Positions 1 to 64,000 of a stretch of DNA of 64,000 nucleotides are shown here, piece after piece. Both the position numbers and the translations under genes were made by a program. Source of the DNA: Yoonia maritima. GTDB lineage: Bacteria > Pseudomonadota > Alphaproteobacteria > Rhodobacterales > Rhodobacteraceae. The stretch's first letter is position 1. The number at the start of each line of letters is the position of its first letter. The notes below the pieces were generated by a model. That model ran no database searches. It saw only the letters and a list, made by a program, of their open reading frames with translations, and had not been told where the DNA came from. The stretch lies in contig NZ_PKFN01000013.1 of the NCBI RefSeq assembly GCF_002933395.1, positions 62,001 through 126,000 of the forward strand, written 5' to 3'.

Positions 1-108
1 CACTGAAGCACCAGCATACCCGTTTTGGGCAATTAATTGTGCGCCCGCTTGAAGCAGGGCGTCCCGTGTTTGCTGTTGGGATTTTGCGCGATTGGATTGT
101 TCTGACAT
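1..108 (-). CDS. TetR/AcrR-family repressor, N-terminal fragment
   Basis: The window opens inside a minus-strand gene whose ATG is at 108-106. Only the first 36 codons are visible. They read as the start of a TetR-type DNA-binding domain: a polar N-terminus, then TRDALLQAGAQLIAQNGYAG, the usual first helix (residues about 14-33) before the helix-turn-helix. It is divergent from the RND efflux operon and separated from it by dyad-like repeats, so by analogy with AcrR/TtgR-type systems it probably represses that operon and itself. The ligand-binding part lies outside the window. Confidence 0.8.
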   Translation of the reverse strand, partial: MSEQSNRAKSQQQTRDALLQAGAQLIAQNGYAGASV

Positions 109-116
109 ATGCGACG

Positions 117-182
117 AAATAGCAGTTGTAATCTGAATAGGCCAGTTTTATGTAGCGTCAAATAGCAGTCGCTATCTGAATT
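117..182. promoter_or_regulatory. Probable TetR operators between repressor and efflux operon
   Basis: Two copies of a related 22-24 base element lie here: 117-140 begins aaatagcagttgtaatctga, and 160-182 begins aaatagcagtcgctatctga. The second contains a dyad, TCAAATAGC-AGTC-GCTATCTGA (158-179), with 8 of 9 arm positions matching. The first keeps the left arm but has a degenerate right arm. The position between a TetR gene and its likely target, and the dyad size, suit a TetR operator. Binding is inferred. Confidence 0.6.
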
Positions 183-269
183 ATCTGCATGCGCTTTTTA
201 GATGTGTTGTGGGGCAGTGGCTCTGCGGTAGGCTGTAACTAAACGAGCCAAGAATATAGGGGAAAGCGA

Positions 270-1331
270 ATGTTGCGTCTAAATGTCTTGGTTGCGTCGG
301 CGGCATTGATCATTGGGTCACCTGCCGTTGCGGAAACGCCATTGACCGTGGTGATTGTCACCGCACAGTCAACTGAACTGGAACGCGGAATTTCGCTAAC
401 AGGTGAAATCGTTGCACGAAATTCCCTGAGCGTATCATTTCCAAGCGGCGGCCGCATTGAAAGTGTTGAGGTCCGTGAGGGTGATGTCGTCGAGGCCGGT
501 GCCGTATTAGCGCGTATCACAGCCATTCAGCAAGAGCAGGCGCTTCGTGCCGCGCGCGCCGGTGTTTCGACGGCTACCGCTGATAGGGATCAAGCGCTCG
601 AAGATCTTCGTCGCCAAGATGCACTGCTCGAGCGGGGGGCAACAACACGCGTTTCTCGCGACAATGCTGCTGACCAGACGCGCGTTAAGGAAGGCGTTCT
701 TGCGCAAGCGCGGGCGGATTTAGACCTTGCCGAAAAGGCGCTGGAAGACACTGTTGTAACTGCGCCAGGGGCCGCAACCGTCACCGCACGCTATGCGGAG
801 CCGGGGCAGGTTGTCGGCGCGGTTGAACCCGTTGTTGAACTTGCGTTAGGTGGCGCGGTCGATGCGGTGTTTGATGTCCCTGAAAACCTTATGACCAGTA
901 CAAATCAAATCGAACACGTGCGTATGTTCCCGTTGGAACGCCCCAGCCAACTGTTTGAGGGCATCGTGAGAGAGGTGTCGCCTCTTGTTGACCCAACGAC
1001 AGGTACTGTCGCTGTTAAGGTGAGCGTCGACGACAAACCAAACGGTATCGAATATGGCGATGCCGTCCGCGGTTCTACAACTGAATCAGTCGGTGAGGCT
1101 GTCGTCCTTCCTTATAGTGCGATGAGCGCGTCCGCGCAGGGCCCCGCAGTGTGGGTGGTGGACCCAGAAACGATGCGGGTATCGCTTGCGCAGATTACAG
1201 TGGACCGGTTTGAAACTGGAAACATCTTAGTCGCGGACGGTATTGAGGAAGGCGCGCAGGTTGTTTCAGCGGGTGCGCAGTTGCTTTACCCCGGCCGCCT
1301 TGTTCGCACCGAAGCGGAGACAAACGAATGA
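270..1331 (+). CDS. RND efflux periplasmic adaptor subunit (first of two)
   Basis: A 353-residue membrane-fusion (HlyD/AcrA-type) protein. It would bridge an inner-membrane RND pump to an outer-membrane channel in the periplasm. Residues 1-21 form a signal peptide ending in AVA. A lipoyl-like half-motif follows (VRE-GDVVEAGAVLARI, about 70-85), then a coiled-coil hairpin of Ala/Gln/Arg-rich heptads (about 90-150), a second lipoyl half (VVTAPGAATVTAR) and beta-barrel domains. The start has an aggggaaag ribosome site about 6 bases upstream. The stop overlaps the next start by 4 bases (ATGA), so translation is probably coupled. The length is typical of the family. The substrate cannot be told. 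Confidence 0.88.
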   Translation: MLRLNVLVASAALIIGSPAVAETPLTVVIVTAQSTELERGISLTGEIVARNSLSVSFPSGGRIESVEVREGDVVEAGAVLARITAIQQEQALRAARAGVSTATADRDQALEDLRRQDALLERGATTRVSRDNAADQTRVKEGVLAQARADLDLAEKALEDTVVTAPGAATVTARYAEPGQVVGAVEPVVELALGGAVDAVFDVPENLMTSTNQIEHVRMFPLERPSQLFEGIVREVSPLVDPTTGTVAVKVSVDDKPNGIEYGDAVRGSTTESVGEAVVLPYSAMSASAQGPAVWVVDPETMRVSLAQITVDRFETGNILVADGIEEGAQVVSAGAQLLYPGRLVRTEAETNE

Positions 1332-2404
1332 ACCGTCTATTTCTATTACTCGCCTTGATGAGCGGCCAATCCGCTTTCGCGGAATCCGCGCCAGTATCGG
1401 CCGAAATCGTGTCGGATGTTCCTCGGCCAGTTATATCACGCCGTGTTGGCGCAGATGCTGTGCAGCAGGCGACATATATCGGGACGGTTGCTGCCGGTAA
1501 CGAAGTGTCTCTTGGCTTTCCGATCAGCGGCACAATGGTAGAACGCCGGGTTGATTTGGGTGCCTTGGTTGCCAAGGGCGATGTTTTAGCGCTGCTAGAC
1601 CCAAAAGATTTGCAGGCCGAAGAGCGTAGCTCTCAGGCAGGTGTTCTTGTTGCTGAAACGAATTTAGGAGCAGCCCAAGAAGCATGGAACCGTGCTGTTG
1701 AACTGGCAGAACGTGGCGTTGATTCCGCCACGCGTCAGGAAGATGCACAGCGGGCTTTGGTCGCAGCGCAAGCTGGTGTCGAACAAGCCCAAGCAAACCT
1801 CGCAAGCGCCCAAGACAAACTTGACCTTGCTGAGTTACGCGCACCACAAGACGGTGTGATCACCGGAGCTTATGAAGATGCAGGCGCACTGGTTTCGCCG
1901 GGTCTAGAGGTGTTGCGCCTTGCGAACACTGATCGCCGAGAAATCGTCGTGGATATCAGCGAACAGGGTCTTGCTGAACTAGAAATCGGAACGGTGTTTG
2001 AGGTGGCGTTGGTATCAAATCCACGTTTGACAACCAGCGCGCGTCTGGCACGGATTGATCCCGTTGCCGAAAGCCTGACACGGAACCGTCGTGCGCATTT
2101 GTTGCTATCCGACCCGCCTCCGGGGTTCCGCTTTGGCGCGTTGGTCCAAGTTCGCGCGGTTAGCGATGGTGCGGTAGTTGTCAGTTTACCGATAAGCGCA
2201 GTGTTGGACCCTGATGGTGACCCGGCAGTTTGGCTAGTTGATCGGGACCACAACGTGGTGAACCTACGCCACATAACGCTTGGGTTGAACTTTGGTGATC
2301 ATGTCCGCGTGACCACAGGAATTGAATTGGGCGACGAAGTCGTCCTGCGGGGTATCCATTCCCTGCATGAAGGCCAAACCATCGGGCGGAGTGTATCGCA
2401 ATGA
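1328..2404 (+). CDS. RND efflux periplasmic adaptor subunit (second of two)
   Basis: A 358-residue membrane-fusion protein paired with the preceding one. It has a signal peptide (MNRLFLLLALMSGQSAFA), a lipoyl half-motif around VDLGALVAKGDVLALLD (about residues 75-91), an alpha-helical hairpin rich in Ala, Gln and Glu (about 95-165), the second lipoyl half (LRAPQDGVITGAYEDAG) and a C-terminal barrel. It overlaps both neighbours by 4 bases. The two adaptors differ in sequence and are not a recent duplication. Pumps such as Pseudomonas TriABC need two different adaptors and likewise have no channel gene in the operon, so this may be a functional pair rather than a redundancy. Confidence 0.88.
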   Translation: MNRLFLLLALMSGQSAFAESAPVSAEIVSDVPRPVISRRVGADAVQQATYIGTVAAGNEVSLGFPISGTMVERRVDLGALVAKGDVLALLDPKDLQAEERSSQAGVLVAETNLGAAQEAWNRAVELAERGVDSATRQEDAQRALVAAQAGVEQAQANLASAQDKLDLAELRAPQDGVITGAYEDAGALVSPGLEVLRLANTDRREIVVDISEQGLAELEIGTVFEVALVSNPRLTTSARLARIDPVAESLTRNRRAHLLLSDPPPGFRFGALVQVRAVSDGAVVVSLPISAVLDPDGDPAVWLVDRDHNVVNLRHITLGLNFGDHVRVTTGIELGDEVVLRGIHSLHEGQTIGRSVSQ

Positions 2405-5400
2405 ACCGTTTTAACCTGTCCGATTGGGCGCTGTCGCATCGATCTTTTGTCTGGTTTTTAATGATCGTCTCGGTCGTTGCAGGGATGATGTCATATATTA
2501 ACATCGGCCGCGAAGAAGACCCTAACTTTGCGATTAAGACCATGATCGTATCGGCCGCCTTACCGGGTGCAGATGTTGAACAGACGCTGTCGCAGGTCAC
2601 TGACCGCATTGAGAAGAAGCTAGAGGAACTACCAGAGCTGGACTTTACCCGTTCGGTCACTGCTGCGGGTACTTCGATTGTTTACATTGAATTGCTGGCT
2701 TCGACTGATGCCGACGAGTTGCCACGGATATGGCAGCGCGTCCGCAGCATGATGAGCGACATCCGGGGCGATTTCCCACAGGAGTTTTCGGGGTTCCAGT
2801 TCAACGACAGCTTTGGTGATGTGTTCGGCAATCTATATGCCTTTACCTATGACGGGTTCACCCCGCGCGAGGTCCGCGACTACGTCGAACGTGTCCGTCG
2901 TGAAATCCAAGCGTTGGATGATGCTGGCAAGGTCGAGATTTACGGCGTGCGCGACGAAGTTATCTATCTTGAATTCTCGACTGAACGGATGGCCGCACTT
3001 GGCCTGAACCAAGAGACGGTGCAAGCAACGCTTGCCGCCCAGAACGCCATTCTGCCGTCGGGTGTGATTAAGGCGGGCCCTGAACAGGTGCTGGTTCGTA
3101 TCGGCGGTCAATTCGCAGATGCAGAGAGCCTTGCCGATATTAACTTGCGTGTTGGTGATCAGTTTTTCCCGCTGACCGATATCGCCGACATTCAGCGTGC
3201 CTACGAAGACCCACCGTCTGAAATGTTCCGCTACAACGGCCAAGAAGCAATCGGTCTTGCGGTTGGTATGCGCCAAGGCGCGAACATCGTTGATTTCGGT
3301 GTGGAACTAGACGCAGTGATGGCGCAGGCGATCACAGAATTACCCATTGGGATTGATATTCAACAGGTTGCCAACCAACCGCACGTCGTTGACGAAGCCG
3401 TCGGCCACTTTCTACAGGCATTGCTAGAAGCCGTGTTGATCGTGTTGGCGGTTAGCTTTGTCAGTTTGGGTATGCGGGCCGGTTTGGTTGTTGCTCTGAC
3501 GATTCCGTTGGTACTGGCGATTACGTTTGTGATCATGGAATACACCGGGTTCACGCTGCAGCGGATTTCATTGGGTGCATTGATTATCGCGCTTGGCCTT
3601 TTGGTGGACGATGCGATGATCGCGATTGAGACGATGATCTCGCGTCTTGAAAAGGGCGAAAGCCTGACGGCATCTGCATCTTATGCGTGGACTTCGATCG
3701 CGTTCCCAATGTTAACGGGGACATTGATCACGGTGGCGGGGTTTATTCCGATTGGTTTGAACTCCTCCGCTGCTGGTGAATTCACCTTCTCACTGTTTGT
3801 CGTTATCGCTGTAGCTTTGTTGATCTCTTGGGTTGTTGCGGTGTTGTTTGCCCCATTGATTGGGGTGACCTTATTAAAGGAAAACGTTGGACATCATCAC
3901 GCAGAGCCCGGACGTTTCCGCCGGATGTTTCATGTTGTGTTACGTGGGGCGATGCGGTTTCGTTGGCTGACGATTGCCTTGACAATTGGGGTCTTTGGGT
4001 TTTCGATTTATGGAATGCGTTTCGTCGAACAGCAGTTCTTTCCAAGTTCGGACCGGCCCGAGCTTATCGTTGATTTGGCTATGCCGCAGAACACTGCGAT
4101 CACTGAAACCCAAGCCCAGCTAGATCGGTTCGAAACCTACCTTGAAGATGACGAAAACGTACTGTTCTGGACGTCTTATGTTGGCCGTGGTGCGCCACGT
4201 TTCTTGCTTGCGTTTGATGTGCCGACACCCGGCCCGAATACCGGACAAATTGTCATTCAAACACCGTCGGTCGAGGCGCGCGATGCCTTGCGTGCGAAGC
4301 TGACAGATGTTGCCGAAACGCGGTTCCCGGGTGCTGATATCTTTGTCAAATTGCTGGAAATCGGCCCGCCTGTTGGTCGCCCAGTGCAGTATCGCCTAAG
4401 CGGGACGGATCCCGACACATTGCGCGACCACGCTCGCGACCTCGCGGCGCTTATGGCGACAGATGACCGTCTGACGGGGATCATCCTTGACTGGAATGAA
4501 CCAGCACGCGTGGTGCGCATCAATATCTTGCAGGACAAAGCGCGCCAGCTTGGACTTTCGTCCAGCGACATCGCGACATCACTGAATACCATTTACGATG
4601 GTAAGACCGTGACGGCGCTGCGCGATGATGATTATCTGGTTGATATCCGTGTGCGCGGAAACGAAGCGGATCGTCAGTCGGTTGAGGCATTGTCAAACCT
4701 GCAACTGTCCACACCTAGCGGTTCTGCGATCCCGCTTCGGTCAATTGCGACGTTTAGTTATGACACTGAACAGCCGGTGATCCACCAACGCGACCGCACG
4801 CCGACGATTACCGTTAAGGCTGCAATTGTTACAGATGACCAACCTGCCACGATTGTAACCCAACTGACAGATAAGATTGCTGCGTTTAACGCGGACCTAC
4901 CGCTTGGCTATCAGGCGGTAATCGGCGGCGCCGTTGAATCTAGCGTCGATAGCCAAGCACCTATTGCTGCGGTTGTGCCTGTGATGCTGTTGATCATGCT
5001 TACACTGATCATGGTCCAGATGCAGGGGTTTAGGCTCGCGTTTATCGTGTTCTGCGTCGCGCCATTGGGGCTGATTGGTGTGGTTGCTGCGCTGGTACCA
5101 TCGGGCGCGCCGCTAGGCTTTGTTGCGATCTTGGGTGTTCTTGCTTTGATGGGGATTTTGATCCGGAACTCGATCATTTTGGTGTCCGAAATCGAAGTGC
5201 TGCGCGACAAAGGCCGCAGTGCTTGGGATGCGGTTTTTGAGGCCAGCGATGCGCGTGCGCGTCCGATCCTGCTGACCGCTGCCGCAGCGAGCCTCGCGCT
5301 TATCCCAATCTCGCGTCAGATTTTCTGGGGTCCGATGGCCTATGCAATGATGGGCGGGATCATCGCTGGTACGGTGATCACGCTGGTTTTTGTACCCGCG

Positions 5401-5439
5401 CTTTATCTGGCGGTCTTTCGGGTTAAACGAGACGCCTAA
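2401..5439 (+). CDS. RND-family efflux pump, inner-membrane permease
   Basis: A 1012-residue proton-driven drug/solute exporter of the hydrophobe-amphiphile RND type. The family is usually about 1020-1050 residues, so it is full length. The first membrane helix (about residues 14-32) is followed by a large periplasmic domain beginning NIGREEDPNFAIKTM. Membrane helices cluster at about 335-480, and TM4 carries the family's paired proton-relay aspartates in LGLLVDDAMIAIE. A second periplasmic domain and a second helix cluster (about 855-1005) complete the two-fold layout. It is the last gene of the operon, and a hairpin follows at 5450. No outer-membrane factor gene is present, so the complex would borrow a TolC-like channel encoded elsewhere. 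Confidence 0.92.
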   Translation: MNRFNLSDWALSHRSFVWFLMIVSVVAGMMSYINIGREEDPNFAIKTMIVSAALPGADVEQTLSQVTDRIEKKLEELPELDFTRSVTAAGTSIVYIELLASTDADELPRIWQRVRSMMSDIRGDFPQEFSGFQFNDSFGDVFGNLYAFTYDGFTPREVRDYVERVRREIQALDDAGKVEIYGVRDEVIYLEFSTERMAALGLNQETVQATLAAQNAILPSGVIKAGPEQVLVRIGGQFADAESLADINLRVGDQFFPLTDIADIQRAYEDPPSEMFRYNGQEAIGLAVGMRQGANIVDFGVELDAVMAQAITELPIGIDIQQVANQPHVVDEAVGHFLQALLEAVLIVLAVSFVSLGMRAGLVVALTIPLVLAITFVIMEYTGFTLQRISLGALIIALGLLVDDAMIAIETMISRLEKGESLTASASYAWTSIAFPMLTGTLITVAGFIPIGLNSSAAGEFTFSLFVVIAVALLISWVVAVLFAPLIGVTLLKENVGHHHAEPGRFRRMFHVVLRGAMRFRWLTIALTIGVFGFSIYGMRFVEQQFFPSSDRPELIVDLAMPQNTAITETQAQLDRFETYLEDDENVLFWTSYVGRGAPRFLLAFDVPTPGPNTGQIVIQTPSVEARDALRAKLTDVAETRFPGADIFVKLLEIGPPVGRPVQYRLSGTDPDTLRDHARDLAALMATDDRLTGIILDWNEPARVVRINILQDKARQLGLSSSDIATSLNTIYDGKTVTALRDDDYLVDIRVRGNEADRQSVEALSNLQLSTPSGSAIPLRSIATFSYDTEQPVIHQRDRTPTITVKAAIVTDDQPATIVTQLTDKIAAFNADLPLGYQAVIGGAVESSVDSQAPIAAVVPVMLLIMLTLIMVQMQGFRLAFIVFCVAPLGLIGVVAALVPSGAPLGFVAILGVLALMGILIRNSIILVSEIEVLRDKGRSAWDAVFEASDARARPILLTAAAASLALIPISRQIFWGPMAYAMMGGIIAGTVITLVFVPALYLAVFRVKRDA

Positions 5440-5449
5440 CTGTAATAGC

Positions 5450-5482
5450 AAACCGACCCGCCTGTCTTGGTTGGGTCGGTTT
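5450..5482 (+). terminator. Hairpin terminator after the efflux operon
   Basis: A perfect 10-bp stem, aaaccgaccc (5450-5459) with gggtcggttt (5473-5482), has a 13-base loop and ends in TTT. It starts 10 bases after the pump stop codon. The T-tract is short, so termination may be partial. The next promoter lies in the AT-rich stretch that follows. Confidence 0.75.
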
Positions 5483-5534
5483 ATCCGTTAGATCACGTTT
5501 TAAAGTTTACTCTTTTTATCGATTATTATTTCGA

Positions 5535-5550
5535 ATACATCGCATTGTAT
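5535..5550. promoter_or_regulatory. Possible operator/promoter region of the siderophore uptake operon
   Basis: The 130 bases before the siderophore binding-protein gene are clearly richer in A and T than their surroundings and hold a short dyad, ATACA (5535-5539) / TGTAT (5546-5550). This is where iron-dependent control (Fur/Mur, RirA or Irr in alphaproteobacteria) or AraC activation would act, but no clear match to a known iron box was found. Confidence 0.25.
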
Positions 5551-5613
5551 ATTGAAAACACTGTGCTGTTAGCTGCCGCCAGAGCCTGTGACCGTCAAAC
5601 AGAAAGGATTACT

Positions 5614-6519
5614 ATGTTTGAACGATCTATTTTTGGTGCGGCTTTTGCGGCATTGGTTGCGACCTCTGGTTTTGCTGACACGTCATTAACAACGCCGGAC
5701 GGCGTGGTGTCTCTTGCTGAAACACCCGAAACTGTTATTACTTTTGATGTTGGTGCACTGGATACGCTCACGGCGTTAGGTGTCGATGTTGCTGGCCTGA
5801 CAGAGCCGCTGTATGTTCCAGCGCTTGCTGCCTTGGATGACGGAACTAAGCCCAAAATTGGATCGCTGTTCGAACCCGACTTTGAACAAGTTTTTGCAAT
5901 TCAGCCTGATCTGATCATCGTTGGACCGCGCAGCGCGAGCCAGATGGAAGCGCTGTCTGACATTGCGCAAACAGTCAATCTAAGTCCCTTTTCAGACGAT
6001 CTAGAACAGGTTGTCGTTACGCAAACGACAGAGCTTGGCGCGTTATTTGGCAAAGAAGCCGAAGCCGAAGCGCTTGTTGGGGAACTACACAGCTCACTGG
6101 TCGAACTGCGCGGCCTGACCGAAAACGCGGGTAAAGGTCTGATTGTGATGACCAACGGGCCAAAGATTTCTGTCTTTGGACCAGAGTCCCGTTTCGGTTG
6201 GGTGCATGCCACGCTTGGCGTTGCGCCCGTGCTTGAAAACGTTGAGGCCGAAACACATGGCGAGGCAATTAGTTTTGAATTCTTGCACGATGCAAATCCA
6301 GATTGGATGATCGTCTTTGATCGAACATCTGCCACTGGCGGCGACGGGCCAAGCGCGAACGAAACACTGGACAACGAACTAGTTGCGCAAACGACTGCGA
6401 TGCAAACAGGTCAGGTCATCTATGTGAACCCCGCTGACTTCTATATCGCGACATCTGGCGTGCGGTCGTTGCAAGATACAGTCAACCAATTCATCGAAGC
6501 TTATAGCGCCAATCAATAA
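5614..6519 (+). CDS. Siderophore ABC transporter, periplasmic binding protein (FatB/CeuE/VctP-like)
   Basis: A 301-residue cluster-A-3 binding protein for ferric siderophores. The ATG at 5614 follows an agaaagga site at 5601-5608, and the protein starts with a signal peptide (MFERSIFGAAFAALVATSGFA). Upstream in-frame codons would add non-signal sequence and were not used. Family hallmarks are LGVDVAGLTEPLYVP, IGSLFEPDFEQVFAIQPDLI and the VGPRSASQM turn, as in the FatB/YclQ/CeuE group that binds catecholate-type ligands. It heads the operon binding protein - permease - permease - ATPase - reductase. The exact siderophore is not deducible from sequence. Confidence 0.88.
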   Translation: MFERSIFGAAFAALVATSGFADTSLTTPDGVVSLAETPETVITFDVGALDTLTALGVDVAGLTEPLYVPALAALDDGTKPKIGSLFEPDFEQVFAIQPDLIIVGPRSASQMEALSDIAQTVNLSPFSDDLEQVVVTQTTELGALFGKEAEAEALVGELHSSLVELRGLTENAGKGLIVMTNGPKISVFGPESRFGWVHATLGVAPVLENVEAETHGEAISFEFLHDANPDWMIVFDRTSATGGDGPSANETLDNELVAQTTAMQTGQVIYVNPADFYIATSGVRSLQDTVNQFIEAYSANQ

Positions 6520-6528
6520 GCGTAATCG

Positions 6529-7500
6529 ATGAAATCGCTTTCTTTGCACATGCTGTTGGCCTTGGCTGCGATCGTAGCCATGGCGATGCTTAGTTTGACA
6601 ATCGGCGCCGCTGATATGTCGATCAGCGCGGTGTGGCGTGGGCAAGGGGACGATACACTTATCCTGATGGCCAGCCGTGTTCCTCGGACGTTGGCCATCA
6701 TTCTCACAGGGATATCGATGGCGATATCCGGTCTTATTTTTCAAATGCTGACCCGCAATAAATTCGTAGAACCAGCAACCGCTGGCACGACAGAAAGCGC
6801 TGGGTTGGGTTTGCTGGTTGCCGTGTTTTTCCTGCCAAGCGCGCCTTTGATCGTTAAAATGACAGTCGCCGCGGTTTTCGCCATCGCAGGCACAGTGCTG
6901 TTCTTGCGCATCCTTGATCGGCTGCCTGTACACGAACCATTGCTTGTGCCGCTTGTCGGCCTGATGCTTGGCGGGGTCATTGGGGCCGTTGGCACGTTCT
7001 TTGCTTACCAAGCAGATCTTTTGCAGTACCTTGGCATATGGACAACAGGTGAGTTTTCCGGCGTCCTGCGTGGCCGGTACGAGATTTTATGGATCACAGG
7101 TATCTTGGCTGCTTTGGGCTACGTTTTTGCAGACCGGTTTTCGATCATGGGTATGGGCAAAGACGTTTCTGTCACGCTTGGGCTAAACTATCGCGGTGTG
7201 ATGTGGGTCGGATTGCTGATTGTATCGATTATCAGCGCGGTTGTTGTGGTGACGGTGGGAACCATCCCATTTTTAGGACTGATCGTCCCGAATATTGTGA
7301 GCCGAATGATGGGGGATAATCTGCGTGCAGCTGTTCCGTGGGCTGCCAGTCTTGGTGCGGGGCTGCTTTTGTTATGCGATATTTTGGGCCGCGTTGTCCG
7401 CGCGCCTTATGAAATTCCCATTGGCACAATTTTTGGCGTTATTGGATCGGCCGTGTTCTTATACTTACTTTTGGGGCGCCAAAGCCATGCGATCCGATAG
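6529..7500 (+). CDS. FecCD-type siderophore ABC permease
   Basis: A 323-residue polytopic inner-membrane permease of the BtuC/FecCD family, with about nine to ten hydrophobic helices. Family signatures are visible: SRVPRTLAIILTGISMAISG near residues 48-67 and the cytoplasmic coupling region around GTIPFLGLIVPNIVSRMMG (about 243-261). It lies 9 bases after the binding-protein gene, and its 3' end overlaps the second permease by 14 bases. The two together would form a heterodimeric channel (compare FatD/FatC or VctD/VctG). Helix count and partner order support this strongly; ligand identity does not follow. Confidence 0.9.
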   Translation: MKSLSLHMLLALAAIVAMAMLSLTIGAADMSISAVWRGQGDDTLILMASRVPRTLAIILTGISMAISGLIFQMLTRNKFVEPATAGTTESAGLGLLVAVFFLPSAPLIVKMTVAAVFAIAGTVLFLRILDRLPVHEPLLVPLVGLMLGGVIGAVGTFFAYQADLLQYLGIWTTGEFSGVLRGRYEILWITGILAALGYVFADRFSIMGMGKDVSVTLGLNYRGVMWVGLLIVSIISAVVVVTVGTIPFLGLIVPNIVSRMMGDNLRAAVPWAASLGAGLLLLCDILGRVVRAPYEIPIGTIFGVIGSAVFLYLLLGRQSHAIR

Positions 7501-8458
7501 CATTGCTCCTCGCTTTGGCTTGCGGCTTGGGTTGCTTGGCGGGGCGGCCCTGATTGCGGTCGCGTTGTTTTTTGTGCTGGGTGTACCGGCAGGGGCGTGG
7601 GCGTTTGCGCTCAAGTTTCGAGTGGGCAAGGTTGTTGCATTGATCCTTGTGGCGTTTGCAATTTCGGCGTCGACGCAACTGTTTCATGTCACGACCCGCA
7701 ACCAGATTTTGACGCCTGCAATCATGGGCTTTGATGCGCTATACCTGATGATACAAACTGGATTGGTTTACAGCATCGGCGGTATGGCAACGCTTTCGAT
7801 CGACCCAGTTGCTAAATTCTCGGCGGAAGTTGTCGCGATGATGGTGTTTTCTACCGGATTGTTCTTGTGGTTGTTCACCGCGAAATCACGGGACCTGCAT
7901 CTATTGGTGCTGGTTGGGATCATCTTTGGCGCGCTGTTCCGCAGCCTGTCCAACTTTGCCGCACGGATGATTGACCCCAATGATTTTGTGGTTGTCCAAG
8001 GCGAGATGTTCGCCCGTTTCAACGCAGTGAACCTTGATCTACTTTGGATTTCTATCCTGCTTTGTGCTGGAACAGTGCCGATTTTGTGGGGCATGCGTCA
8101 CCAATTTGACGTGCTGTCGTTAGGACGCGAAACCGCGATTAATCTAGGCCTACGGTACAAACGTGTGATGCTTATTTCATTTGCGACGATTGGCTTGCTA
8201 GTGTCGGTTTCTACAGCGCTTGTTGGCCCGATCACATTCTTTGGGCTGCTAGTAACGCATTTAGCCTATCGGTTCTTACCCGGAGCACGCTTTGGCGTAA
8301 CGCTGATCGCAACCACGCTGGTTGCGATTGTCACGCTCGTTGGCGGGCAGGCGATTTTCGAACATGTGTTAGGTTTCAAAGGCACGCTGTCGGTTGTCAT
8401 CGATATGCTTGGCGGACTGGTTTTTCTTACTCTGCTGCTTAAGGGGGCTGCAAAATGA
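7487..8458 (+). CDS. FecCD-type siderophore ABC permease, second subunit
   Basis: A 323-residue polytopic permease. The ATG at 7487 (MRSDSIAPRFG) was chosen because it places a single helix start after a short polar N-terminus. Upstream in-frame codons would run through the preceding permease gene. Family features are the STQLFHVTTRNQILTPAIMG segment near residues 64-83 and the LVGPITFFGLLVTHLAYRF coupling loop (about 244-262). It overlaps the preceding gene by 14 bases and the ATPase gene by 4 (ATGA), the usual sign of one polycistronic message. Confidence 0.9.
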   Translation: MRSDSIAPRFGLRLGLLGGAALIAVALFFVLGVPAGAWAFALKFRVGKVVALILVAFAISASTQLFHVTTRNQILTPAIMGFDALYLMIQTGLVYSIGGMATLSIDPVAKFSAEVVAMMVFSTGLFLWLFTAKSRDLHLLVLVGIIFGALFRSLSNFAARMIDPNDFVVVQGEMFARFNAVNLDLLWISILLCAGTVPILWGMRHQFDVLSLGRETAINLGLRYKRVMLISFATIGLLVSVSTALVGPITFFGLLVTHLAYRFLPGARFGVTLIATTLVAIVTLVGGQAIFEHVLGFKGTLSVVIDMLGGLVFLTLLLKGAAK

Positions 8459-9231
8459 TCCGGATTAATGGGGTCAGTCATCAGATTGCGGGCATGCCTA
8501 TTCTATCAGATGTGACACTAACCTTGCCCAAGGGGGGCATTACCGCACTGATTGGGCCGAATGGCGCGGGCAAGTCTACGCTGCTTTCATTGATGGCACG
8601 CCTGACGCGTATTCAAAGCGGTAGCATTTCTTTTGATGATGCAAATGTTGCAGAAACACCGACGCAAGAGCTCGCCAAGCGGTTGTCGATCTTACGCCAA
8701 GACAATGTGTTGACTGCGCGCTTAACGGTACAGGATCTCGTTGGGTTTGGCCGGTATCCGCACCACAAAGGGCGACCGGGGCCGAATGATGTGAAACTTG
8801 TCAACGACGCCTTAGAGGCAATGGCGTTGACGCCGCTGCGAACACGGTTCCTGGATGAGCTGTCTGGTGGCCAGCGGCAGCGCGCGTTGGTCGCGATGGT
8901 TTTGGCGCAAGACACAGATTACGTACTGTTGGATGAACCCCTGAACAATCTTGATATGCGCCATGCACGCCAGATGATGATACGGCTACAGACGGCTGCC
9001 CGTACACAAGGCAAAAGCTTTGTCGTTGTGATTCACGACATCAATTTCGCTGCGGCCTATGCGGATAGGATTGTCGCGCTAAAGGACGGTCGTGTGCTCG
9101 CGACCGGAACCCCGGCCGAGATTGTGACCCCAGCGATGCTAAAGGATATTTTCGATCTTGATATTGTGGTGCAGCAAATCGCAGGTCACCCGTTTGCCCT
9201 GCATCAGATTGCACCGCCTTCGACGCAATAG
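8455..9231 (+). CDS. Siderophore ABC transporter ATPase
   Basis: A 258-residue FepC/VctC-type nucleotide-binding subunit. Walker A is GPNGAGKS (about residues 36-43), the Q-loop is in LRQDN, the ABC signature is LSGGQRQRA (about 138-146), Walker B is VLLDEPLNNLD (about 157-167) and the switch histidine is in VIHDINFA. It powers uptake of the ferric siderophore with the two permeases just upstream. It is followed 8 bases later by the reductase gene. Confidence 0.93.
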   Translation: MIRINGVSHQIAGMPILSDVTLTLPKGGITALIGPNGAGKSTLLSLMARLTRIQSGSISFDDANVAETPTQELAKRLSILRQDNVLTARLTVQDLVGFGRYPHHKGRPGPNDVKLVNDALEAMALTPLRTRFLDELSGGQRQRALVAMVLAQDTDYVLLDEPLNNLDMRHARQMMIRLQTAARTQGKSFVVVIHDINFAAAYADRIVALKDGRVLATGTPAEIVTPAMLKDIFDLDIVVQQIAGHPFALHQIAPPSTQ

Positions 9232-9239
9232 GATCCCGT

Positions 9240-10007
9240 ATGAACACCACTGCTCCGCAACTTTCCGACGCGTTCCGCCTTGCGGAATTAGTGTCGATTG
9301 ATCGGCCATTCCCGAGCTTCTTTCGTGTCACGATGCGCGCGCCTGATTTGCAGCGCTATACCGAAGGCGGGATGCATTTTCGTTTACTTCTGCCGCCAAA
9401 GGGTCGCACACCTGTTTGGCCTTATATCGACGAAACAGGTCGCGCGCGGTTCCCAACTGGGGATGATCAGCTTCACAATCCGGTCTATACTTTTGTTTCG
9501 GTCGATGTCGTTGCACAGCAGTTCACCTTTGATGTTTATATCCACGAAGGTGGAAGGATCACCGAATGGATGCGTAACGCGCGATTGGGCGACACAATCG
9601 GCATCAATGGTCCCGGTGGTGGCACGATGCCTGTCGCAGATAAGATCATTATGGCGGGTGACGAAACTGCATTACCTGCGATCCGACGGATTTTGGCGGC
9701 ATCGGCGGCAGATGTGACAGGCGCCGCCTATATCGAAGTTGGAGCGGCAGAGGATGTTCAGGACCTTAAAAAGCCTGCCGGGGTTGATCTGCGATGGCTG
9801 ATCCGCGGGCGCGATGTTGGTTCAGTACAAGCGCTGATTGATAATCATTCAAACCTGTCTGCTGACAACCCGCCGTTCGTTTGGTGCGGCGCTGAAAAAT
9901 CGCAGGTACAAAAGGCGCGCGCGCATTTCCGTGATACATTGGGCATTGGTACTGACCATAGCTATCTGTCTGGGTATTGGCGTCAGGCAAAGCCCACGGT
10001 AACATGA
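9240..10007 (+). CDS. Siderophore-interacting protein (FAD-dependent ferric-siderophore reductase)
   Basis: A 255-residue flavoprotein of the SIP/ViuB family, cytosolic, which releases iron by reducing Fe(III) in the imported siderophore. The N-terminal FAD barrel has FFRVTMRAPDLQRY and MHFRLLLPPKG, then TPVWPYID and YTFVSVDVVA; the flavin turn GDTIGINGPGGG lies near residue 119. The C-terminal half has AGDETALPAIRRIL (about 139-152), the typical SIP NAD(P)H-domain signature, and ends SYLSGYWR. It closes the uptake operon, so reduction probably complements the esterase 3 kb downstream. Confidence 0.88.
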   Translation: MNTTAPQLSDAFRLAELVSIDRPFPSFFRVTMRAPDLQRYTEGGMHFRLLLPPKGRTPVWPYIDETGRARFPTGDDQLHNPVYTFVSVDVVAQQFTFDVYIHEGGRITEWMRNARLGDTIGINGPGGGTMPVADKIIMAGDETALPAIRRILAASAADVTGAAYIEVGAAEDVQDLKKPAGVDLRWLIRGRDVGSVQALIDNHSNLSADNPPFVWCGAEKSQVQKARAHFRDTLGIGTDHSYLSGYWRQAKPTVT

Positions 10008-10008
10008 C

Positions 10009-10890
10009 TTAAATTGCGCAGTTGCGCATTGTTTGTGGTGGATGACCAAACGCCTGTCGGAACGCAGTCGAGAAATTCTCGGGTGTTGAATAGCCCGCAA
10101 TATGTGCTGCTTGTGCAACTGTGAATCCTTCTTCTGATAGGGCGCGGCGTGCCTGTATCAGCCGTTCACGTCTCATAAAGTTGCTTAACGTGATGCCGGT
10201 ACCCGTCTTAAAATGCCGTTGAAGCGAACGCCTGTTCATGCCCAAATCTTTTTCAATCCGATCCAGTGTCAAATCCTGATTAAGGTTGCGTAACAAATAC
10301 AGACGTATGCGTTCTGCAATCGGATGTGCGTCGCTGGGGGACTGGGCAGGTTCATTGATGCAGTCGGTCAAGGCCCGACGGATCAATTCCAGCGCACGAG
10401 AAATCCGAAACAGTTCCTTTTGCGTTGCGTTGTCTTGGGGAGGGGGTAGTAAAATTTGCGTCGCGAGCCGGGTCAGTTCGGTATCAATGGACCAAATGTG
10501 ATAGGTAAATGTAGTGCTGCCCTTGCATAGGCTAGCTGCAACAGTATCTCCGCTTGCGGTGAGTTGGTGTAGCCATTCGCTTGGCGTTGCCAGTGCGATC
10601 TTCCTGTAGGGCGCGCCATAGGAAATGTCGTAGTGTAGCTTTGCGGTGCGCCGCAGATGCATCATCATCGCGACAGGATGCTCTCTCGCGTCAAGTTCGA
10701 TCTGGTGATCGTCGATTGAAAATCGCTGATAGCCTTTTAACAGCACCATTATTTGAAACTTTGGATCGACTGTATCAACAGGCGGGCGTCGTCCGGGTGT
10801 CACGACCTCGTCTAGAACGCCGATGCGTAAATCGCCGGGAAATAGTTGAACCGCCATACTGTGTCGCCTTTGAAGTGCGTGAATAACCAT
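10009..10890 (-). CDS. AraC-family transcriptional regulator of siderophore genes
   Basis: A 293-residue regulator on the minus strand, between the uptake operon and the TonB receptor gene. The C-terminal 100 residues hold two helix-turn-helix motifs: LTLDRIEKDLGMNRRSLQRH and FTVAQAAHIAGYSTPENFST, followed by FRQAFGHPPQTMR. The N-terminal half resembles ligand-sensing AraC domains without a clear match. It may start at the ATG at 10857 (MAVQLFPG) instead. It is divergent from the receptor gene with about 130-150 bases between them, as for PchR- or YbtA-like activators that sense ferric siderophore. That role is inferred from position. Confidence 0.82.
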   Translation of the reverse strand: MVIHALQRRHSMAVQLFPGDLRIGVLDEVVTPGRRPPVDTVDPKFQIMVLLKGYQRFSIDDHQIELDAREHPVAMMMHLRRTAKLHYDISYGAPYRKIALATPSEWLHQLTASGDTVAASLCKGSTTFTYHIWSIDTELTRLATQILLPPPQDNATQKELFRISRALELIRRALTDCINEPAQSPSDAHPIAERIRLYLLRNLNQDLTLDRIEKDLGMNRRSLQRHFKTGTGITLSNFMRRERLIQARRALSEEGFTVAQAAHIAGYSTPENFSTAFRQAFGHPPQTMRNCAI

Positions 10891-11038
10891 TGTGTCGCGC
10901 GATCAAAGGTAAGAGTCGCCCGCGCAGGGGGCTGGCACGTGGACGCGCTGGCGTGGTCACTTTAGTAAACCTGATAGAAAAACTCAAGTAAATCGGACGT
11001 GGCCTTGCGTCCGGATAAGTATGTATTGGGACACGATA

Positions 11039-13153
11039 ATGACATTGCGAACAAACAGACATTCAAACGCGCGCCATCTAATCTTGGCTGGGCTTATGGC
11101 AAGCACAGCACTGGTCGGTCCAGCGTATGCACAAGATGCGATCAACATCGGCACTGTCGTTCTAGAAACAGAAGATGGTACTGCAATTGGCTATGTCGCA
11201 ACTGAATCGTCTGCGGGTACAAAGACTGATACGCCGCTGTCTGAAACGCCGATCACTGTAAATGTCGTGACCGCTGAACAGATCGAAGCACAGGGCGCTA
11301 ATTCCGTGGCGGAGGCTGTACGTTATGTTTCGAACGTACAGGGCGAATACCGCGGCACGTCGAATTTTCATGACGAAGTCATGATCCGTGGCTTCACATC
11401 TTATTCGGGAAAATCGTTAGACGGCATGTCGTTTGGGGGATCATCTAATGGTCAGCTTGATACATACCTGCTTGAAAGTGTTGAAGTCGTCAAAGGCCCG
11501 AACTCACTGACTTATGGTCAGGTCTCGCCCGGTGGTCAGATTAACCAGGTGCTAAAAACACCGACCGAGAGCCAAACAAACCGCGCTGAAATCGCGGTGG
11601 GTAGTGAGGATTACCGTCGCTTTAGTGCCGACCTACAGGGTGATCTGAACGACAGCGGTTCTGTGCGCTATCGTTTATTAAGTTCCATTTGGGATAAAAC
11701 AATCGAAAGCGGGCTGGGTCAAAGCCGTGTGCTTGTTGCGCCATCTGTAACGGCAAACCTGTCTGACCAGACCGAAGTCACTGTTTATGGCATTTACCAA
11801 GCTGACCCCGAAGCAGGTTATCGTAACCACCAAACGCAAGGCGGTACCCTAGAGGAAACGTCTGCGGGCTATCTATACCCAGATGGTTTTGCGTCTTACG
11901 CACCTGACTATGACGAAGCGGACCGCACGACGACTTCGCTCGGTTATGGGGTTGAACACGATTTTGGCAATGGTCTGACGCTTAACCAAAAGGCGCGCTA
12001 CAACACGATTGATCTGGATCACAAAGGTGTTTCGGGCGACGCAGTCACTGCTGATGGCTTGGGTGTTGATTTGTTCGCCTTCCATTCTGTGGATCACAGT
12101 GAGCAGCTGACAACCGATTCATATTTGTCCACATCGTTCGCGACAGGAACGATTTCACACGAGGTCGTCGGTGGTGTTGATACCCAATGGATCGAAACAC
12201 GAACCGACTATGCGCGCGCATTCGGTATCGGTACATATTACTTTGCAGACGGATCAACCACAGATCTAAGCACGATTACAGTGAACCCAGTATATGACGA
12301 AACCACAACTGTTACCCAAGTCGGCGCTTATGTGCAGGACCAAATGAAGGTTGGTAATTTTAGCGCGGTTGTTGGTTTGCGCCACGATTGGGCTGAAACA
12401 GACACTGGTGCGACGGATGGATCGTATTCATCCAACTTCACAGATGAAGCTACAACAGGGCGCGCTGCGCTATCCTACAAGTTTGCAAATGGTTTGATGT
12501 CATACGTCAGCTATTCTAGTTCATTCACTCCGGTTACCCGCAGCAGCGGTACGGGAACACCTTTTGATCCTGAAACGGCTGAGCAGTGGGAAATTGGTGC
12601 GAAATGGGCGACGCTTGATGGCGCGTTGCAAGTGTCCGGTTCAGTCTTTGATATCACCCAAGAAGGTGTGATGGAGTGGGTGTCCGGTGTTGGCTGGTCA
12701 CAAGTCGGCAAAGTTCAAAGCCGTGGTGTCGAACTTGAAGCGCAAGGTCAGGTGAATGACCGTCTGGCTGTCGTTGCATCATTCGCGCATCTTGATCCTG
12801 TTTACAAAGAAGGCGGAAATACCGGTAACCAACAACAGCGCGTGCCTTTGGAATCTGCCGCCGTATGGCTGGACTATGATGTGACCGAAGCCGTTGGCGT
12901 ATCTGTCGGTGGGCGCTTCATTGGCAAAAGTTGGGGCAATGCAACAAACACCGTCGAGGTGCCATCAACAACGCTTTACGACATCGGTATGACCGCTGAT
13001 TTAGGTGCTCTTAACAGTGGCCTAGATGGTATCGGCGCGCGCGTAGCAGTCACTAACGTTGCGGATACGCGCTATACCGCGTCCTGCACCAATGGGTATT
13101 GCTGGCAAGGCGAAGGCCGTGCTGTTGTCGCGACCGTCGGATACGAGTGGTAA
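11039..13153 (+). CDS. TonB-dependent outer-membrane siderophore receptor
   Basis: A receptor of about 704 residues that imports ferric siderophore through the outer membrane using TonB energy. A signal peptide ends PAYAQD. The plug domain follows: TPITVNVVTAEQIEAQGANS, then VMIRGFTSY, then LESVEVVKGPNSLTYGQVSPGG. The remainder is a 22-strand barrel with alternating aromatic strands, ending VVATVGYEW; a terminal aromatic residue is typical of barrel proteins. The ATG at 11039 (MTLRTNRHSN) gives the cleaner signal peptide; an in-frame ATG at 11021 adds six residues. The esterase gene begins 3 bases after the stop. Confidence 0.93.
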   Translation: MTLRTNRHSNARHLILAGLMASTALVGPAYAQDAINIGTVVLETEDGTAIGYVATESSAGTKTDTPLSETPITVNVVTAEQIEAQGANSVAEAVRYVSNVQGEYRGTSNFHDEVMIRGFTSYSGKSLDGMSFGGSSNGQLDTYLLESVEVVKGPNSLTYGQVSPGGQINQVLKTPTESQTNRAEIAVGSEDYRRFSADLQGDLNDSGSVRYRLLSSIWDKTIESGLGQSRVLVAPSVTANLSDQTEVTVYGIYQADPEAGYRNHQTQGGTLEETSAGYLYPDGFASYAPDYDEADRTTTSLGYGVEHDFGNGLTLNQKARYNTIDLDHKGVSGDAVTADGLGVDLFAFHSVDHSEQLTTDSYLSTSFATGTISHEVVGGVDTQWIETRTDYARAFGIGTYYFADGSTTDLSTITVNPVYDETTTVTQVGAYVQDQMKVGNFSAVVGLRHDWAETDTGATDGSYSSNFTDEATTGRAALSYKFANGLMSYVSYSSSFTPVTRSSGTGTPFDPETAEQWEIGAKWATLDGALQVSGSVFDITQEGVMEWVSGVGWSQVGKVQSRGVELEAQGQVNDRLAVVASFAHLDPVYKEGGNTGNQQQRVPLESAAVWLDYDVTEAVGVSVGGRFIGKSWGNATNTVEVPSTTLYDIGMTADLGALNSGLDGIGARVAVTNVADTRYTASCTNGYCWQGEGRAVVATVGYEW

Positions 13154-13156
13154 ATT

Positions 13157-14746
13157 ATGACCCTGAAATACGTTCGGGCTGCTCTACCGGTACTCTTTTT
13201 GAGTGCGAGTATCGGCATGTGTGAAGACCTCGGTAGTGACCTTTCTCAACAAACAACGTGGGTCGCGCCGGGGGAAACAGCGTCGTTTGAAGTGGATGCA
13301 ACGCCGGGTACCTATGTTCGGGGACGCTTGCATTCCTTGGGGCATCCCTTCGACCTTTCTTTGACCGACAAGACAGGCATGCATGTTCGGCGGCTGCTAG
13401 ACGACAACACAGGCGCTGGGCAGTTTCACGTTGTGATCGGCGAACAAGGGCAGCAATTTCGGGCGTTGAATGATGGTGATGTGGGGGTAGAAGTGACGCT
13501 TGAGATCGAACGCATTGTCACCCCAGATGAACAAATTGGCAAAACGACTGCTTATCTAAGCCCAGCAATTGCAGCACTTGCTGAAGGCGGTGATACGGAC
13601 GCGTTTTGGGCGGAACGTGCTGTTCAGGGTACTCCGATGGTTGAACCGTCTACACAAGACGGTCAAATCATCACGACATTCCTATGGCGAGGTGCTGAAA
13701 AAAACGTGCGGCTTTGGGGTGGTCCGGCGGCTGACCACATGTGGATGGATCGCCTCGGTGACACTGATGTGTGGTACATTTCTTTCAAAATGCCCGACAG
13801 CGGTCGCCTTTCCTACGGTTTTTCGCCAGATGTTCCGCAGTTCGACGGTAGCATGCGTGAAAACCGTGTGGCCTTGCTAGCCACCTTGCAAGCGGATCCG
13901 CTGAACAAGACGCCCGTCTATTCGGATGCGCCAGACCAATGGGCGCAGCGTTCATTCTTTGAAGCCCCGAACGCGCCCGTTCAGCCGGGGATGGTTGGCC
14001 AAGGTGATATTGCGGAGGGAACCATTGAACCCGGGCTGCTACGCGCGGTCGCTTTCTCAGATCGGAGAGTTGATTACTACCGCCCAGCAGATTTTGACCC
14101 AAGCGACCCTAGCACAGTGCTTTTGGTGATGTTTGACGGTCCAGCCTATCAGACAGAACGCGCTCCTATCCCCAAAATTTTAGATCGTTTGATCGCAGAT
14201 GGACGACTGCCACAAGTCGTTGTCGCGTTCATTGATCCGGTAGACGCTGATCAACGCGGTGTGGATTTGACGTGTAATCCTGAATTTCTCGATGTGTTGG
14301 CCAATGATTGGTTGCCGCAAATTGAGAGCACTTTGGAAATTGCACCAACGGCTGCGCAACGGGTTGTGTCTGGGTCTTCGTATGGCGGTCTAGCGTCGGC
14401 GTGCCTTGTGCATCGCCATTCCAGGACCTTTGGCAATGCGGTCGTTCTATCGGGCAGCTTTTGGTGGGCGCCACAAGGATACGAAGGCCAAGGAACCCCC
14501 TATGTTTCGTCGCTTTGGATGGATGATGCGCCTAAGGATGTTCGCATTTGGATGTCTGCGGGGATTTATGAAATCAGCCGTTTGCCGGGCAGCGTGTCGA
14601 TCTTTGAAACGACCCGGCACCTACGCGATGTGCTGACGTTACAGGGGATCAACGACGTGACCTACCGCGAATTCGTGGGCGGTCACGATTACCTTGTTTG
14701 GCGCGGCGCGTTAGCCGAAGGGTTGCTGCATCTTTTTGGTGACTAG
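13157..14746 (+). CDS. Enterochelin-esterase-like hydrolase, probably exported
   Basis: A 529-residue Fes/IroD-type alpha/beta hydrolase that would cleave the ester backbone of a trilactone or related catecholate siderophore. Layout: a hydrophobic export signal (about residues 1-20); a beta-rich PPC-like segment (about 35-115); the Fes N-terminal domain (about 165-255) with FLWRGAEKNVRLWGGPAADH; then the esterase domain. That domain contains VLLVMFDGPAY, the nucleophile elbow SGSSYGGLAS (serine in GSSYG, about 410) and a late histidine in GGHDYLVWRG. The signal is the notable point: E. coli Fes is cytosolic, while PfeE of Pseudomonas is periplasmic. It is in an operon with the receptor, and its 3' end overlaps galD of the opposite strand by 4 bases. 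Confidence 0.85.
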   Translation: MTLKYVRAALPVLFLSASIGMCEDLGSDLSQQTTWVAPGETASFEVDATPGTYVRGRLHSLGHPFDLSLTDKTGMHVRRLLDDNTGAGQFHVVIGEQGQQFRALNDGDVGVEVTLEIERIVTPDEQIGKTTAYLSPAIAALAEGGDTDAFWAERAVQGTPMVEPSTQDGQIITTFLWRGAEKNVRLWGGPAADHMWMDRLGDTDVWYISFKMPDSGRLSYGFSPDVPQFDGSMRENRVALLATLQADPLNKTPVYSDAPDQWAQRSFFEAPNAPVQPGMVGQGDIAEGTIEPGLLRAVAFSDRRVDYYRPADFDPSDPSTVLLVMFDGPAYQTERAPIPKILDRLIADGRLPQVVVAFIDPVDADQRGVDLTCNPEFLDVLANDWLPQIESTLEIAPTAAQRVVSGSSYGGLASACLVHRHSRTFGNAVVLSGSFWWAPQGYEGQGTPYVSSLWMDDAPKDVRIWMSAGIYEISRLPGSVSIFETTRHLRDVLTLQGINDVTYREFVGGHDYLVWRGALAEGLLHLFGD

Positions 14747-15795
14747 GACGCGGGGAAAACTTTCCCATCGAACAGTTTGCGCGCGGTCCTTAATGTGCCC
14801 GCGCGCTGAACCTGACCTTGTGTATCGCGTTCAATCAACACTTCGGCAGCACCAGTCGGATGTTCGATTGCGAATGTGTTGTCGGTTGGCAAAACCGCGA
14901 CGCTCGCGGCAGGCGATCCGGGCAATGTGCAGGCCGTCGCCACGCTAACCGCCGCAAAGACCCCAATCGTTGCGTGGCAGCGATGCGGAATAAAGCTACG
15001 GGTCGTGATCGTTCCGCTCTTTGGCGGCGCGACTAAGGTCATTTTCGGAACTGATTTTTGCGCGACATCACCAAGGTTCATCAGTGGCCCGCACTGTAGG
15101 CGAATTGCCTCTAACCGCGCTTTCAGCCCGGTATCAGCATCAAGCATTTCGCGGGGTTCATAGCCCGTTAGCCCAAAATCGGTGGCACGCATAATCACGC
15201 AAGGCATGCCGTTATCGATTAGCGTACATTCGACCCCATCTATAACATCGACAGCATTGCCAGAGGGCAACAGCGCCCCACACATAGACCCTGCGATATT
15301 ATCAAACATCAGTGGAATTGGCGCATGGGTGCCGAGAACGCCATCAATATGCGCGTCACCTGCGTAGGTCACGATACCGTCTGGCGTTTGCACGTTCGCA
15401 GTCGCGATTTCGCCGGTGTTTAGCATATGAATACGGACAGATGTTTCATTCGAATTGACAGGAACCAAGCCCCGTTCAATTGCGGCAGGGCCAACCCCGG
15501 CAAGGATATTTCCGCAGGCTTGGGCGTCTGTAACAATGGCCCGATCAACGAATACTTGTAGAAACAGATAATCGAGATCAGCGTCAGGGCGTGACGCTGG
15601 CGATATGATCGCCACCTTGGACGTTAGAGGATCTGCCCCACCGATCCCGTCGATTTGTTGCGGATCAGGTGATCCCATGATCCGCAACAACAATGCGTCA
15701 CGGTCGGCCGTGTCGGTGGGCAAATCGCACGCAAGAAAATATGCGCCCTTAGACGTCCCGCCGCGCATCCAAAGACATGGGATGCCTTCAGACAT
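14743..15795 (-). CDS. galD: 4-oxalomesaconate tautomerase-like (PrpF family)
   Basis: A 350-residue PrpF/DapF-fold isomerase. It starts [20 protein letters not shown], the PrpF/GalD N-terminal signature, and contains [33 protein letters not shown] (about residues 95-112) and the late motif [18 protein letters not shown]. In Pseudomonas putida, GalD converts the keto to the enol form of 4-oxalomesaconate. PrpF itself acts on 2-methylaconitate, so the assignment rests on the GalC and GalB partners immediately upstream on the same strand; it overlaps the GalC gene by 8 bases. Confidence 0.82.
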
Positions 15796-16459
15796 ACTTC
15801 AGACCCTTCTCTGCCAGCCGTGGCCGCATGTCGTAGATATCTAATCCCAGCTCACCCGCTGCTAGGCGCACGCGTTTGGCCTCTTCCGCATCAAGCCGTT
15901 TTTGCGCATTGACCAAGACTGCCGCGGCTTCGGCCTGTTTTACGACGACAACGCCATCATCATCCGCGACGATGACATCACCTGCGTCAATCGCTTGCCC
16001 TGCGCAAACGATTGGCACGTTCACAGAACCAAGCGTTTCTTTGACGGTGCCCTGCGCGCTGATCGCTTTGGACCAGACCGGGAAATTCATTTGGGTCAGG
16101 TCGCGAATGTCACGCACGCCCGCATCAATGATCAGCCCACGACAACCGTGCGCGATGGCCGATGTGGCGAGTAAGTCACCGAAATACCCGTTGTCGCAGG
16201 GCGATGTCGGTGACAGCACAAGAATATCGCCTGCCTGCAGCTGCTCGATCGCGACATGAAGCATCCAGTTATCTCCGGGCGCTGCGCTGATTGTGACGGC
16301 AGATCCAGCGATCTGTGCACCGCGATAAATCGGGCTCATGTAAGAGGCTAGGCAGCCTTTGCGACCCTGTGCCTCGTGAACGGTTGCGACGCCTGCTTCA
16401 CCCAGTTTCTTGATGGTTTCAGGGTCAGCGCGTTTCACGTTTTGAACAACTACAGACAT
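15788..16459 (-). CDS. galC: 4-carboxy-4-hydroxy-2-oxoadipate aldolase (RraA/HMG-CHA aldolase family)
   Basis: A 223-residue class II aldolase of the RraA-like fold. It would split 4-carboxy-4-hydroxy-2-oxoadipate into pyruvate and oxaloacetate, the last step of the 4-oxalomesaconate route. Visible motifs are the pyruvate-binding loop [17 protein letters not shown] (about residues 92-108) and the metal/substrate signature [11 protein letters not shown] with Arg-Asp near 116-117; [11 protein letters not shown] near the end is also typical. Its 3' end overlaps galD by 8 bases, and the VOC dioxygenase gene lies 9 bases upstream, so this is one operon. RraA itself lacks catalytic activity, but the neighbours favour an aldolase. 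Confidence 0.86.
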
Positions 16460-16468
16460 GGGGTTTCC

Positions 16469-17428
16469 TTATTTCTTAACCGGCGGCGTGCCGTGGGTGT
16501 GGAAGCTTTCGATGGTCTTTAGCCCCCAAGCCTGACCTTTCATGCGGTCGGCTTGTGTCCATTTGATTGGCTTCCAATCGGGAGCAAGGATCAGACGTGC
16601 GCCCGCATTCGCCAATTCCACGCGGTTCCCCGCAGGTTCCCAGACGTATAGAAAGAACGTCCCTTGAATGGCGTGTTTATGCGGGCCCGTTTCAATATGG
16701 ACACCGTTTTGCAAAAAGATATCAGCGGCTCGCAGGATGTCTTCGCGTTGGTCTGTGGCGTAGGTCACGTGATGAAGTCGGGCGTCGCCGCCGCCTTGTT
16801 CTTCGGTGCAGGCCAGATCGTAGGTCTTGTTATTCACCGTGAACCAGCAGCCGCCAATGCGTCCGTTGTCCAGTTCAATGTATTCCGTGACACGTGAACC
16901 AAGGCAGGTTTCCATGAACCGTTTGAATTCGGTCACATCACTGGAAAGTAGGTTCAGGTGGTCGATCCGGCGCGGCGCGGCACCTTCGAATGCAGAGGCC
17001 GTATTTTTCAGTGCGGCAACGTCATCGCCTTGGGCTTTGAACCAAACAGTATCGTAGTAAATTTCGAATACATGACCAAAGGGATCTTCGAAACGGAACG
17101 CCCGTCCGTGGCTTAAGTCGCCATCGTTCCAGCCGTGAACCTTATATCCGCTTTTCTCAATCACCTTAACGCGGCGTTCCAATGCTTCTGGCGAAGTGGC
17201 CCGGTAACCGATGTGACCAACCCCTGTGGTGTCCGCCTTCGTCAGCTTGAGCGTTGCGAATTCGTAATCGTCCCACGCCCGGAGGTACGCCGATGTCTCG
17301 TCCTGCCCAGAGAGCTTGAGACCATAAACGCGAGTAAAGAAATCAAGGCTTTCTTCGAATTTGTCGGTCAGCATTTCGACGTGACCCAAGTGCGCCATAT
17401 CGAATGATGGGTTTGTTGTGTCTGTCAT
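16469..17428 (-). CDS. VOC-family (type I) extradiol ring-cleavage dioxygenase
   Basis: A 319-residue two-domain vicinal-oxygen-chelate protein resembling catechol 2,3-dioxygenase. The start at 17428 (MTDTTNPSFDMAHLGHVEM) follows a gtgagg ribosome site; in-frame sequence before it is not protein-like. The C-terminal domain keeps a full 2-His-1-Glu iron site: His157 in RIDHLNLL, His219/220 in RLHHVTYA and Glu271 in NRVELANAG. The order and spacing match XylE-type enzymes (His153, His214, Glu265). A ring-fission role fits the adjacent galBCD-like genes, but known gallate and protocatechuate 4,5-dioxygenases are LigAB type, so the substrate is open. A trihydroxylated or carboxylated catechol is the natural guess. 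Confidence 0.82.
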   Translation of the reverse strand: MTDTTNPSFDMAHLGHVEMLTDKFEESLDFFTRVYGLKLSGQDETSAYLRAWDDYEFATLKLTKADTTGVGHIGYRATSPEALERRVKVIEKSGYKVHGWNDGDLSHGRAFRFEDPFGHVFEIYYDTVWFKAQGDDVAALKNTASAFEGAAPRRIDHLNLLSSDVTEFKRFMETCLGSRVTEYIELDNGRIGGCWFTVNNKTYDLACTEEQGGGDARLHHVTYATDQREDILRAADIFLQNGVHIETGPHKHAIQGTFFLYVWEPAGNRVELANAGARLILAPDWKPIKWTQADRMKGQAWGLKTIESFHTHGTPPVKK

Positions 17429-17439
17429 GCGTGTCGACC

Positions 17440-18174
17440 TCACAGCTCGTCTACGGTACGTGGGAAAATTGATTGGAACCCTTCGGCGTATTGGCAATCG
17501 CGTCCGCCGGATTGGCCGCCAGAGTTTCGCTTAAAGTGGTTCGCGCGCTGTTGGGCGACCCGGGTGTAATAGTCCCACAGGTGTACCTGACCCTGATTAC
17601 ATTCCATCGCTTTGCGTTTCTTGTCCCAGACTGACGTGATGTCGAGGAACGTATCGGGCTTCCAACCCATTTGTTCGGTTTGATGTGGCTCAAACAGGTA
17701 TAGCTGTGGCGCACCAAGAACCTTTTCACCGGGGTTATGTCCCCACGCTTGCGCGATCATCCGGCACTCAAGCGCGACCTGCGTCATATACATGTGGTCG
17801 GTGTTGTAGGGGTCGTATTGGCTGTGGCTCATCATGAATGACGGCTGCACCTTGCGGATAAGATCGACCAGTTTGAACTTGTCATCCTTATCAAGCTCAA
17901 GCGGATAATCCCCCAAGTCAAAGCATTCAAAGTGGTGCACACCAAGCGCGTCAGCGGCGGCTTCTGCTTCGCCGCGACGGTTGTCTTTGACTTCTTGTAG
18001 CGATTTGCCTTCTTTCCACAGACGCGCGCTCTCTCCTCTTTCACCAAATGACAGGCAGGCTACGGTGACTTCGTAGCCAAGCTCTGCGTGCAGCGCGATT
18101 GCGCCGCCACAGCGCCAAACAAAATCAGCAGCATGGGCAGAAATAATAAGCGCGGTTTTCTTTTGGGCGGTCAT
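17440..18174 (-). CDS. galB: 4-oxalomesaconate hydratase-like (PIG-L/LmbE family)
   Basis: A 244-residue zinc-dependent PIG-L/LmbE-fold protein. The family motif near the start is modified to SAHAADFVWRCGGAIAL (about residues 12-28), and a second metal-ligand region reads SHSQYDPYNTDHMYM (about 115-129). GalB of P. putida is a PIG-L-fold hydratase that adds water to 4-oxalomesaconate rather than a deacetylase, and the AHxADFVWR form of the motif is what I associate with it. The start at 18174 (MTAQKKTALI) was preferred over longer forms. It is first in the minus-strand operon galB - dioxygenase - galC - galD, divergent from the LysR gene. Confidence 0.82.
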   Translation of the reverse strand: MTAQKKTALIISAHAADFVWRCGGAIALHAELGYEVTVACLSFGERGESARLWKEGKSLQEVKDNRRGEAEAAADALGVHHFECFDLGDYPLELDKDDKFKLVDLIRKVQPSFMMSHSQYDPYNTDHMYMTQVALECRMIAQAWGHNPGEKVLGAPQLYLFEPHQTEQMGWKPDTFLDITSVWDKKRKAMECNQGQVHLWDYYTRVAQQRANHFKRNSGGQSGGRDCQYAEGFQSIFPRTVDEL

Positions 18175-18315
18175 GGAATTGCTCCGAAAAATCGTGGTTG
18201 TCCGACTGTCACATGGCAGTCCCCGGCAAAACAATTTTGAAGGCCGTCTATTAGGATAAGAATTTGCTATAGCGTATGGTCATGGTGGCCCTCGGATGGC
18301 AGGCTTGTTTGGGGG

Positions 18316-18373
18316 GATACGCATAATGTTTCGGTATCGCAGAGGGATAATTTAGTGAAAAGTAGCACGATAC
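18316..18373. promoter_or_regulatory. Candidate LysR binding region between galB operon and its regulator
   Basis: The 254-base divergent gap (18175-18428) contains three GATAC/GTATC half-sites: 18316-18320, 18334-18338 and 18369-18373. The first two form a dyad GATAC-N13-GTATC. LysR regulators often bind a dyad recognition site plus a second activation site nearer the promoter, which is the layout seen. The half-site is only 5 bases, so chance is not excluded. Confidence 0.35.
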
Positions 18374-18428
18374 TTGAATTAGGTCCTGTAACGCATTCTG
18401 CGCCAGATTACGGTTTGGAGCGCACGCT

Positions 18429-19613
18429 ATGATTTCGCGAAATCTTCGTCACTTTCGGGTGTTTCTTGCCGTTGCCACTTCGCGTTCACCGACTATAGCA
18501 GCGGCCCGGTGTAACGTGTCGCAACCCGCCGTGACCCAATCGTTGGCTAAGCTAGAGCGAGAAGCGGGTGGCGAACTTTTTGAACGTACACGTCACGGGT
18601 TCTTTTTGACCGAGCGCGGCGCATTGTTCGAAGATCGCCTACGCCGGGCTATGCAGCGCATGGATGCAGCATTAGCAGAGGTATCACCGCGTTTGACCGT
18701 GACAGCTACCGTTGCGCAATTGCAGGCGCTCATTGCGGTTGTTGGCGCGCAAAACTTCACCTTAGCTGCACGTCATTTGGGGTTGGCACAGCCCACGGTG
18801 CACCGGGCCATCATGCAGATCGAGCAAGAGGCCGCCCGCCCATTATTCGAGCGCACGACATTCGGTCTGGTCGCCACACGTCCGTGCCGTGATCTGGCAA
18901 AAGCTGCGCAGTTGGCGTTTTCTGAGTTTGATCAAACCGAAGCAGATCTAGGCGAATTTGACGGACGCGAAGTTGGAACAATTGTTGTGGGGTCACTGCC
19001 TTTGTCGCGGTCTGTCGTGCTGCCGCAGGCGTTAGCCCAGTTTCGTGCGCAGCGGTCGACGCAACCCGTGACCGTATTGGATGGGACTTATGATGATCTG
19101 TTGGGCGGGGTTCGTTCTGGCGAAATAGATTTTATGATCGGCGCTTTGCGTGATCCATTGCCAATTCGTGATGTCGAGCAAGAGCAGCTATTTTTAGATA
19201 GGATGGCGATTTTGGCGCGGCCTGCGCACCCATTGGTAGGTAATGTAGATATTGGGCTGGATGTTCTTGCAAAACAGCAGTGGGCAGTGTCACGTCAGGG
19301 TACGCCAAGTCGAACCCAATTTGATGACCTGTTTGCAACGGCGCAGATTGATGCACCGACCAGCATTCTTGAGTGCGGTTCCATTCTTTTGATGCGGGAA
19401 ATTTTGCAACGTAGCGATATGTTGGGCTGTATTTCTGAAAAGCAGGCAGAAGCTGAAACTTTACGTGGTTTGCTGGTCGCGCTGGATGTTGACACCAATT
19501 GGAAAGGTCGCCCGATTGGCCTGACTTATCGGACCGGTTGGGTCCCGACCAAAGCCCAAGCGTTGCTATTGGGGTTGGTACGCCGTGCTGCTGCGGCTTC
19601 GGGTCAGCTATAG
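18429..19613 (+). CDS. LysR-type regulator with two tandem HTH domains
   Basis: A 394-residue LysR-family protein, about 90 residues longer than usual because the N-terminal winged helix-turn-helix occurs twice. The first copy covers about residues 5-64, with SQPAVTQSLAKLEREAGGEL and the wing LFERTRHGFFLTERG. The second covers about 95-154, with AQPTVHRAIMQIEQEAARPL and the wing LFERTTFGLVATRPC. A normal periplasmic-binding-protein-like effector domain follows (about 170-390). It lies between the divergent gal-like operon and the downstream TRAP transporter genes, so it most likely controls both in response to an aromatic acid or ring-cleavage product. The start MISRNLRHFRVFLAV matches the usual LysR N-terminus. 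Confidence 0.88.
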   Translation: MISRNLRHFRVFLAVATSRSPTIAAARCNVSQPAVTQSLAKLEREAGGELFERTRHGFFLTERGALFEDRLRRAMQRMDAALAEVSPRLTVTATVAQLQALIAVVGAQNFTLAARHLGLAQPTVHRAIMQIEQEAARPLFERTTFGLVATRPCRDLAKAAQLAFSEFDQTEADLGEFDGREVGTIVVGSLPLSRSVVLPQALAQFRAQRSTQPVTVLDGTYDDLLGGVRSGEIDFMIGALRDPLPIRDVEQEQLFLDRMAILARPAHPLVGNVDIGLDVLAKQQWAVSRQGTPSRTQFDDLFATAQIDAPTSILECGSILLMREILQRSDMLGCISEKQAEAETLRGLLVALDVDTNWKGRPIGLTYRTGWVPTKAQALLLGLVRRAAAASGQL

Positions 19614-19685
19614 TGGATACTTATGCTGTTCCTCTGGCTTTGAATTCGCGTTGGTACTGGATGCGCTGACATAAGGTGCGCATGC

Positions 19686-19705
19686 GTACGAGCTGAACCT
19701 CGTAC
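19686..19705. other. Hairpin upstream of the TRAP transporter operon
   Basis: A perfect 7-bp inverted repeat, GTACGAG (19686-19692) and CTCGTAC (19699-19705), lies in the 118-base gap between the LysR gene and dctP, about 27 bases before the start. It could be a weak terminator of the regulator gene, an operator dyad or a leader hairpin. There is no T-tract directly after it. Confidence 0.4.
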
Positions 19706-19731
19706 ATCGTGAATTTTCGGGAGGAAGAAAC

Positions 19732-20703
19732 ATGCGCCTAACTACATCTATTGCCACTGCCGTTGTCGCTTTGTGGGCGACAAACGCAGTCGCCGAAGAG
19801 CTAAGCTTTGCCAACTTTATGCCGCCGGGGCATCCGTATGTTGCAGGCGCGTTCCAGCCGTTCGCTGACTTGGTTGGTGAAAAGACTGGCGGTGACGTGA
19901 CCGTGCGCCTTTATTCTGGAGGTGAACTTGGGCCGGGACCGGTCGAACAATATAACCGTGCTGTAGACGGTGTTGCCGATTTTGCGATCGGTCTTCCCGG
20001 TTACACCGCGTCGAATTTCCCATTGACGCTAACCGCTGAATTGCCCGGTGTGATCAACACCGAAACGGGTACGGCGGATTTGTGGGAAAACATTGATCTA
20101 TTCAAAGACGAATACCGCCGCGTGCAGCTGGTTTCGCTTTGGTCCAGCGCACCAAACGTCCTGTATACGCGTGATGTTGCTGTTCACAGCCCTGCGGACG
20201 TTGCAGGGATGAACATTCGGGTGCCGTCACGAAACGCGGGCCTTCAGGTCGAAGCATGGGGTGGTAACCCAGTATCCATGCCCGTGACCGAGATTTACAA
20301 TGCGATGCAAACCGGCGTGATTGACGGTGCGATGATCGACACAACCGCGACCCGTGCTTTCCGGTTGGGCGAAGTCGCCAATTATCTGACCCTTGGGTTC
20401 GAGGCGACGAATTCGCCGTTCTTCATCGTGATGAACCGTGATGCATTCCGTGGTCTGTCTGACGATGCCCAAGCCGCCGTGGTTGAGGCTGGCAAAGAGG
20501 CATCCGTGCTGGCGAACACCACCCAGCTAACCGTCGCCGAAGGCGGGATTGTCGCATTCGAAGAAATGGGCGGCGAAGTCGTTCGCCTAAGCGATGACGA
20601 AGCGGCAGCGTTCAACGTATTGTCTGCACCGATTGTGGATCAGGTTGTGGCCGACACGGGCGAAGCTGCACAAGCGGTCGTCGACGCGCTGACAGCGGAA
20701 TAA
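19732..20703 (+). CDS. TRAP transporter substrate-binding protein (DctP family)
   Basis: A 323-residue periplasmic binding protein with a signal peptide (about residues 1-21, ending AVAEE) and a cgggaggaa ribosome site. DctP hallmarks are FANFMPPGHPYV at the mature start, GMNIRVPSRNAGLQVEAWGG (about 160-179) with the arginine that usually salt-bridges the ligand carboxylate, and [17 protein letters not shown] (about 184-200). The predicted substrate is therefore an organic acid. Next to the ring-cleavage genes an aromatic or aromatic-derived acid is likely, but that is inference. The membrane subunits follow within 3 bases. Confidence 0.9.
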   Translation: MRLTTSIATAVVALWATNAVAEELSFANFMPPGHPYVAGAFQPFADLVGEKTGGDVTVRLYSGGELGPGPVEQYNRAVDGVADFAIGLPGYTASNFPLTLTAELPGVINTETGTADLWENIDLFKDEYRRVQLVSLWSSAPNVLYTRDVAVHSPADVAGMNIRVPSRNAGLQVEAWGGNPVSMPVTEIYNAMQTGVIDGAMIDTTATRAFRLGEVANYLTLGFEATNSPFFIVMNRDAFRGLSDDAQAAVVEAGKEASVLANTTQLTVAEGGIVAFEEMGGEVVRLSDDEAAAFNVLSAPIVDQVVADTGEAAQAVVDALTAE

Positions 20704-20706
20704 ACC

Positions 20707-21216
20707 GTGTCGCGTTTCAGTAAATCAACTTGGGCGGCGTGGTCCGCCCGGGTTCCCGGATTGCTGGCCATCGGGGCTGGCATCTGCCTTATTACCATGG
20801 TGATTATCGTCAGCACTGGCGTGATCTTGCGGTACGTTTTTGGCGCGCCGCTGCTTGGGGTGAACGAAATCGTCCAATTGGTCGCTGTTGCGCTGGTCAT
20901 GATGGCGCTTCCTTATGCGACCTACACGGGTTCGCATGTCCGGGTGGACCTGTTTGATAAACCGCTTGGACGTTGGGGGCGCTTGTTTGGTGACCTGATG
21001 TCGCGAACGCTGTCGATCATTGCCCTGTATGTTTTGGGCGGCCAGGCGTGGAAAAAAGCGGCCGAGGCTGTCGAATTTGATGATTTGACCAATATGCTCC
21101 AACTGCCGCTTTGGCCTGTTTACGGGACGATCTGTGCGGGTATGGCGCTGTGCGCGATTGTGTTTGCAGCGCAAATGATTGCGCTGATTTTCGGATGGAA
21201 GACGATAGATGACTGA
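20707..21216 (+). CDS. TRAP transporter small membrane subunit (DctQ family)
   Basis: A 169-residue four-helix membrane protein, starting at a GTG codon 3 bases after dctP stops. Helices fall at about residues 15-37, 52-70, 95-113 and 134-156. The LGVNEIVQL segment after helix 1 and HVRVDLFD between helices 2 and 3 are typical DctQ features. It pairs with the large subunit, whose start codon lies within the last 8 bases of this gene. Confidence 0.88.
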   Translation: MSRFSKSTWAAWSARVPGLLAIGAGICLITMVIIVSTGVILRYVFGAPLLGVNEIVQLVAVALVMMALPYATYTGSHVRVDLFDKPLGRWGRLFGDLMSRTLSIIALYVLGGQAWKKAAEAVEFDDLTNMLQLPLWPVYGTICAGMALCAIVFAAQMIALIFGWKTIDD

Positions 21217-22513
21217 CCTAGCTATTGGGATATTTGGGATCGGCGCATTGTTTGGGTTGATGATCCTGCGGACACCTGTCGCCTTCGCCATGCTTATGAC
21301 TGGCTTTTTCGGGGTTTGGTATCTTGACGGATTACGCCGTGCGACGGCGATTATGTTCACCGAAACCTATTCGTCGATCAGCAGTTACAATCTGATTGTC
21401 GTTCCGATGTTTGTCCTGCTTGGCAACATCGCGTCAGAGTCGGGATTTAGCCGCGCCCTTTATGATGCCGCCCATGCTTGGGTCGGGCGATTTCGGGGCG
21501 GTTTGGCGTCTGCATCTGTTATCGGGTGTGCGGCGTTTTCGGCTGTGTCCGGATCGTCGGTCGCGACTGCGGTAACAATCGGCCGTGTTGCACTGCCCGA
21601 GATGAAGCGCCTTGGCTACGGTCCGGGCCTATCGACGGGCGCCATTGCTGCGGGTGGTACGTTGGGTTTTCTGATCCCCCCTTCGACAGGCTTTGTTATC
21701 TACGCGATCCTGACTGAGGAATCGATTGGACGCTTGTTTATGGCAGGTATCCTGCCCGGTTTGCTCATGAGCAGCCTGTTCATCATGGCGATTTGGATCG
21801 TCACGTTGCGCAACCCGAATGCTGGCCCGCGCGGCGAAGCCAAGCCACTCGCGGAGCGTCTTCGTTTGTTTGGCCGCGCTGCACCTTTGATTGGGGTCAT
21901 CATGATTTCAATCGGTGGTATTTATTTGGGTGTTTTCACCCCGGTCGAAGCGTCTGGAGTTGGTGCAGGGCTGGTGATCTTGATTGCGTTGCTGACCGGG
22001 AGCCTATCACGCACCGGGTTTGTCAGTGCGATTGGCGACACCGTCAAAACATCAGCAATGCTATATATGATCGTGGTTGGGGCGAACGTTTTGAACCCGT
22101 TCTTGGCGATCACCGACATCCCGCTAGCGCTTAGCAATATGCTGACCTCCTTTGGGCTTGGGCCGTATGGGACGCTTGTGCTGATCTTGCTTAGCTATGT
22201 TGTGTTGGGCATGTTCTTGGATGGGCTGGCGATGCTGGTTGTAACCATTCCGATCTACTATCCGATTATTCTTGGCCTTGGTTTTGATCCAATTTGGTTC
22301 GGCGTGATCGCGGTGATCGTGATCGAAATGGGAATGATTACTCCACCTGTCGGGTTGAACGTTTTCGTCGTGCGTAGCGTCGCCGAAGACATTCCACTGC
22401 ACACGATCTTTAAGGGCGTTATACCGTTTTTGATCGCTATGATTGTGACGTTGGTCTTGATCATCCTGTTCCCGCAAATCGCGCTTGCGATCCCGAACTC
22501 TATGTTTGGGTAG
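21209..22513 (+). CDS. TRAP transporter large membrane subunit (DctM family)
   Basis: A 434-residue, roughly 12-helix sodium-coupled transporter subunit. DctM motifs include NLIVVPMFVLLGNIASESGF (about residues 50-69), AFSAVSGSSVATAVTIGRVALPEMKR, and the GGTLGFLIPPSTGFVIYAILT half-helix with its second-repeat counterpart EMGMITPPVGLNVFVV near 374-389. It forms the membrane part of the importer with the DctQ subunit it overlaps by 8 bases. About 110 bases without a gene follow before the DUF1338 gene, so that gene may have its own promoter. Confidence 0.92.
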   Translation: MTDLAIGIFGIGALFGLMILRTPVAFAMLMTGFFGVWYLDGLRRATAIMFTETYSSISSYNLIVVPMFVLLGNIASESGFSRALYDAAHAWVGRFRGGLASASVIGCAAFSAVSGSSVATAVTIGRVALPEMKRLGYGPGLSTGAIAAGGTLGFLIPPSTGFVIYAILTEESIGRLFMAGILPGLLMSSLFIMAIWIVTLRNPNAGPRGEAKPLAERLRLFGRAAPLIGVIMISIGGIYLGVFTPVEASGVGAGLVILIALLTGSLSRTGFVSAIGDTVKTSAMLYMIVVGANVLNPFLAITDIPLALSNMLTSFGLGPYGTLVLILLSYVVLGMFLDGLAMLVVTIPIYYPIILGLGFDPIWFGVIAVIVIEMGMITPPVGLNVFVVRSVAEDIPLHTIFKGVIPFLIAMIVTLVLIILFPQIALAIPNSMFG

Positions 22514-22624
22514 CCGGGTTAGTCGGTCTCACGTCATAAGACTATTCAGCGTCGTCAAAGCATGGTTTACAAATGACCGTGGCCATTCGTTTGGCCCGGT
22601 CGTTGAATGCAAGGATGAACCGTG

Positions 22625-24013
22625 ATGACCCCGAATTTTGCACAACCTGACACGATCCGCTCTGATTTTTCAGCGGCGATGTCAGCGATGTACCGGACAG
22701 AGGTCCCAGCCTATGGCGACCTGCTAGAGATTGTTCAGGACACAAATGCCGCGACCCTGAACGGGCCATCGGCGGCAGGGTTGAACCTCACACCTGACGA
22801 AGACACCACACGCATTTCCGAAGAACGGCACGGTGCGATCCGGCTGGGTACAGCGGATGAGCTGGCAGTGATGGCACGCGTTTTCGCGGTGATGGGGATG
22901 TTCCCTGTAGGCTATTACGACCTGTCGGCGGCTGCGGTGCCTGTGCATTCGACCGCCTTTCGGCCAACGACCCGCGCTGCACTGGCTGCGAATCCGTTCC
23001 GCGTATTTACTTCGCTGTTGCGCCTAGAATTGATCGCGGATGAAACGCTGCGCGCGCAAGCCGCGGCCATTTTGGCAAAGCGGCAAATTTTCACCGCTGA
23101 TGCCGTCGCCCTGACCGAAAAAGCAGAGGCCCAAGGCGGTCTGTCACCCGAAGACGCGACAAAATTCGTGGCCGAGGTGTTGGAAACCTTTCGTTGGCAC
23201 GCCGACGCCTGCGTCGATATCGACACGTTCAATCAACTGAACGCCGCCCACCGCCTGATTGCAGATGTGGTTTCGTTTAAGGGTCCGCATATCAATCACC
23301 TTACCCCGCGCACGTTGGATATTGATGCCGCGCAGGTCGGCATGGTCGAACGCGGCCTGCCTGCCAAAGCCGTCGTCGAAGGCCCGCCGCGCCGTAATTG
23401 CCCGATCTTGCTGCGACAGACATCGTTCAAGGCGCTAGAGGAACCCGTGAATTTTCCGTCTACCGATGGCACAGAGACAGTTGGTAGCCACACCGCCCGT
23501 TTCGGAGAGATCGAGCAGCGCGGCGTCGCCCTGACACCTAATGGTCGCGATCTTTATGATCTGACGCTTGCAGCAGTTCGCGCCGAAATACTGCCTGCAG
23601 GCGATGGATCGAACGCTGACGCATATATGACCGCGTTGTCAGATGCGTTCAAAGTGTTCCCTGACGATTGGCGTGGTATGTATGATCAAGGCTTGGCCCA
23701 TTTCAAATTCTCGATCGACCATATGCCAGAGGTTATTCGCGACCTAGAAACAGTCGCGCTGTTAGATGCAGGTGTGCTTAGCCTTAGCCCGATCATCTAT
23801 GAAGATTTCCTGCCAGTCAGCGCCGCAGGCATATTCCAATCAAACCTTGGCGATGATGCAGGGCAAGATAGTCACAACGCATCCAGCAAAGTCGAATTTG
23901 AAAAGGCACTGGGCACAACCGTGGCCGATGAATTCGCGCTTTATCAACAGATCGAGGATGCGTCGCTGTCGGCCTGCCTAGATCAAATTCGCAAGGCAGG
24001 CCAATCGGCTTAG
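22625..24013 (+). CDS. HglS-like DUF1338 protein (2-oxoadipate dioxygenase/decarboxylase family)
   Basis: A 462-residue member of the YdcJ/HglS family (VOC-superfamily fold). P. putida HglS converts 2-oxoadipate to D-2-hydroxyglutarate with iron and O2. Counting from a GTG at 22622 just upstream, the metal triad is visible: His70 in EERHGAIRLG, His226 in GPHINHLTPR and Glu296 in RFGEIEQRG; Arg74 in GAIR is the family's substrate arginine. VPVHSTAFRP and NPFRVFTSLLRLELI are further signatures. Placed after an aromatic-acid TRAP importer, it may act on a substituted 2-oxoacid of the pathway or simply serve lysine breakdown. The start is GTG 22622 or ATG 22625. It is convergent with the GH3 gene, with 1 base between stops. 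Confidence 0.8.
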   Translation: MTPNFAQPDTIRSDFSAAMSAMYRTEVPAYGDLLEIVQDTNAATLNGPSAAGLNLTPDEDTTRISEERHGAIRLGTADELAVMARVFAVMGMFPVGYYDLSAAAVPVHSTAFRPTTRAALAANPFRVFTSLLRLELIADETLRAQAAAILAKRQIFTADAVALTEKAEAQGGLSPEDATKFVAEVLETFRWHADACVDIDTFNQLNAAHRLIADVVSFKGPHINHLTPRTLDIDAAQVGMVERGLPAKAVVEGPPRRNCPILLRQTSFKALEEPVNFPSTDGTETVGSHTARFGEIEQRGVALTPNGRDLYDLTLAAVRAEILPAGDGSNADAYMTALSDAFKVFPDDWRGMYDQGLAHFKFSIDHMPEVIRDLETVALLDAGVLSLSPIIYEDFLPVSAAGIFQSNLGDDAGQDSHNASSKVEFEKALGTTVADEFALYQQIEDASLSACLDQIRKAGQSA

Positions 24014-24014
24014 G

Positions 24015-26459
24015 TTACTTTTCGTAGGTGGTTGCCTGCATCGTAATTTGCGCGGTGCAGGCGATGTCCGTGGCTGAAAAACCGACCGCGATATTAAATC
24101 CGCCTGCCTCAACTCGCCAAAGCGCGGCATCGACATCGAAATACGCAAAATCGCGGCCATTCAGATCAAGATCAACCTGTTGGCTTTCGCCCGGCGCCAA
24201 TGAAACCTTCGCAAAGGTCTTTAGCTCTTTGACGGGCCGCACAATGTTTGACGCCTTATCGCCAACGTAAACTTGCACGACAGTAGCGCCGCGTCGGTCG
24301 CCTGTGTTGGTCAGTGTGACAGTCACGCGCGCGCCGTCATCCACAGCTTTGACAGTGCAATCGGACAGGGCGAATTCGGTATAGCCCAACCCGTGGCCAA
24401 ACGGGAACAGCGGTGTGATCCCATGTTTGTCATAGTGTCGATAGCCGATGAACACGCCTTCCTCGTATCGCACTTTGCCGTTTATGCCGGGGTAAACCTC
24501 GGGGTCTTGTGACCATGTTGGGTTGTCTTGCCAGCGCACAGGGAAAGTTTGCGGTAGGCGACCGCCCGGTTCAACGTCGCCGAACAGAACGTCAGTGATC
24601 GCATTGCCTGTTTCTTGACCGGGGTACCATGCTTGCAAAACGGCCTTGGCCTGATCCACCCAAGGCATTTCAATCGGACCACCCGTTTGCAGCACAATGA
24701 TTGCGTTCGGATTGGCGGCCAAAACTGCGGCGACTAATTCATCCTGTGCGCCGGGCAGAGCAATGTGTTCAAGGTCGGACCCTTCGGTGTCCCATTCCCC
24801 AGATCGCCCGACGAATACAATCGCTGTGTCAGCCTCTTTGGCGGCATTGGCCGCTAGTGCGATTGCGTCGTCTGGCAGCGGTCGCCCAACACCAGCGCGG
24901 AAGGCCGACAGATCAAGCATCTCGCCTTTGCGCGCAACGAATTCGACGGTGACCGCATAGGATTGTCCTGCAATCAGGTCAGCCTCTGCTACGATCTCGT
25001 CGCAGCCTTCCTCAAAGAAGGTACGACCGCGCGACCAACCATCGGCAGCGTTTACAACAAGCTTGCCATCGACAAACAGCTTACTACGTCCAGTCGCGTG
25101 CAGCCCGAACCGGTGCGGACCTGATGCATCGGGCGTGTAAGTCCAGCTAATCCGGGCCGAGAAACCTGTGGGGTCAACCTTGCCTTCACCAATGGGCGGC
25201 ATCCAGAAGGTTTGTGTCTGACCCAGCATTTGTGTCGCGACCGGGTCACCGGACAGATCGCCATTGTCAAAGAAATCAACTTTAACATCGCCAATGAATA
25301 GTGGTTCCCACCGGTGGTTATGACATCCCGGTGCGTGGATGATGTTGTCGGCGCCAAATCGTTCGGTCAGCGCCTCGAGCGGCGAAACACGATAATGCGC
25401 GTTGATGAACGACGATCCGCCACCCATGATCTGCGCTTCGGCCGCGTTAGGCCCGATGACCGCAATCTTGCCGGGCTTTGCCGTCAGGGGCAGTATGCTT
25501 TCGTTCTTTAACAACACCGTACCCTCGGCCCCTGCACGCCGGATAAGTGCGCGGGTTTCTGGTAGGTCTTCTGACTTTTCTGCGTAAGGTGTTTTATCGG
25601 TAAGCGCCCCGGTACGTTCCATCAGGCGCAACATATTCAGCGCGCGGGTGCGGATTATTTCGGGCGTAACATCGCCCTCATTTACTGCTGCAACCAGCTT
25701 GTCACCTCGGTCACGGGGTGGTCCGGGCATTTCCAGATCAAGCCCTGCGTTGACGGTTTCAGCGGTTGTGTGGGACCCAAACCAATCAGACATGACAATG
25801 CCGTCATAACCCCAGTCGCCACGTAGAACGTCGGTCAGCAGCCAAGTATTTTCGGACGTATAGTCAGCATTCAATCGGTTGTATGATGACATCATCGCCC
25901 AAGCGTTGCCATCTTTTACCGCCGCCTCGAACGGGCGAAGATAGACTTCGCGCAGGGTGCGTTCGTCGACCTCTGAATTCATCGTCGTACGCTGAATTTC
26001 GGATTCATTCCCCGCAAAGTGTTTCGGCGTTGCCGCAATCCCATTGTCCTGAAGCCCATGAATATATGACACGGTCAGCGATGCCGTGAGTTCAGGATCT
26101 TCGGCAAAGCATTCAAAGTTGCGACCATTGGTGACGGACCGATGGATGTTGATTGTTGGGGCAAGCAACACCTGTGCGCATTTTGATTTGGTTTCTTGGG
26201 CCAACGCTGCACCGACTTCATACGCCAGTTCGGGGTTCCATGTCGCGCCAAGTGCGATCCCAACCGGAAACGCTGCCGCTGTGACGCCGCCGAACCAATC
26301 ACCGCCACCGCGTGCGCCATTTGGGCCATCAGTCACGCGAAGTTTGCCAAGGCCAAGCCGTTCTATCGCCGGGATCGACCAGAGGTCTTCGCCCGAAAGC
26401 AGCGAAACCTGCTCTTCCAGCGTCATTTGATCCACGAGTGTTTCGATATTCACGGTCAT
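24015..26459 (-). CDS. Glycoside hydrolase family 3 protein with PA14 insert, no signal peptide
   Basis: An 814-residue GH3 enzyme, most like beta-glucosidases. The start at 26459 (MTVNIETLVDQM) follows a ggaggagcc site. The (beta/alpha)8 domain begins LTLEEQV-like (TLEEQVSLLSGEDLW) and carries the nucleophile Asp225 in DGIVMSDWFGSH. KHFAGNESE (about 146-154) is the family substrate loop. A PA14 carbohydrate-recognition insert lies at about residues 385-520 (ISWTYTPDASGPHRFGLHATG). The second sandwich domain has HIALPGAQDELV, and a fibronectin-III-like tail ends the protein. Without a signal sequence it would act in the cytosol. It is last in the leftward rha operon, suggesting hydrolysis of an imported rhamnose-containing glycoside; the exact linkage is unknown. 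Confidence 0.86.
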   Translation of the reverse strand: MTVNIETLVDQMTLEEQVSLLSGEDLWSIPAIERLGLGKLRVTDGPNGARGGGDWFGGVTAAAFPVGIALGATWNPELAYEVGAALAQETKSKCAQVLLAPTINIHRSVTNGRNFECFAEDPELTASLTVSYIHGLQDNGIAATPKHFAGNESEIQRTTMNSEVDERTLREVYLRPFEAAVKDGNAWAMMSSYNRLNADYTSENTWLLTDVLRGDWGYDGIVMSDWFGSHTTAETVNAGLDLEMPGPPRDRGDKLVAAVNEGDVTPEIIRTRALNMLRLMERTGALTDKTPYAEKSEDLPETRALIRRAGAEGTVLLKNESILPLTAKPGKIAVIGPNAAEAQIMGGGSSFINAHYRVSPLEALTERFGADNIIHAPGCHNHRWEPLFIGDVKVDFFDNGDLSGDPVATQMLGQTQTFWMPPIGEGKVDPTGFSARISWTYTPDASGPHRFGLHATGRSKLFVDGKLVVNAADGWSRGRTFFEEGCDEIVAEADLIAGQSYAVTVEFVARKGEMLDLSAFRAGVGRPLPDDAIALAANAAKEADTAIVFVGRSGEWDTEGSDLEHIALPGAQDELVAAVLAANPNAIIVLQTGGPIEMPWVDQAKAVLQAWYPGQETGNAITDVLFGDVEPGGRLPQTFPVRWQDNPTWSQDPEVYPGINGKVRYEEGVFIGYRHYDKHGITPLFPFGHGLGYTEFALSDCTVKAVDDGARVTVTLTNTGDRRGATVVQVYVGDKASNIVRPVKELKTFAKVSLAPGESQQVDLDLNGRDFAYFDVDAALWRVEAGGFNIAVGFSATDIACTAQITMQATTYEK

Positions 26460-26520
26460 AGTGCGGGCTCCTCCAAGCGTTTTGAAATTGATAACGGAAG
26501 AATTGACGGAAAGACAATTG

Positions 26521-27891
26521 CTACAAAGGCTTGACTTCATTTCGCCAACGGCTGGCGTAGGCACGTAGATCCGCGGCATCCTGCGGGCATGTAACCTTCG
26601 AGGGCGATTGGTAGGGCGCATCATCTAACAACAGCAACGCGCTGCCCGCGCTCGTTCCCGTTGATGCCGCCGACGCGCATACGCCGTCCGGCCGGATCGC
26701 TGCCAGCATGTCTAGGTAATCAGCGTTCCGCGCAAAAGGGCCTTCGATGATGGTTGATCCGGTCGCGCCAATTAGGTTCAGGCAGGTGTCCGTCATGAGG
26801 GCCAGATAATAGGATAGGCCAAGCATCCGTGCGCCGTCGGTTTCTGGTTCTACTGTCCAGCTGTGCATTCGGTCTGGATAGGGGCCTGACCCTTGGACGA
26901 CCGATGGCAGAAGCATCACGCCGTCAGCGATTAAGCGCATGCGGTCTTGGGCATTGGGTTCGGCGGTTGAGGTGCCTCGGATATCTTCGAATGAACGTCC
27001 GCCCATGAACCGCGCTGATGGAACTGCTGCCCCTAATGCGTTTACGTTGATCAGCGTGTCGCGCGCAGGGTCTAGCGTGACCTGAGCGCCACCCACGGCC
27101 ATGGCAATCACCCATGTTCCAGTTGAAACAACGCTGAACGCCCCGTCCTGTCCGATCACATGCGGATAAAGTGAAGCATTGCTATCGTGAATGCCAAAGG
27201 CGACGGGGATATCCGATGAAAGCCCAGTCTGCGTCGCGATATTATCTGCCAATTTCCCAGCAATAGACCCTGATTTTTGTGCAGTAGGCAGTTTTTTAGA
27301 AATCCCAAGCGTATCGACAAGGGACGAAAAATCACCTTCATATGGGTTCCACAGATCGGTGTGACAGCCTAACGATGTGACTTCGGTTGCCATGACATCC
27401 GTAAGCCGCCATGCCCAGTATTGAGGATAGGTCAGGATATGCGCGGTGCGGTCGCGGAGCGTTGGGTCCACCGTAAATTGCCAATCCAACTGCGCCCCAA
27501 CGTTAAGCCCCATAGGAAGGCGCGGCGATCCTGTTTGCGAAAATTTAGGACGGATTGCGTCGTATTCAGCTGCCCTGTCATCAGGCCCGGTATGTTCATA
27601 GTCCAACATCGGCGCAGCAAGTGCACCGTCTTTGTCCAACAGAACGACAGCGGCCCCATGTGTGGTGATAGAAATACCGGTAATCGTGTGTGTCTGGCCA
27701 AATTCAGTAAGGGCATCCAGAAAGAATGCCCAATGCCCTTCAAGGTCGAAATGCGGCCAAGGCGGGCCTGATAAGACGGTATTGGGACGGGTTCGAACGG
27801 CGACTTCTTTTAGGTTTTCGGCGTCCACTATTGCCAGCTTTGCGTTTGTTTTGCCGACATCAATGACAGCAATGAATTGATGGTGGGTCAT
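26521..27891 (-). CDS. rhaK: L-rhamnose catabolism kinase, FGGY family
   Basis: A 456-residue FGGY carbohydrate kinase. The start at 27891 ([23 protein letters not shown]) overlaps the rhaU stop by 4 bases; longer in-frame starts enter rhaU. The N-terminal phosphate-1 motif is [10 protein letters not shown], and the second domain has the FGGY-like phosphate-2 segment [13 protein letters not shown] (about residues 251-263). In Rhizobium leguminosarum an FGGY kinase RhaK in the same gene order phosphorylates the rhamnose-derived ketose and is also needed for transport activity. Gene order here (R, S, T, P, Q, U, K) supports the same role. Confidence 0.86.
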
Positions 27892-28202
27892 GGCATGTAA
27901 AACATTGGCATTAGTGGCACCGCGATGGGTTCGTTTGATGGGTGGGTTTCCATGATATCCGCCATATGCGCCCACCATTTTTGCATCACAGGGTGGTTTG
28001 GCAGGCTGTCCATACCATGATCGTCTGTCCGCATTAGAATTCCGAACAAGGCGTTTGTGTCCTCGTCTAACCAGATCGAATAATCGCTGATCCCCGCTTC
28101 AGTCAGCAGCGCGGATAGCTCTGGCCAGATGTCATCATGCCGTTGTTTGTATTCTGCGGACTTGCCGGGAAGTAAGGTCATTCGAAAGGCGTAGCGTTCC
28201 AT
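27888..28202 (-). CDS. rhaU: L-rhamnose mutarotase
   Basis: A 104-residue RhaM/RhaU-type mutarotase that interconverts the anomers of L-rhamnose. The protein starts [20 protein letters not shown] and has the family motifs [23 protein letters not shown] and [12 protein letters not shown], with the conserved histidine in KQRHDDIWP; the length equals the family norm (about 104). A longer in-frame extension would overlap rhaQ and is not protein-like. Start and stop are coupled to rhaQ (TGATG) and rhaK (ATGA). Confidence 0.93.
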
Positions 28203-29206
28203 CAGCGTTTCCTTTGTGCGGCGATCAGCCCGATCAAACGTGGTAGCGCGATAACCCCGATGAGCAGCCCGCCGATAAAGATCGACATGACGATGCCCGG
28301 AACGTTCAACAGTCCTAGACCAAATGTGACCATGCCCATGACAAGGGCCGCGATCACGACGCCGACAATTGTGCCTGACCCGCCCAAGATCGAAATGCCA
28401 CCCAGAACGACCATCGTGACGACCTCTAGTTCCCAGCCCAATGCGATGGATGGGCGCGTCGACCCCAGCCGGGACGTGAGGCAAACAGCAGCAAGCCCTG
28501 ACATTAGCCCCGTGAGCAAGAACAAGATCATCTTGGTTCTTTGAACCTTCACCCCGGAAAACAACGCGGCCGTGGGATTATTCCCGATGACATAGAGCTT
28601 TCGGCCAAAGTTGGTCAGATGCAGCAAGACCCCAAAGCCGATTGCAAGTACGACGAAAATCACGATCTCCCATGTGATAACGCCAAAGGCATAGCCCCGC
28701 CCGAAGACGCTAAAGTCGCTGGGGTAGCCGTTGAATGCTTGGTCACCCAAGACAATATACGCGATGCCGCGAAACAGGCTCATGGTTCCGATGGTGACGA
28801 CGATAGATGGCAAGCCCATCTTGGTAATTAGCACCCCGTTGAACGCGCCGCATAACACTCCCACGCTTAGACCAATCAGAACCAGCGTTGGCGTGCCTGC
28901 CCCTAGCTGCAGCGCATAGCCCATCGCAGTGGATGACAGTGCAATAATCCCGGCAACGCTAAGGTCGATTTCGCCCGTGATGATCAGCAGCGCCATTGCA
29001 AAAGCGATCATGGCTTTTTCGGTAAAGTTAAAGCTCGCGTCGCTTAGGTTCCAGGGGTCCAGAAAATATGGGCTGGCCTGAGTGTTGGCGAAAAAGATAA
29101 GGATCGCGACGCCCAGCAATAGGACTTCCCAAGATCGGATTAGCCGATAACCGCGACTGTGCAGTCGGTTCGGGATGGTACGCAGGGCTGTGTCAGAAAT
29201 GCTCAT
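28202..29206 (-). CDS. rhaQ: Rhamnose ABC transporter permease
   Basis: A 334-residue polytopic permease of the CUT2 (RbsC/XylH) family. About eight to ten helices are visible, with the family segment [20 protein letters not shown] (about residues 77-96) and the late [23 protein letters not shown]. It pairs with the second permease, whose stop overlaps this start by 4 bases. The order matches the Rhizobium rhaSTPQUK operon, in which RhaP and RhaQ are the two membrane subunits. Confidence 0.88.
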
Positions 29207-30183
29207 GATGTGGTCTCGGCAGATTTAAGGATAACACGGCCCTTGGTCCGTTCAGACTGGGCGTTAAATGCGACGGCGATGATGATCGCCGCACCTGAAA
29301 TGGCAAGCTGCCAGAATGGCGAAATGCCAGCGACTGGAAGTGCGTTCTTGATCACGCCAAGGAACAGCGCGCCCAAAACTGCACCACCAACGGAACCGAT
29401 CCCACCGGCGATGGAAATGCCTCCAATGACGCAGGCGGCAACAACGTCCAACTCAAACCCGCCAGCGACGTCCGTATAGGCCACGGCATAGCGCGACACC
29501 CAAAGATACCCGCAAAGCCCGGCAAGCCCACCGGATAAGACAAAGCTGTTGAACCGCGTCCGACCAACGTTAATGCCAGTATAAACCGCCGCATGTGGGT
29601 TTCCACCAACGGCATAGAACGCGCGGCCCATCGGGGTGCGCATGATCAACGGAACGAACAACGCGATAACCAAAATCGCGATCCACCCCAGCACGGGTAG
29701 GCCAAGGATCACATGACGCGGCAGCGCCTTAAAGCCATCGCTCATTTCATGAGCGTTGATCCACGCACCGTCCGAGATCAGGAAAATGACACCGCGATAG
29801 ATCGTCATCGTACCCAAGGTGACCACGATTGAAGGCAGGTCTAAAAGCCAGACCAACACGCCGTTGAATGCCCCCATAAGCATGCCGAGAGCGATAGCGA
29901 TCAGGATCAAGACCGCAACGGGCATTCCCGGCATCGCGGCGTTGATTGTCGCAACGACCATCCCTGTTAGGGCAAGGTTGGACGCTACCGATAGATCAAT
30001 GCATTTGGTCAAGATGACCGTCATTTGCCCCAAGGCAAGGATCATCAGGATTGACGTGTCGTTAAAGATGCTTGCCAGATTGCCCGGCGCAGCAAACCCA
30101 GAAAACCGCGTTTCAACCAAGGCGATCAGCGCGATGATTGCACCTAGCAGGATCGTTTCCCGTGATTTTAGACGTTTCAGCAT
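29203..30183 (-). CDS. rhaP: Rhamnose ABC transporter permease
   Basis: A 326-residue CUT2-type permease. The motif TKCIDLSVASNLALTGMVVA (about residues 59-78) replaces the usual GGIDLSVG form, which is also the case for the rhamnose group. GGISIAGGIGSVGGAVLGALFLG near the end is the paired late motif. It shares one base with the rhaT stop region and overlaps rhaQ by 4 bases. Two permease subunits, rather than one homodimer, are typical of the rhamnose system. Confidence 0.88.
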   Translation of the reverse strand: MLKRLKSRETILLGAIIALIALVETRFSGFAAPGNLASIFNDTSILMILALGQMTVILTKCIDLSVASNLALTGMVVATINAAMPGMPVAVLILIAIALGMLMGAFNGVLVWLLDLPSIVVTLGTMTIYRGVIFLISDGAWINAHEMSDGFKALPRHVILGLPVLGWIAILVIALFVPLIMRTPMGRAFYAVGGNPHAAVYTGINVGRTRFNSFVLSGGLAGLCGYLWVSRYAVAYTDVAGGFELDVVAACVIGGISIAGGIGSVGGAVLGALFLGVIKNALPVAGISPFWQLAISGAAIIIAVAFNAQSERTKGRVILKSAETTS

Positions 30184-31733
30184 TAGGCGCTCTCCTCGTA
30201 ACCTGCGGCGGCGCGCACTAGCTTTTCTGGGGTTAGACCTTCGCGGTCGTATTCATCCACGATCCGGCCTTCGCGCATCACAATCACGCGGTCGGACATG
30301 CCTAAGATTTCCGGGATCTCAGAGCTGACCATGATCACCGACAGCCCTTCGTTCGCAAGTTCGGCCATGAATTCATGCACGGCTGCTTTGGAACCTACGT
30401 CGATCCCTTTGGTGGGTTCGTCTAGGATAATCACCTTAGGCAATGTGGCGAGCCATTTGGCGATGACCACCTTTTGCTGGTTCCCGCCAGATAGATTGCC
30501 GACGTTCTGGTCAAGCGCAGCCGCACGAAGATCAAGCCGTTCAGTGTATTTGCGCGCAAGGCTGAATTCTTCGGCCATTTTTAGAAAACCATTGCCAGAA
30601 ATCCGCCCCAACGACGGAAGCGTCACGTTTTGAAAGATCGGCAGATCAGTGATTGCGCCTTGCTTGCCGCGGTCCTCGGGGACGTAAACGATGCCTTGTT
30701 CTATTGCCTCGTTTGGGCTTCGGATGATGGCGATTTTACCGTCGATCTTAATCGCGCCCTTTGATGGCTTTGTGACGCCAAACAGCGCCTGCATGAATTC
30801 GGAACGACCAGCACCGACAAGCCCGTAAAACCCTAAAATCTCGCCTCGGCGTAGGCCGAAATTGATGTCGGCGAATTCGGTTGGGTGGGAATATCCCGCT
30901 ACCCGCAGGATTTCGTCACCGATATTTGTGCTGCGCGTCGGAAAGACTTGCCCAACGGGGCGGCCGACCATCATTTCGACCAGCTTGTTTTCGGTGATGT
31001 CGGCGATCATGCCCGCACCGACCATTTCGCCATCGCGGAACACAGTATAACGGTCGGCGATGCGGAAGATTTCATCAAATTTGTGGCTGATGAACAGGAT
31101 CGCTTTGCCTTCGGATTTCAGGCGATCAACCAGATCGTACAGTTCTTCGATCTCTGCCCTAGACAAGGCAGCGGTTGGTTCGTCCATCACCACGACGCGG
31201 GCCTGCACGGACAAAGCACGGGCGATAGCGACAAGGTGTTTGTTCGCGATGCCCAATTCCCGCAGGGTGGCATCTGGGTCCAGATTTGCACCAATCCGTG
31301 TCAGGATTTCGGTCGCTTGGGTGCGCATGGTGCCCCAATCAATTAGCCCCCAGCGGGTACGTGGCGCGTGACCCAGAAAGATGTTTTCAGCGACCGTCAG
31401 ATCATCAAAAAGCACGGTTTCTTGGTGGATCGCTGTCACACCCGCGTCTGACGCGTCGGTGGCGGTTTGAAATTGGGTGGGCGTATCATCAATGACAATG
31501 TCACCAGCGTCTGGGCGGTAAATACCGGTTAGCACCTTTACGAGTGTCGATTTCCCGGCGCCGTTTTCACCAACGAGAGCGGTGACTTGGCCGGGATAAA
31601 GCGCCAGATCAACGCCACCCAGCGCGCGGACGCCGGGAAAAGTCTTGGTGATGCCACGCAGCGCAAGAACCGGGGCAAGATCAGCCGTGTCCCCGCGCGC
31701 CGCTGTTGGCTGCTTGGTGTTGTCCAAAGTCAT
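30183..31733 (-). CDS. rhaT: Rhamnose ABC transporter ATPase (two nucleotide-binding domains)
   Basis: A 516-residue CUT2 ATPase with two fused nucleotide-binding domains. The first has Walker [11 protein letters not shown] (about residues 53-62), and the atypical signature LGIANKHLVAIARAL precedes Walker B VVMDEPTAAL. The second has a degenerate Walker A (GLVGAGRSE) and the strong signature [16 protein letters not shown] with VIILDEPTKGID. The ATG at 31733 (MTLDNTKQPT) is preferred; a GTG at 31742 would add three residues. It is separated from rhaS by a hairpin. Confidence 0.9.
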   Translation of the reverse strand: MTLDNTKQPTAARGDTADLAPVLALRGITKTFPGVRALGGVDLALYPGQVTALVGENGAGKSTLVKVLTGIYRPDAGDIVIDDTPTQFQTATDASDAGVTAIHQETVLFDDLTVAENIFLGHAPRTRWGLIDWGTMRTQATEILTRIGANLDPDATLRELGIANKHLVAIARALSVQARVVVMDEPTAALSRAEIEELYDLVDRLKSEGKAILFISHKFDEIFRIADRYTVFRDGEMVGAGMIADITENKLVEMMVGRPVGQVFPTRSTNIGDEILRVAGYSHPTEFADINFGLRRGEILGFYGLVGAGRSEFMQALFGVTKPSKGAIKIDGKIAIIRSPNEAIEQGIVYVPEDRGKQGAITDLPIFQNVTLPSLGRISGNGFLKMAEEFSLARKYTERLDLRAAALDQNVGNLSGGNQQKVVIAKWLATLPKVIILDEPTKGIDVGSKAAVHEFMAELANEGLSVIMVSSEIPEILGMSDRVIVMREGRIVDEYDREGLTPEKLVRAAAGYEESA

Positions 31734-31756
31734 GATGTTCACTTGAGAATATGGAT

Positions 31757-31781
31757 GCAGGCCCAGTCAAGCCGGACCTGC
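31757..31781 (-). other. Hairpin between rhaS and rhaT
   Basis: On the transcribed strand an 8-bp stem with one G-U pair, GCAGGTCC / GGGCCTGC (plus-strand arms 31757-31764 and 31774-31781), closes a 9-base loop within the gap between the binding-protein gene and the ATPase gene. Such structures commonly stabilise the upstream message or terminate part of transcription, raising binding-protein output over membrane subunits. Confidence 0.55.
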
Positions 31782-31789
31782 AAGTTAGA

Positions 31790-32782
31790 TCAAAAGACGC
31801 TTTTGAATTCGTCGATGTTGCTGGCGTCGTATTTGAACGGCGTCGACATTGCTGCCTCGTTATTGTCGTCCAATGTGGCAGTGCCCATCCGGCCCATGCC
31901 GATTTCTGCGCCGACTTCGGCTGTCGCGGCATCTGTCGCCAGATTGTAGGCTAGCATCGTGGTCGCATAGCCTAGATCAACTGGGTTCCAGATCGCGAAG
32001 GATTTTGACGCACCGCTTTCAATTGCGCCAGCCATTTCCGACGGAAGACCAAGACCGGTCACGTTAACTTCGCCAATCTTGCCAGCGTCAGCCACGGCTT
32101 GGGCGGCTGCGACGATACCGACAGAGGTCGGCGCAATGATTGCATCCAAGTCAGGGTAAGTCTGGATAAGACCCTGAGTCTCGCGGTAGGATTTGTCAGC
32201 CAGATCATCGCCGTAAACTGTTGCGACGACTTCGATGTTTAGATAATCGCCCATGACGGCGTTCATTTCTTCAATCCAGATGTTCTGGTTTGTCGATGTA
32301 GACGTCGCTGACAAAATGGCGACCTGACCGCCGTCTGGCATTTCATCTGCCGCCAGTTTGATGATGGTTTGACCGATCAGCGCGTTGGATGAAGGTGATA
32401 GGTGCATTTCGCGACCTTCAGGTGCAACGCCTGAATCCCATGAAATAACTGTGATCCCACGATCCATCGCTTTTTGCAGCGCGGGTACCAGCGCGTCAGG
32501 GTCGTTTGCAGAAACGGCGATCGCGTCAACGCGCTGCGCAATCAGCGAATTGATGACTTCGATCTGTCCTTCTGCGGTGGTGTCAGTTGGACCGGTATAG
32601 ATAATTTCTACTCCACCCAATTCACCGGCGGCTTCTTCTGCGCCGCGTGCTGCGGCCTCGAAGAAACCGTTGCCCAGTGATTTAACGACAAGCGCGATAC
32701 GCACGTCGTCGGCCATAGCTGTTGTCGCAATGAATGATGTCGCAAGCCCTGCGGCAAGTGCGATTTTCTTTGATAAGCTCAT
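31790..32782 (-). CDS. rhaS: Rhamnose ABC transporter periplasmic binding protein
   Basis: A 330-residue binding protein of the RbsB/LsrB-like (peripla_BP_4) family, with signal peptide MSLSKKIALAAGLATSFIATTAMA. Visible segments are VVKSLGNGFFEAAARGAEEA (about residues 33-52), AVSANDPDALVPAL and the ligand-region TVISWDSGVAPEGREMHLSP (about 115-134), as in rhamnose/AI-2-type binding proteins. A ggagg ribosome site lies upstream. It captures L-rhamnose in the periplasm for RhaTPQ. A hairpin follows the stop. Confidence 0.9.
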   Translation of the reverse strand: MSLSKKIALAAGLATSFIATTAMADDVRIALVVKSLGNGFFEAAARGAEEAAGELGGVEIIYTGPTDTTAEGQIEVINSLIAQRVDAIAVSANDPDALVPALQKAMDRGITVISWDSGVAPEGREMHLSPSSNALIGQTIIKLAADEMPDGGQVAILSATSTSTNQNIWIEEMNAVMGDYLNIEVVATVYGDDLADKSYRETQGLIQTYPDLDAIIAPTSVGIVAAAQAVADAGKIGEVNVTGLGLPSEMAGAIESGASKSFAIWNPVDLGYATTMLAYNLATDAATAEVGAEIGMGRMGTATLDDNNEAAMSTPFKYDASNIDEFKSVF

Positions 32783-32811
32783 GTTGTTCCTCCCTAATGA
32801 GCAGTCGTGCG

Positions 32812-33618
32812 TTATCCCACTTCGCGCTTTTCCTCCTCGGCACGGGTCGGGGTAACGGTAATTAATCTGACGCCAGCCGCGTCGATCATGCTGGCATGGG
32901 CGTCCTCAATCCTGTCGTCGGTAATAATGGTGGCAATCTGATCAAGGCCGCACAAAATGAGGCTAGACCGCGATTTGAATTTTGTGCTGTCAGCAAGCAA
33001 TACAACTTCGTCCGCTTGGCCCATCAGCTTGTTTTCGGCCTGAATGATAAGCGGGTCTTGCTCCATCACGCCCAGTTTAGACACGCCTTGGCATCCAAGA
33101 AATAGACGCTTGGCGCTAAAGTTTCGGGTGACGTCATTATCGAACGGCGACAAAATGATGTTCTGTTCGCGATAGATCGTGCCGCCCGACAGCATGACCG
33201 TGTTCTTGGATTGGTGCAGCAGATGTTCCGCTATGGGGAAAGAGTTTGTGAAAACAAGACACCGCTTGTTTGCCAGCGGATGCACCATCTGAAACGTAGT
33301 CGTGCCGCCGTTGATAATGATCGGATCCCCATCATCGCATAGTTCGACTGCTGCACTCGCAATTGCGCGTTTTTCGGCGATCTTGTGGGTTTCGTTCATC
33401 GAGAACGGACGCCCCTTAAGACCGACGAACTGTGGTGGAGCGATTGATTCTGCCCCACCCCGCACGCGGCGCAGCTTTTTCTGCATATGAAGCGTGGCGA
33501 TATCGCGGCGCACGGTGGCTTCTGACGCTTCTGTCAGTTCGACCATTTCGGCAACCGTGACAACGGGCCGGGCTTCTACAGCAGAGAGAATAACGCGGTG
33601 GCGTTCGCTTTCGATCAT
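32812..33618 (-). CDS. rhaR: DeoR-family regulator of rhamnose genes
   Basis: A 268-residue DeoR/GlpR-type regulator. The N-terminal helix-turn-helix covers about residues 5-60: ERHRVILSAVEARPVVTVAE, then ASEATVRRDIATLH. The C-terminal sugar-phosphate-sensing domain has IINGGTTTFQMVHPL (about 99-113), VFTNSFPIAEHLL and LLADSTKFKSRS (about 207-218). It is first gene of the leftward operon and lies next to a large inverted repeat, so it probably represses both rha transcripts until a rhamnose metabolite binds, as RhaR does in Rhizobium. Confidence 0.9.
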   Translation of the reverse strand: MIESERHRVILSAVEARPVVTVAEMVELTEASEATVRRDIATLHMQKKLRRVRGGAESIAPPQFVGLKGRPFSMNETHKIAEKRAIASAAVELCDDGDPIIINGGTTTFQMVHPLANKRCLVFTNSFPIAEHLLHQSKNTVMLSGGTIYREQNIILSPFDNDVTRNFSAKRLFLGCQGVSKLGVMEQDPLIIQAENKLMGQADEVVLLADSTKFKSRSSLILCGLDQIATIITDDRIEDAHASMIDAAGVRLITVTPTRAEEEKREVG

Positions 33619-33670
33619 GGTTTTTTGTCCCGTTCTTTGGTCGCAGCTTCAATCATTCAACCAGTCATTG

Positions 33671-33740
33671 TCAATCAATTTCTTTCATTATTGATCGTTT
33701 CTGCGGCGCAGCGTGATCGATAATGATTGAAAGTGATTGA
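33671..33740. promoter_or_regulatory. Large inverted repeat, probable RhaR operator
   Basis: Two 27-base arms, 33671-33697 and 33714-33740, are inverted copies matching at 22 of 27 positions across a 16-base centre. The right arm also holds a direct repeat, TGATTGA-AAG-TGATTGA, with 10-base spacing, i.e. one helical turn; the left arm has the mirror form in TCAATCA. DeoR proteins act as oligomers and bind repeated short sites. The centre holds a small dyad, CTGC-GGC-GCAG (33701-33711). It lies midway in the rhaR-rhaD divergent gap. Confidence 0.7.
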
Positions 33741-33810
33741 CGTGACGCTCGATCTCGCGCAGTAATCTGGCAAACGTGACCAATTACTGGTCTCGAATGG
33801 GAGGAAAACC

Positions 33811-35913
33811 ATGCCGACATCTTCGCCAAAGGCGCGACTTGAAAACCTATGGGACGATGCAACTGCTTCAAACATGACCGAGCCTGAAAAGCTACTGTAT
33901 CGGTCCAACCTTTTGGGGTCCGATAAGCGCGTCACCAATTATGGCGGGGGCAATACTTCGGCCAAGGTCATGGAGACGGACCCGCTAACGGGTGATCAGG
34001 CCGAGGTTCTTTGGGTCAAAGGGTCGGGTGGTGATATCGGTTCGATCAAGATGGACGGATTTTCAACGCTCTATATGGACAAGCTGAACGCCCTTAAGGG
34101 ATTGTATCGCGGTGTCGAATTTGAAGACGAGATGGTCGGCTATCTTCCTCATTGCACGTTCAATCTAAACACGCGTGCGGCGTCGATTGATACGCCGTTA
34201 CACGCCTATGTGCCGCGCAAGCATGTTGATCACGTACATTCAGATGCGATCATCGCGATTGCTGCTTCCAAAGACGGTATTGCGCTTACCCAAGAGATTT
34301 TTGGCGATACAGTTGGTTGGCTACCTTGGAAGCGCCCCGGTTATGAACTGGGTTTGTGGCTGTCGGATTTTTGCGAAAAGAACCCAAATGCGAAAGGTGT
34401 TATTCTGGGGTCGCATGGTTTGTTCACATGGGATGATGATGCCAAGGTTTGTTATGAAACGACGCTAGAGGTGATTAACACCGCGACGGCGTGGCTTGAA
34501 AAAAAGACGGCGGATGTGCCCGCATTCGGCGGACAAAAACATACAGCTTTGTCTGCGGATGAACGTCGCCGTGTCGCAGCAGCACTGATGCCTGCGATCC
34601 GCGGTATGATTTCCGAGGATAGCCATAAGGTTGGTCATTTCGATGATCAGGACGCTGTCCTGCAATTTGTCGGTTCAAATGATATGGAGCCTTTGGCCGC
34701 GCTGGGCACGTCGTGCCCTGACCATTTTTTGCGCACTAAAATCCGCCCATTGGTTGTCGATTTCGATCCAGCGAACCCTGATATTGACGGGACGCTGGCG
34801 GGTCTGGCTGGCATGGTCGCTGATTACCGCGCGGATTACACTGCCTATTACGAACGCTGCAAACACGATAACAGCCCTGCAATTCGTGACCCCAATGCGA
34901 TAGTATACCTCGTGCCCGGCGTTGGCATGATCACCTTTGCAAAGGATAAGGCGACGGCGCGCGTGTCTGGTGAATTCTATGTTAACGCGATCAACGTGAT
35001 GCGCGGCGCACACGCAATCAGCGAATACCAAGGCCTACCTGAACAAGAGGCGTTCGATATCGAATATTGGTTGCTAGAAGAAGCAAAGCTGCAGCGCATG
35101 CCAAAGCCAAAAGCGCTTGCTGGTCGCGTTGCCATTGTGACTGGTGGTGCTGGCGGCATCGGGGCCGCAACGGCCGAGCGGTATCTGATGGACGGCGCTT
35201 GTGTCGTGCTTGCCGATATTGATGCTGATGCATTGGCGTCAACTCGCGATGGTTTAGCCGCGAAATACGGTGCTGATGTTGTGCGCACAGTCGAAATGAA
35301 CGTGACCTCGGAAGCTGCCGTCGCCCAAGCTTATGCGGATATGGCGGTTGAATTCGGTGGCGTCGATATCGTCGTGTCCAACGCAGGGATCGCATCATCC
35401 GCCAAGGTCGAAGACACCACGCTGGAACTATGGAACAAGAATATGTCAATCCTTTCGACCGGCTATTTCCTTGTCGCGCGAGAGGCATTCAAACTGCTAA
35501 AGGCCCAAGGCATCGGCGGGTCCATGATCTTTGTTGCGTCCAAGAATGGGTTGGCCGCATCGCCGGGCGCGTCCGCCTATTGCACGGCTAAGGCCAGCGA
35601 AATCCACCTTGCCCGCTGTCTAGCGTTGGAAGGCGCGCCTGATGGCATCCGCGTGAACGTCGTGAATCCTGATGCGGTGTTGAAAGGGTCCAAAATCTGG
35701 TCAGGCGAATGGTTGACGCAACGGGCATCGACCTATGACACTGACAAAGACGGGTTAGAGGAAATGTATCGCCAGCGGTCGTTGTTAAAACGGTCGGTGC
35801 TGCCCGAAGATATTGCAGAGGCGTGTTATTTCTTTGCCGCCGATGTCAGTGCAAAGTCGACAGGGAACATCATCAACGTGGATGCCGGCAACGTCCAAGC
35901 GTTCACGCGTTGA
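33811..35913 (+). CDS. rhaD: Bifunctional rhamnulose-1-phosphate aldolase / lactaldehyde dehydrogenase
   Basis: A 700-residue fusion. Residues about 1-400 form a class II aldolase domain with the zinc histidines in KHVDHVHSDAIIAI and in GSHGLFTW. Residues about 430-700 form a short-chain dehydrogenase with the Rossmann motif VTGGAGGIGAATA, the NAG motif in VVSNAGIA and the catalytic YCTAKASEIHLARC. In rhizobial systems this RhaD splits rhamnulose-1-phosphate and oxidises L-lactaldehyde, yielding DHAP and lactate. It is the first gene of the rightward rha transcript, with an ATG 3 bases after gggaggaaaacc. Length is typical (about 700). Confidence 0.93.
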   Translation: MPTSSPKARLENLWDDATASNMTEPEKLLYRSNLLGSDKRVTNYGGGNTSAKVMETDPLTGDQAEVLWVKGSGGDIGSIKMDGFSTLYMDKLNALKGLYRGVEFEDEMVGYLPHCTFNLNTRAASIDTPLHAYVPRKHVDHVHSDAIIAIAASKDGIALTQEIFGDTVGWLPWKRPGYELGLWLSDFCEKNPNAKGVILGSHGLFTWDDDAKVCYETTLEVINTATAWLEKKTADVPAFGGQKHTALSADERRRVAAALMPAIRGMISEDSHKVGHFDDQDAVLQFVGSNDMEPLAALGTSCPDHFLRTKIRPLVVDFDPANPDIDGTLAGLAGMVADYRADYTAYYERCKHDNSPAIRDPNAIVYLVPGVGMITFAKDKATARVSGEFYVNAINVMRGAHAISEYQGLPEQEAFDIEYWLLEEAKLQRMPKPKALAGRVAIVTGGAGGIGAATAERYLMDGACVVLADIDADALASTRDGLAAKYGADVVRTVEMNVTSEAAVAQAYADMAVEFGGVDIVVSNAGIASSAKVEDTTLELWNKNMSILSTGYFLVAREAFKLLKAQGIGGSMIFVASKNGLAASPGASAYCTAKASEIHLARCLALEGAPDGIRVNVVNPDAVLKGSKIWSGEWLTQRASTYDTDKDGLEEMYRQRSLLKRSVLPEDIAEACYFFAADVSAKSTGNIINVDAGNVQAFTR

Positions 35914-35925
35914 TCGGGGGATACT

Positions 35926-37200
35926 ATGATTAAGACTGACCAAATTACCGCCGCCAATGCGCAGGCTGAAACAGCGCTGCGTGCGGATTACGATGCCTTG
36001 GGCGAACAGCTTGATCGTCGCGGCATCGATATTGCCGCGATCAAGGCACAGGTTTCGGATTACGGCGTTGCCATTCCGTCATGGGGCACTGGCACCGGCG
36101 GCACCCGCTTTGCCCGGTTCCCGGGCACGGGCGAGCCTGTGAATATCTTTGATAAGATGGATGACTGCGGTGTCATTCATCAGCTAACGGGTGCGACACC
36201 AAATGTGTCCCTGCATATCCCGTGGGATGACGCCCCTGCCGCTGATCTGTTGGCAAAGGCCGAAGAAACCAATTTGGCGTTCGATGCGATGAATTCGAAC
36301 ACCTTTCAGGATCAACCGGATCAGGCGCATAGCTACAAATTTGGTTCGCTTTCACACACGGACATAGCCGTACGCCAACAAGCGATTGAACATAACCTGT
36401 ACTGTATCGAACTGGGTCAAAAGATCGGGTCAGAGGCTCTGACGATCTGGGTCGGCGATGGGTCCAACTTTCCGGGGCAGGCGCATTTCATTCGCCAGTT
36501 TGATCGCTACCTTGATAGCGCGAAAGAGGTCTATGCAGCGATCCCAGATGATTGGCGGTTACTGACGGAACATAAAATCTTTGAACCTGCGTTCTATTCG
36601 ACCGTGGTTCAGGACTGGGGCACCAACTATCTGATTGCGACTGAATTGGGTGATCGCGCGCAATGTCTTGTTGATTTGGGGCACCATGCGCCAAATGTGA
36701 ACATCGAGATGATTGTTGCCCGGTTGATCCGGTTCGGTAAATTGGGTGGTTTTCATTTTAACGATAGCAAATACGGTGATGATGATCTCGATACGGGGTC
36801 GATCAACCCTTACCAGTTGTTTCTTGTGTTTAACGAGTTGGTTGATGCGACAGGTGCCCCAGGATTTAACCCCGCCCATATGCTTGATCAAAGCCACAAC
36901 GTAACCGACCCAATCGAAAGTCTGATTTCATCAGCGATGGAGGTTCAACGTGTCTATGCACAAGCGCTGATTGTGGATCGCGATGCGTTGTCGGGCTTTC
37001 AAGATGGGAATGATGCATTGATGGCGAGCGAGACGCTCAAACGCGCGTATCGCACTGACGTCGAGCCTATTCTTGCGATGGCGCGTCTTGAAAAGGGCGG
37101 TGCGATTAACCCTGTCGCGACTTACCGTGCGTCCGGGTATCGGGCGCAGGTTGCTGAAACACGGCCCGTGTCGTCGGGTGCTGGTGGTGGGATCGTTTAG
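35926..37200 (+). CDS. rhaI: L-rhamnose isomerase (Rhizobium-type)
   Basis: A 424-residue TIM-barrel isomerase that converts L-rhamnose to L-rhamnulose. The start follows a gggggatact site 12 bases after rhaD. Metal-binding region candidates are the glutamate in LLTEHKIFEPAFYST (about residue 209), LVDLGHHAPNVNIEMIV, GGFHFNDSKYGDDDLD (about 275-290) and MLDQSHNV. This group is distinct from the E. coli RhaA sequence family and usually found with rhaD in rhizobia and rhodobacters. Its stop overlaps the convergent kdgK gene by 4 bases. Confidence 0.9.
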   Translation: MIKTDQITAANAQAETALRADYDALGEQLDRRGIDIAAIKAQVSDYGVAIPSWGTGTGGTRFARFPGTGEPVNIFDKMDDCGVIHQLTGATPNVSLHIPWDDAPAADLLAKAEETNLAFDAMNSNTFQDQPDQAHSYKFGSLSHTDIAVRQQAIEHNLYCIELGQKIGSEALTIWVGDGSNFPGQAHFIRQFDRYLDSAKEVYAAIPDDWRLLTEHKIFEPAFYSTVVQDWGTNYLIATELGDRAQCLVDLGHHAPNVNIEMIVARLIRFGKLGGFHFNDSKYGDDDLDTGSINPYQLFLVFNELVDATGAPGFNPAHMLDQSHNVTDPIESLISSAMEVQRVYAQALIVDRDALSGFQDGNDALMASETLKRAYRTDVEPILAMARLEKGGAINPVATYRASGYRAQVAETRPVSSGAGGGIV

Positions 37201-38093
37201 GTAACGTCGACCAATGCGCCCTTGTGCGACACAACTTTGTGCGACAGGGCGCAGCCTGCGGCAATCGCGAGTGACAGATCTTCGCCGCGCAAGTGACCGG
37301 CAAGGAAGGCGGCGTTGAAAGAATCCCCTGCGGCAGTGGTGTCCACTGGCGCGGGATTCAGTACTGGGCTGACTGTCACGGGCGCAGCCGATCCGTTTTG
37401 TGCCAGAACATCGTCGGGTCCGTCTTTGACCACAACACAAGTCACCCCGACATTTTCATAGCGGGCAAGCGTCGCGGCCTTGTCAGCGTCGCCGAAAACA
37501 GTTGCTTCATCCTCAAACGAAGGTAGCGCAATGTCGGAAACGGCGGCCGCTTTCATGATCCAGTCGCGCATTTCATCCGTGCTGGCCCAAAGCCGGGGGC
37601 GAAGGTTGGGATCAAACGCGATGGTGACACCGCGCGCGCGGGCAGCGGACAGTGTGTCCAGCAATGTTTGGCGGTCTTCGGGCTCGACAATCGCGACTGT
37701 GATCCCGGAAAAGTAAGCGACATCACCTTTTCCCAGTGCATCAATCGGCGCGCGATGCTGCGCCAGCGTGCGTGCTGCGGCCACGCTACGCCAATAGCTA
37801 AAGCTACGTTCGCCGTCCTTGAGAGAAATCATATAAAGTCCGACCGTGCGATCCGGCACCGTCAACAACTCTGGCGTAATTCCGGCGCTACTGATGAATT
37901 CAGTCATCTGCCCTGACATCGTGTCGGTGCCGACGCCAGTTAGGTATGAAACTTTCCAATCAGTGGGTAGGTTTTGGCGCAGATACCAAGCAGTATTAAA
38001 CGTATCGCCTGCAAACCCCATCGCATAGCCACCTTGCGCTTGCGGGGCCATTTCGACCATGCATTCGCCGATCGCCAGTATCTTATTCGTCAT
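37197..38093 (-). CDS. kdgK: 2-dehydro-3-deoxygluconokinase (PfkB family)
   Basis: A 298-residue ribokinase-fold kinase that phosphorylates 2-keto-3-deoxygluconate (KDG), the common product of the uronate routes downstream. It starts TNKILAIGECMVEMAP. Near the N-terminus it has GFAGDTFNTAWYLRQ (about residues 27-41) and at the C-terminus the PfkB signature DTTAAGDSFNAAFLAGHL (about 250-267), with the catalytic aspartate in AAGDSF. The next enzyme, KDPG aldolase, is not in this window. It overlaps the GntR gene by 4 bases. Confidence 0.9.
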   Translation of the reverse strand: MTNKILAIGECMVEMAPQAQGGYAMGFAGDTFNTAWYLRQNLPTDWKVSYLTGVGTDTMSGQMTEFISSAGITPELLTVPDRTVGLYMISLKDGERSFSYWRSVAAARTLAQHRAPIDALGKGDVAYFSGITVAIVEPEDRQTLLDTLSAARARGVTIAFDPNLRPRLWASTDEMRDWIMKAAAVSDIALPSFEDEATVFGDADKAATLARYENVGVTCVVVKDGPDDVLAQNGSAAPVTVSPVLNPAPVDTTAAGDSFNAAFLAGHLRGEDLSLAIAAGCALSHKVVSHKGALVDVT

Positions 38094-38782
38094 TTTTGTT
38101 GGCTTTCCATCAGCTCTGGGTGGGATGCGCTGACTTGTTCAAGGATATTCAGGATGCGCGCAAGATGGATGCGTAACTGTTGTTCAGCGCCATCTGGATC
38201 GCGGTCACGGATACACTGCATGATGGCCCGGTGGTCATCCAATGCGCTTTTTGCACCAAACGCCAGTGATAGGTAACGCACACGGTCCAAATGTACTTTT
38301 TGTTCGTGGATCAGGTTCCACGCGTTTGGATGCCCTGCAATTTCGCAGATGACTTCGTGGAATTCGTCGTCGAGCGCGTGAAAGCCTAATCTATCGTCAG
38401 CCTTTATCGCGGCCTCTTGCTGATTGATGAGCCCTTCAAGGCGTAGGATATCGTCATCTGTAATCTTAGAGATAGCAGTGCGCATGCACTCGACCTCAAG
38501 CGCGGTGCGGATGAAGCGTGCATCCAGCAACGCTTGTTCAGAGATATATGTGATCGTTGTCGCGCGTTGCGGACGGATCAACATAAAGCCGAGTTCAGAT
38601 AGACGATAGAACGCATCGCGCACGGGCTGCCGGGATACACCCAAATTTCGGGCGATCTCTGCCTCTGAAACCTTACTGCCGGGGGCAAGTTCAAGTGTGA
38701 TAATTGCGGAATACAGCGCCTGAAATACTTGGTCAGTGGCTGTCGTCGTTTGCACTTGGGCGAGTGAGGCTAGCGCGGGCAT
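38090..38782 (-). CDS. GntR-family (FCD) regulator of uronate genes
   Basis: A 230-residue FadR-type regulator. The winged helix domain spans about residues 13-78, with LAPGSKVSEAEIARNLGVSR and QPVRDAFYRLSELGFMLI. The FCD effector domain follows with the metal/ligand histidines in FHALDDEFHEVICEIAGHPN and later IMQCIRDRDPDGAEQQLRIH. It is co-transcribed with kdgK and divergent from uxaC across 81 bases. A UxuR/KdgR-like role as repressor released by a uronate is the natural inference. No clear palindrome was identified in the gap. Confidence 0.87.
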   Translation of the reverse strand: MPALASLAQVQTTTATDQVFQALYSAIITLELAPGSKVSEAEIARNLGVSRQPVRDAFYRLSELGFMLIRPQRATTITYISEQALLDARFIRTALEVECMRTAISKITDDDILRLEGLINQQEAAIKADDRLGFHALDDEFHEVICEIAGHPNAWNLIHEQKVHLDRVRYLSLAFGAKSALDDHRAIMQCIRDRDPDGAEQQLRIHLARILNILEQVSASHPELMESQQK

Positions 38783-38863
38783 GGTAATTTCCAGTTTGAC
38801 GTATCTACCAGACTAACATATTAGATGACCAGCCGTATAGCAAGGCATTTGGGGGGAAATCTG

Positions 38864-40270
38864 ATGAAATTAACTGATCCGGACCGTCTTTTTCCGGTCG
38901 AATCAGCGACAAGAAAGTTGGCGCGCGACCTTTACGAGAGCGTCGCGGATTTGCCGATCATCAGCCCGCACGGACATTGTGACCCCAGCTGGTTTGCAAA
39001 GAACGAGCGGTTTCCAGACCCCGCGCAATTGTTTGTCGTCCCGGACCATTACGTGTTCCGGATGCTTGTGTCCCAAGGGGTGTCGATGGCTGATCTAGGT
39101 GTGCCAAGCGCCGATGGTCGTGCGGTCGAAGATGACCCGCGCAAAATCTGGCGTCGTTTTGCTGAAAACTACCATCTGCTCCGTGGAACCCCATCGTCGA
39201 TGTGGTTGGACCATTCGTTTGAACACGTGTTCGACCTAGGTGAGCGCCTGTCGGCTGATACCGCTGATGCACATTACGATCATATCGACGCAAAGCTGGC
39301 CGAGGATGCGTTCCGCCCACGGGCGTTGTTTGACCGCTTTGGGATTGAACTGCTAGCGACGACCGAAAGCGCATTGGATGATCTGAAATGGCACAAGATG
39401 ATCAACGACAGTGACTGGAATGGTCGCGTTGTGACGACTTATCGCCCGGACAATGTCGTTGATCCTGAATTCGAAGGTTTCGCTGAGAATGTCGCGCAGT
39501 TTGGCGCATTGACTGGCGAAGATACATCGACGTGGGAGGGGTACCTTCAGGCGCATCGTGTCCGTCGGGCATTCTTTAAAACCTTTGGCGCGACCGCCAG
39601 CGACCACGGTCATCCGACCGCCCGTACCGAAGATATGCCGCAGGCTGATGCTGCGGCGTTGTTTGCTAAGGCATTGGCGGGGACATGTACCCCTGGCGAG
39701 GCGGACGCCTTTCGCGGGCAGATGTTAACCGAAATGGCGCGGATGAGCCTTGACGATGGGTTGGTTTTGCAAATCCATCCCGGATCGTTCCGCAACCACT
39801 CGGCCAGTGTTTTTGCCGGATTTGGGCGGGATAAAGGTTTCGATATCCCAAGCCAGACTGACTACGTGCACGCGCTGAAACCACTTTTGGATGCGGTTGG
39901 AATGGAGCCGTCGCTAACAGTGATCGTCTTTACGTTGGACGAAACTAGCTACAGCCGCGAATTGGCACCGCTTGCGGGGGCCTACCCGGCGCTGCGTTTG
40001 GGTCCGCCTTGGTGGTTCTTTGACAGCAACGAAGGGATCAAACGGTTCCGCGAAGCAACGACTGAAACATGTGGGTTCTACAACACTGTCGGCTTTAACG
40101 ACGACACCCGCGCATTTTGTTCAATTCCCGCCCGGCATGACGTCGCCCGGCGGTCTGATTGTGCGTATCTGGCAAATCTTGTCGCGACTGGGCGGCTTGG
40201 TTTGGCGGATGCACATGAGGTCGCGCATGACCTCACTTACCGGCTTGCAAAGCAGGCTTACCGGCTCTGA
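38864..40270 (+). CDS. uxaC: Uronate (glucuronate/galacturonate) isomerase
   Basis: A 468-residue enzyme, against 470 for E. coli UxaC. It interconverts D-glucuronate and D-fructuronate, or D-galacturonate and D-tagaturonate. The ATG at 38864 ([10 protein letters not shown]) follows ggggggaaa; earlier in-frame ATG codons lack the family sequence. Motifs are [13 protein letters not shown] (about residues 33-45) with metal histidines, [25 protein letters not shown] and [18 protein letters not shown]. It begins the long rightward uronate operon. A small hairpin sits over its stop codon. Confidence 0.94.
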
Positions 40271-40278
40271 GGAGAGCC
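40263..40278 (+). other. Short hairpin at the uxaC stop codon
   Basis: A 6-bp stem GGCTCT / AGAGCC with a GAGG loop spans the uxaC stop and precedes aattttctggg. It may mark an RNA processing or partial termination point between the isomerase and the TRAP binding-protein gene. The evidence is structural only. Confidence 0.3.
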
Positions 40279-40298
40279 AATTTTCTGGGAGGAAAACA

Positions 40299-41279
40299 AT
40301 GACATTTACTAAAACAATCGGTGCGGCACTGCTTGCCAGCGTTGCGATGGCTTCGGCGGCAACCGCGTGCGAAGTAACGCTTCGTTCGTCTGATACACAC
40401 CCTGATGGTTACCCTACCGTCGCTGCGGTGAACCACATGGGCACTTTGCTAGAAGAGCGCACCGACGGGCGCCTGTGCATCGAAGTATTCCACTCAGCGC
40501 AGCTGGGTCAGGAAAAAGATACGATCGAGCAAACACAGTTCGGTGTGATCGACATGAACCGCGTTTCCCTTGGGCCGTTCAACAACATCATTGAAGAAAC
40601 ACAAATTCCTTCGCTTCCATATATCTTCCGTTCAGTTGAGCACATGCACAACGTTATGGATGGTGCTGTCGGCGATCAGATTTTAGAAGCGTTCAGCGAC
40701 CATGATCTGGTAGGTCTGGCATTCTTTGATGGTGGTTCACGCAGCTTCTACAACTCGCAAAAACCAATCAACTCTATCGAAGATCTTGCTGGTCTTAAAT
40801 TCCGCGTGATGCAGTCTGACATGTTTGTTGATATGGTTTCTGCGCTGGGCGCAAATGCGACACCGATGCCTTATGGCGAAGTATATTCTTCGATCCAAAC
40901 TGGCGTGATCGACGGCGCGGAAAACAACTGGCCTTCATACGACAGCTCTGGCCACTTCGAAGTTGCACAGTACTACACGCTTGATCAGCACTTGATCGTG
41001 CCAGAGGTTCTGGTGATGGCGAAATCCAGCTTTGAAAAGCTGTCTGCTGAAGATCAGGAAATCGTACGCCAAGCCGCACGCGATTCCGTTCCTGTAATGC
41101 GTGAACTTTGGGCTGCACGTGAAGCAGAATCAGAAGCACGCATTCGCGAAGCTGGCGTCGAGATCGTCACCGAGATCGACAAAACACCATTCATCGAAGC
41201 TATGGTTCCAGTTTACGAAAAATACGTAACTTCACCTGTGCTTCAGCAGATGGTCGCAGACATTCAGGCAACTGAATAA
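40299..41279 (+). CDS. TRAP transporter uronate-binding protein (DctP family)
   Basis: A 326-residue periplasmic binding protein. The ATG at 40299 follows tgggaggaaaac and begins a signal peptide ([20 protein letters not shown]) cut before [17 protein letters not shown]. The DctP signature [19 protein letters not shown] (about residues 155-173) contains the carboxylate-binding arginine, followed by [20 protein letters not shown]. Longer in-frame sequence upstream is a read-through of uxaC in another frame. Position between uxaC and kdgF/kduI points to uptake of monomeric uronates or unsaturated galacturonate. A hairpin follows. Confidence 0.9.
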
Positions 41280-41289
41280 TACCAAATTT

Positions 41290-41313
41290 GGCCTGCAACA
41301 CATGTTGCGGGCC
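41290..41313 (+). terminator. Hairpin after the TRAP binding-protein gene (attenuator-like)
   Basis: A 10-bp stem with one G-U pair, GGCCTGCAAC (41290-41299) / GTTGCGGGCC (41304-41313), closes a 4-base loop and is followed by gatactttc. It starts 11 bases after dctP stops. It is strong enough to stabilise the dctP message or end part of transcription before the membrane subunits. It also overlaps the earliest in-frame ATG of dctQ, arguing for a later start there. Confidence 0.6.
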
Positions 41314-41328
41314 GATACTTTCGGGGGA

Positions 41329-41859
41329 ATGTCTTTGCAGGGTTTTATGCTAAAATTTGCGGTTTTTACCGGGCTAATCGGGCGCGGTGCGCTTTGGGCG
41401 GCAGGAACCGGGTTGGTCTTGATGACTGTGTTGATCGCTGCGCAAGTGTTTTGGCGTTACGTATTGAATGACAGTATTTCGTGGACCGAACCTGCTTCGG
41501 TAATGATCATGGGTTGGTTCATATTTTTGGGCGCTGCGGTGGGTATCCGCGAAGGGTATCATCTGTCGTTTGACGTGCTGCTGTATCTGATCCCGCACAA
41601 GGGCAAGATGTTCCTTTATTCACTTTCTGATCTGGTCGTGACTGGTTTTGGTACCGGCATGATCTGGTTTGGCTGGCAGCTGGCGGAAAAGACCGCCGGA
41701 AATACGCTGCCATCTTTGGGCATTTCTGGTGCCTTTGACTTTATTCCTATCGTTGCTGGCGGCGTTCTTGTCGTGCTTTTCTCGGTCGAGCGTATCGCGC
41801 GCCGTGCCGCAGGTCTGCCCACCGCCCGCTTTGGCGACGATAACAGCGAGGCGACCTAA
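41329..41859 (+). CDS. TRAP transporter small membrane subunit (DctQ family)
   Basis: A protein of about 176 residues with four hydrophobic helices (roughly residues 16-38, 52-68, 88-112 and 125-150). It has the DctQ segments FWRYVLNDSISWTEPASVMI and GAAVGIREGYHLSFDVL. The start is uncertain: 41329 (MSLQGFML) and 41347 (MLKFAVFT) are both plausible, and 41302 falls inside a hairpin. The stop (taa, 41857-41859) is immediately followed by the ATG of the large subunit. Confidence 0.87.
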   Translation: MSLQGFMLKFAVFTGLIGRGALWAAGTGLVLMTVLIAAQVFWRYVLNDSISWTEPASVMIMGWFIFLGAAVGIREGYHLSFDVLLYLIPHKGKMFLYSLSDLVVTGFGTGMIWFGWQLAEKTAGNTLPSLGISGAFDFIPIVAGGVLVVLFSVERIARRAAGLPTARFGDDNSEAT

Positions 41860-43140
41860 ATGGAGCTTTACGTCCTATTTGGAACATTTGTGTTCCTGCT
41901 TCTGATCGGTACGCCTGTTGCGTTCTGCCTTGGTGTTTCTAGCTTTGCGACGATTGCCTACCTTGGCTTACCACCTGTCGTTGTATTCCAGCGTTTGAAT
42001 TCCGGGGTTTCCGTGTTTGCGCTGATGGCGATCCCGTTCTTTATCTTTGCGGGCGACCTGATGGTGCGGGGTGATATTGCCCGACGGCTTGTCGCGCTTG
42101 CTGGGGCCTTTGTCGGCCATTTGCGCGGCGGTCTGGGCCAAGTGAACGTGCTGTCGTCTGTCATGTTTGGCGGCGTATCAGGGTCTGCCGCTGCCGATGC
42201 CAGCGCCGTTGGTGGCCTGATGGTCCCGCAAATGAAAGAACGTGGATATGATGTCGATTACGCTGTGAACATCACGGTGGTTAGTTCGATCATCGCGCTG
42301 CTTTTACCACCGTCACACAACATGATCATCTATTCGATTGCCGCTGGAGGCCGCATTTCAATCGCTGACCTGTTTACCGCAGGCATCGTACCCGGTTTCC
42401 TTTTGGCTGTGTCGCTGATGATCGCCGCTTGGTGGGTGGCTGTCAAAAAAGGCTATCCCGTTCAAAAGTTCGAAGGCTTTCGCATGATGGGCACATTGTT
42501 TGTGTCTGCTGCGCCGGGGCTGATCCTTGTGGCGATTATCTTTGGCGGGGTGCGGTCAGGTATCTTTACCGCGTCTGAATCGTCGAACATCGCGGTGGTC
42601 TATGCGCTGTTGATCACGTTCTTTGTCTACAAAAGCCTAAGCTGGCATGATTTTGTCGAAGCGACATTCGCTGCCGTGCGTACAACCGCGATGGTGCTGT
42701 TGGTGATCGGCTGTGCTGCGTCGTTTGGTTGGTTGCTTGCCTACCTCAAAGTGCCAGCAACGATGGTTGAAACGCTGCAGGGGCTTTCGGACAATCCGAT
42801 TATGATCTTGCTGCTACTGAACGTAGTATTGCTGATCCTAGGCACGTTCATGGATATGTCGCCGCTGATCGTCATCACGACGCCGATCTTCTTGCCTGTT
42901 GCCACCGCGTTTGGCGTTGATCCGGTACACTTTGGTGTCATTTTGATCCTGAACCTTGGCATCGGCCTATGTACGCCACCTGTCGGTGCAGTTCTGTTTG
43001 TGGGCTGTGCGGTTGGGCGTATCCCAATTTGGGACGCCGTTCGTTCGATCTGGCCGTTCTACGGCGCGGCCTTTGGTACGCTGATGCTTGTCACTTACAT
43101 CCCGGCGCTGTCGCTTTGGCTGCCGTCACTCTTTCACTGA
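41860..43140 (+). CDS. TRAP transporter large membrane subunit (DctM family)
   Basis: A 426-residue, about 12-helix subunit beginning directly after the DctQ stop. Family features are VFALMAIPFFIFAGDLMVRG (about residues 50-69), GGVSGSAAADASAVGGLMVPQM, SIIALLLPPSHNMIIYSIAAGG and, in the second half, LGIGLCTPPVGAVLFVGCAVG. With the two preceding genes it forms a sodium-driven importer for a uronate-type acid. Eight bases separate it from kdgF. Confidence 0.92.
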   Translation: MELYVLFGTFVFLLLIGTPVAFCLGVSSFATIAYLGLPPVVVFQRLNSGVSVFALMAIPFFIFAGDLMVRGDIARRLVALAGAFVGHLRGGLGQVNVLSSVMFGGVSGSAAADASAVGGLMVPQMKERGYDVDYAVNITVVSSIIALLLPPSHNMIIYSIAAGGRISIADLFTAGIVPGFLLAVSLMIAAWWVAVKKGYPVQKFEGFRMMGTLFVSAAPGLILVAIIFGGVRSGIFTASESSNIAVVYALLITFFVYKSLSWHDFVEATFAAVRTTAMVLLVIGCAASFGWLLAYLKVPATMVETLQGLSDNPIMILLLLNVVLLILGTFMDMSPLIVITTPIFLPVATAFGVDPVHFGVILILNLGIGLCTPPVGAVLFVGCAVGRIPIWDAVRSIWPFYGAAFGTLMLVTYIPALSLWLPSLFH

Positions 43141-43147
43141 GGATAAC

Positions 43148-43459
43148 ATGACCCAGAAATTCCCCATCGTGCAGGCAGACCCCGGCGTCACGCGTCAGGT
43201 TCTGTCCGAAAGCCCCGAACTGATGGTCGTGGCTTTCACCTTTGACAAAGATGGCGAAGGCAAACTGCACAGCCATCCGCACGTCCAATCCACTTATGTG
43301 GAATCTGGTCGCTTTGCATTCACCGTCGATGGCGTCGAAACCATTGTCGGGCAGGGCGATAGTTTTGTCATTCCATCCCAAGCTGTTCATGGCTGTCGCT
43401 GCCTCGAAGACGGCCGTCTGATCGACACTTTCACGCCGCGCCGTGACGACTTTCTTTAA
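43148..43459 (+). CDS. kdgF: Cupin protein KdgF (unsaturated uronate ring opening)
   Basis: A 103-residue single-domain cupin. KdgF speeds the linearisation of 4,5-unsaturated galacturonate to 5-keto-4-deoxyuronate, the substrate of KduI. The metal ligands appear in LHSHPHVQSTYVESGRFAF (about residues 38-56: two His and a Gln) and in VIPSQAVHGCRCL (His about 83). The ATG at 43148 follows gaggataac. Its position directly before kduI supports the assignment. Confidence 0.9.
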   Translation: MTQKFPIVQADPGVTRQVLSESPELMVVAFTFDKDGEGKLHSHPHVQSTYVESGRFAFTVDGVETIVGQGDSFVIPSQAVHGCRCLEDGRLIDTFTPRRDDFL

Positions 43460-43474
43460 AAAAGGAACCTCCCC

Positions 43475-44299
43475 ATGCTGAAATCTGAATCCCGCTACGC
43501 CATTGATCCCGCAACCACGAAAACCCTCGATACCGAAGGGCTGCGCAGCCACTTCCACGTTGGTGATCTGTTTGCCGACGGTGAAATTCGTCTGGTGTAC
43601 AGCCACTATGACCGCTTAATCCTTGGGTCGGCTGTTCCGGGCAATGGTACGCTGACGCTGGCTGACATGCCCGAAACCGGCACGAAGACATTCCTTGAAC
43701 GTCGTGAAATGGCTGTGCTGAACATTGGCGAAACAGGGGCCGTCAAAGTCGATGGCGCTGCGTACGAATTGGCCAAAGGCGAAGTTCTGTATGTGGGTAT
43801 GGGCGGCGGCGCTGTTGAGTTTTCTGGCGCTGGCCGTTTCTACATTCTGTCGGCCCCTGCGCACCAGACCTACCCAACCACGCACATCAAAGAATCTGAT
43901 GCGCGCCGCGTTGAAATGGGTTCACGTGAACAAGCAAACGAGCGTGTTATCATTCAGGTGCTACACCCGGACGTTTGCAAAAGCTGTCAGTTGTTGATGG
44001 GTTACACCCAGTTCAAGCCGGGTTCATTGTGGAACACAATGCCTGCCCACCGTCATGACCGCCGGATGGAAGCATACCTGTACTTTGACGTAGATGCTGA
44101 CCAGCGGGTGTTCCACTTTATGGGTGAACCATCGGAAACACGTCACATGGTGATCGCCAACGAAGAAGCCATCATTTCTCCGCCTTGGTCGATCCACTGC
44201 GGCGCGGGCACTGGGTCTTATACGTTCTGCTGGGCGATGGCTGGCGACAACGTTGATTTCACAGACATGGACATGGTTCCAATGGGAGACTTGCGTTGA
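43475..44299 (+). CDS. kduI: 5-dehydro-4-deoxy-D-glucuronate isomerase
   Basis: A 274-residue bicupin, close to E. coli KduI (278). It converts 5-keto-4-deoxyuronate to 2,5-diketo-3-deoxygluconate. Signatures are RYAIDPATTKTLDTEGLRSHF at the N-terminus, GDLFADGEIRLVYSHYDRLI, PTTHIKESDARRVEMG and the zinc site MPAHRHDRRMEAYLYFDVD (about residues 189-207), completed by WSIHCGAGTGSYTFCW. It overlaps kduD by 4 bases. Confidence 0.95.
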   Translation: MLKSESRYAIDPATTKTLDTEGLRSHFHVGDLFADGEIRLVYSHYDRLILGSAVPGNGTLTLADMPETGTKTFLERREMAVLNIGETGAVKVDGAAYELAKGEVLYVGMGGGAVEFSGAGRFYILSAPAHQTYPTTHIKESDARRVEMGSREQANERVIIQVLHPDVCKSCQLLMGYTQFKPGSLWNTMPAHRHDRRMEAYLYFDVDADQRVFHFMGEPSETRHMVIANEEAIISPPWSIHCGAGTGSYTFCWAMAGDNVDFTDMDMVPMGDLR

Positions 44300-45024
44300 A
44301 CCCCTTTGACCTCACTGGAAAACGCGCCCTTGTGACGGGCGCGAACACTGGCATTGGTCAGGCGATTGCGGTCGCTTTGGGCAATGCGGGTGCGCAAGTG
44401 GTCTGTGCGGGACGATCCGGCATGGATGAAACACTGGCGTTGGTCCCCAATGGGACCGCGCTAAAGCTTGATTTCGCAGATCCGATGGCTGCCACAGGTG
44501 TTTTCGCTGATCAACAGATCGACATCCTTGTGAATAACGCAGGCATCATCCGCCGCGATGATAGCGTTGATTTTTCCGAGGCCGACTGGGATGACGTCAT
44601 GGATGTGAACCTGAAGGCTGTGTTCTTTACCTGCCAAGCATTTGCCAAGGCGGCTTTGGCACGTGGGAGTGGCGGTAAGATCGTCAATATTGCGTCACTG
44701 CTTTCGTTCCAAGGGGGCATCCGCGTGCCGTCATATACGGCGTCTAAGCATGGCGTTGCAGGCCTGACAAAGCTGATGGCAAACGAATGGGCCGCCAAAG
44801 GGATCAATGTGAACGCGTTGGCACCCGGTTACATTTCGACCAACAACACGACCGCATTGCGCGCGGACGAAGAACGCAACAAAGCAATCCTTGACCGGAT
44901 TCCCGCCGCCCGTTGGGGTGATGCATCTGACATGGGTGGCGCTGCTGTTTTCCTTGCGTCATCTGCTGCAAACTATGTGCACGGTGCCGTGCTGAACGTC
45001 GATGGAGGTTGGCTTGCCCGCTAA
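44296..45024 (+). CDS. kduD: 2-dehydro-3-deoxy-D-gluconate 5-dehydrogenase
   Basis: A 242-residue short-chain dehydrogenase that reduces 2,5-diketo-3-deoxygluconate to KDG with NADH. The start at 44296 is TTG or ATG-like coupled to the kduI stop. Motifs are VTGANTGIGQAIAVAL (about residues 13-28), LVNNAGIIRRDD (about 77-88), NIASLLSFQG and the catalytic YTASKHGVAGLT (about 151-162), ending VNVDGGWLAR-like (VLNVDGGWLA). The reaction feeds KdgK. It overlaps uxuB. Confidence 0.94.
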   Translation: MNPFDLTGKRALVTGANTGIGQAIAVALGNAGAQVVCAGRSGMDETLALVPNGTALKLDFADPMAATGVFADQQIDILVNNAGIIRRDDSVDFSEADWDDVMDVNLKAVFFTCQAFAKAALARGSGGKIVNIASLLSFQGGIRVPSYTASKHGVAGLTKLMANEWAAKGINVNALAPGYISTNNTTALRADEERNKAILDRIPAARWGDASDMGGAAVFLASSAANYVHGAVLNVDGGWLAR

Positions 45025-46453
45025 TCCGCTTCTTACACGTAGCGATGCACCGCGTCCCAAGGTTGGCATTGTCCACCTTGGGCCGGGCGCATTTTTCCGC
45101 GCCTTCAACGCGCCTTACACGGCCGAGGCGATGGCGAAATCTGGTGGCGATTGGGGGATTTTGACAGTCAGTCTGCGCAGCGCCGACATCCGCGACAAGT
45201 TAAAGCCCCAAGATTGTGCCTACACAGCCGTTGAACTTGCGCCCGAAGGTGCGGAATATACTGTTGTCGAAGCAATCGAAGACATCTTGGTCGCACCGGA
45301 AAATCCGGGGGCGGTGCTTGATGCAATGGCTGACCCACAGGTCAAAATCGTATCAACCACGATTACTGAAAAAGGGTACTGCCATAATCCAGCGACGGGT
45401 GAATTGCTGCTGGATCACCCTGATATCGCCCATGATTTAACGCATTCCGATGCGCCAAAATCTGCGATTGGATATATTGTGCACGCGCTGAACCGCCGCC
45501 GCTTGGCTGGTGTTGCACCGTTCACCATGATGCCTTGTGATAATCTACCAAATAATGGACCACTCACGCGTAGCGTTGTGCTGGGATTTGCGCGGGCGCT
45601 GGATGCAGATTTGGCAACGTGGATTGAAGCGAACGTGCGCTTTCCTGCGACGATGGTTGACCGCATCACGCCTGCAACGACCCAAGCCGATGTTGACGCG
45701 TTGACCGCGGCGCAAGGTTACATTGATAACGCCTGTGTCATGCACGAACCGTTTCGGCAGTGGGTCATCGAAGATGATTTTGTAAACGGTGATCGTCCTG
45801 ATTGGGGCGGCGTTGGTGCGCAGTTGGTGCGCGATGTCGAAGCGTTTGAATTGATGAAGCTGCGGTGCCTAAATGGCACCCATTCTACATTGGCCTATCT
45901 GGGTTACTTGGCTGGGTATGAAACGATTTCTGAAACGGTTGCTGATCCTGCGTTTGTGAATTTGATCAACTCACTATGGGAAAATGAAATCACGCCAACC
46001 GTGCCGCAGCCCGAAGGCGAAGATCTGTTGGCCTATTGCGCGGCATTGCTAAAACGATACCAAAACCCGTCGATCCGCCACCGAACTTGGCAGATCGCGA
46101 TGGATGGTTCGCAGAAACTACCGCAGCGCTTGTTGGGGACTGTTGCCGATAACCTTGCCGCTGGTCGCGATATTCCGGGGCTTGCATTGGGTGTTGCTGG
46201 ATGGATGCGATACATCGGCGGAGTCGATGAAAAAGGTGCACTGATCGAGGTAAAAGATCCCCTGTCTGATAGACTGCGTGCGACGTACGACAGTAGTGGC
46301 GACCCCGAAGAGAAGGTGGTCGCTTTGCTGAATATCAAAGAAGTCTTCGCACCTGATCTGGCGAATAACACAGTGTTTCGTCGTGCCGTTACGCAGGCAT
46401 TTTTGCGTTTGTGCCACGATGGCGCGCGTGCAACGGTTCAAGGGTTTAGCTAA
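45002..46453 (+). CDS. uxuB: D-fructuronate reductase (mannitol dehydrogenase family)
   Basis: A 483-residue long-chain polyol dehydrogenase that reduces fructuronate to D-mannonate. The N-terminal NAD domain has VGIVHLGPGAFFRAFNAPY (about residues 22-40). The catalytic region has FELMKLRCLNGTHSTLAYLGYLAG (in two halves, about 282-305), with the family lysine in MKLR. The ATG at 45002 lies inside kduD; a TTG at 45014, 5 bases after GGAGG, is an equally good start and would give 479 residues. Some family members also reduce tagaturonate, so double function is possible. Confidence 0.88.
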   Translation: MEVGLPANPLLTRSDAPRPKVGIVHLGPGAFFRAFNAPYTAEAMAKSGGDWGILTVSLRSADIRDKLKPQDCAYTAVELAPEGAEYTVVEAIEDILVAPENPGAVLDAMADPQVKIVSTTITEKGYCHNPATGELLLDHPDIAHDLTHSDAPKSAIGYIVHALNRRRLAGVAPFTMMPCDNLPNNGPLTRSVVLGFARALDADLATWIEANVRFPATMVDRITPATTQADVDALTAAQGYIDNACVMHEPFRQWVIEDDFVNGDRPDWGGVGAQLVRDVEAFELMKLRCLNGTHSTLAYLGYLAGYETISETVADPAFVNLINSLWENEITPTVPQPEGEDLLAYCAALLKRYQNPSIRHRTWQIAMDGSQKLPQRLLGTVADNLAAGRDIPGLALGVAGWMRYIGGVDEKGALIEVKDPLSDRLRATYDSSGDPEEKVVALLNIKEVFAPDLANNTVFRRAVTQAFLRLCHDGARATVQGFS

Positions 46454-47628
46454 TGCAAGAAACATGGCGTTGGTACGGACCTTTTGACAACATTACACTG
46501 CCAGAGGTCGCGCAAACGGGCGCGACTGGGATTGTAAATGCTTTGCACGAAATCCCCTATGGCGAGGTGTGGCAACCAGAACCCATCAACGCCCGCGCAG
46601 ATGAAATACGTGCGGCCGGGTTCGACTGGTCTGTCGTGGAAAGCCTGCCGATCCACGAACGGATCAAACGTGGCGAAGGCGATCTGACACAATTGTTCGC
46701 GAACTACCGTCAATCTATGGCGCACTTGGCCGCGGCTGGCGTGCAGGTTATTTGCTATAACTTCATGCCCTTGCTTGATTGGACACGTACCGATCTTGCA
46801 GCGCCTGTTGCACGCGGAGGGACATGTCTCAGGTTCGAAGCCTACCGCATGGCTGCGTTCGAAATTCACATGCTGGGTCGTGCCAAAGCCGAGGACGATT
46901 ACCCCGAAGAAGTACGTCATCGCGCTGCGATTTGGTTCCAGCAGTCGACTGACGCCGACCGCGAAGCGCTGCTTCACGCGATTATGTCGGGCTTGCCCGG
47001 TGCATATGATCGCTATGATGTGGATGGGTTGCACGATGCGTTGAAATTATATGACGGTCTCGACCGCGCAGCGCTTCGGGCAAACTATAAACGGTTTCTT
47101 GAAGAAATCATTCCGACGGCCGAAGACCTTGGAATGCGACTTTGCGTTCACCCTGATGATCCGCCGCGCGATATTTTGGGGTTGCCCCGGATTGTGTCGG
47201 ATGCTGCAGATATTGATTGGATCATGTCTGCACATGACAGCAACGCAAACGGGCTGACGCTGTGCGCCGGATCGTTGGGTGCTAATCCCGCCAATGATGT
47301 TCCTGCAATTGCGGCAACCCATGCTGAACGTATTCACTTTGCCCATCTGCGGAACGTACGCAAAGATCCAGACGGCGCGTTTGAAGAAGCGGCGCATCTG
47401 GAAGGCGATACCGATATGGTCGCGCTGATCAAAGTGCTGTTGGATGAAGAAAAGCGACGCGAGTCCGAAGGTCGCGTCGATGCATCAATCCCGTTTCGTC
47501 CCGATCACGGTCATGACCTGTTGTCTGACGCTGACCGCGAAACCCATCCGGGTTATCCGCTGATCGGGCGCTTGCGCGGGCTGGCAGAATTGCGTGGCGT
47601 GATCGCAGGATTATCGCACGTGGGTTAA
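46453..47628 (+). CDS. uxuA: D-mannonate dehydratase
   Basis: A 391-residue TIM-barrel enzyme, close to E. coli UxuA (394), which dehydrates D-mannonate to KDG. It starts MQETWRWYGPFDNITLPEVA and has the family motif IVNALHEIPYGEVW (about residues 28-41). Metal-binding regions are RLCVHPDDPPRDILGLPRI (about 230-248) and RIHFAHLRNV (about 294-303), and FRPDHGHDL lies near the end. It is the last gene of the uronate operon; its stop overlaps the convergent AraC gene by 4 bases. Confidence 0.94.
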   Translation: MQETWRWYGPFDNITLPEVAQTGATGIVNALHEIPYGEVWQPEPINARADEIRAAGFDWSVVESLPIHERIKRGEGDLTQLFANYRQSMAHLAAAGVQVICYNFMPLLDWTRTDLAAPVARGGTCLRFEAYRMAAFEIHMLGRAKAEDDYPEEVRHRAAIWFQQSTDADREALLHAIMSGLPGAYDRYDVDGLHDALKLYDGLDRAALRANYKRFLEEIIPTAEDLGMRLCVHPDDPPRDILGLPRIVSDAADIDWIMSAHDSNANGLTLCAGSLGANPANDVPAIAATHAERIHFAHLRNVRKDPDGAFEEAAHLEGDTDMVALIKVLLDEEKRRESEGRVDASIPFRPDHGHDLLSDADRETHPGYPLIGRLRGLAELRGVIAGLSHVG

Positions 47629-48494
47629 GAGATTTCGTCTGCATCAATCGGTGACGAGCCCGCCCAACGATACCGCGACGGGCTCGCTCCGATGTATTGT
47701 TTGAACATCCGGCTAAAGAAATAGGGGTCGGAATAGCCCAGCTCTGCGGCAACCTCTTTCACTGACAATCCAACGCCCAGACGGTTTACGGCGAATTCCA
47801 TCCGTTTAAGTTCGCGGTATTTTTGTGGGGTCATGCCAATCCGATCACGGAAGGCACGCCGAAAATAGTCCGCGTTGTATGGAACAGCAGCCAATGCCTC
47901 GGTTAGGCCGCCAGCACCAACGGGGTCCGCGGCAAGCCGGGATGCAGTTAGCATAATCTGAAGCGATAGCTGATCTTGGTCTTGTTGTTGATTTGATTGC
48001 ATGCGCCATCCGATCAACGCATCGTCCAGATATGCCAGCAGCAGCACCATGAACTGGTGATGCGCGGCAAGTGTGGTCGCGGTCCCTTGAGGGGTATTTC
48101 GAAAATGCCGAACCAGCGGTTCTAATACATCCCAGTTGGACAGCCGCACACAGCGGTTCAAATCCATCTTGCTGATCACGTCGCCACGCCCGAATAATTC
48201 GAGCGAAAAATGCTGGGCGACGCCGGTCACGACCTCGCCAGACCCGGCGTATTTCCCCCTGAATCGTTGATACGCTGGTATTAGCATCGCCATTCCCGGC
48301 TCAAGCAATATTTCTTCGCCGATGATGTCATATTTCGCCGTCCCGCTAAGGCAAATGACCAGGTCATGATCGGGGTTAACCTTGTTTATTTTCCAGCTTG
48401 GCGTGTGGTGCATTCGGATCGCTGTACGGGCCAGTTTCAAAGAAAATGCCTGAACTGGCATGCCTGCAAGCAAAGAGTGTTCGATTTTATCCAT
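47625..48494 (-). CDS. AraC-family regulator, probably of the pectic-oligomer ABC operon
   Basis: A 289-residue regulator. The C-terminal 95 residues carry two helix-turn-helix motifs: LTEALAAVPYNADYFRRAFR and VKEVAAELGYSDPYFFSRMF, then KQYIGASPSRYR. The N-terminal half has the cupin-like sensing fold of sugar-responsive AraC proteins (DLVICLSGTAKYDIIGEEIL, with EPGMAMLIPAYQRF). It is divergent from the ABC transporter / GH28 / GH105 / CE8 operon, so activation of that operon by a pectin-derived sugar is likely. This is inferred from position. Confidence 0.87.
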   Translation of the reverse strand: MDKIEHSLLAGMPVQAFSLKLARTAIRMHHTPSWKINKVNPDHDLVICLSGTAKYDIIGEEILLEPGMAMLIPAYQRFRGKYAGSGEVVTGVAQHFSLELFGRGDVISKMDLNRCVRLSNWDVLEPLVRHFRNTPQGTATTLAAHHQFMVLLLAYLDDALIGWRMQSNQQQDQDQLSLQIMLTASRLAADPVGAGGLTEALAAVPYNADYFRRAFRDRIGMTPQKYRELKRMEFAVNRLGVGLSVKEVAAELGYSDPYFFSRMFKQYIGASPSRYRWAGSSPIDADEIS

Positions 48495-48653
48495 CTTTTT
48501 GTTGCATACTGTTCATTCAAGGGCCCCTACTGCCAGATTAACATAACAGGCAATAAACAAATCGTCTGCAAGATTCGCCTGAATTTGCAGCAAGGGAGGA
48601 GCCTTACTTGTTTATCGTACGCAGGTGCGGTCGATGGGTTTGGGGTTTTGTGC
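48495..48653. promoter_or_regulatory. Divergent promoter region with an orphan ribosome site
   Basis: The stretch between the AraC gene and the next supported start is AT-rich at its left end. It contains a strong ribosome-site sequence, aagggaggag (48592-48601), without an ATG at a suitable distance. A TTG at 48608 in another frame would open an 18-codon reading frame closing at 48661. This could be a leader peptide or the trace of a lost start. No operator dyad was clear. Confidence 0.35.
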
Positions 48654-48923
48654 ATGAATAATTCCGAACACGGTACTCCCGTGTCAACTGCCTATGCCAT
48701 CAAAGGTGTGAACAACCGCGTAGCACCGCTGGTTGTTGCCCCTTTTAAAGGTATATCTACCGCTTCTTGCGATTTTCCGGGTGTTGCGGCCGGGGCAGAC
48801 TTACTTCGCGCTAATCCGTTGAGCACACGTCTGGACGACCGCCTTTTGCACGCGCTTTATCGGGATATGGAGACTGCCACGGTGGGCCATCTTCCGAAAG
48901 AAATAGTCAAGGAGGCCGCGTAA
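48654..48923 (+). CDS. Small unrecognised protein upstream of ABC permease (possibly a gene remnant)
   Basis: An 89-codon frame begins at ATG 48654 (MNNSEHGTPVSTAYAIKGVN) and stops at 48923, directly abutting the permease ATG at 48924. I do not recognise the product. It has no signal peptide, membrane helix or known motif. The C-terminal part (TRLDDRLLHALYRDM, KEIVKEAA) looks helical and soluble. The tight junction suggests that translation is coupled. No good ribosome site lies before 48654, so it may be a decayed gene whose true start was at the gggagga site 55 bases upstream. Confidence 0.4.
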   Translation: MNNSEHGTPVSTAYAIKGVNNRVAPLVVAPFKGISTASCDFPGVAAGADLLRANPLSTRLDDRLLHALYRDMETATVGHLPKEIVKEAA

Positions 48924-49808
48924 ATGGGTGGTGACAGTAAATATCTAGGGCTTTGGTACGTTGCGCCCTATGTCATCGGGTTGTTGTTGTTCACGGCGTT
49001 TCCATTTATTGCGTCCTTCTACCTGAGCTTCACGGACTACGATCTGCTGTCAAAGCCGGAATGGACCGGCCTTGATAACTATCAAAAATTGTTCACGCGT
49101 GATCGGACGTTCGACAAGTCGCTCAAGGTCACCTTGGTCTATGTGTTCATGACAGTGCCGCTAAAGCTGGCCTTTGCTTTGTTCATCGCGGTGATCCTGA
49201 ATTACCGCCTACGCGCGATCGGTCTGTTTCGGACGGCATTTTATGTGCCTTCGATCCTTGGTGGGTCAATCGCGATTGCGGTTCTATGGCGCTATATCTT
49301 TGCTGACACTGGCCTTGTGAACATGATGCTTGAAGGTATCGGGCTGGAAGGTGTGAACTGGTTCGGAGATCCCGAAAACGCATTGTTTACCATCAGCTTG
49401 CTACGCTGCTGGCAGTTCGGTTCTGCGATGGTGATTTTCCTCGCCGCGCTGCAGTCAGTAGACAAATCCCTGTACGAGGCCGCGTCGATTGACGGCGCAA
49501 ACAAATGGCAGTTGTTCCGCTATATTACCCTGCCGCTGATCACACCTGTGATCTTTTTCAACCTGATTATGCAGACGGTGCAGGCGTTCCAAGAATTCAA
49601 TGGTCCCTACATCATCACCGAAGGCGGCCCGCTGAAATCGACCTATCTGTTGCCGCTTTATATCTATGACAAGGCCTTCAAGAGCTTTGACATGGGCTAT
49701 GCCAGCGCGATCGCTTGGGTGCTTTTCGTGATCATTATGGTCCTGACTTTGATCGCCTTCTGGTCATCAAAGAAATGGGTCTACTACGCCGGCGACAAGA
49801 GGAGCTAA
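48924..49808 (+). CDS. Sugar ABC transporter permease (MalF/UgpA type)
   Basis: A 294-residue CUT1 permease with six hydrophobic helices; the first is about residues 11-34 (APYVIGLLLFTAFPFIASFY). The cytoplasmic EAA loop reads YEAASIDGANKWQLFRYITLPLITP in two halves (about residues 189-213). With the next two genes and the binding protein it forms an importer. Neighbouring pectin enzymes indicate oligogalacturonides or rhamnogalacturonan fragments as the cargo. Confidence 0.9.
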   Translation: MGGDSKYLGLWYVAPYVIGLLLFTAFPFIASFYLSFTDYDLLSKPEWTGLDNYQKLFTRDRTFDKSLKVTLVYVFMTVPLKLAFALFIAVILNYRLRAIGLFRTAFYVPSILGGSIAIAVLWRYIFADTGLVNMMLEGIGLEGVNWFGDPENALFTISLLRCWQFGSAMVIFLAALQSVDKSLYEAASIDGANKWQLFRYITLPLITPVIFFNLIMQTVQAFQEFNGPYIITEGGPLKSTYLLPLYIYDKAFKSFDMGYASAIAWVLFVIIMVLTLIAFWSSKKWVYYAGDKRS

Positions 49809-49812
49809 GCGC

Positions 49813-50706
49813 ATGACAGCTATGCCACAAATCAGCGCAGATACCCTTGCGAATATGGAAAAACAGCGGCGTCGAACGCGTATATCATCGGCGTTTCGCT
49901 ATAGCCTGTTGATCATCGTCGGATTGATCATGGTTTACCCTCTGATCTGGATGTTCGGCGCATCGTTCAAAACCAATGCCGAGATCTTCTCGAGCCCTTC
50001 GTTCTGGCCAAAGGAACCCACTGTTCAGGGCTATATCGATGGTTGGAAAACATCGACGCCGTACACCTTTGCAAAGTTCTTTATGAACTCGATGATGATC
50101 ATCATTCCGAAAATGATAGGGACTGCGATATCATGTACATTGGTCGCCTACGGGTTCGCTCGGTTCGACTTTCCGTTCAAAAAGATCATCTTTTCGACGG
50201 TGATAGCAACGCTGCTATTACCCAACGTTGTAACGCGCATTCCACAGTACCTGTTGTTTCGTGACATCGGTTGGTTGGACAGCTTTCTACCGCTGTGGGT
50301 GCCTTCGGCATTAGCTGGCGATGCGTTCTTTGTCTTTATGCTGATCCAATTTCTGCGGGCGATCCCACGCGACATGGAAGAAGCTGCCCGCGTTGACGGG
50401 GCGAACACGCTGCAAACCTTGATCTACATCGTGGTGCCAATGCTGACGCCTGCGCTGATCTCGGTCTGTTTGTTCCAGTTCATGTGGACGATGAACGACT
50501 TTCTTGGGCCGTTGATTTACCTGTCATCGGTTGAAAACTATCCGATCAGCCTTGCGCTGAAACTGTCCATCGACACGACCGAGGCATTCGCTTGGAACCA
50601 GATTTTGGCGATGTCCTGTCTGGCGCTCGCGCCGTCACTGATCGTGTTCTTCATGGCACAAAAATATTTCATCGAAGGTATCTCGACCGGGGGGGTCAAA
50701 GGCTAA
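49813..50706 (+). CDS. Sugar ABC transporter permease (MalG/UgpE type)
   Basis: A 297-residue CUT1 permease with six helices; the first is about residues 27-46 (YSLLIIVGLIMVYPLIWMFG). Its EAA loop is MEEAARVDGANTLQTLIYIV (about 193-212) followed by VPMLTPALI. It begins 4 bases after the partner permease, and its TAA shares its last base with the ATPase ATG. Confidence 0.9.
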   Translation: MTAMPQISADTLANMEKQRRRTRISSAFRYSLLIIVGLIMVYPLIWMFGASFKTNAEIFSSPSFWPKEPTVQGYIDGWKTSTPYTFAKFFMNSMMIIIPKMIGTAISCTLVAYGFARFDFPFKKIIFSTVIATLLLPNVVTRIPQYLLFRDIGWLDSFLPLWVPSALAGDAFFVFMLIQFLRAIPRDMEEAARVDGANTLQTLIYIVVPMLTPALISVCLFQFMWTMNDFLGPLIYLSSVENYPISLALKLSIDTTEAFAWNQILAMSCLALAPSLIVFFMAQKYFIEGISTGGVKG

Positions 50707-51824
50707 TGGCTGAGCTGCAACTAAAATCCGTCGAAAAAATGTACGGCAACGGGTTCAAGGCGGTGCATGGCATCGACCTTGATGTCAAAGACGGTGAATT
50801 CATGGTGCTGGTTGGCCCATCAGGCTGCGCCAAATCCACGACACTGCGGATGATCGCCGGGCTGGAAACCATTTCTGGCGGTGAAATTCGGATTGGTGAC
50901 AAAATCATCAATGACCTGACGCCCGGCAAACGCGGCATCGCGATGGTTTTCCAAAACTACGCGCTTTATCCACATATGAAGGTCCGTAAAAACCTGTCCT
51001 TTGGGCTCAAGCTGAAGCGCAAGCCAAAGGACGAGATCGAAGCATCGACTGGCGAAGTTTCGGGCATCCTGGAGATCGACGAACTGTTGGATCGGCTACC
51101 CAAACAGCTGTCTGGCGGTCAGGCGCAACGTGTCGCCGTGGGCCGCGCACTGATCAAAAGCCCAGAGGTGTTTTTGTTCGATGAGCCACTGTCGAACCTT
51201 GATGCGAAACTACGTGCGTCGATGCGCGTGCGGATCACTGATTTGCATAAACGGCTGCGCGACGAAGGTCGCCCCGCGACGGTGATCTACGTGACACACG
51301 ATCAGGTCGAGGCCATGACAATGGGCGACCGGATTTGTGTGATGAAAGACGGCCACATCATGCAGGTCGCAGATCCTGTGACGCTATATGAAAAGCCCGC
51401 GAACGCGTTTGTCGCCGGTTTTATCGGTATGCCCGAAATGAACCTTGCGGATGCCGAACTCACAATGGATGGCACGCCAAAGCTGACGCTTGCCGGGCAG
51501 ACGATAACTGCGCCTGCTGATTTGTCAGCGCGTTTGAATGCAGCGCCGGGTCCGGTCACGCTTGGTATTCGTCCACAGCACATGACCATCGAAACTGATG
51601 GCGCAGCCGACGCATTTTCCGGCGTTATTCACAACATTGAATTTATGGGACACGAGGTGAACGTTCACGTCACGATTGGTGACGCGGCATTTATCGCGGT
51701 CGTTCCAACCGAAAAATTCAACCTCAAATTACAGCGCGGTGATCGCGTAGGTCTGCGCCCTACAGGTGTGCAGATGCATATTTTCGACAAGGCCAGTGGG
51801 GAGAACGTGTCGCTGGCTGAATAA
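50706..51824 (+). CDS. Sugar ABC transporter ATPase (UgpC/MsmX type)
   Basis: A 372-residue CUT1 ATPase. The ATG at 50706 overlaps the permease stop; longer in-frame starts lie inside the permease gene. Walker A is GPSGCAKST (about residues 37-45) with Ala where Gly is more common, a known variant in rhizobial transporters. The signature is LSGGQAQRVAVGRAL, Walker B VFLFDEPLSNLD, and the switch His is in YVTHDQVEAM. The C-terminal OB-like regulatory domain (about 240-372) includes LGIRPQHM, typical of shared-type ATPases. Confidence 0.92.
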   Translation: MAELQLKSVEKMYGNGFKAVHGIDLDVKDGEFMVLVGPSGCAKSTTLRMIAGLETISGGEIRIGDKIINDLTPGKRGIAMVFQNYALYPHMKVRKNLSFGLKLKRKPKDEIEASTGEVSGILEIDELLDRLPKQLSGGQAQRVAVGRALIKSPEVFLFDEPLSNLDAKLRASMRVRITDLHKRLRDEGRPATVIYVTHDQVEAMTMGDRICVMKDGHIMQVADPVTLYEKPANAFVAGFIGMPEMNLADAELTMDGTPKLTLAGQTITAPADLSARLNAAPGPVTLGIRPQHMTIETDGAADAFSGVIHNIEFMGHEVNVHVTIGDAAFIAVVPTEKFNLKLQRGDRVGLRPTGVQMHIFDKASGENVSLAE

Positions 51825-51847
51825 AAACGTCAAAGGGAGGAAACCAA

Positions 51848-53113
51848 ATGACGCATATGAAGACACTTCTAGGGGTCGCGCTGACCTCGACTATTTTGGC
51901 CGGATCGGCCACCGCAGATGAACTCCGCATGAGCTGGTGGGGCGGTGATAGCCGCCACGCTGCAACCCAAGCTGGGCTTGAGGCTTGCGGCGCTAAGCAT
52001 GGCCATACGATCAGCCCCGAATTTACAGGCTGGTCTGGTCACTTTGAAAAGGTCGTCACCCAAGTTGCTGGCGGCACCGAAGCCGACATCATGCAGATTA
52101 ACTGGCCTTGGCTGCCAATCTTGTCTGCCGACGGCACTGGTTTTGCGGACATGAACCAACTGTCCGACACGATTGATCTGTCGAGCTGGGATGCCGCGCA
52201 AATTGATGCGGGCACAATGAACGGCGCGTTGAATGGTTTGTCCGTTTCGACGACAGGCCGCTTGTTCGTGTTCAACCCCGGCACCTACGCAAAAGCGGGT
52301 TTAGAGGTCCCAACAACTTGGGACGAACTGATGGCTGCGGGTCCGGTATTTCGCGATCAACTGGGCGAAGACTTTTATCCGTTCGAGGCCGCTGGCCTAG
52401 ACGCTGCTTTGATCGTTACGCTTTACGGCACACAAAAAACGGGCAAGCCCTTGATAGACCCCGCGACAAACACCGTTCTTTGGACGAAAGAAGAACTGGT
52501 TGACGCGATTGAGATGTACCAAGCGATGGTCGACGCGCATGTGATCGAAGCTTGGCGTGATCGTGCGGCTGCGGGCAACGTTGCCTTGCACGAAAACCCA
52601 CGGTGGTCACGCGGTGAAATCGCGGGCACTTACCAGTGGGATTCAACCTATTTCAAAGTCTCTGATCCTTTGGATGAAGGCCAAGAGATTGTTTATACCG
52701 GTATCCTTTCCCAGGATGGCCAGCAGACCGAGGGCATCTATCGCAAGTCGTCGATGGTGTTCTCGATCTCGGCTAACTCGGACAACCCCCAAGCCGCGGC
52801 AGAAGTGCTGAATTGCCTGTTGAATGAACCCGAAGGCGTGTCCGCAATGGGAACCGCACGCGGCGTTCCAAGTTCAAGCGCGGCAAAGGCATTGCTATCG
52901 GACGCAGGTGCTATCGCACCAGAACAGTCTGCAGCGCAGCAATTGGTTCTGGATGCCGAAGGGCCGGCAATCCACCCCTTCATGGAGCACCCAGATGTGC
53001 GTTCAGCGATGTCCGATAACCTAGAGCTGTTTGCCTATGGTGAAATCGATGCGGAAACCGCCGCCGATGATATGCTGTATGGCATCAACGAGGCGCTTGA
53101 AGACATTAAATAA
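51848..53113 (+). CDS. ABC transporter sugar-binding protein (family 1), pectic oligomers likely
   Basis: A 421-residue periplasmic binding protein with signal peptide (about residues 1-24, LLGVALTSTILAGSATA) and an aaagggaggaaacc site. The mature start ELRMSWWGGDSRHAATQAGL and EADIMQINWPWLPIL match CUT1 binding proteins for oligosaccharides. It comes after the membrane genes instead of before them. A hairpin in the next gap may protect its message. Cargo is inferred from the three pectin enzymes that follow in the same operon. Confidence 0.9.
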   Translation: MTHMKTLLGVALTSTILAGSATADELRMSWWGGDSRHAATQAGLEACGAKHGHTISPEFTGWSGHFEKVVTQVAGGTEADIMQINWPWLPILSADGTGFADMNQLSDTIDLSSWDAAQIDAGTMNGALNGLSVSTTGRLFVFNPGTYAKAGLEVPTTWDELMAAGPVFRDQLGEDFYPFEAAGLDAALIVTLYGTQKTGKPLIDPATNTVLWTKEELVDAIEMYQAMVDAHVIEAWRDRAAAGNVALHENPRWSRGEIAGTYQWDSTYFKVSDPLDEGQEIVYTGILSQDGQQTEGIYRKSSMVFSISANSDNPQAAAEVLNCLLNEPEGVSAMGTARGVPSSSAAKALLSDAGAIAPEQSAAQQLVLDAEGPAIHPFMEHPDVRSAMSDNLELFAYGEIDAETAADDMLYGINEALEDIK

Positions 53114-53121
53114 ATCCTTTT

Positions 53122-53148
53122 GGTGGCGCCGTGGTTTGCGGCGCTACC
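53122..53148 (+). other. Hairpin between ABC binding-protein and polygalacturonase genes
   Basis: A 9-bp stem with one mismatch, GGTGGCGCC (53122-53130) / GGCGCTACC (53140-53148), has a 9-base loop. It begins 8 bases after the binding-protein stop. No T-tract follows. It most likely stabilises the upstream message or attenuates read-through into the enzyme genes. Confidence 0.55.
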
Positions 53149-53173
53149 TATCTCAAACCTAACTGGTTATCCC

Positions 53174-54673
53174 ATGTCTGTTATTGAAACTATTGCTGTG
53201 ACACCACGCACGGCCACGGTACTGCTATCGCCTGATCAGGCGCTATATCATCTTGCTGAACCTAGGGCGTGGTCGTTGGCAAAGGCCGGAAATGAACCTG
53301 TTCAAACAGGCGAAGCCGCTAAGGTTTCAGTGTTTCTAGATGCACTAGAGCCCGACACAAACTATGAATTTCGCACGGCAATGGGTGTGGCAAGGTTTCA
53401 GACGCCTCCATGTGCGGGCCTAATCGATTTAACTGACTTTGGTGCAGCTACGGGCAGTGTTGATAATGCGCCTGCGTTTGCGGCGGCGATTGATGCGTTG
53501 CCGATAGGTGGGACGCTATACGTACCAGCAGGCAGATATGTTTCCAAACCAATATTTCTACGCAGTGATATGACCTTGTACTTGGCGAAAGGTGCCGAAA
53601 TCGCCGCGCCGGGTGACCGTGCAGACTGGCCTATTCTTCCAGCTTGGGACGAAAACGGATTGAATGTCGGTACTTGGGAGGGGCTCCCCGAAGCGAGTTT
53701 CGCGTCGCCAATTACTGCGATTGGATGTGAAAATTTGACGATCACCGGGCTGGGCCGCATCGACGGTGGCGGTGATAGTGGCGATTGGTGGAGCTGGCCA
53801 AAAGAAACCCGAGACGGCGCGCGACGCCCACGGACGTTGTTTTTGGCACATTGCCAGAATGTCACCCTAAGCGGGATCACTGTCGCGAATTCACCTTCTT
53901 GGACGGTGCACCCGTTTCATTGCTCAAATCTTATTGCTGCGGCGATGTTTATTCAGAACCCGCCAGACAGTCCAAACACCGATGGCTTCAACCCGGAAAG
54001 TTGCGTTGATATGCAGGTGGTTGGGCTAAGGATATCGGTCGGCGATGACTGCATCGCGGTCAAAGCAGGTAAGCGGCAAAAAGGTGATAACCGTCATTTG
54101 GCTCCGACAACCCGGCTGACTATCCGTAACTGCCTGATGGAACGTGGCCACGGTGCGGTGGTGCTGGGTTCCGAAATGAGCGGTGACATTACCGATGTGA
54201 CGATTACGCGTTGCACATTTGATGGTACGGACCGTGGTGTGCGGATCAAAACCCGGCGTGGTCGCGGCGGCAAAGTCGCACGGATCGCGCTTGATATGGT
54301 TCACATGGAAAATGTTGCGACACCTTTGGCTGTGAACGCATTTTACTTTTGCGATCCTGACGGTCGCAGTGATGCAGTCCAATCGCGTGATCCCGCACCA
54401 GTCGATGAAACCACCCCGTTGATTACCGATATTACACTTAAGAACGTGATGGCAAAGGGCGTGCAGCATGCTGCCGCTGCGCTTATCGGGTTACCCGAAG
54501 CGCCGATTACAGGAATTTCGGTTGATGGGTTTTGGGTATCTTACGATCCCAATGCAACACCGGGCGTTCCCGTCATGGCTAGCAACGTCGGCCCAGAACT
54601 TCACGCAGGAATTATTACTGAATTTGCCAGATTGGACGGTGATCTGACCGTCCTTTCACCAGAGGAAATCTAG
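53174..54673 (+). CDS. Glycoside hydrolase family 28 polygalacturonase, no signal peptide
   Basis: A 499-residue parallel beta-helix enzyme. The ATG at 53174 (MSVIETIAVTPRTATVLLSP) opens a small fibronectin-like domain (about residues 1-78), as in exo-polygalacturonases. The GH28 active site is complete: NTDG (268-271), GDDC (290-293), the histidine in RGHGAVV (326) and RIK (357-359). No signal peptide or membrane anchor is visible, so it probably works in the cytosol on imported oligogalacturonides, releasing galacturonate from the chain end. A rhamnogalacturonan activity cannot be excluded. Confidence 0.9.
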   Translation: MSVIETIAVTPRTATVLLSPDQALYHLAEPRAWSLAKAGNEPVQTGEAAKVSVFLDALEPDTNYEFRTAMGVARFQTPPCAGLIDLTDFGAATGSVDNAPAFAAAIDALPIGGTLYVPAGRYVSKPIFLRSDMTLYLAKGAEIAAPGDRADWPILPAWDENGLNVGTWEGLPEASFASPITAIGCENLTITGLGRIDGGGDSGDWWSWPKETRDGARRPRTLFLAHCQNVTLSGITVANSPSWTVHPFHCSNLIAAAMFIQNPPDSPNTDGFNPESCVDMQVVGLRISVGDDCIAVKAGKRQKGDNRHLAPTTRLTIRNCLMERGHGAVVLGSEMSGDITDVTITRCTFDGTDRGVRIKTRRGRGGKVARIALDMVHMENVATPLAVNAFYFCDPDGRSDAVQSRDPAPVDETTPLITDITLKNVMAKGVQHAAAALIGLPEAPITGISVDGFWVSYDPNATPGVPVMASNVGPELHAGIITEFARLDGDLTVLSPEEI

Positions 54674-54675
54674 CC

Positions 54676-55761
54676 ATGCTAAGCGACTATTTTGATGCCT
54701 ACGCGCGTGATCATAAATACTATAAAGGTGGATCATGGTGCTATGAAGACGGGCTCGTTTATCGTGCGCTCGAAGCGATGCATCAGGCGACGGGCGAAGA
54801 TCGCTGGCTTGATCACCTAAAGCGTTTGGTCGACGGCCAATTAACCGATGCGTCATTGCCGGTTGGGTATGATCCGTCAGAATATAACATCGATCACATC
54901 CTGTCTGGACGCGCTTTGGTTTATCTTCACGCGCAAACGGGTGATCCGAAATATATGATTGCGGCCGATTACCTTGCGCTGCAACTGAAACATCATCCGC
55001 GCACAAAATCGGGCGTGTATTGGCATAAACTGCGTTACCCTTGGCAAATTTGGTTGGACGGCTTGTACATGGGGCCCACATTTCAGGTGGGTTATGCGCA
55101 GGCAATCGGTGATCAGGCGATGGTGCAAGATTCACTGACGCAAATTGCCACCGCACTGAACACAAATCGCGACGCAAAATCAGGCCTATTCGCCCATGCA
55201 TATGACGAAGCGCGAATGCAGCCTTGGGCGGATAAAAAGACGGGTCATTCTGCGGCTTTTTGGTCTCGTGCAATTGGTTGGGTTGCGATGGCGCTTGTCG
55301 ATGTTGCCGAAGTCGTATCAGAACAAGAGTTCGCACCGTTACACCAAGACACGGTCGCGCTGCTTGAGAAAATATATGAACTACGTAAGCCCGACGGATT
55401 GTGGCTTCAGGTTATTGACCGACCCGACCTTGGTCAAAACTATCAAGAATCTTCGGCTTCTGCGATGTTTGTATATGCGCTGGTCAAAGCATCACGGATC
55501 GGCATTTTGCCCGCTAATTATGACGATCTCGTCGATACGCTGATTGATCAAACCGTGCGCCAACGCCCCGATGGTCAGCTAGAGATGTTTGACATGTGCT
55601 GGGTTGCTGGACTTGGTCCGTTCGAGGGGCGCTATCGTGACGGCAGCGCAGAGTATTACGTCAGCGAAAAGATTTGTTCTGATGATCCCAAAGGTGTTTC
55701 ACCATTAATCACGGCCTACGCGTTATCCTTGGAAATCAAAAAGGAACGCGCCGTTGGCTAA
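54676..55761 (+). CDS. Glycoside hydrolase family 105 unsaturated rhamnogalacturonyl/galacturonyl hydrolase
   Basis: A 361-residue (alpha/alpha)6-barrel enzyme of the YteR/YesR group. It removes the 4,5-unsaturated uronate left by lyases at the non-reducing end, providing the substrate of KdgF/KduI. Motifs are GGSWCYEDGLVYRAL (about residues 18-32), the general acid Asp128 in IWLDGLYMGPTFQV, and FAHAYDEARMQPWA (about 172-185) with HSAAFWSRAIGWVAMAL. No signal peptide is present, as is normal for cytosolic members. It begins 2 bases after the GH28 stop and overlaps the CE8 gene by 8 bases. Confidence 0.92.
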   Translation: MLSDYFDAYARDHKYYKGGSWCYEDGLVYRALEAMHQATGEDRWLDHLKRLVDGQLTDASLPVGYDPSEYNIDHILSGRALVYLHAQTGDPKYMIAADYLALQLKHHPRTKSGVYWHKLRYPWQIWLDGLYMGPTFQVGYAQAIGDQAMVQDSLTQIATALNTNRDAKSGLFAHAYDEARMQPWADKKTGHSAAFWSRAIGWVAMALVDVAEVVSEQEFAPLHQDTVALLEKIYELRKPDGLWLQVIDRPDLGQNYQESSASAMFVYALVKASRIGILPANYDDLVDTLIDQTVRQRPDGQLEMFDMCWVAGLGPFEGRYRDGSAEYYVSEKICSDDPKGVSPLITAYALSLEIKKERAVG

Positions 55762-57136
55762 TGTGCTGCGTCCTCAATTAACCAAGGCGCAAGCTGTTGA
55801 ATATTCAGCTGCCAATGTGTTGCGCTGTACAGGTGTTGCAGGCGACGAAACGGTTGATCCGTGGTGTCCATGGTTGGATGAATTCATGGGCGGGCAGGTT
55901 ATGGGCGACCCAGATTATATCGGCACGCCAGACATGGGTTTGGCCGAAGTTGTGAACCAAGCCGTGACAAAATGCGCTGGTCCTGATCGCATTTATATCG
56001 GCTTAGAGCCGGGCGTATACAAAGGTCCGGTCTATATCCCTCAGATTACTTGGCAGGGCCGGGCCGTTCCTATCACAATTTATGGAATGGATGGGGATCC
56101 AAGCCGCACCAAAATTTCTGCAAATGTCGATGCAGAAATGCCGGGGGACGAATATCAAGACCGATTTGCAGATCTGTTTACGGGACATGCCCCCGAAATT
56201 ATTGCGATATTTGACCGAATTTCTGCGCACATTAAGATCACGACGGCGAATGCGTCGGTGCTGCGGGTTGAAAACGACGGTTGTCAGCTTCGAAACCTGA
56301 CACTGGTTAATACTTATAACGCGGATCGGTTGCCACAGGGCGCAGACGATAGCGGTGCGACCCGCGCTGATTTTCAGCAAAGCACCGGGCAACATCAGGC
56401 TGTGGCCTTATTGGTTGCAGGCGCAGATAAAGTGCATTGTGAGAACCTGCATCTCGAAAGCTTTCAAGACACGCTTTACCTGAAATCGCCTGCTCCTTTC
56501 ACAACATCACGGTCGTATTTTAAGGGCTGTAAAATCGCTGGGGATGTGGATTTCATATTTGGTCAAACGACGGCTTATTTCACCGACTGTACGATTGTGT
56601 CGCGCGGATCACGTGCGCTTCATGCGTGGGTGGCGGCACCAAGCACGAATATTCGCACATCATTTGGATTCGTGTTCAGCGAATGCACGTTTGCCCATGA
56701 TGGCAGTGAAAACGCGTTGGCTGGGCGGTTCAGCTTAGGGCGGCAATGGTTTGAATCTGTACGGTCTACGCCGTATGGTGTGACGTCCGTACCGGACTAT
56801 ACTTGTGATCTTGATCATGTGTCAGAATACAACGAACCGAATGGAACGATCAGTCGCGCGACGCTAGAAGCCGTCGGTAAGTGTGTTATTTTGCGTTCTA
56901 AAATTGGCGCACATATCAACTCGGCAGCGCCATGGGATGACTGGAACGGCGGTACTTTCGATCGTGATGGTGCATATACGCCCGGCGCTTGGAATGCACG
57001 GTTCCGTCCCGTGCAGTTCCGCGCAGCCGATGTGACCTCTGCCCTTTCTGATTGGCTATCGGCGCAGCCGGTCGATCTGTCAGATGTTTCGCCTGATACT
57101 GTTTTTCTCGCTGAATTCGATAATCAAGAAATCTGA
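55754..57136 (+). CDS. Pectinesterase (carbohydrate esterase family 8), no signal peptide
   Basis: A 460-residue beta-helix pectin methylesterase. The TTG start at 55754 is placed 8 bases after aaggaa; a GTG at 55763 is an alternative. Active-site elements are Asp239 in ESFQDTLYLKS, Asp266 in GDVDFIFGQT and Arg330 in SLGRQW (canonically LGRPW). The N-terminus, MANVLRPQLTKAQAV, shows neither a signal peptide nor a lipobox. It is thus predicted to remove methyl groups from short, imported methylated oligogalacturonides. Its 3' end overlaps the convergent LysR gene by 13 bases. Confidence 0.9.
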   Translation: MANVLRPQLTKAQAVEYSAANVLRCTGVAGDETVDPWCPWLDEFMGGQVMGDPDYIGTPDMGLAEVVNQAVTKCAGPDRIYIGLEPGVYKGPVYIPQITWQGRAVPITIYGMDGDPSRTKISANVDAEMPGDEYQDRFADLFTGHAPEIIAIFDRISAHIKITTANASVLRVENDGCQLRNLTLVNTYNADRLPQGADDSGATRADFQQSTGQHQAVALLVAGADKVHCENLHLESFQDTLYLKSPAPFTTSRSYFKGCKIAGDVDFIFGQTTAYFTDCTIVSRGSRALHAWVAAPSTNIRTSFGFVFSECTFAHDGSENALAGRFSLGRQWFESVRSTPYGVTSVPDYTCDLDHVSEYNEPNGTISRATLEAVGKCVILRSKIGAHINSAAPWDDWNGGTFDRDGAYTPGAWNARFRPVQFRAADVTSALSDWLSAQPVDLSDVSPDTVFLAEFDNQEI

Positions 57137-58092
57137 TCAAGTCGCGCTTCCAGTTGGGTTAGCACACGTCGAACAGCGGGGCTTGGGTCGGACCCGCGCC
57201 GCTGGATTAATGCATATGCCCCAACGGTCATGTCATGAGCGACATCAAGAATGCGAACATTACTGCCGAGTTGGGCAGGATTCGTAAAAAGCTCGGCCAC
57301 GGATCGCGCAATTGGTGTGATTGCATTCGTGTCACTGATTAAGCCCATCGTAAGAAGAAGCGAGGACGTACTCAGCACCCGCGCTGGCGGTTCTAAGTCG
57401 TGTTCAAGTAGATATGTCTCGGTTGCTGACCGCATGAGACCGTTTTTCGCCTGCATGACCCAATCGTACGCCAAACAGTCCTTTAGCGTTAAATTTGTAT
57501 TCCGCAAAAGAGGGTGCCCATTTCGGACGACAAGTGCGATTGGTTCTGGGCCGATGGGGCGCAATGTGACAGCGCGCGGATCGGTATTTCCTAAAACACG
57601 GCCGAGATAGAAATCGAGACTATGCGCAAGCAGCGCCTCCGATAATTTGTCGGACGTATCCACCAGCACGTCAAATTCAATGTCGGGATAGGTCACCCGC
57701 AGTTCCCTTACGACCGGCAAGATAAGTTCTAACCCGGGTCCGGTGACGGTTCCGATCCGTACAATTCCGCGTGCGCCACTGTTGATCAGGCTGATTTCAT
57801 CGAATGCACTGTCCAGTTCCTGAAGCGTCGTGCGGGCACGCGCGGCAAGCACACGCCCGGCTTCGGTTAAGTCGACACCGCGTGGATGACGTTCGTACAG
57901 TTTGCTACCAGATGTTTTTTCAAGCTCTGACAGCAGTCGCGATGCGGCGGGCTGTGTCATCCCTAACTGGTCTGCCGCCGTCGAGATTTGACCAGTGTCT
58001 TCGACGCATACGATCAGCCGAAGCTGAGAGAACCGAAGCCCACGTTGGATAAGTCGTGCTGTTTGTCCAGTTTCAGAAACGGATTTAATCAT
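57124..58092 (-). CDS. gbpR: LysR-type regulator (GbpR-like) of the chvE operon
   Basis: A 322-residue LysR regulator. The start at 58092 (MIKSVSETGQTARL) is preferred because a palindrome at 58109-58128 covers the next upstream ATG (58110). The helix-turn-helix (about residues 20-80) has GLRFSQLRLIVCVEDTGQIS, TAADQLGMTQPAASRLLSEL and ERHPRGVDLTEAG. In Agrobacterium and Azospirillum, the LysR protein GbpR beside chvE activates it in response to sugars. The divergent arrangement here is the same, which supports the name; sequence identity was not measured. Confidence 0.8.
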   Translation of the reverse strand: MIKSVSETGQTARLIQRGLRFSQLRLIVCVEDTGQISTAADQLGMTQPAASRLLSELEKTSGSKLYERHPRGVDLTEAGRVLAARARTTLQELDSAFDEISLINSGARGIVRIGTVTGPGLELILPVVRELRVTYPDIEFDVLVDTSDKLSEALLAHSLDFYLGRVLGNTDPRAVTLRPIGPEPIALVVRNGHPLLRNTNLTLKDCLAYDWVMQAKNGLMRSATETYLLEHDLEPPARVLSTSSLLLTMGLISDTNAITPIARSVAELFTNPAQLGSNVRILDVAHDMTVGAYALIQRRGSDPSPAVRRVLTQLEARLDQIS

Positions 58093-58108
58093 GTGCTTTG
58101 ATCTATTC

Positions 58109-58128
58109 ATATACCAAATTATGTATAT
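58109..58128. promoter_or_regulatory. Palindrome in the gbpR-chvE divergent region
   Basis: A perfect dyad ATATAC (58109-58114) / GTATAT (58123-58128) with an 8-base spacer lies 17 bases before the regulator start and about 157 bases before chvE. Size and place fit a LysR recognition site for autoregulation and chvE activation. Binding is inferred. Confidence 0.5.
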
Positions 58129-58284
58129 CCAATGTCTAATTTCTGATTTGATTGCAATGACGAAGATTGCGACTGTCTGGCGCGTACCAAGCGTGGTGGG
58201 GATGGAAATTGATCCCACGCGAGGTGGCAAAAAGACAACGCATCGGGCCTGTATTCCGTGCTGCGATGCGCCAGGGAGGAAAAT

Positions 58285-59346
58285 ATGACTGGTTTTAAGA
58301 CAATTCTCGCGACCACTGCGTTGGTGGCATTGGGTTCAAGCGCAATCGCGCAGGACTCAGGTTATGTTGGTATCGCGATGCCAACGAAATCATCGGCACG
58401 TTGGATCGCTGACGGCGAAAACATGGTGCAGCAGTTTGAAGCCGCCGGATACGAAGTTGATCTGCAATATGCAGAAGACGACATTCCGAACCAACTTGCG
58501 CAGATCGAAAACATGATCACCAAGGGCGTTGATGTTTTGGTTATCGCTGCGATTGATGGCACGACACTGTCGAACGCACTGGCCAACGCCGCGGCGTCCG
58601 ACATCGAAGTAGTGGCCTATGACCGTCTGATCCGCGACAGCGGCGACGTCAGCTATTATGCGACATTCGATAACTTTAAGGTCGGTGTGCAGCAGGCGAC
58701 CACGATCGTTGACGGTCTTCAGGAACGCTTTCCAGATGACAAGCCGTGGAACGTCGAACTGTTCGGCGGTAGCCCAGATGATAACAACGCTTACTTCTTC
58801 TATGACGGTGGGATGTCGGTTCTTCAGCCTCTGATCGACTCTGGTGATATCGTGATCCAGTCCGGCCAAATGGGCATGGATACTGTTGGTACGTTGCGCT
58901 GGGATGGTTCCGTTGCGCAGGCGCGCATGGATAACCTGCTGTCTGCCAACTACACGGATGCGACAATTCACGGTGTTCTGTCGCCTTATGATGGTCTGTC
59001 GATTGGTATCCTTTCTTCGCTAAAGGGTGTAGGTTACGGATCTGGCGATATGGCAATGCCGATCGTTTCTGGTCAGGATGCCGAAGTACCTTCTGTAAAA
59101 TCCATGATCGCAGGCGAACAGTATTCCACAGTGTTTAAAGACACTCGTGAACTGGCCCGTGTGACTGTTGGTATGGTCGAAGCCCTGTTGAATGACGGAG
59201 AGCCTGAAATCAACGACACAACAACATACGACAACGGCGTAAAAGTCGTGCCGTCTTACCTACTAGAGCCTGTCGCAGTGACAGCTGAAAACTGGGAATC
59301 TGTTTTGCTTGAAAGCGGCTATTACAGTGCCGACCAAATCGAGTAA
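58285..59346 (+). CDS. chvE: Multiple-sugar periplasmic binding protein ChvE
   Basis: A 353-residue binding protein (354 in Agrobacterium). The ATG at 58285 follows agggaggaaaat and starts a signal peptide ending SAIAQD. Family features are [20 protein letters not shown] (about residues 30-49), the [15 protein letters not shown]-like segment ([18 protein letters not shown]), [20 protein letters not shown] (about 112-131) and [18 protein letters not shown]. ChvE binds aldoses such as arabinose, galactose, xylose, glucose and sugar acids, feeds GguAB and in Agrobacterium also signals to VirA. Here transport is the expected role. Two hairpins follow the stop. Confidence 0.92.
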
Positions 59347-59360
59347 TCAACCGCTCCCGT

Positions 59361-59430
59361 GATGGCGAGTGTTGTTCATGCTTGCCATCAATTTGGTTCC
59401 CGCCCGGTCCCCTATTTCAAGGCGGGAACC
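59361..59430 (+). other. Two consecutive hairpins between chvE and gguA
   Basis: The first pairs GATGGCGAG (59361-59369) with CTTGCCATC (59381-59389), with one G-U-type mismatch. The second is a perfect 10-bp stem GGTTCCCGCC (59395-59404) / GGCGGGAACC (59421-59430) with a 16-base loop. They fill most of the 113-base gap. They probably keep chvE message more abundant than gguAB. A T-tract is lacking, so full termination is unlikely. Confidence 0.65.
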
Positions 59431-59459
59431 ACCTATTCTAGCTCAGACGAGAGCCTTAA

Positions 59460-60992
59460 ATGTCAACAATTCTAGAAATGCGCGCGATCACCAAGGAATT
59501 TCCGGGTGTAAAGGCGCTTGATCAGGTGAGCCTGTCCGTGGCCGAGGGTGAAATTCATGCCTTGGTCGGCGAAAACGGCGCCGGAAAATCGACCCTAATG
59601 AAGGTGCTTTCGGGTGTTTACCCACATGGCACCTATACCGGTGATATCGTCTATGACGGTCAGGTCCAAAGCTTTGGCAGCATCCGAGATAGCGAAGACG
59701 AAGGTATCATTATTATCCACCAAGAGCTGGCGCTGGTGCCGCTTTTATCGGTGGCAGAAAACATCTTTCTCGGAAACGAACGTGCCAACCGTGGCGTGAT
59801 TGATTGGCGCAGCACCCGCAACGGTGCCGCCGAAGTTTTGGCGCGCGTCGGGCTGGACGAACACCCCGATACGATTGTCGACAACCTTGGCCTAGGCAAA
59901 CAGCAACTGGTTGAGATCGCAAAGGCGCTATCGAAAAACGTACGTCTGTTGATTTTGGACGAACCGACATCGTCCCTGAATGAGACCGACAGCGAAAAGC
60001 TGTTGGATCTGTTGCTCGAGTTCAAATCGCGGGGCATTACCTCGATCTTGATCTCGCATAAACTGAACGAGATTTCCCGCGTTGCTGATACGATTACAGT
60101 GATCCGCGACGGTGCTGCGGTGTCGCGTTTGGATTGCAGTGCGGGCATCAGCGAAGATGATATTATCCGCGATATGGTTGGTCGTTCGCTTGATGACCGC
60201 TATCCGCCGCGCATCCCACACGCCCGTGATGAGATCGCGATGGAGGTCAAAAATTGGTGCGTGACGCATCCGCTTCATGCTGAGCGCGAAGTCGTCAAAG
60301 ACGTGTCGTTCTACGTCAAAAAAGGCGAAGTGCTAGGCATCGCAGGGTTGATGGGTGCTGGCCGTACCGAATTGGCGATGTCCCTGTTTGGGCGCAGCTA
60401 TGGTGCACACATCCGTGGCGAGGTGTCGATCAACGGTGCACCCGTCCATCTGCCCAATGTGCGCAGCGCGATTAACGCGGGGCTGGCATATGCGACCGAA
60501 GATCGGAAAACCTATGGTTTGGTGCTTGATGATACGATCCGGCGCAATGTTCCATTGGCCAACCTTGAAGGTGTTGCGAATGGGATCGTAGTGAACAACG
60601 CCAAAGAGGTTGCTGTCGGAAACCAATATCGTGACCGGCTGAACATCAAATCCAGCTCAATCGAGCAGGAAACGGTGAACCTTTCGGGGGGCAACCAGCA
60701 AAAGGTCGTCTTGTCCAAATGGCTGTTTTCCGACCCTGAAGTTCTGATCCTTGATGAACCGACGCGGGGCATCGACGTTGGCGCAAAATTCGAAATTTAC
60801 ACGGTGATCCGCGAATTGGCCGCATCAGGCAAAGCGATCATCGTTATCTCTTCTGAATTGCCCGAACTGCTGGGCATCACCGACCGACTTTATGTCATGA
60901 ACGAAGGCCGCTTTGTCGGTGAAATGCCGACCGAAGACGCGTCGCAAGAAAAAATCATGGCCACCATCATTAAATCAGGGGACCAGGCATGA
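59460..60992 (+). CDS. gguA: Sugar ABC transporter ATPase GguA
   Basis: A 510-residue CUT2 ATPase with two nucleotide-binding domains (the MglA/XylG group). Domain 1 has Walker [12 protein letters not shown] (about residues 37-47), [16 protein letters not shown] as signature region and [13 protein letters not shown] as Walker B. Domain 2 has [16 protein letters not shown], the signature [16 protein letters not shown] (about 407-422) and [14 protein letters not shown]. It drives uptake of sugars presented by ChvE through GguB. It overlaps gguB by 4 bases. Confidence 0.92.
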
Positions 60993-62197
60993 CCCAGGCA
61001 ACCACCAACACTACCGACGATCAGCCCAAGATGGAGGTCAAATCAAGTTTGTCATTCCTACGCAGCCACATGCGCGAATATGGGATTCTGTTTGCGCTTG
61101 TCGCGATCATGATCTTCTTTCAGATCACGACGGGCGGCATTTTGCTAAAGCCAGTCAATCTGACCAACCTGATCCTGCAGAATTCATATATCATCATCAT
61201 GGCCGTGGGCATGTTGTTGGTCATTGTGGCAGGACATATCGACCTGTCCGTCGGGTCTGTTATGGGGTTTGTCGGTGCGCTGGCCGCTGTGATGATCGTG
61301 AACTGGGATATTCCCTATCCGATTGCTGCTGTGCTTTGCCTGATTGCAGGCGGGATCATCGGTATGGCCCAAGGTTTCTGGATCGCCTATCTACGCATTC
61401 CATCGTTCATTGTGACTTTGGCGGGGATGCTGGTGTTTAAGGGGCTGACACTTTGGCTGCTGGCCGGTCAATCCGTTGGTCCATTCCCCAAACAGTTTCA
61501 GCTTATTTCGTCAGGGTTCATTCCTGATCTGTTTAACGGCGAGAACCTGAACCTGTTTTCACTATTCATCGGTGTTGCTGTGGCATTGTTGATTGTGGGC
61601 TTGGCCGTGCGCAGCCGGATGGAGGCCGCAAAGACAGGCAGCATCGAAGAACCCATCACATTCTTTGTCGCCAAAAACGGTCTGATCTTTGTTGCTCTGG
61701 TCTACATGAGCTGGCTGATGGCCGATTTCCGTGGCTTGCCGAATGTGTTCATCGTTATGGCGCTCTTGATCGCGATCTATTCGTTCATCACGTCCCGCAC
61801 CACGATGGGTCGCCGGATTTACGCTATTGGCGGTAATGAAAAGGCCGCAATGCTGTCCGGCATCAACAGTAAAAAAATATCATTCCTAACATTTGCCAAT
61901 ATGGGTGTGCTTGCCGCCCTAGCCGGGCTGGTTTTCGCCGCACGCTTGAACACAGCAACCCCCAAGGCAGGGCTGGGATTCGAGCTTGATGTGATCGCAG
62001 CTGTGTTCATTGGCGGCGCGTCGATGGCTGGCGGCGTTGGTACTGTTGTGGGTGCCGTGATCGGTGCCTTCATCATGGGTGTGATGAACAACGGTATGTC
62101 GATCCTGGGGATCGGTATTGACTGGCAGCAGGTGATTAAGGGTCTCGTGCTTTTGGCCGCGGTTGTCTTTGACGTTCTCAACAAGAAGAAAGGCTGA
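60989..62197 (+). CDS. gguB: Sugar ABC transporter permease GguB
   Basis: A 402-residue CUT2 permease, longer than RbsC-type subunits (about 320) as is usual for the XylH/GguB group. The extra length lies in a central segment (about residues 185-260). Motifs are [20 protein letters not shown] (about residues 78-97), [21 protein letters not shown] and [22 protein letters not shown] near the end. It is coupled to gguA by an ATGA overlap; gguC starts 4 bases after its stop. Confidence 0.92.
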
Positions 62198-62201
62198 TCA
62201 G

Positions 62202-63185
62202 ATGCTGATTTCACAATACCGCAAGGCTGATGGCCGTACTCAAATCGTTGCTCGTGATGGCACCGAAGCATTCGAAGTCAATTCGGATCAATCGCTTTAC
62301 GAAATGGCGATGGATTGCGCCGCGAGCGGCCAAACCTTGCATGGTCACATTTCAAATGTTGGTCTTGGCGCAGCCGTTGATCTAGAGGCGCTTTATGCCG
62401 CAGGTAGCCTGCTACCACCGCTTACCCATCCCGATCCTGCACATTTGCATCTAACGGGAACGGGTTTAACCCATCTTGGGTCTGCGTCAACGCGCGCTTC
62501 GATGCATGCAAAGGCCGACGAAGAAACAGATTCCATGAAGATGTTTCGTATGGGCGTCGAAAGCGGCAAGCCTGATGCTGGGCAGGTCGGTGTGCAGCCT
62601 GAATGGTTCTACAAAGGCACAGGTGCCGCACTGGTCGCGCCCGGTGCACCTTTGGTATCACCATCATTTGCTTTGGATGGGGGGGAAGAACCTGAATTAG
62701 CTGGTCTTTATATCATTGGTGCAGACGGCACGCCGTTCCGGTTGGGCTTTGCGCTTGCTAATGAATTCTCGGATCATGTGACTGAACGGCAGAACTATCT
62801 GTACCTTGCGCATTCCAAATTGCGCCCGTGTTCTGTTGGACCCGAGATGTTGATCGGTGACCTGCCAGATAGCGTAGAGGGCACAAGCAAAATCACCCGA
62901 GGCGATACCGTGCTATTCGAAAAGCCATTTTTATCGGGCGAAACGAACATGTCGCACACGATTGCCAACCTTGAACATCACCATTTCAAATACGACGTGT
63001 TCTGTCAGCCTGGCGATGTGCATGTGCACATGTTTGGCACGGCGACCCTGTCGTTTGCCGATGGCATTGTCCCCCAAGATGGCGATGTTTTTGAAATCAA
63101 CGCGCCTGATTTCGGCCTGCCATTGCGCAATTCCCTTTCGACCACCCCCGCGGTTAACGGCGCTGTTGCCGTCCGTAAACTGTAG
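62202..63185 (+). CDS. gguC: GguC / AraD1 family protein (FAH fold)
   Basis: A 327-residue member of the GguC (AraD1) family, related to fumarylacetoacetate hydrolases. Comparative genomics has linked AraD1 to the oxidative L-arabinose pathway as a candidate 2-keto-3-deoxy-L-arabonate dehydratase. The ATG at 62202 (MLISQYRKADGRTQIVARDG) follows aaggctgatcag. FAH-like metal residues can be placed in VGVQPEWFYKGTGAALVAPG and SFALDGGEEPELAGLYII, with GFALANEFSDHVTERQNYLY and AHSKLRPCSVGPEML following. It lies between gguB and the arabonate dehydratase gene, which strengthens the pathway link. Confidence 0.85.
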   Translation: MLISQYRKADGRTQIVARDGTEAFEVNSDQSLYEMAMDCAASGQTLHGHISNVGLGAAVDLEALYAAGSLLPPLTHPDPAHLHLTGTGLTHLGSASTRASMHAKADEETDSMKMFRMGVESGKPDAGQVGVQPEWFYKGTGAALVAPGAPLVSPSFALDGGEEPELAGLYIIGADGTPFRLGFALANEFSDHVTERQNYLYLAHSKLRPCSVGPEMLIGDLPDSVEGTSKITRGDTVLFEKPFLSGETNMSHTIANLEHHHFKYDVFCQPGDVHVHMFGTATLSFADGIVPQDGDVFEINAPDFGLPLRNSLSTTPAVNGAVAVRKL

Positions 63186-63195
63186 GAGCCAGTAA

Positions 63196-64000
63196 ATGAC
63201 TTTTATCCCCGCCGAATGGCCCCGCAAGCTACGTTCCCAAGAATGGTACGGCGGGAACTCTCGTGATAATATCTATCACCGTGGCTGGTTGAAGAACCAA
63301 GGTTATCCGCATGATCTGTTCGACGGACGACCCGTTATTGGCATCTTAAACACATGGTCTGAACTAACCCCATGCAACGGCCATCTGCGTGAACTGGCCG
63401 AAAAAGTCAAAGCCGGGATTTGGGAGGCAGGCGGTTTCCCTGTTGAGGTGCCTGTGTTTTCAGCGTCAGAAAACACGTTCCGCCCCACTGCGATGATGTA
63501 CCGCAACCTTGCTGCGATGGCGGTAGAAGAAGTCATGCGCGCTCAGCCGATTGACGGTGCCGTTCTTTTGGTCGGATGTGACAAGACAACGCCTAGCCTG
63601 ATGATGGGTGCCGCTAGCACTGACATTCCGTCTATCGTTGTGACCGGCGGACCAATGTTGAACGGTTGGTTCCGTGGCGAACGTGTCGGATCGGGCACCG
63701 CGCTTTGGCAAATGTCCGAAGACATCAAAGCCGGTAAAATGTCCCAAGAAGATTTTCTTGAGGCCGAGCAAGCCATGAGCCGTTCATCGGGTACATGTAA
63801 TACGATGGGCACAGCATCGACCATGGCATCAATGGCCGAGGCGCTGGGTATGGCACTGTCAGGGAACGCGGCAATTCCCGGCGTTGATAGCCGCCGCAAG
63901 GTGATGGCACAGATGACGGGTCGCCGGATCGTACAGATGGTCAAAGATGATCTGAAACCATCTGACATTTTGACCAAAGAAGCGTTTGAAAACGCTATCC
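63196..64000 (+). CDS. L-arabonate dehydratase-like IlvD/EDD protein, N-terminal part
   Basis: The reading frame begins at ATG 63196, after taggagcc, and runs off the window, giving 268 complete codons of a family usually about 570-580 residues long. Three iron-sulfur cysteines are visible: Cys60 in ELTPCNGHLREL, Cys128 in LLVGCDKTTPS and Cys201 in SSGTCNTMGTAST. The positions agree with the L-arabinonate dehydratase of Rhizobium leguminosarum, and the N-terminus (RKLRSQEWYGGNSRDNIYHR) is of the sugar-acid rather than the branched-chain-amino-acid subgroup. Xylonate or galactonate remain possible substrates. Position after gguC favours arabonate. Confidence 0.85.
   Translation, partial: MTFIPAEWPRKLRSQEWYGGNSRDNIYHRGWLKNQGYPHDLFDGRPVIGILNTWSELTPCNGHLRELAEKVKAGIWEAGGFPVEVPVFSASENTFRPTAMMYRNLAAMAVEEVMRAQPIDGAVLLVGCDKTTPSLMMGAASTDIPSIVVTGGPMLNGWFRGERVGSGTALWQMSEDIKAGKMSQEDFLEAEQAMSRSSGTCNTMGTASTMASMAEALGMALSGNAAIPGVDSRRKVMAQMTGRRIVQMVKDDLKPSDILTKEAFENAI

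Follow-up and report, generated by a model that had tools for sequence, protein, structure and literature searches.

We propose that a four-gene operon of Yoonia maritima encodes a complete set of enzymes predicted to convert gallate into pyruvate and oxaloacetate, with an enzyme built of vicinal-oxygen-chelate (VOC) domains opening the ring at C4-C5; from sequence comparison, we consider this reading likely. We infer that the VOC enzyme is a previously unrecognized, predicted type I gallate dioxygenase that takes the place of GalA. The evidence is computational and comprises the gene identities, the metal site, the conservation of the gene block, the absence of GalA and LigAB from the assembly, and the linkage to tannase and LigM genes in relatives. 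The first-pass annotation had seen here the best candidate for an undescribed pathway; this holds for the first enzyme, which is the new part, and not for the lower pathway, which is the known GalBCD route. The DNA studied (the window) is a 64,000-nt stretch of assembly GCF_002933395.1, contig NZ_PKFN01000013.1, positions 62,001 to 126,000, and the features below are numbered from its first letter:

14743..15795, minus strand: galD, 4-oxalomesaconate tautomerase (NF033377)
15788..16459, minus strand: galC, 4-carboxy-4-hydroxy-2-oxoadipate aldolase (NF006731, TIGR02798)
16469..17428, minus strand: voc, two-domain catechol 2,3-dioxygenase-like protein of 319 aa, proposed type I gallate dioxygenase (domain and profile searches, alignments)
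16616..16618, minus strand: codon of Glu271, iron ligand, aligned to Glu267 of homoprotocatechuate dioxygenase
16769..16771, minus strand: codon of His220, iron ligand, aligned to His214 of the same enzyme
16820..16822, minus strand: codon of Tyr203, at the position of its catalytic His200
16958..16960, minus strand: codon of His157, iron ligand, aligned to its His155
17440..18174, minus strand: galB, PIG-L-fold 4-oxalomesaconate hydratase of 244 aa, first gene of the operon (5cgz, PF02585)
18175..18428, no strand: galB-LysR intergenic stretch, presumed to hold the promoter, its role inferred (sequence reading)
18429..19613, plus strand: divergent LysR-type regulator, presumed regulator of the operon (two HTH_1 stretches)
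19732..20703, plus strand: TRAP solute-binding protein DctP, presumed substrate uptake (PF03480, NF037995)
20707..21216, plus strand: TRAP small permease DctQ (open reading frame; named from position and homologues in relatives)
21209..22513, plus strand: TRAP large permease DctM (open reading frame; named from position)

The open reading frames and our reading of the sequence place galB-voc-galC-galD in a tight minus-strand operon (14743-18174), with 11 nt between galB and voc, 9 nt between voc and galC, and an 8-nt overlap of galC with galD. This bears out the earlier claim that GalB-, GalC- and GalD-like enzymes share one minus-strand operon with a VOC protein, as the genes match 5cgz, NF006731 and NF033377, respectively. 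GalD scored 516 bits against the NF033377 model for 4-oxalomesaconate tautomerase (cut-off 440) and matched oxalomesaconate isomerase 6p3j (E 1e-152), and GalC scored 382 bits against NF006731 (cut-off 179) and 372 bits against TIGR02798 (cut-off 304.5) and matched 3noj (E 4e-91). An NCBIfam profile search with GalB gave no model above its cut-off; the protein matched the solved 4-oxalmesaconate hydratase 5cgz over almost its full length (E 4e-95), well ahead of other PIG-L proteins. The tautomerase, hydratase and aldolase of the Gal lower pathway are all encoded.

In the route that we propose, gallate (3,4,5-trihydroxybenzoate) or a precursor would probably be imported by the TRAP transporter, and the LysR protein would probably control the operon. 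Gallate would bind to a single metal ion, probably Fe(II), with His157, His220 and Glu271 as its ligands, and the VOC enzyme would use O2 to cut the C4-C5 bond and yield 4-oxalomesaconate. GalD would then tautomerize this product, GalB would hydrate it and GalC would split it.

The VOC protein has two tandem VOC/glyoxalase domains and the extradiol dioxygenase fold, as type I enzymes do, and a domain search found in it neither the LigB nor the LigA domain that would mark a GalA/DesB-type enzyme. Its scores fell under the cut-offs of the models for catechol 2,3-dioxygenase (TIGR03211, 295.2 bits against 320.2) and 3,4-dihydroxyphenylacetate 2,3-dioxygenase (TIGR02295, 204 bits against 321.4). 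Aligned with homoprotocatechuate dioxygenase (HPCD, 1f1x), whose ligands we take to be His155, His214 and Glu267, the protein retains an intact 2-His-1-Glu metal site, as the first-pass annotation had proposed; His157, His220 and Glu271 were invariant in 81 of 81 alignment rows (the window sequence plus 80 relative loci). The annotation had left the second histidine as either His219 or His220, and the alignment identifies His220 as the ligand; His219 is also invariant, yet it aligns one residue ahead of the ligand position. At HPCD Arg243 and Arg293, presumably its carboxylate-binding residues, the VOC protein has Thr247 and Gly298, so the carboxylate of gallate would need other contacts.

The second-sphere catalytic histidine, which is usual for type I enzymes and not strictly defining, is replaced: position 203 was Tyr in all 87 aligned rows of the voc clade and His in all 11 rows outside it. 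The clade was supported in the tree (99/97), in which part of the outgroup sits on very long, suspect branches. In the accessible part of one report, HPCD without His200 is described as very slow (PMC10760822), so the Tyr203 of the VOC enzyme needs explaining. Since gallate has a hydroxyl on both carbons of the cleaved bond, extradiol and intradiol attack, one for each diol, would yield the same acid, and the change to Tyr203 may reflect this special substrate. With this natural replacement of His by Tyr in a well-studied active site, a question of extradiol mechanism becomes directly testable.

Among known enzymes, GalA of Pseudomonas putida and DesB of Sphingobium SYK-6 catalyze the reaction proposed here, with the same product and the same partners GalB, GalC and GalD. 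They differ in belonging to the type II LigB superfamily, whose fold is unrelated to the glyoxalase/VOC domains; DesB is termed type II in the part of its report that we draw on (PMC3962378). Catechol 2,3-dioxygenase, AphC (3lm4/7q2a) and homoprotocatechuate 2,3-dioxygenase are at most 34% identical to the VOC protein, which is set apart from known type I extradiol dioxygenases by Tyr203 in place of the catalytic His and by its linkage to gal genes. Among solved chains, the closest in sequence is PDB 9wgj (deposition title "Catechol 1,2-dioxygenase"; 51% identity over 305 columns), which may be a studied relative: it has a Tyr at the place of Tyr203 and departs from the voc clade at the clade-invariant His250, Arg278 and others. 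The code 9wgj was absent from the fold-library listing, and we found no paper under it in the open-access literature. By description rather than sequence, the VOC protein can also be likened to the VOC-type BLC23O, the catechol 2,3-dioxygenase of Bacillus ligniniphilus. The accessible text of one report has BLC23O assayed on gallic acid by Folin-Ciocalteu and gives no cleavage product (PMC9925492), and that of another gives it as inactive on pyrogallol, with no protocatechuate in its list of active substrates (PMC8671467). Our search of the open-access literature, the only literature covered, found no galBCD operon reported to include a type I gallate dioxygenase, which is weak evidence of absence.

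Conservation of the gene block was assessed in 80 named loci, the relatives retained (all at least 80% identical), and in the 66 of these with 4 kb or more of flanking sequence on both sides; more broadly, at least 487 stretches encode some relative, not all necessarily of the voc clade. The four genes were contiguous in the order galB-voc-galC-galD in 44 of the 66 loci, and 56 of the 66 had galC and galD together with GalB or with a hydratase that we take to be LigJ-like, for which the domain search gave Amidohydro_2 only. The gene order recurred in other genera and other orders, which argues that the block is not due to chance. Six of seven plasmid regions of the voc clade carried all four genes in the same order, in one case with a small open reading frame intervening, and in the seventh, from Pantoea, galBCD lay 6-9 kb from voc. 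A Halomonas locus (L075) had the order galD, amidohydrolase, galC, voc. More distant plasmid relatives in Methylobacterium and Roseomonas (58-59% identity) kept Tyr203, His250 and Arg278 and had a galC homologue within 8 kb of voc. No voc relative was found on viral contigs.

Within a family sample of 198 genomes, 36 of them voc-bearing, 24 of the 36 had galD no more than 10 kb from voc (one a fragment at a contig end), and a strong galD was present in 29 of the 36 compared with 23 of the 162 other genomes (p 2e-14). Three of the 36 had no galD match at all, four more had no full copy of at least 480 bits, and in 7 of the 66 named loci voc had no gal gene in the flanks examined. Conversely, galB and galD clustered, sometimes together with galC, in genomes with neither voc (E 1e-60) nor a LigA match (e.g., G084, G107, G133, G143, G150 and G208), so gal genes alone are no proof of adjacent gallate cleavage. 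Such clusters, and the often broad activity of catechol 2,3-dioxygenases, would suit a VOC protein with an accessory or side activity (repair or alkylcatechol detoxification) while another enzyme opens the ring. We regard this as very improbable given the position of voc between galB and galC within the operon in those 44 loci and the shortage of other candidates in the Yoonia maritima genome. The only LigB-domain match in the assembly, on another contig than the window, belongs to the 4,5-DOPA dioxygenases (284 bits against NF007914; cut-off 233) and was rejected as the gallate enzyme by its family; the earlier observation that the window has no LigB-type gene thus stands. LigA (PF07746) had no match anywhere in the assembly by profile search. 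Besides voc, the LigB, LigA and intradiol searches gave as candidates for opening gallate only a pair of intradiol (PF00775) genes on other contigs, protocatechuate 3,4-dioxygenase-like by arrangement. A LigAB-type gallate dioxygenase elsewhere in the genome, named beforehand as evidence against the proposal, was not found in the assembly.

The genome survey suggested earlier, which asked whether LigAB-type genes are missing where the block is present, was run in part and gave a divided answer. In the family sample, 34 of 36 voc-bearing genomes had no LigA-domain match, and over all 198 genomes the two gave no significant mutual exclusion: 2 genomes had both, 34 had voc alone, 14 had LigA alone and 148 had neither (p 0.74). 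Among the 52 genomes with galD of at least 480 bits, a threshold chosen after the scores were seen and admitting some distant copies with about 50% identity to the window GalD, the counts in the same order were 2, 27, 13 and 10 (p 1.3e-4). A class-wide sample of 289 genomes had five with strong voc, and as two of these also had LigA (G411 and G345), it does not support exclusion. In genome G064, voc and TRAP genes share a gene run with a true gallate dioxygenase (720 bits against NF009904; cut-off 412), suggesting that the two dioxygenases are redundant or that voc has another substrate.

Genes near voc in relatives bear on the substrate. A tannase lay inside the cluster in 5 of the 80 named loci (one matching PF07519 at E 8e-118, the other four 67-78% identical to it), and a tannase also follows galD on an Agrobacterium plasmid. 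Of the 26 voc genomes searched for the 3-O-methylgallate demethylase LigM, 16 had a match above its cut-off, and in 8 the gene was no more than 10 kb away from voc. In a genome of the same genus (G034), a single gene run reads ligM-dctP-dctM-galB-voc-galC-galD, and in G104 and G256 LigM and TRAP genes adjoin voc. Searches of the Yoonia maritima genome itself found neither LigM nor tannase. Gallate is the core of hydrolyzable tannins and a product of syringate demethylation, and tannase releases gallate rather than its methyl ether, so these neighbors point to gallate.

LigM and DesA-like genes near voc in several genomes would also fit cleavage of 3-O-methylgallate or another O-methylated trihydroxybenzoate by the VOC enzyme, with GalBCD taking the demethylated product. 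The galA gene adjoining voc in G064 is in keeping with this, as is a Roseomonas plasmid on which a 59% identical voc has a LigB-type dioxygenase, an alpha/beta hydrolase and a VanA-type gene in its surroundings. There is also a precedent in Pseudomonas NGC7, whose galBCD operon provides the same lower pathway: in the accessible part of the report, the ring of 3-O-methylgallate is opened by the LigAB-type dioxygenase MgaAB, unlike the VOC enzyme here, and the product feeds that operon (PMC12314914). We nevertheless find this substrate unlikely, because its ring-fission product requires a methylesterase or pyrone lactonase before 4-oxalomesaconate and the operon has neither, because the cluster tannase yields gallate, and because the genome has no LigM. 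A search of the genome with an amidohydrolase that we take for LigI (best NCBIfam model 4-sulfomuconolactone hydrolase, under its cut-off) likewise gave no match, with no positive control.

Another polyhydroxylated aromatic (protocatechuate, pyrogallol or a hydroxylated phthalate) might instead be cleaved, the galBCD grouping marking another entry to 4-oxalomesaconate. A phenol-hydroxylase-type monooxygenase near voc in 6 of the 66 named loci fits such a role, as do class II aldolase and shikimate dehydrogenase-like genes adjoining voc at a contig end (L018). This too seems improbable, since the fission products of protocatechuate and pyrogallol would, as we understand it, need extra enzymes to reach 4-oxalomesaconate that the operon does not have, and the intradiol pair of the genome could handle protocatechuate. 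In particular, the protocatechuate 4,5-cleavage route requires a semialdehyde dehydrogenase and a pyrone lactonase, and their absence from the operon counts for gallate. Between the two options first offered, the tannase and LigM neighbors and the lack of LigA in the assembly thus favor a VOC enzyme standing in for the LigB enzyme that cleaves gallate, and a different substituted catechol as the starting point is less likely.

More broadly, we lean towards the view that a single VOC clade, spread horizontally among Rhodobacterales, Rhizobiales and some Gammaproteobacteria, forms an undescribed gallate dioxygenase family replacing GalA/DesB. It would lack the canonical His, with proton transfer relying on Tyr203 and possibly on the third hydroxyl that the substrate carries, and would serve the breakdown of tannin and syringyl lignin. 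If so, LigB-only surveys overlook many marine and plant-associated bacteria that catabolize gallate, and genes labeled catechol 2,3-dioxygenase, BphC or "VOC family protein" gain a function. The VOC enzyme would also offer a different, predicted enzyme for lignin conversion.

The siderophore genes adjoining the locus, which share a catechol theme, and hglS adjoining the TRAP genes were considered for a functional tie, which was rejected as each is found at only one of the 80 named loci, for the siderophore genes that of Yoonia maritima itself. Homologues of the LysR regulator were present in 52, of DctP in 25 and of DctM in 31 of the 66 named loci, and of DctQ in 26 of the 80.

The 319-aa two-domain VOC gene (voc, catechol 2,3-dioxygenase-like) is the second in a run of four genes, 11 nt from galB and 9 nt from galC, with galC and galD overlapping by 8 nt:

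18174-17440, minus strand: galB, 4-oxalomesaconate (OMA) hydratase, first of four genes
17428-16469, minus strand: voc, second of four genes
16459-15788, minus strand: galC, 4-carboxy-4-hydroxy-2-oxoadipate (CHA) aldolase, third of four genes
15795-14743, minus strand: galD, OMA tautomerase, fourth of four genes
18429-19613, divergent from the galB operon: LysR gene
19732-22513, after the LysR gene: TRAP transporter
7325-14746, convergent with galD, whose 3' end it overlaps by 4 nt: siderophore uptake set (by eye, ABC permease and ATPase, siderophore-interacting-like protein, AraC-type regulator and TonB-type receptor; called by Pfam, an enterochelin esterase-like member)

The predicted lower pathway of this operon is standard and already known. 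GalD scored above the OMA tautomerase cut-off and also matched a solved oxalomesaconate isomerase, GalC exceeded the cut-offs of two CHA aldolase models, and GalB aligned nearly end to end with a solved 4-oxalmesaconate hydratase. In an extract of one published account, GalA yields OMA and is followed by GalD, GalB and GalC (PMC12314914). With the pathway itself already known, what is new is the predicted first enzyme and its Tyr-type active site (Tyr203 at the place of the catalytic His200 of homoprotocatechuate dioxygenase). From its genomic context, which supports this well, the VOC enzyme probably stands in for GalA, with gallate as its substrate. The replacement of a LigB enzyme proposed in the first-pass annotation is supported by linkage to tannase and LigM, by the conserved gene block and by the absence of LigA from the window's own assembly.

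A scan of named genomes gave at least 487 stretches encoding a voc relative; our counts cover the best 80 of these, among which Yoonia maritima was the closest named locus (97% VOC identity). Neighborhood counts rest on the 66 loci with at least 4 kb on each side of voc. At least one gal gene was nearby in 59, galB, galC and galD were all present in 55, and a hydratase (GalB or, by our recognition, LigJ-like) accompanied galC and galD in 56. The minus-strand operon described at first pass was confirmed, as its genes lie at the coordinates listed and galB-voc-galC-galD is contiguous on one strand in 44/66. Seven loci had no gal gene within their flanks (L015, L031, L035, L065, L077, L083, L086), one of which, L077, carried a LigJ-like gene and TRAP genes. 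The roughly 8-9 kb read on either side of voc held no gal gene in four more remote relatives (39-43% identity, with His at the Tyr203 position). Among seven plasmid regions fetched for the voc clade, six held the four genes in order, and the seventh, from Pantoea, had galBCD 6-9 kb away from voc. Halomonas, roseobacterial and rhizobial sequences were intermixed in the voc tree, which suggests spread by horizontal transfer.

Tannase releases gallate, LigM acting on 3-O-methylgallate also yields it, and OMA is one step further. A tannase gene lay within the cluster in 5/80 named loci: after galD in Paracoccus L020 and L023, between galC and galD in Paracoccus L028 and L039, and after galC, at a contig end, in a Rhodobacterales MAG (L051). 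Pfam confirmed one of these, to which the other four were 67-78% identical. An Agrobacterium plasmid from walnut had tannase directly 3' of galD. We also searched 26 of the 43 genomes with strong voc matches. LigM exceeded its cut-off in 16, and in eight (G188, G256, G217, G141, G202, G104, G034, G060) it shared a contig with voc at a distance of 2.5-9.5 kb, where random placement would give roughly 0.1 (a rough estimate from 26 genomes × 20 kb in ~3.9 Mb); a ninth case, G144, scored below the cut-off. G034 belongs to the same genus as the window and has a single run made up of LigM, TRAP genes, galB, voc, galC and galD. Tannase exceeded its cut-off in 3 of the 26, and none was within 10 kb of voc. 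Searches of the window's own genome found neither LigM nor tannase, so the organism would need to take up its gallate or produce it by another route.

That assembly (3.67 Mb, completeness score 100%, window on contig C13) had no LigA match anywhere, and its sole LigB protein belongs to the 4,5-DOPA dioxygenases; the LigAB-type gallate dioxygenase that might have lain elsewhere in the genome was not found. It does contain an intradiol dioxygenase pair, for which gallate could be a side substrate. Among 198 genomes sampled from the family, voc occurred in 36, LigA in 16 and both in 2 (G064, G101). The expectation that voc genomes lack LigAB held in part: avoidance was significant among the 52 genomes with galD of at least 480 bits (p = 1.3 × 10−4), but not across all 198 (p = 0.74). 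In G064, a true GalA (LigB-type) is followed by TRAP genes and voc within a single run (L092:7373-12760). In a class sample of 289 genomes, voc was strong in 5, two of which also had LigA: G411, with voc beside a cluster of galB, galC, galD and LigA/LigB matches, and G345, with voc on one contig and gal genes alongside LigB-type genes on another, an arrangement that would fit a single lower pathway serving two routes of ring opening. Separately, a Roseomonas plasmid cluster (L142:408-17585) holds a LigB-type dioxygenase, an alpha/beta hydrolase, a galC homologue and VanA/VanB-type genes, together with a Tyr-type VOC relative (59% identical).

Clusters of galB and galD without voc and LigA also exist, with galC called in roughly half of the ones read; the lower pathway can therefore be supplied in other ways. 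In six such loci (L103, L104, L105, L106, L107, L109; galC called only in L103, L106 and L109), no voc, LigA or recognised ring-opening gene was near galB/galD, and some other feed presumably enters at OMA. An extract on Pseudomonas NGC7 describes the OMA lower pathway fed from 3-O-methylgallate (PMC12314914). Three voc genomes of the family sample (G079, G201, G227) had no galD match, G201 being an 84% complete assembly in which voc sits at the edge of a contig; four more (G073, G118, G192, G255) had only weaker or partial matches.

Our search of open-access literature (PMC only) found no type I gallate dioxygenase with galBCD. Extracts of published accounts file gallate enzymes under LigB in AromaDeg (PMC4250580), class DesB as type II (PMC3962378), and record that gallic acid was tried by Folin-Ciocalteu with a Bacillus ligniniphilus VOC catechol dioxygenase (PMC9925492). 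Given PDB deposit 9wgj, someone may already be studying a voc relative.

Other genes recur around voc. LysR homologues were near it in 52/66 named loci, and the window's own regulator has two HTH_1 stretches ahead of the substrate-binding domain. A DUF1932 NAD(P)-dependent oxidoreductase (L091:10167-11054) was often near galB (27/66) and occurs also in gal clusters without voc. Homologues of a phenol 2-monooxygenase-family enzyme (L085:504-2423; NF006144, 1036 bits vs cut-off 560) were near voc in 6/66. After the TRAP genes, at 22622-24013, lies HglS, a 2-oxoadipate dioxygenase/decarboxylase (NF049974, 679 bits vs cut-off 550), common to only 1/80 named loci.
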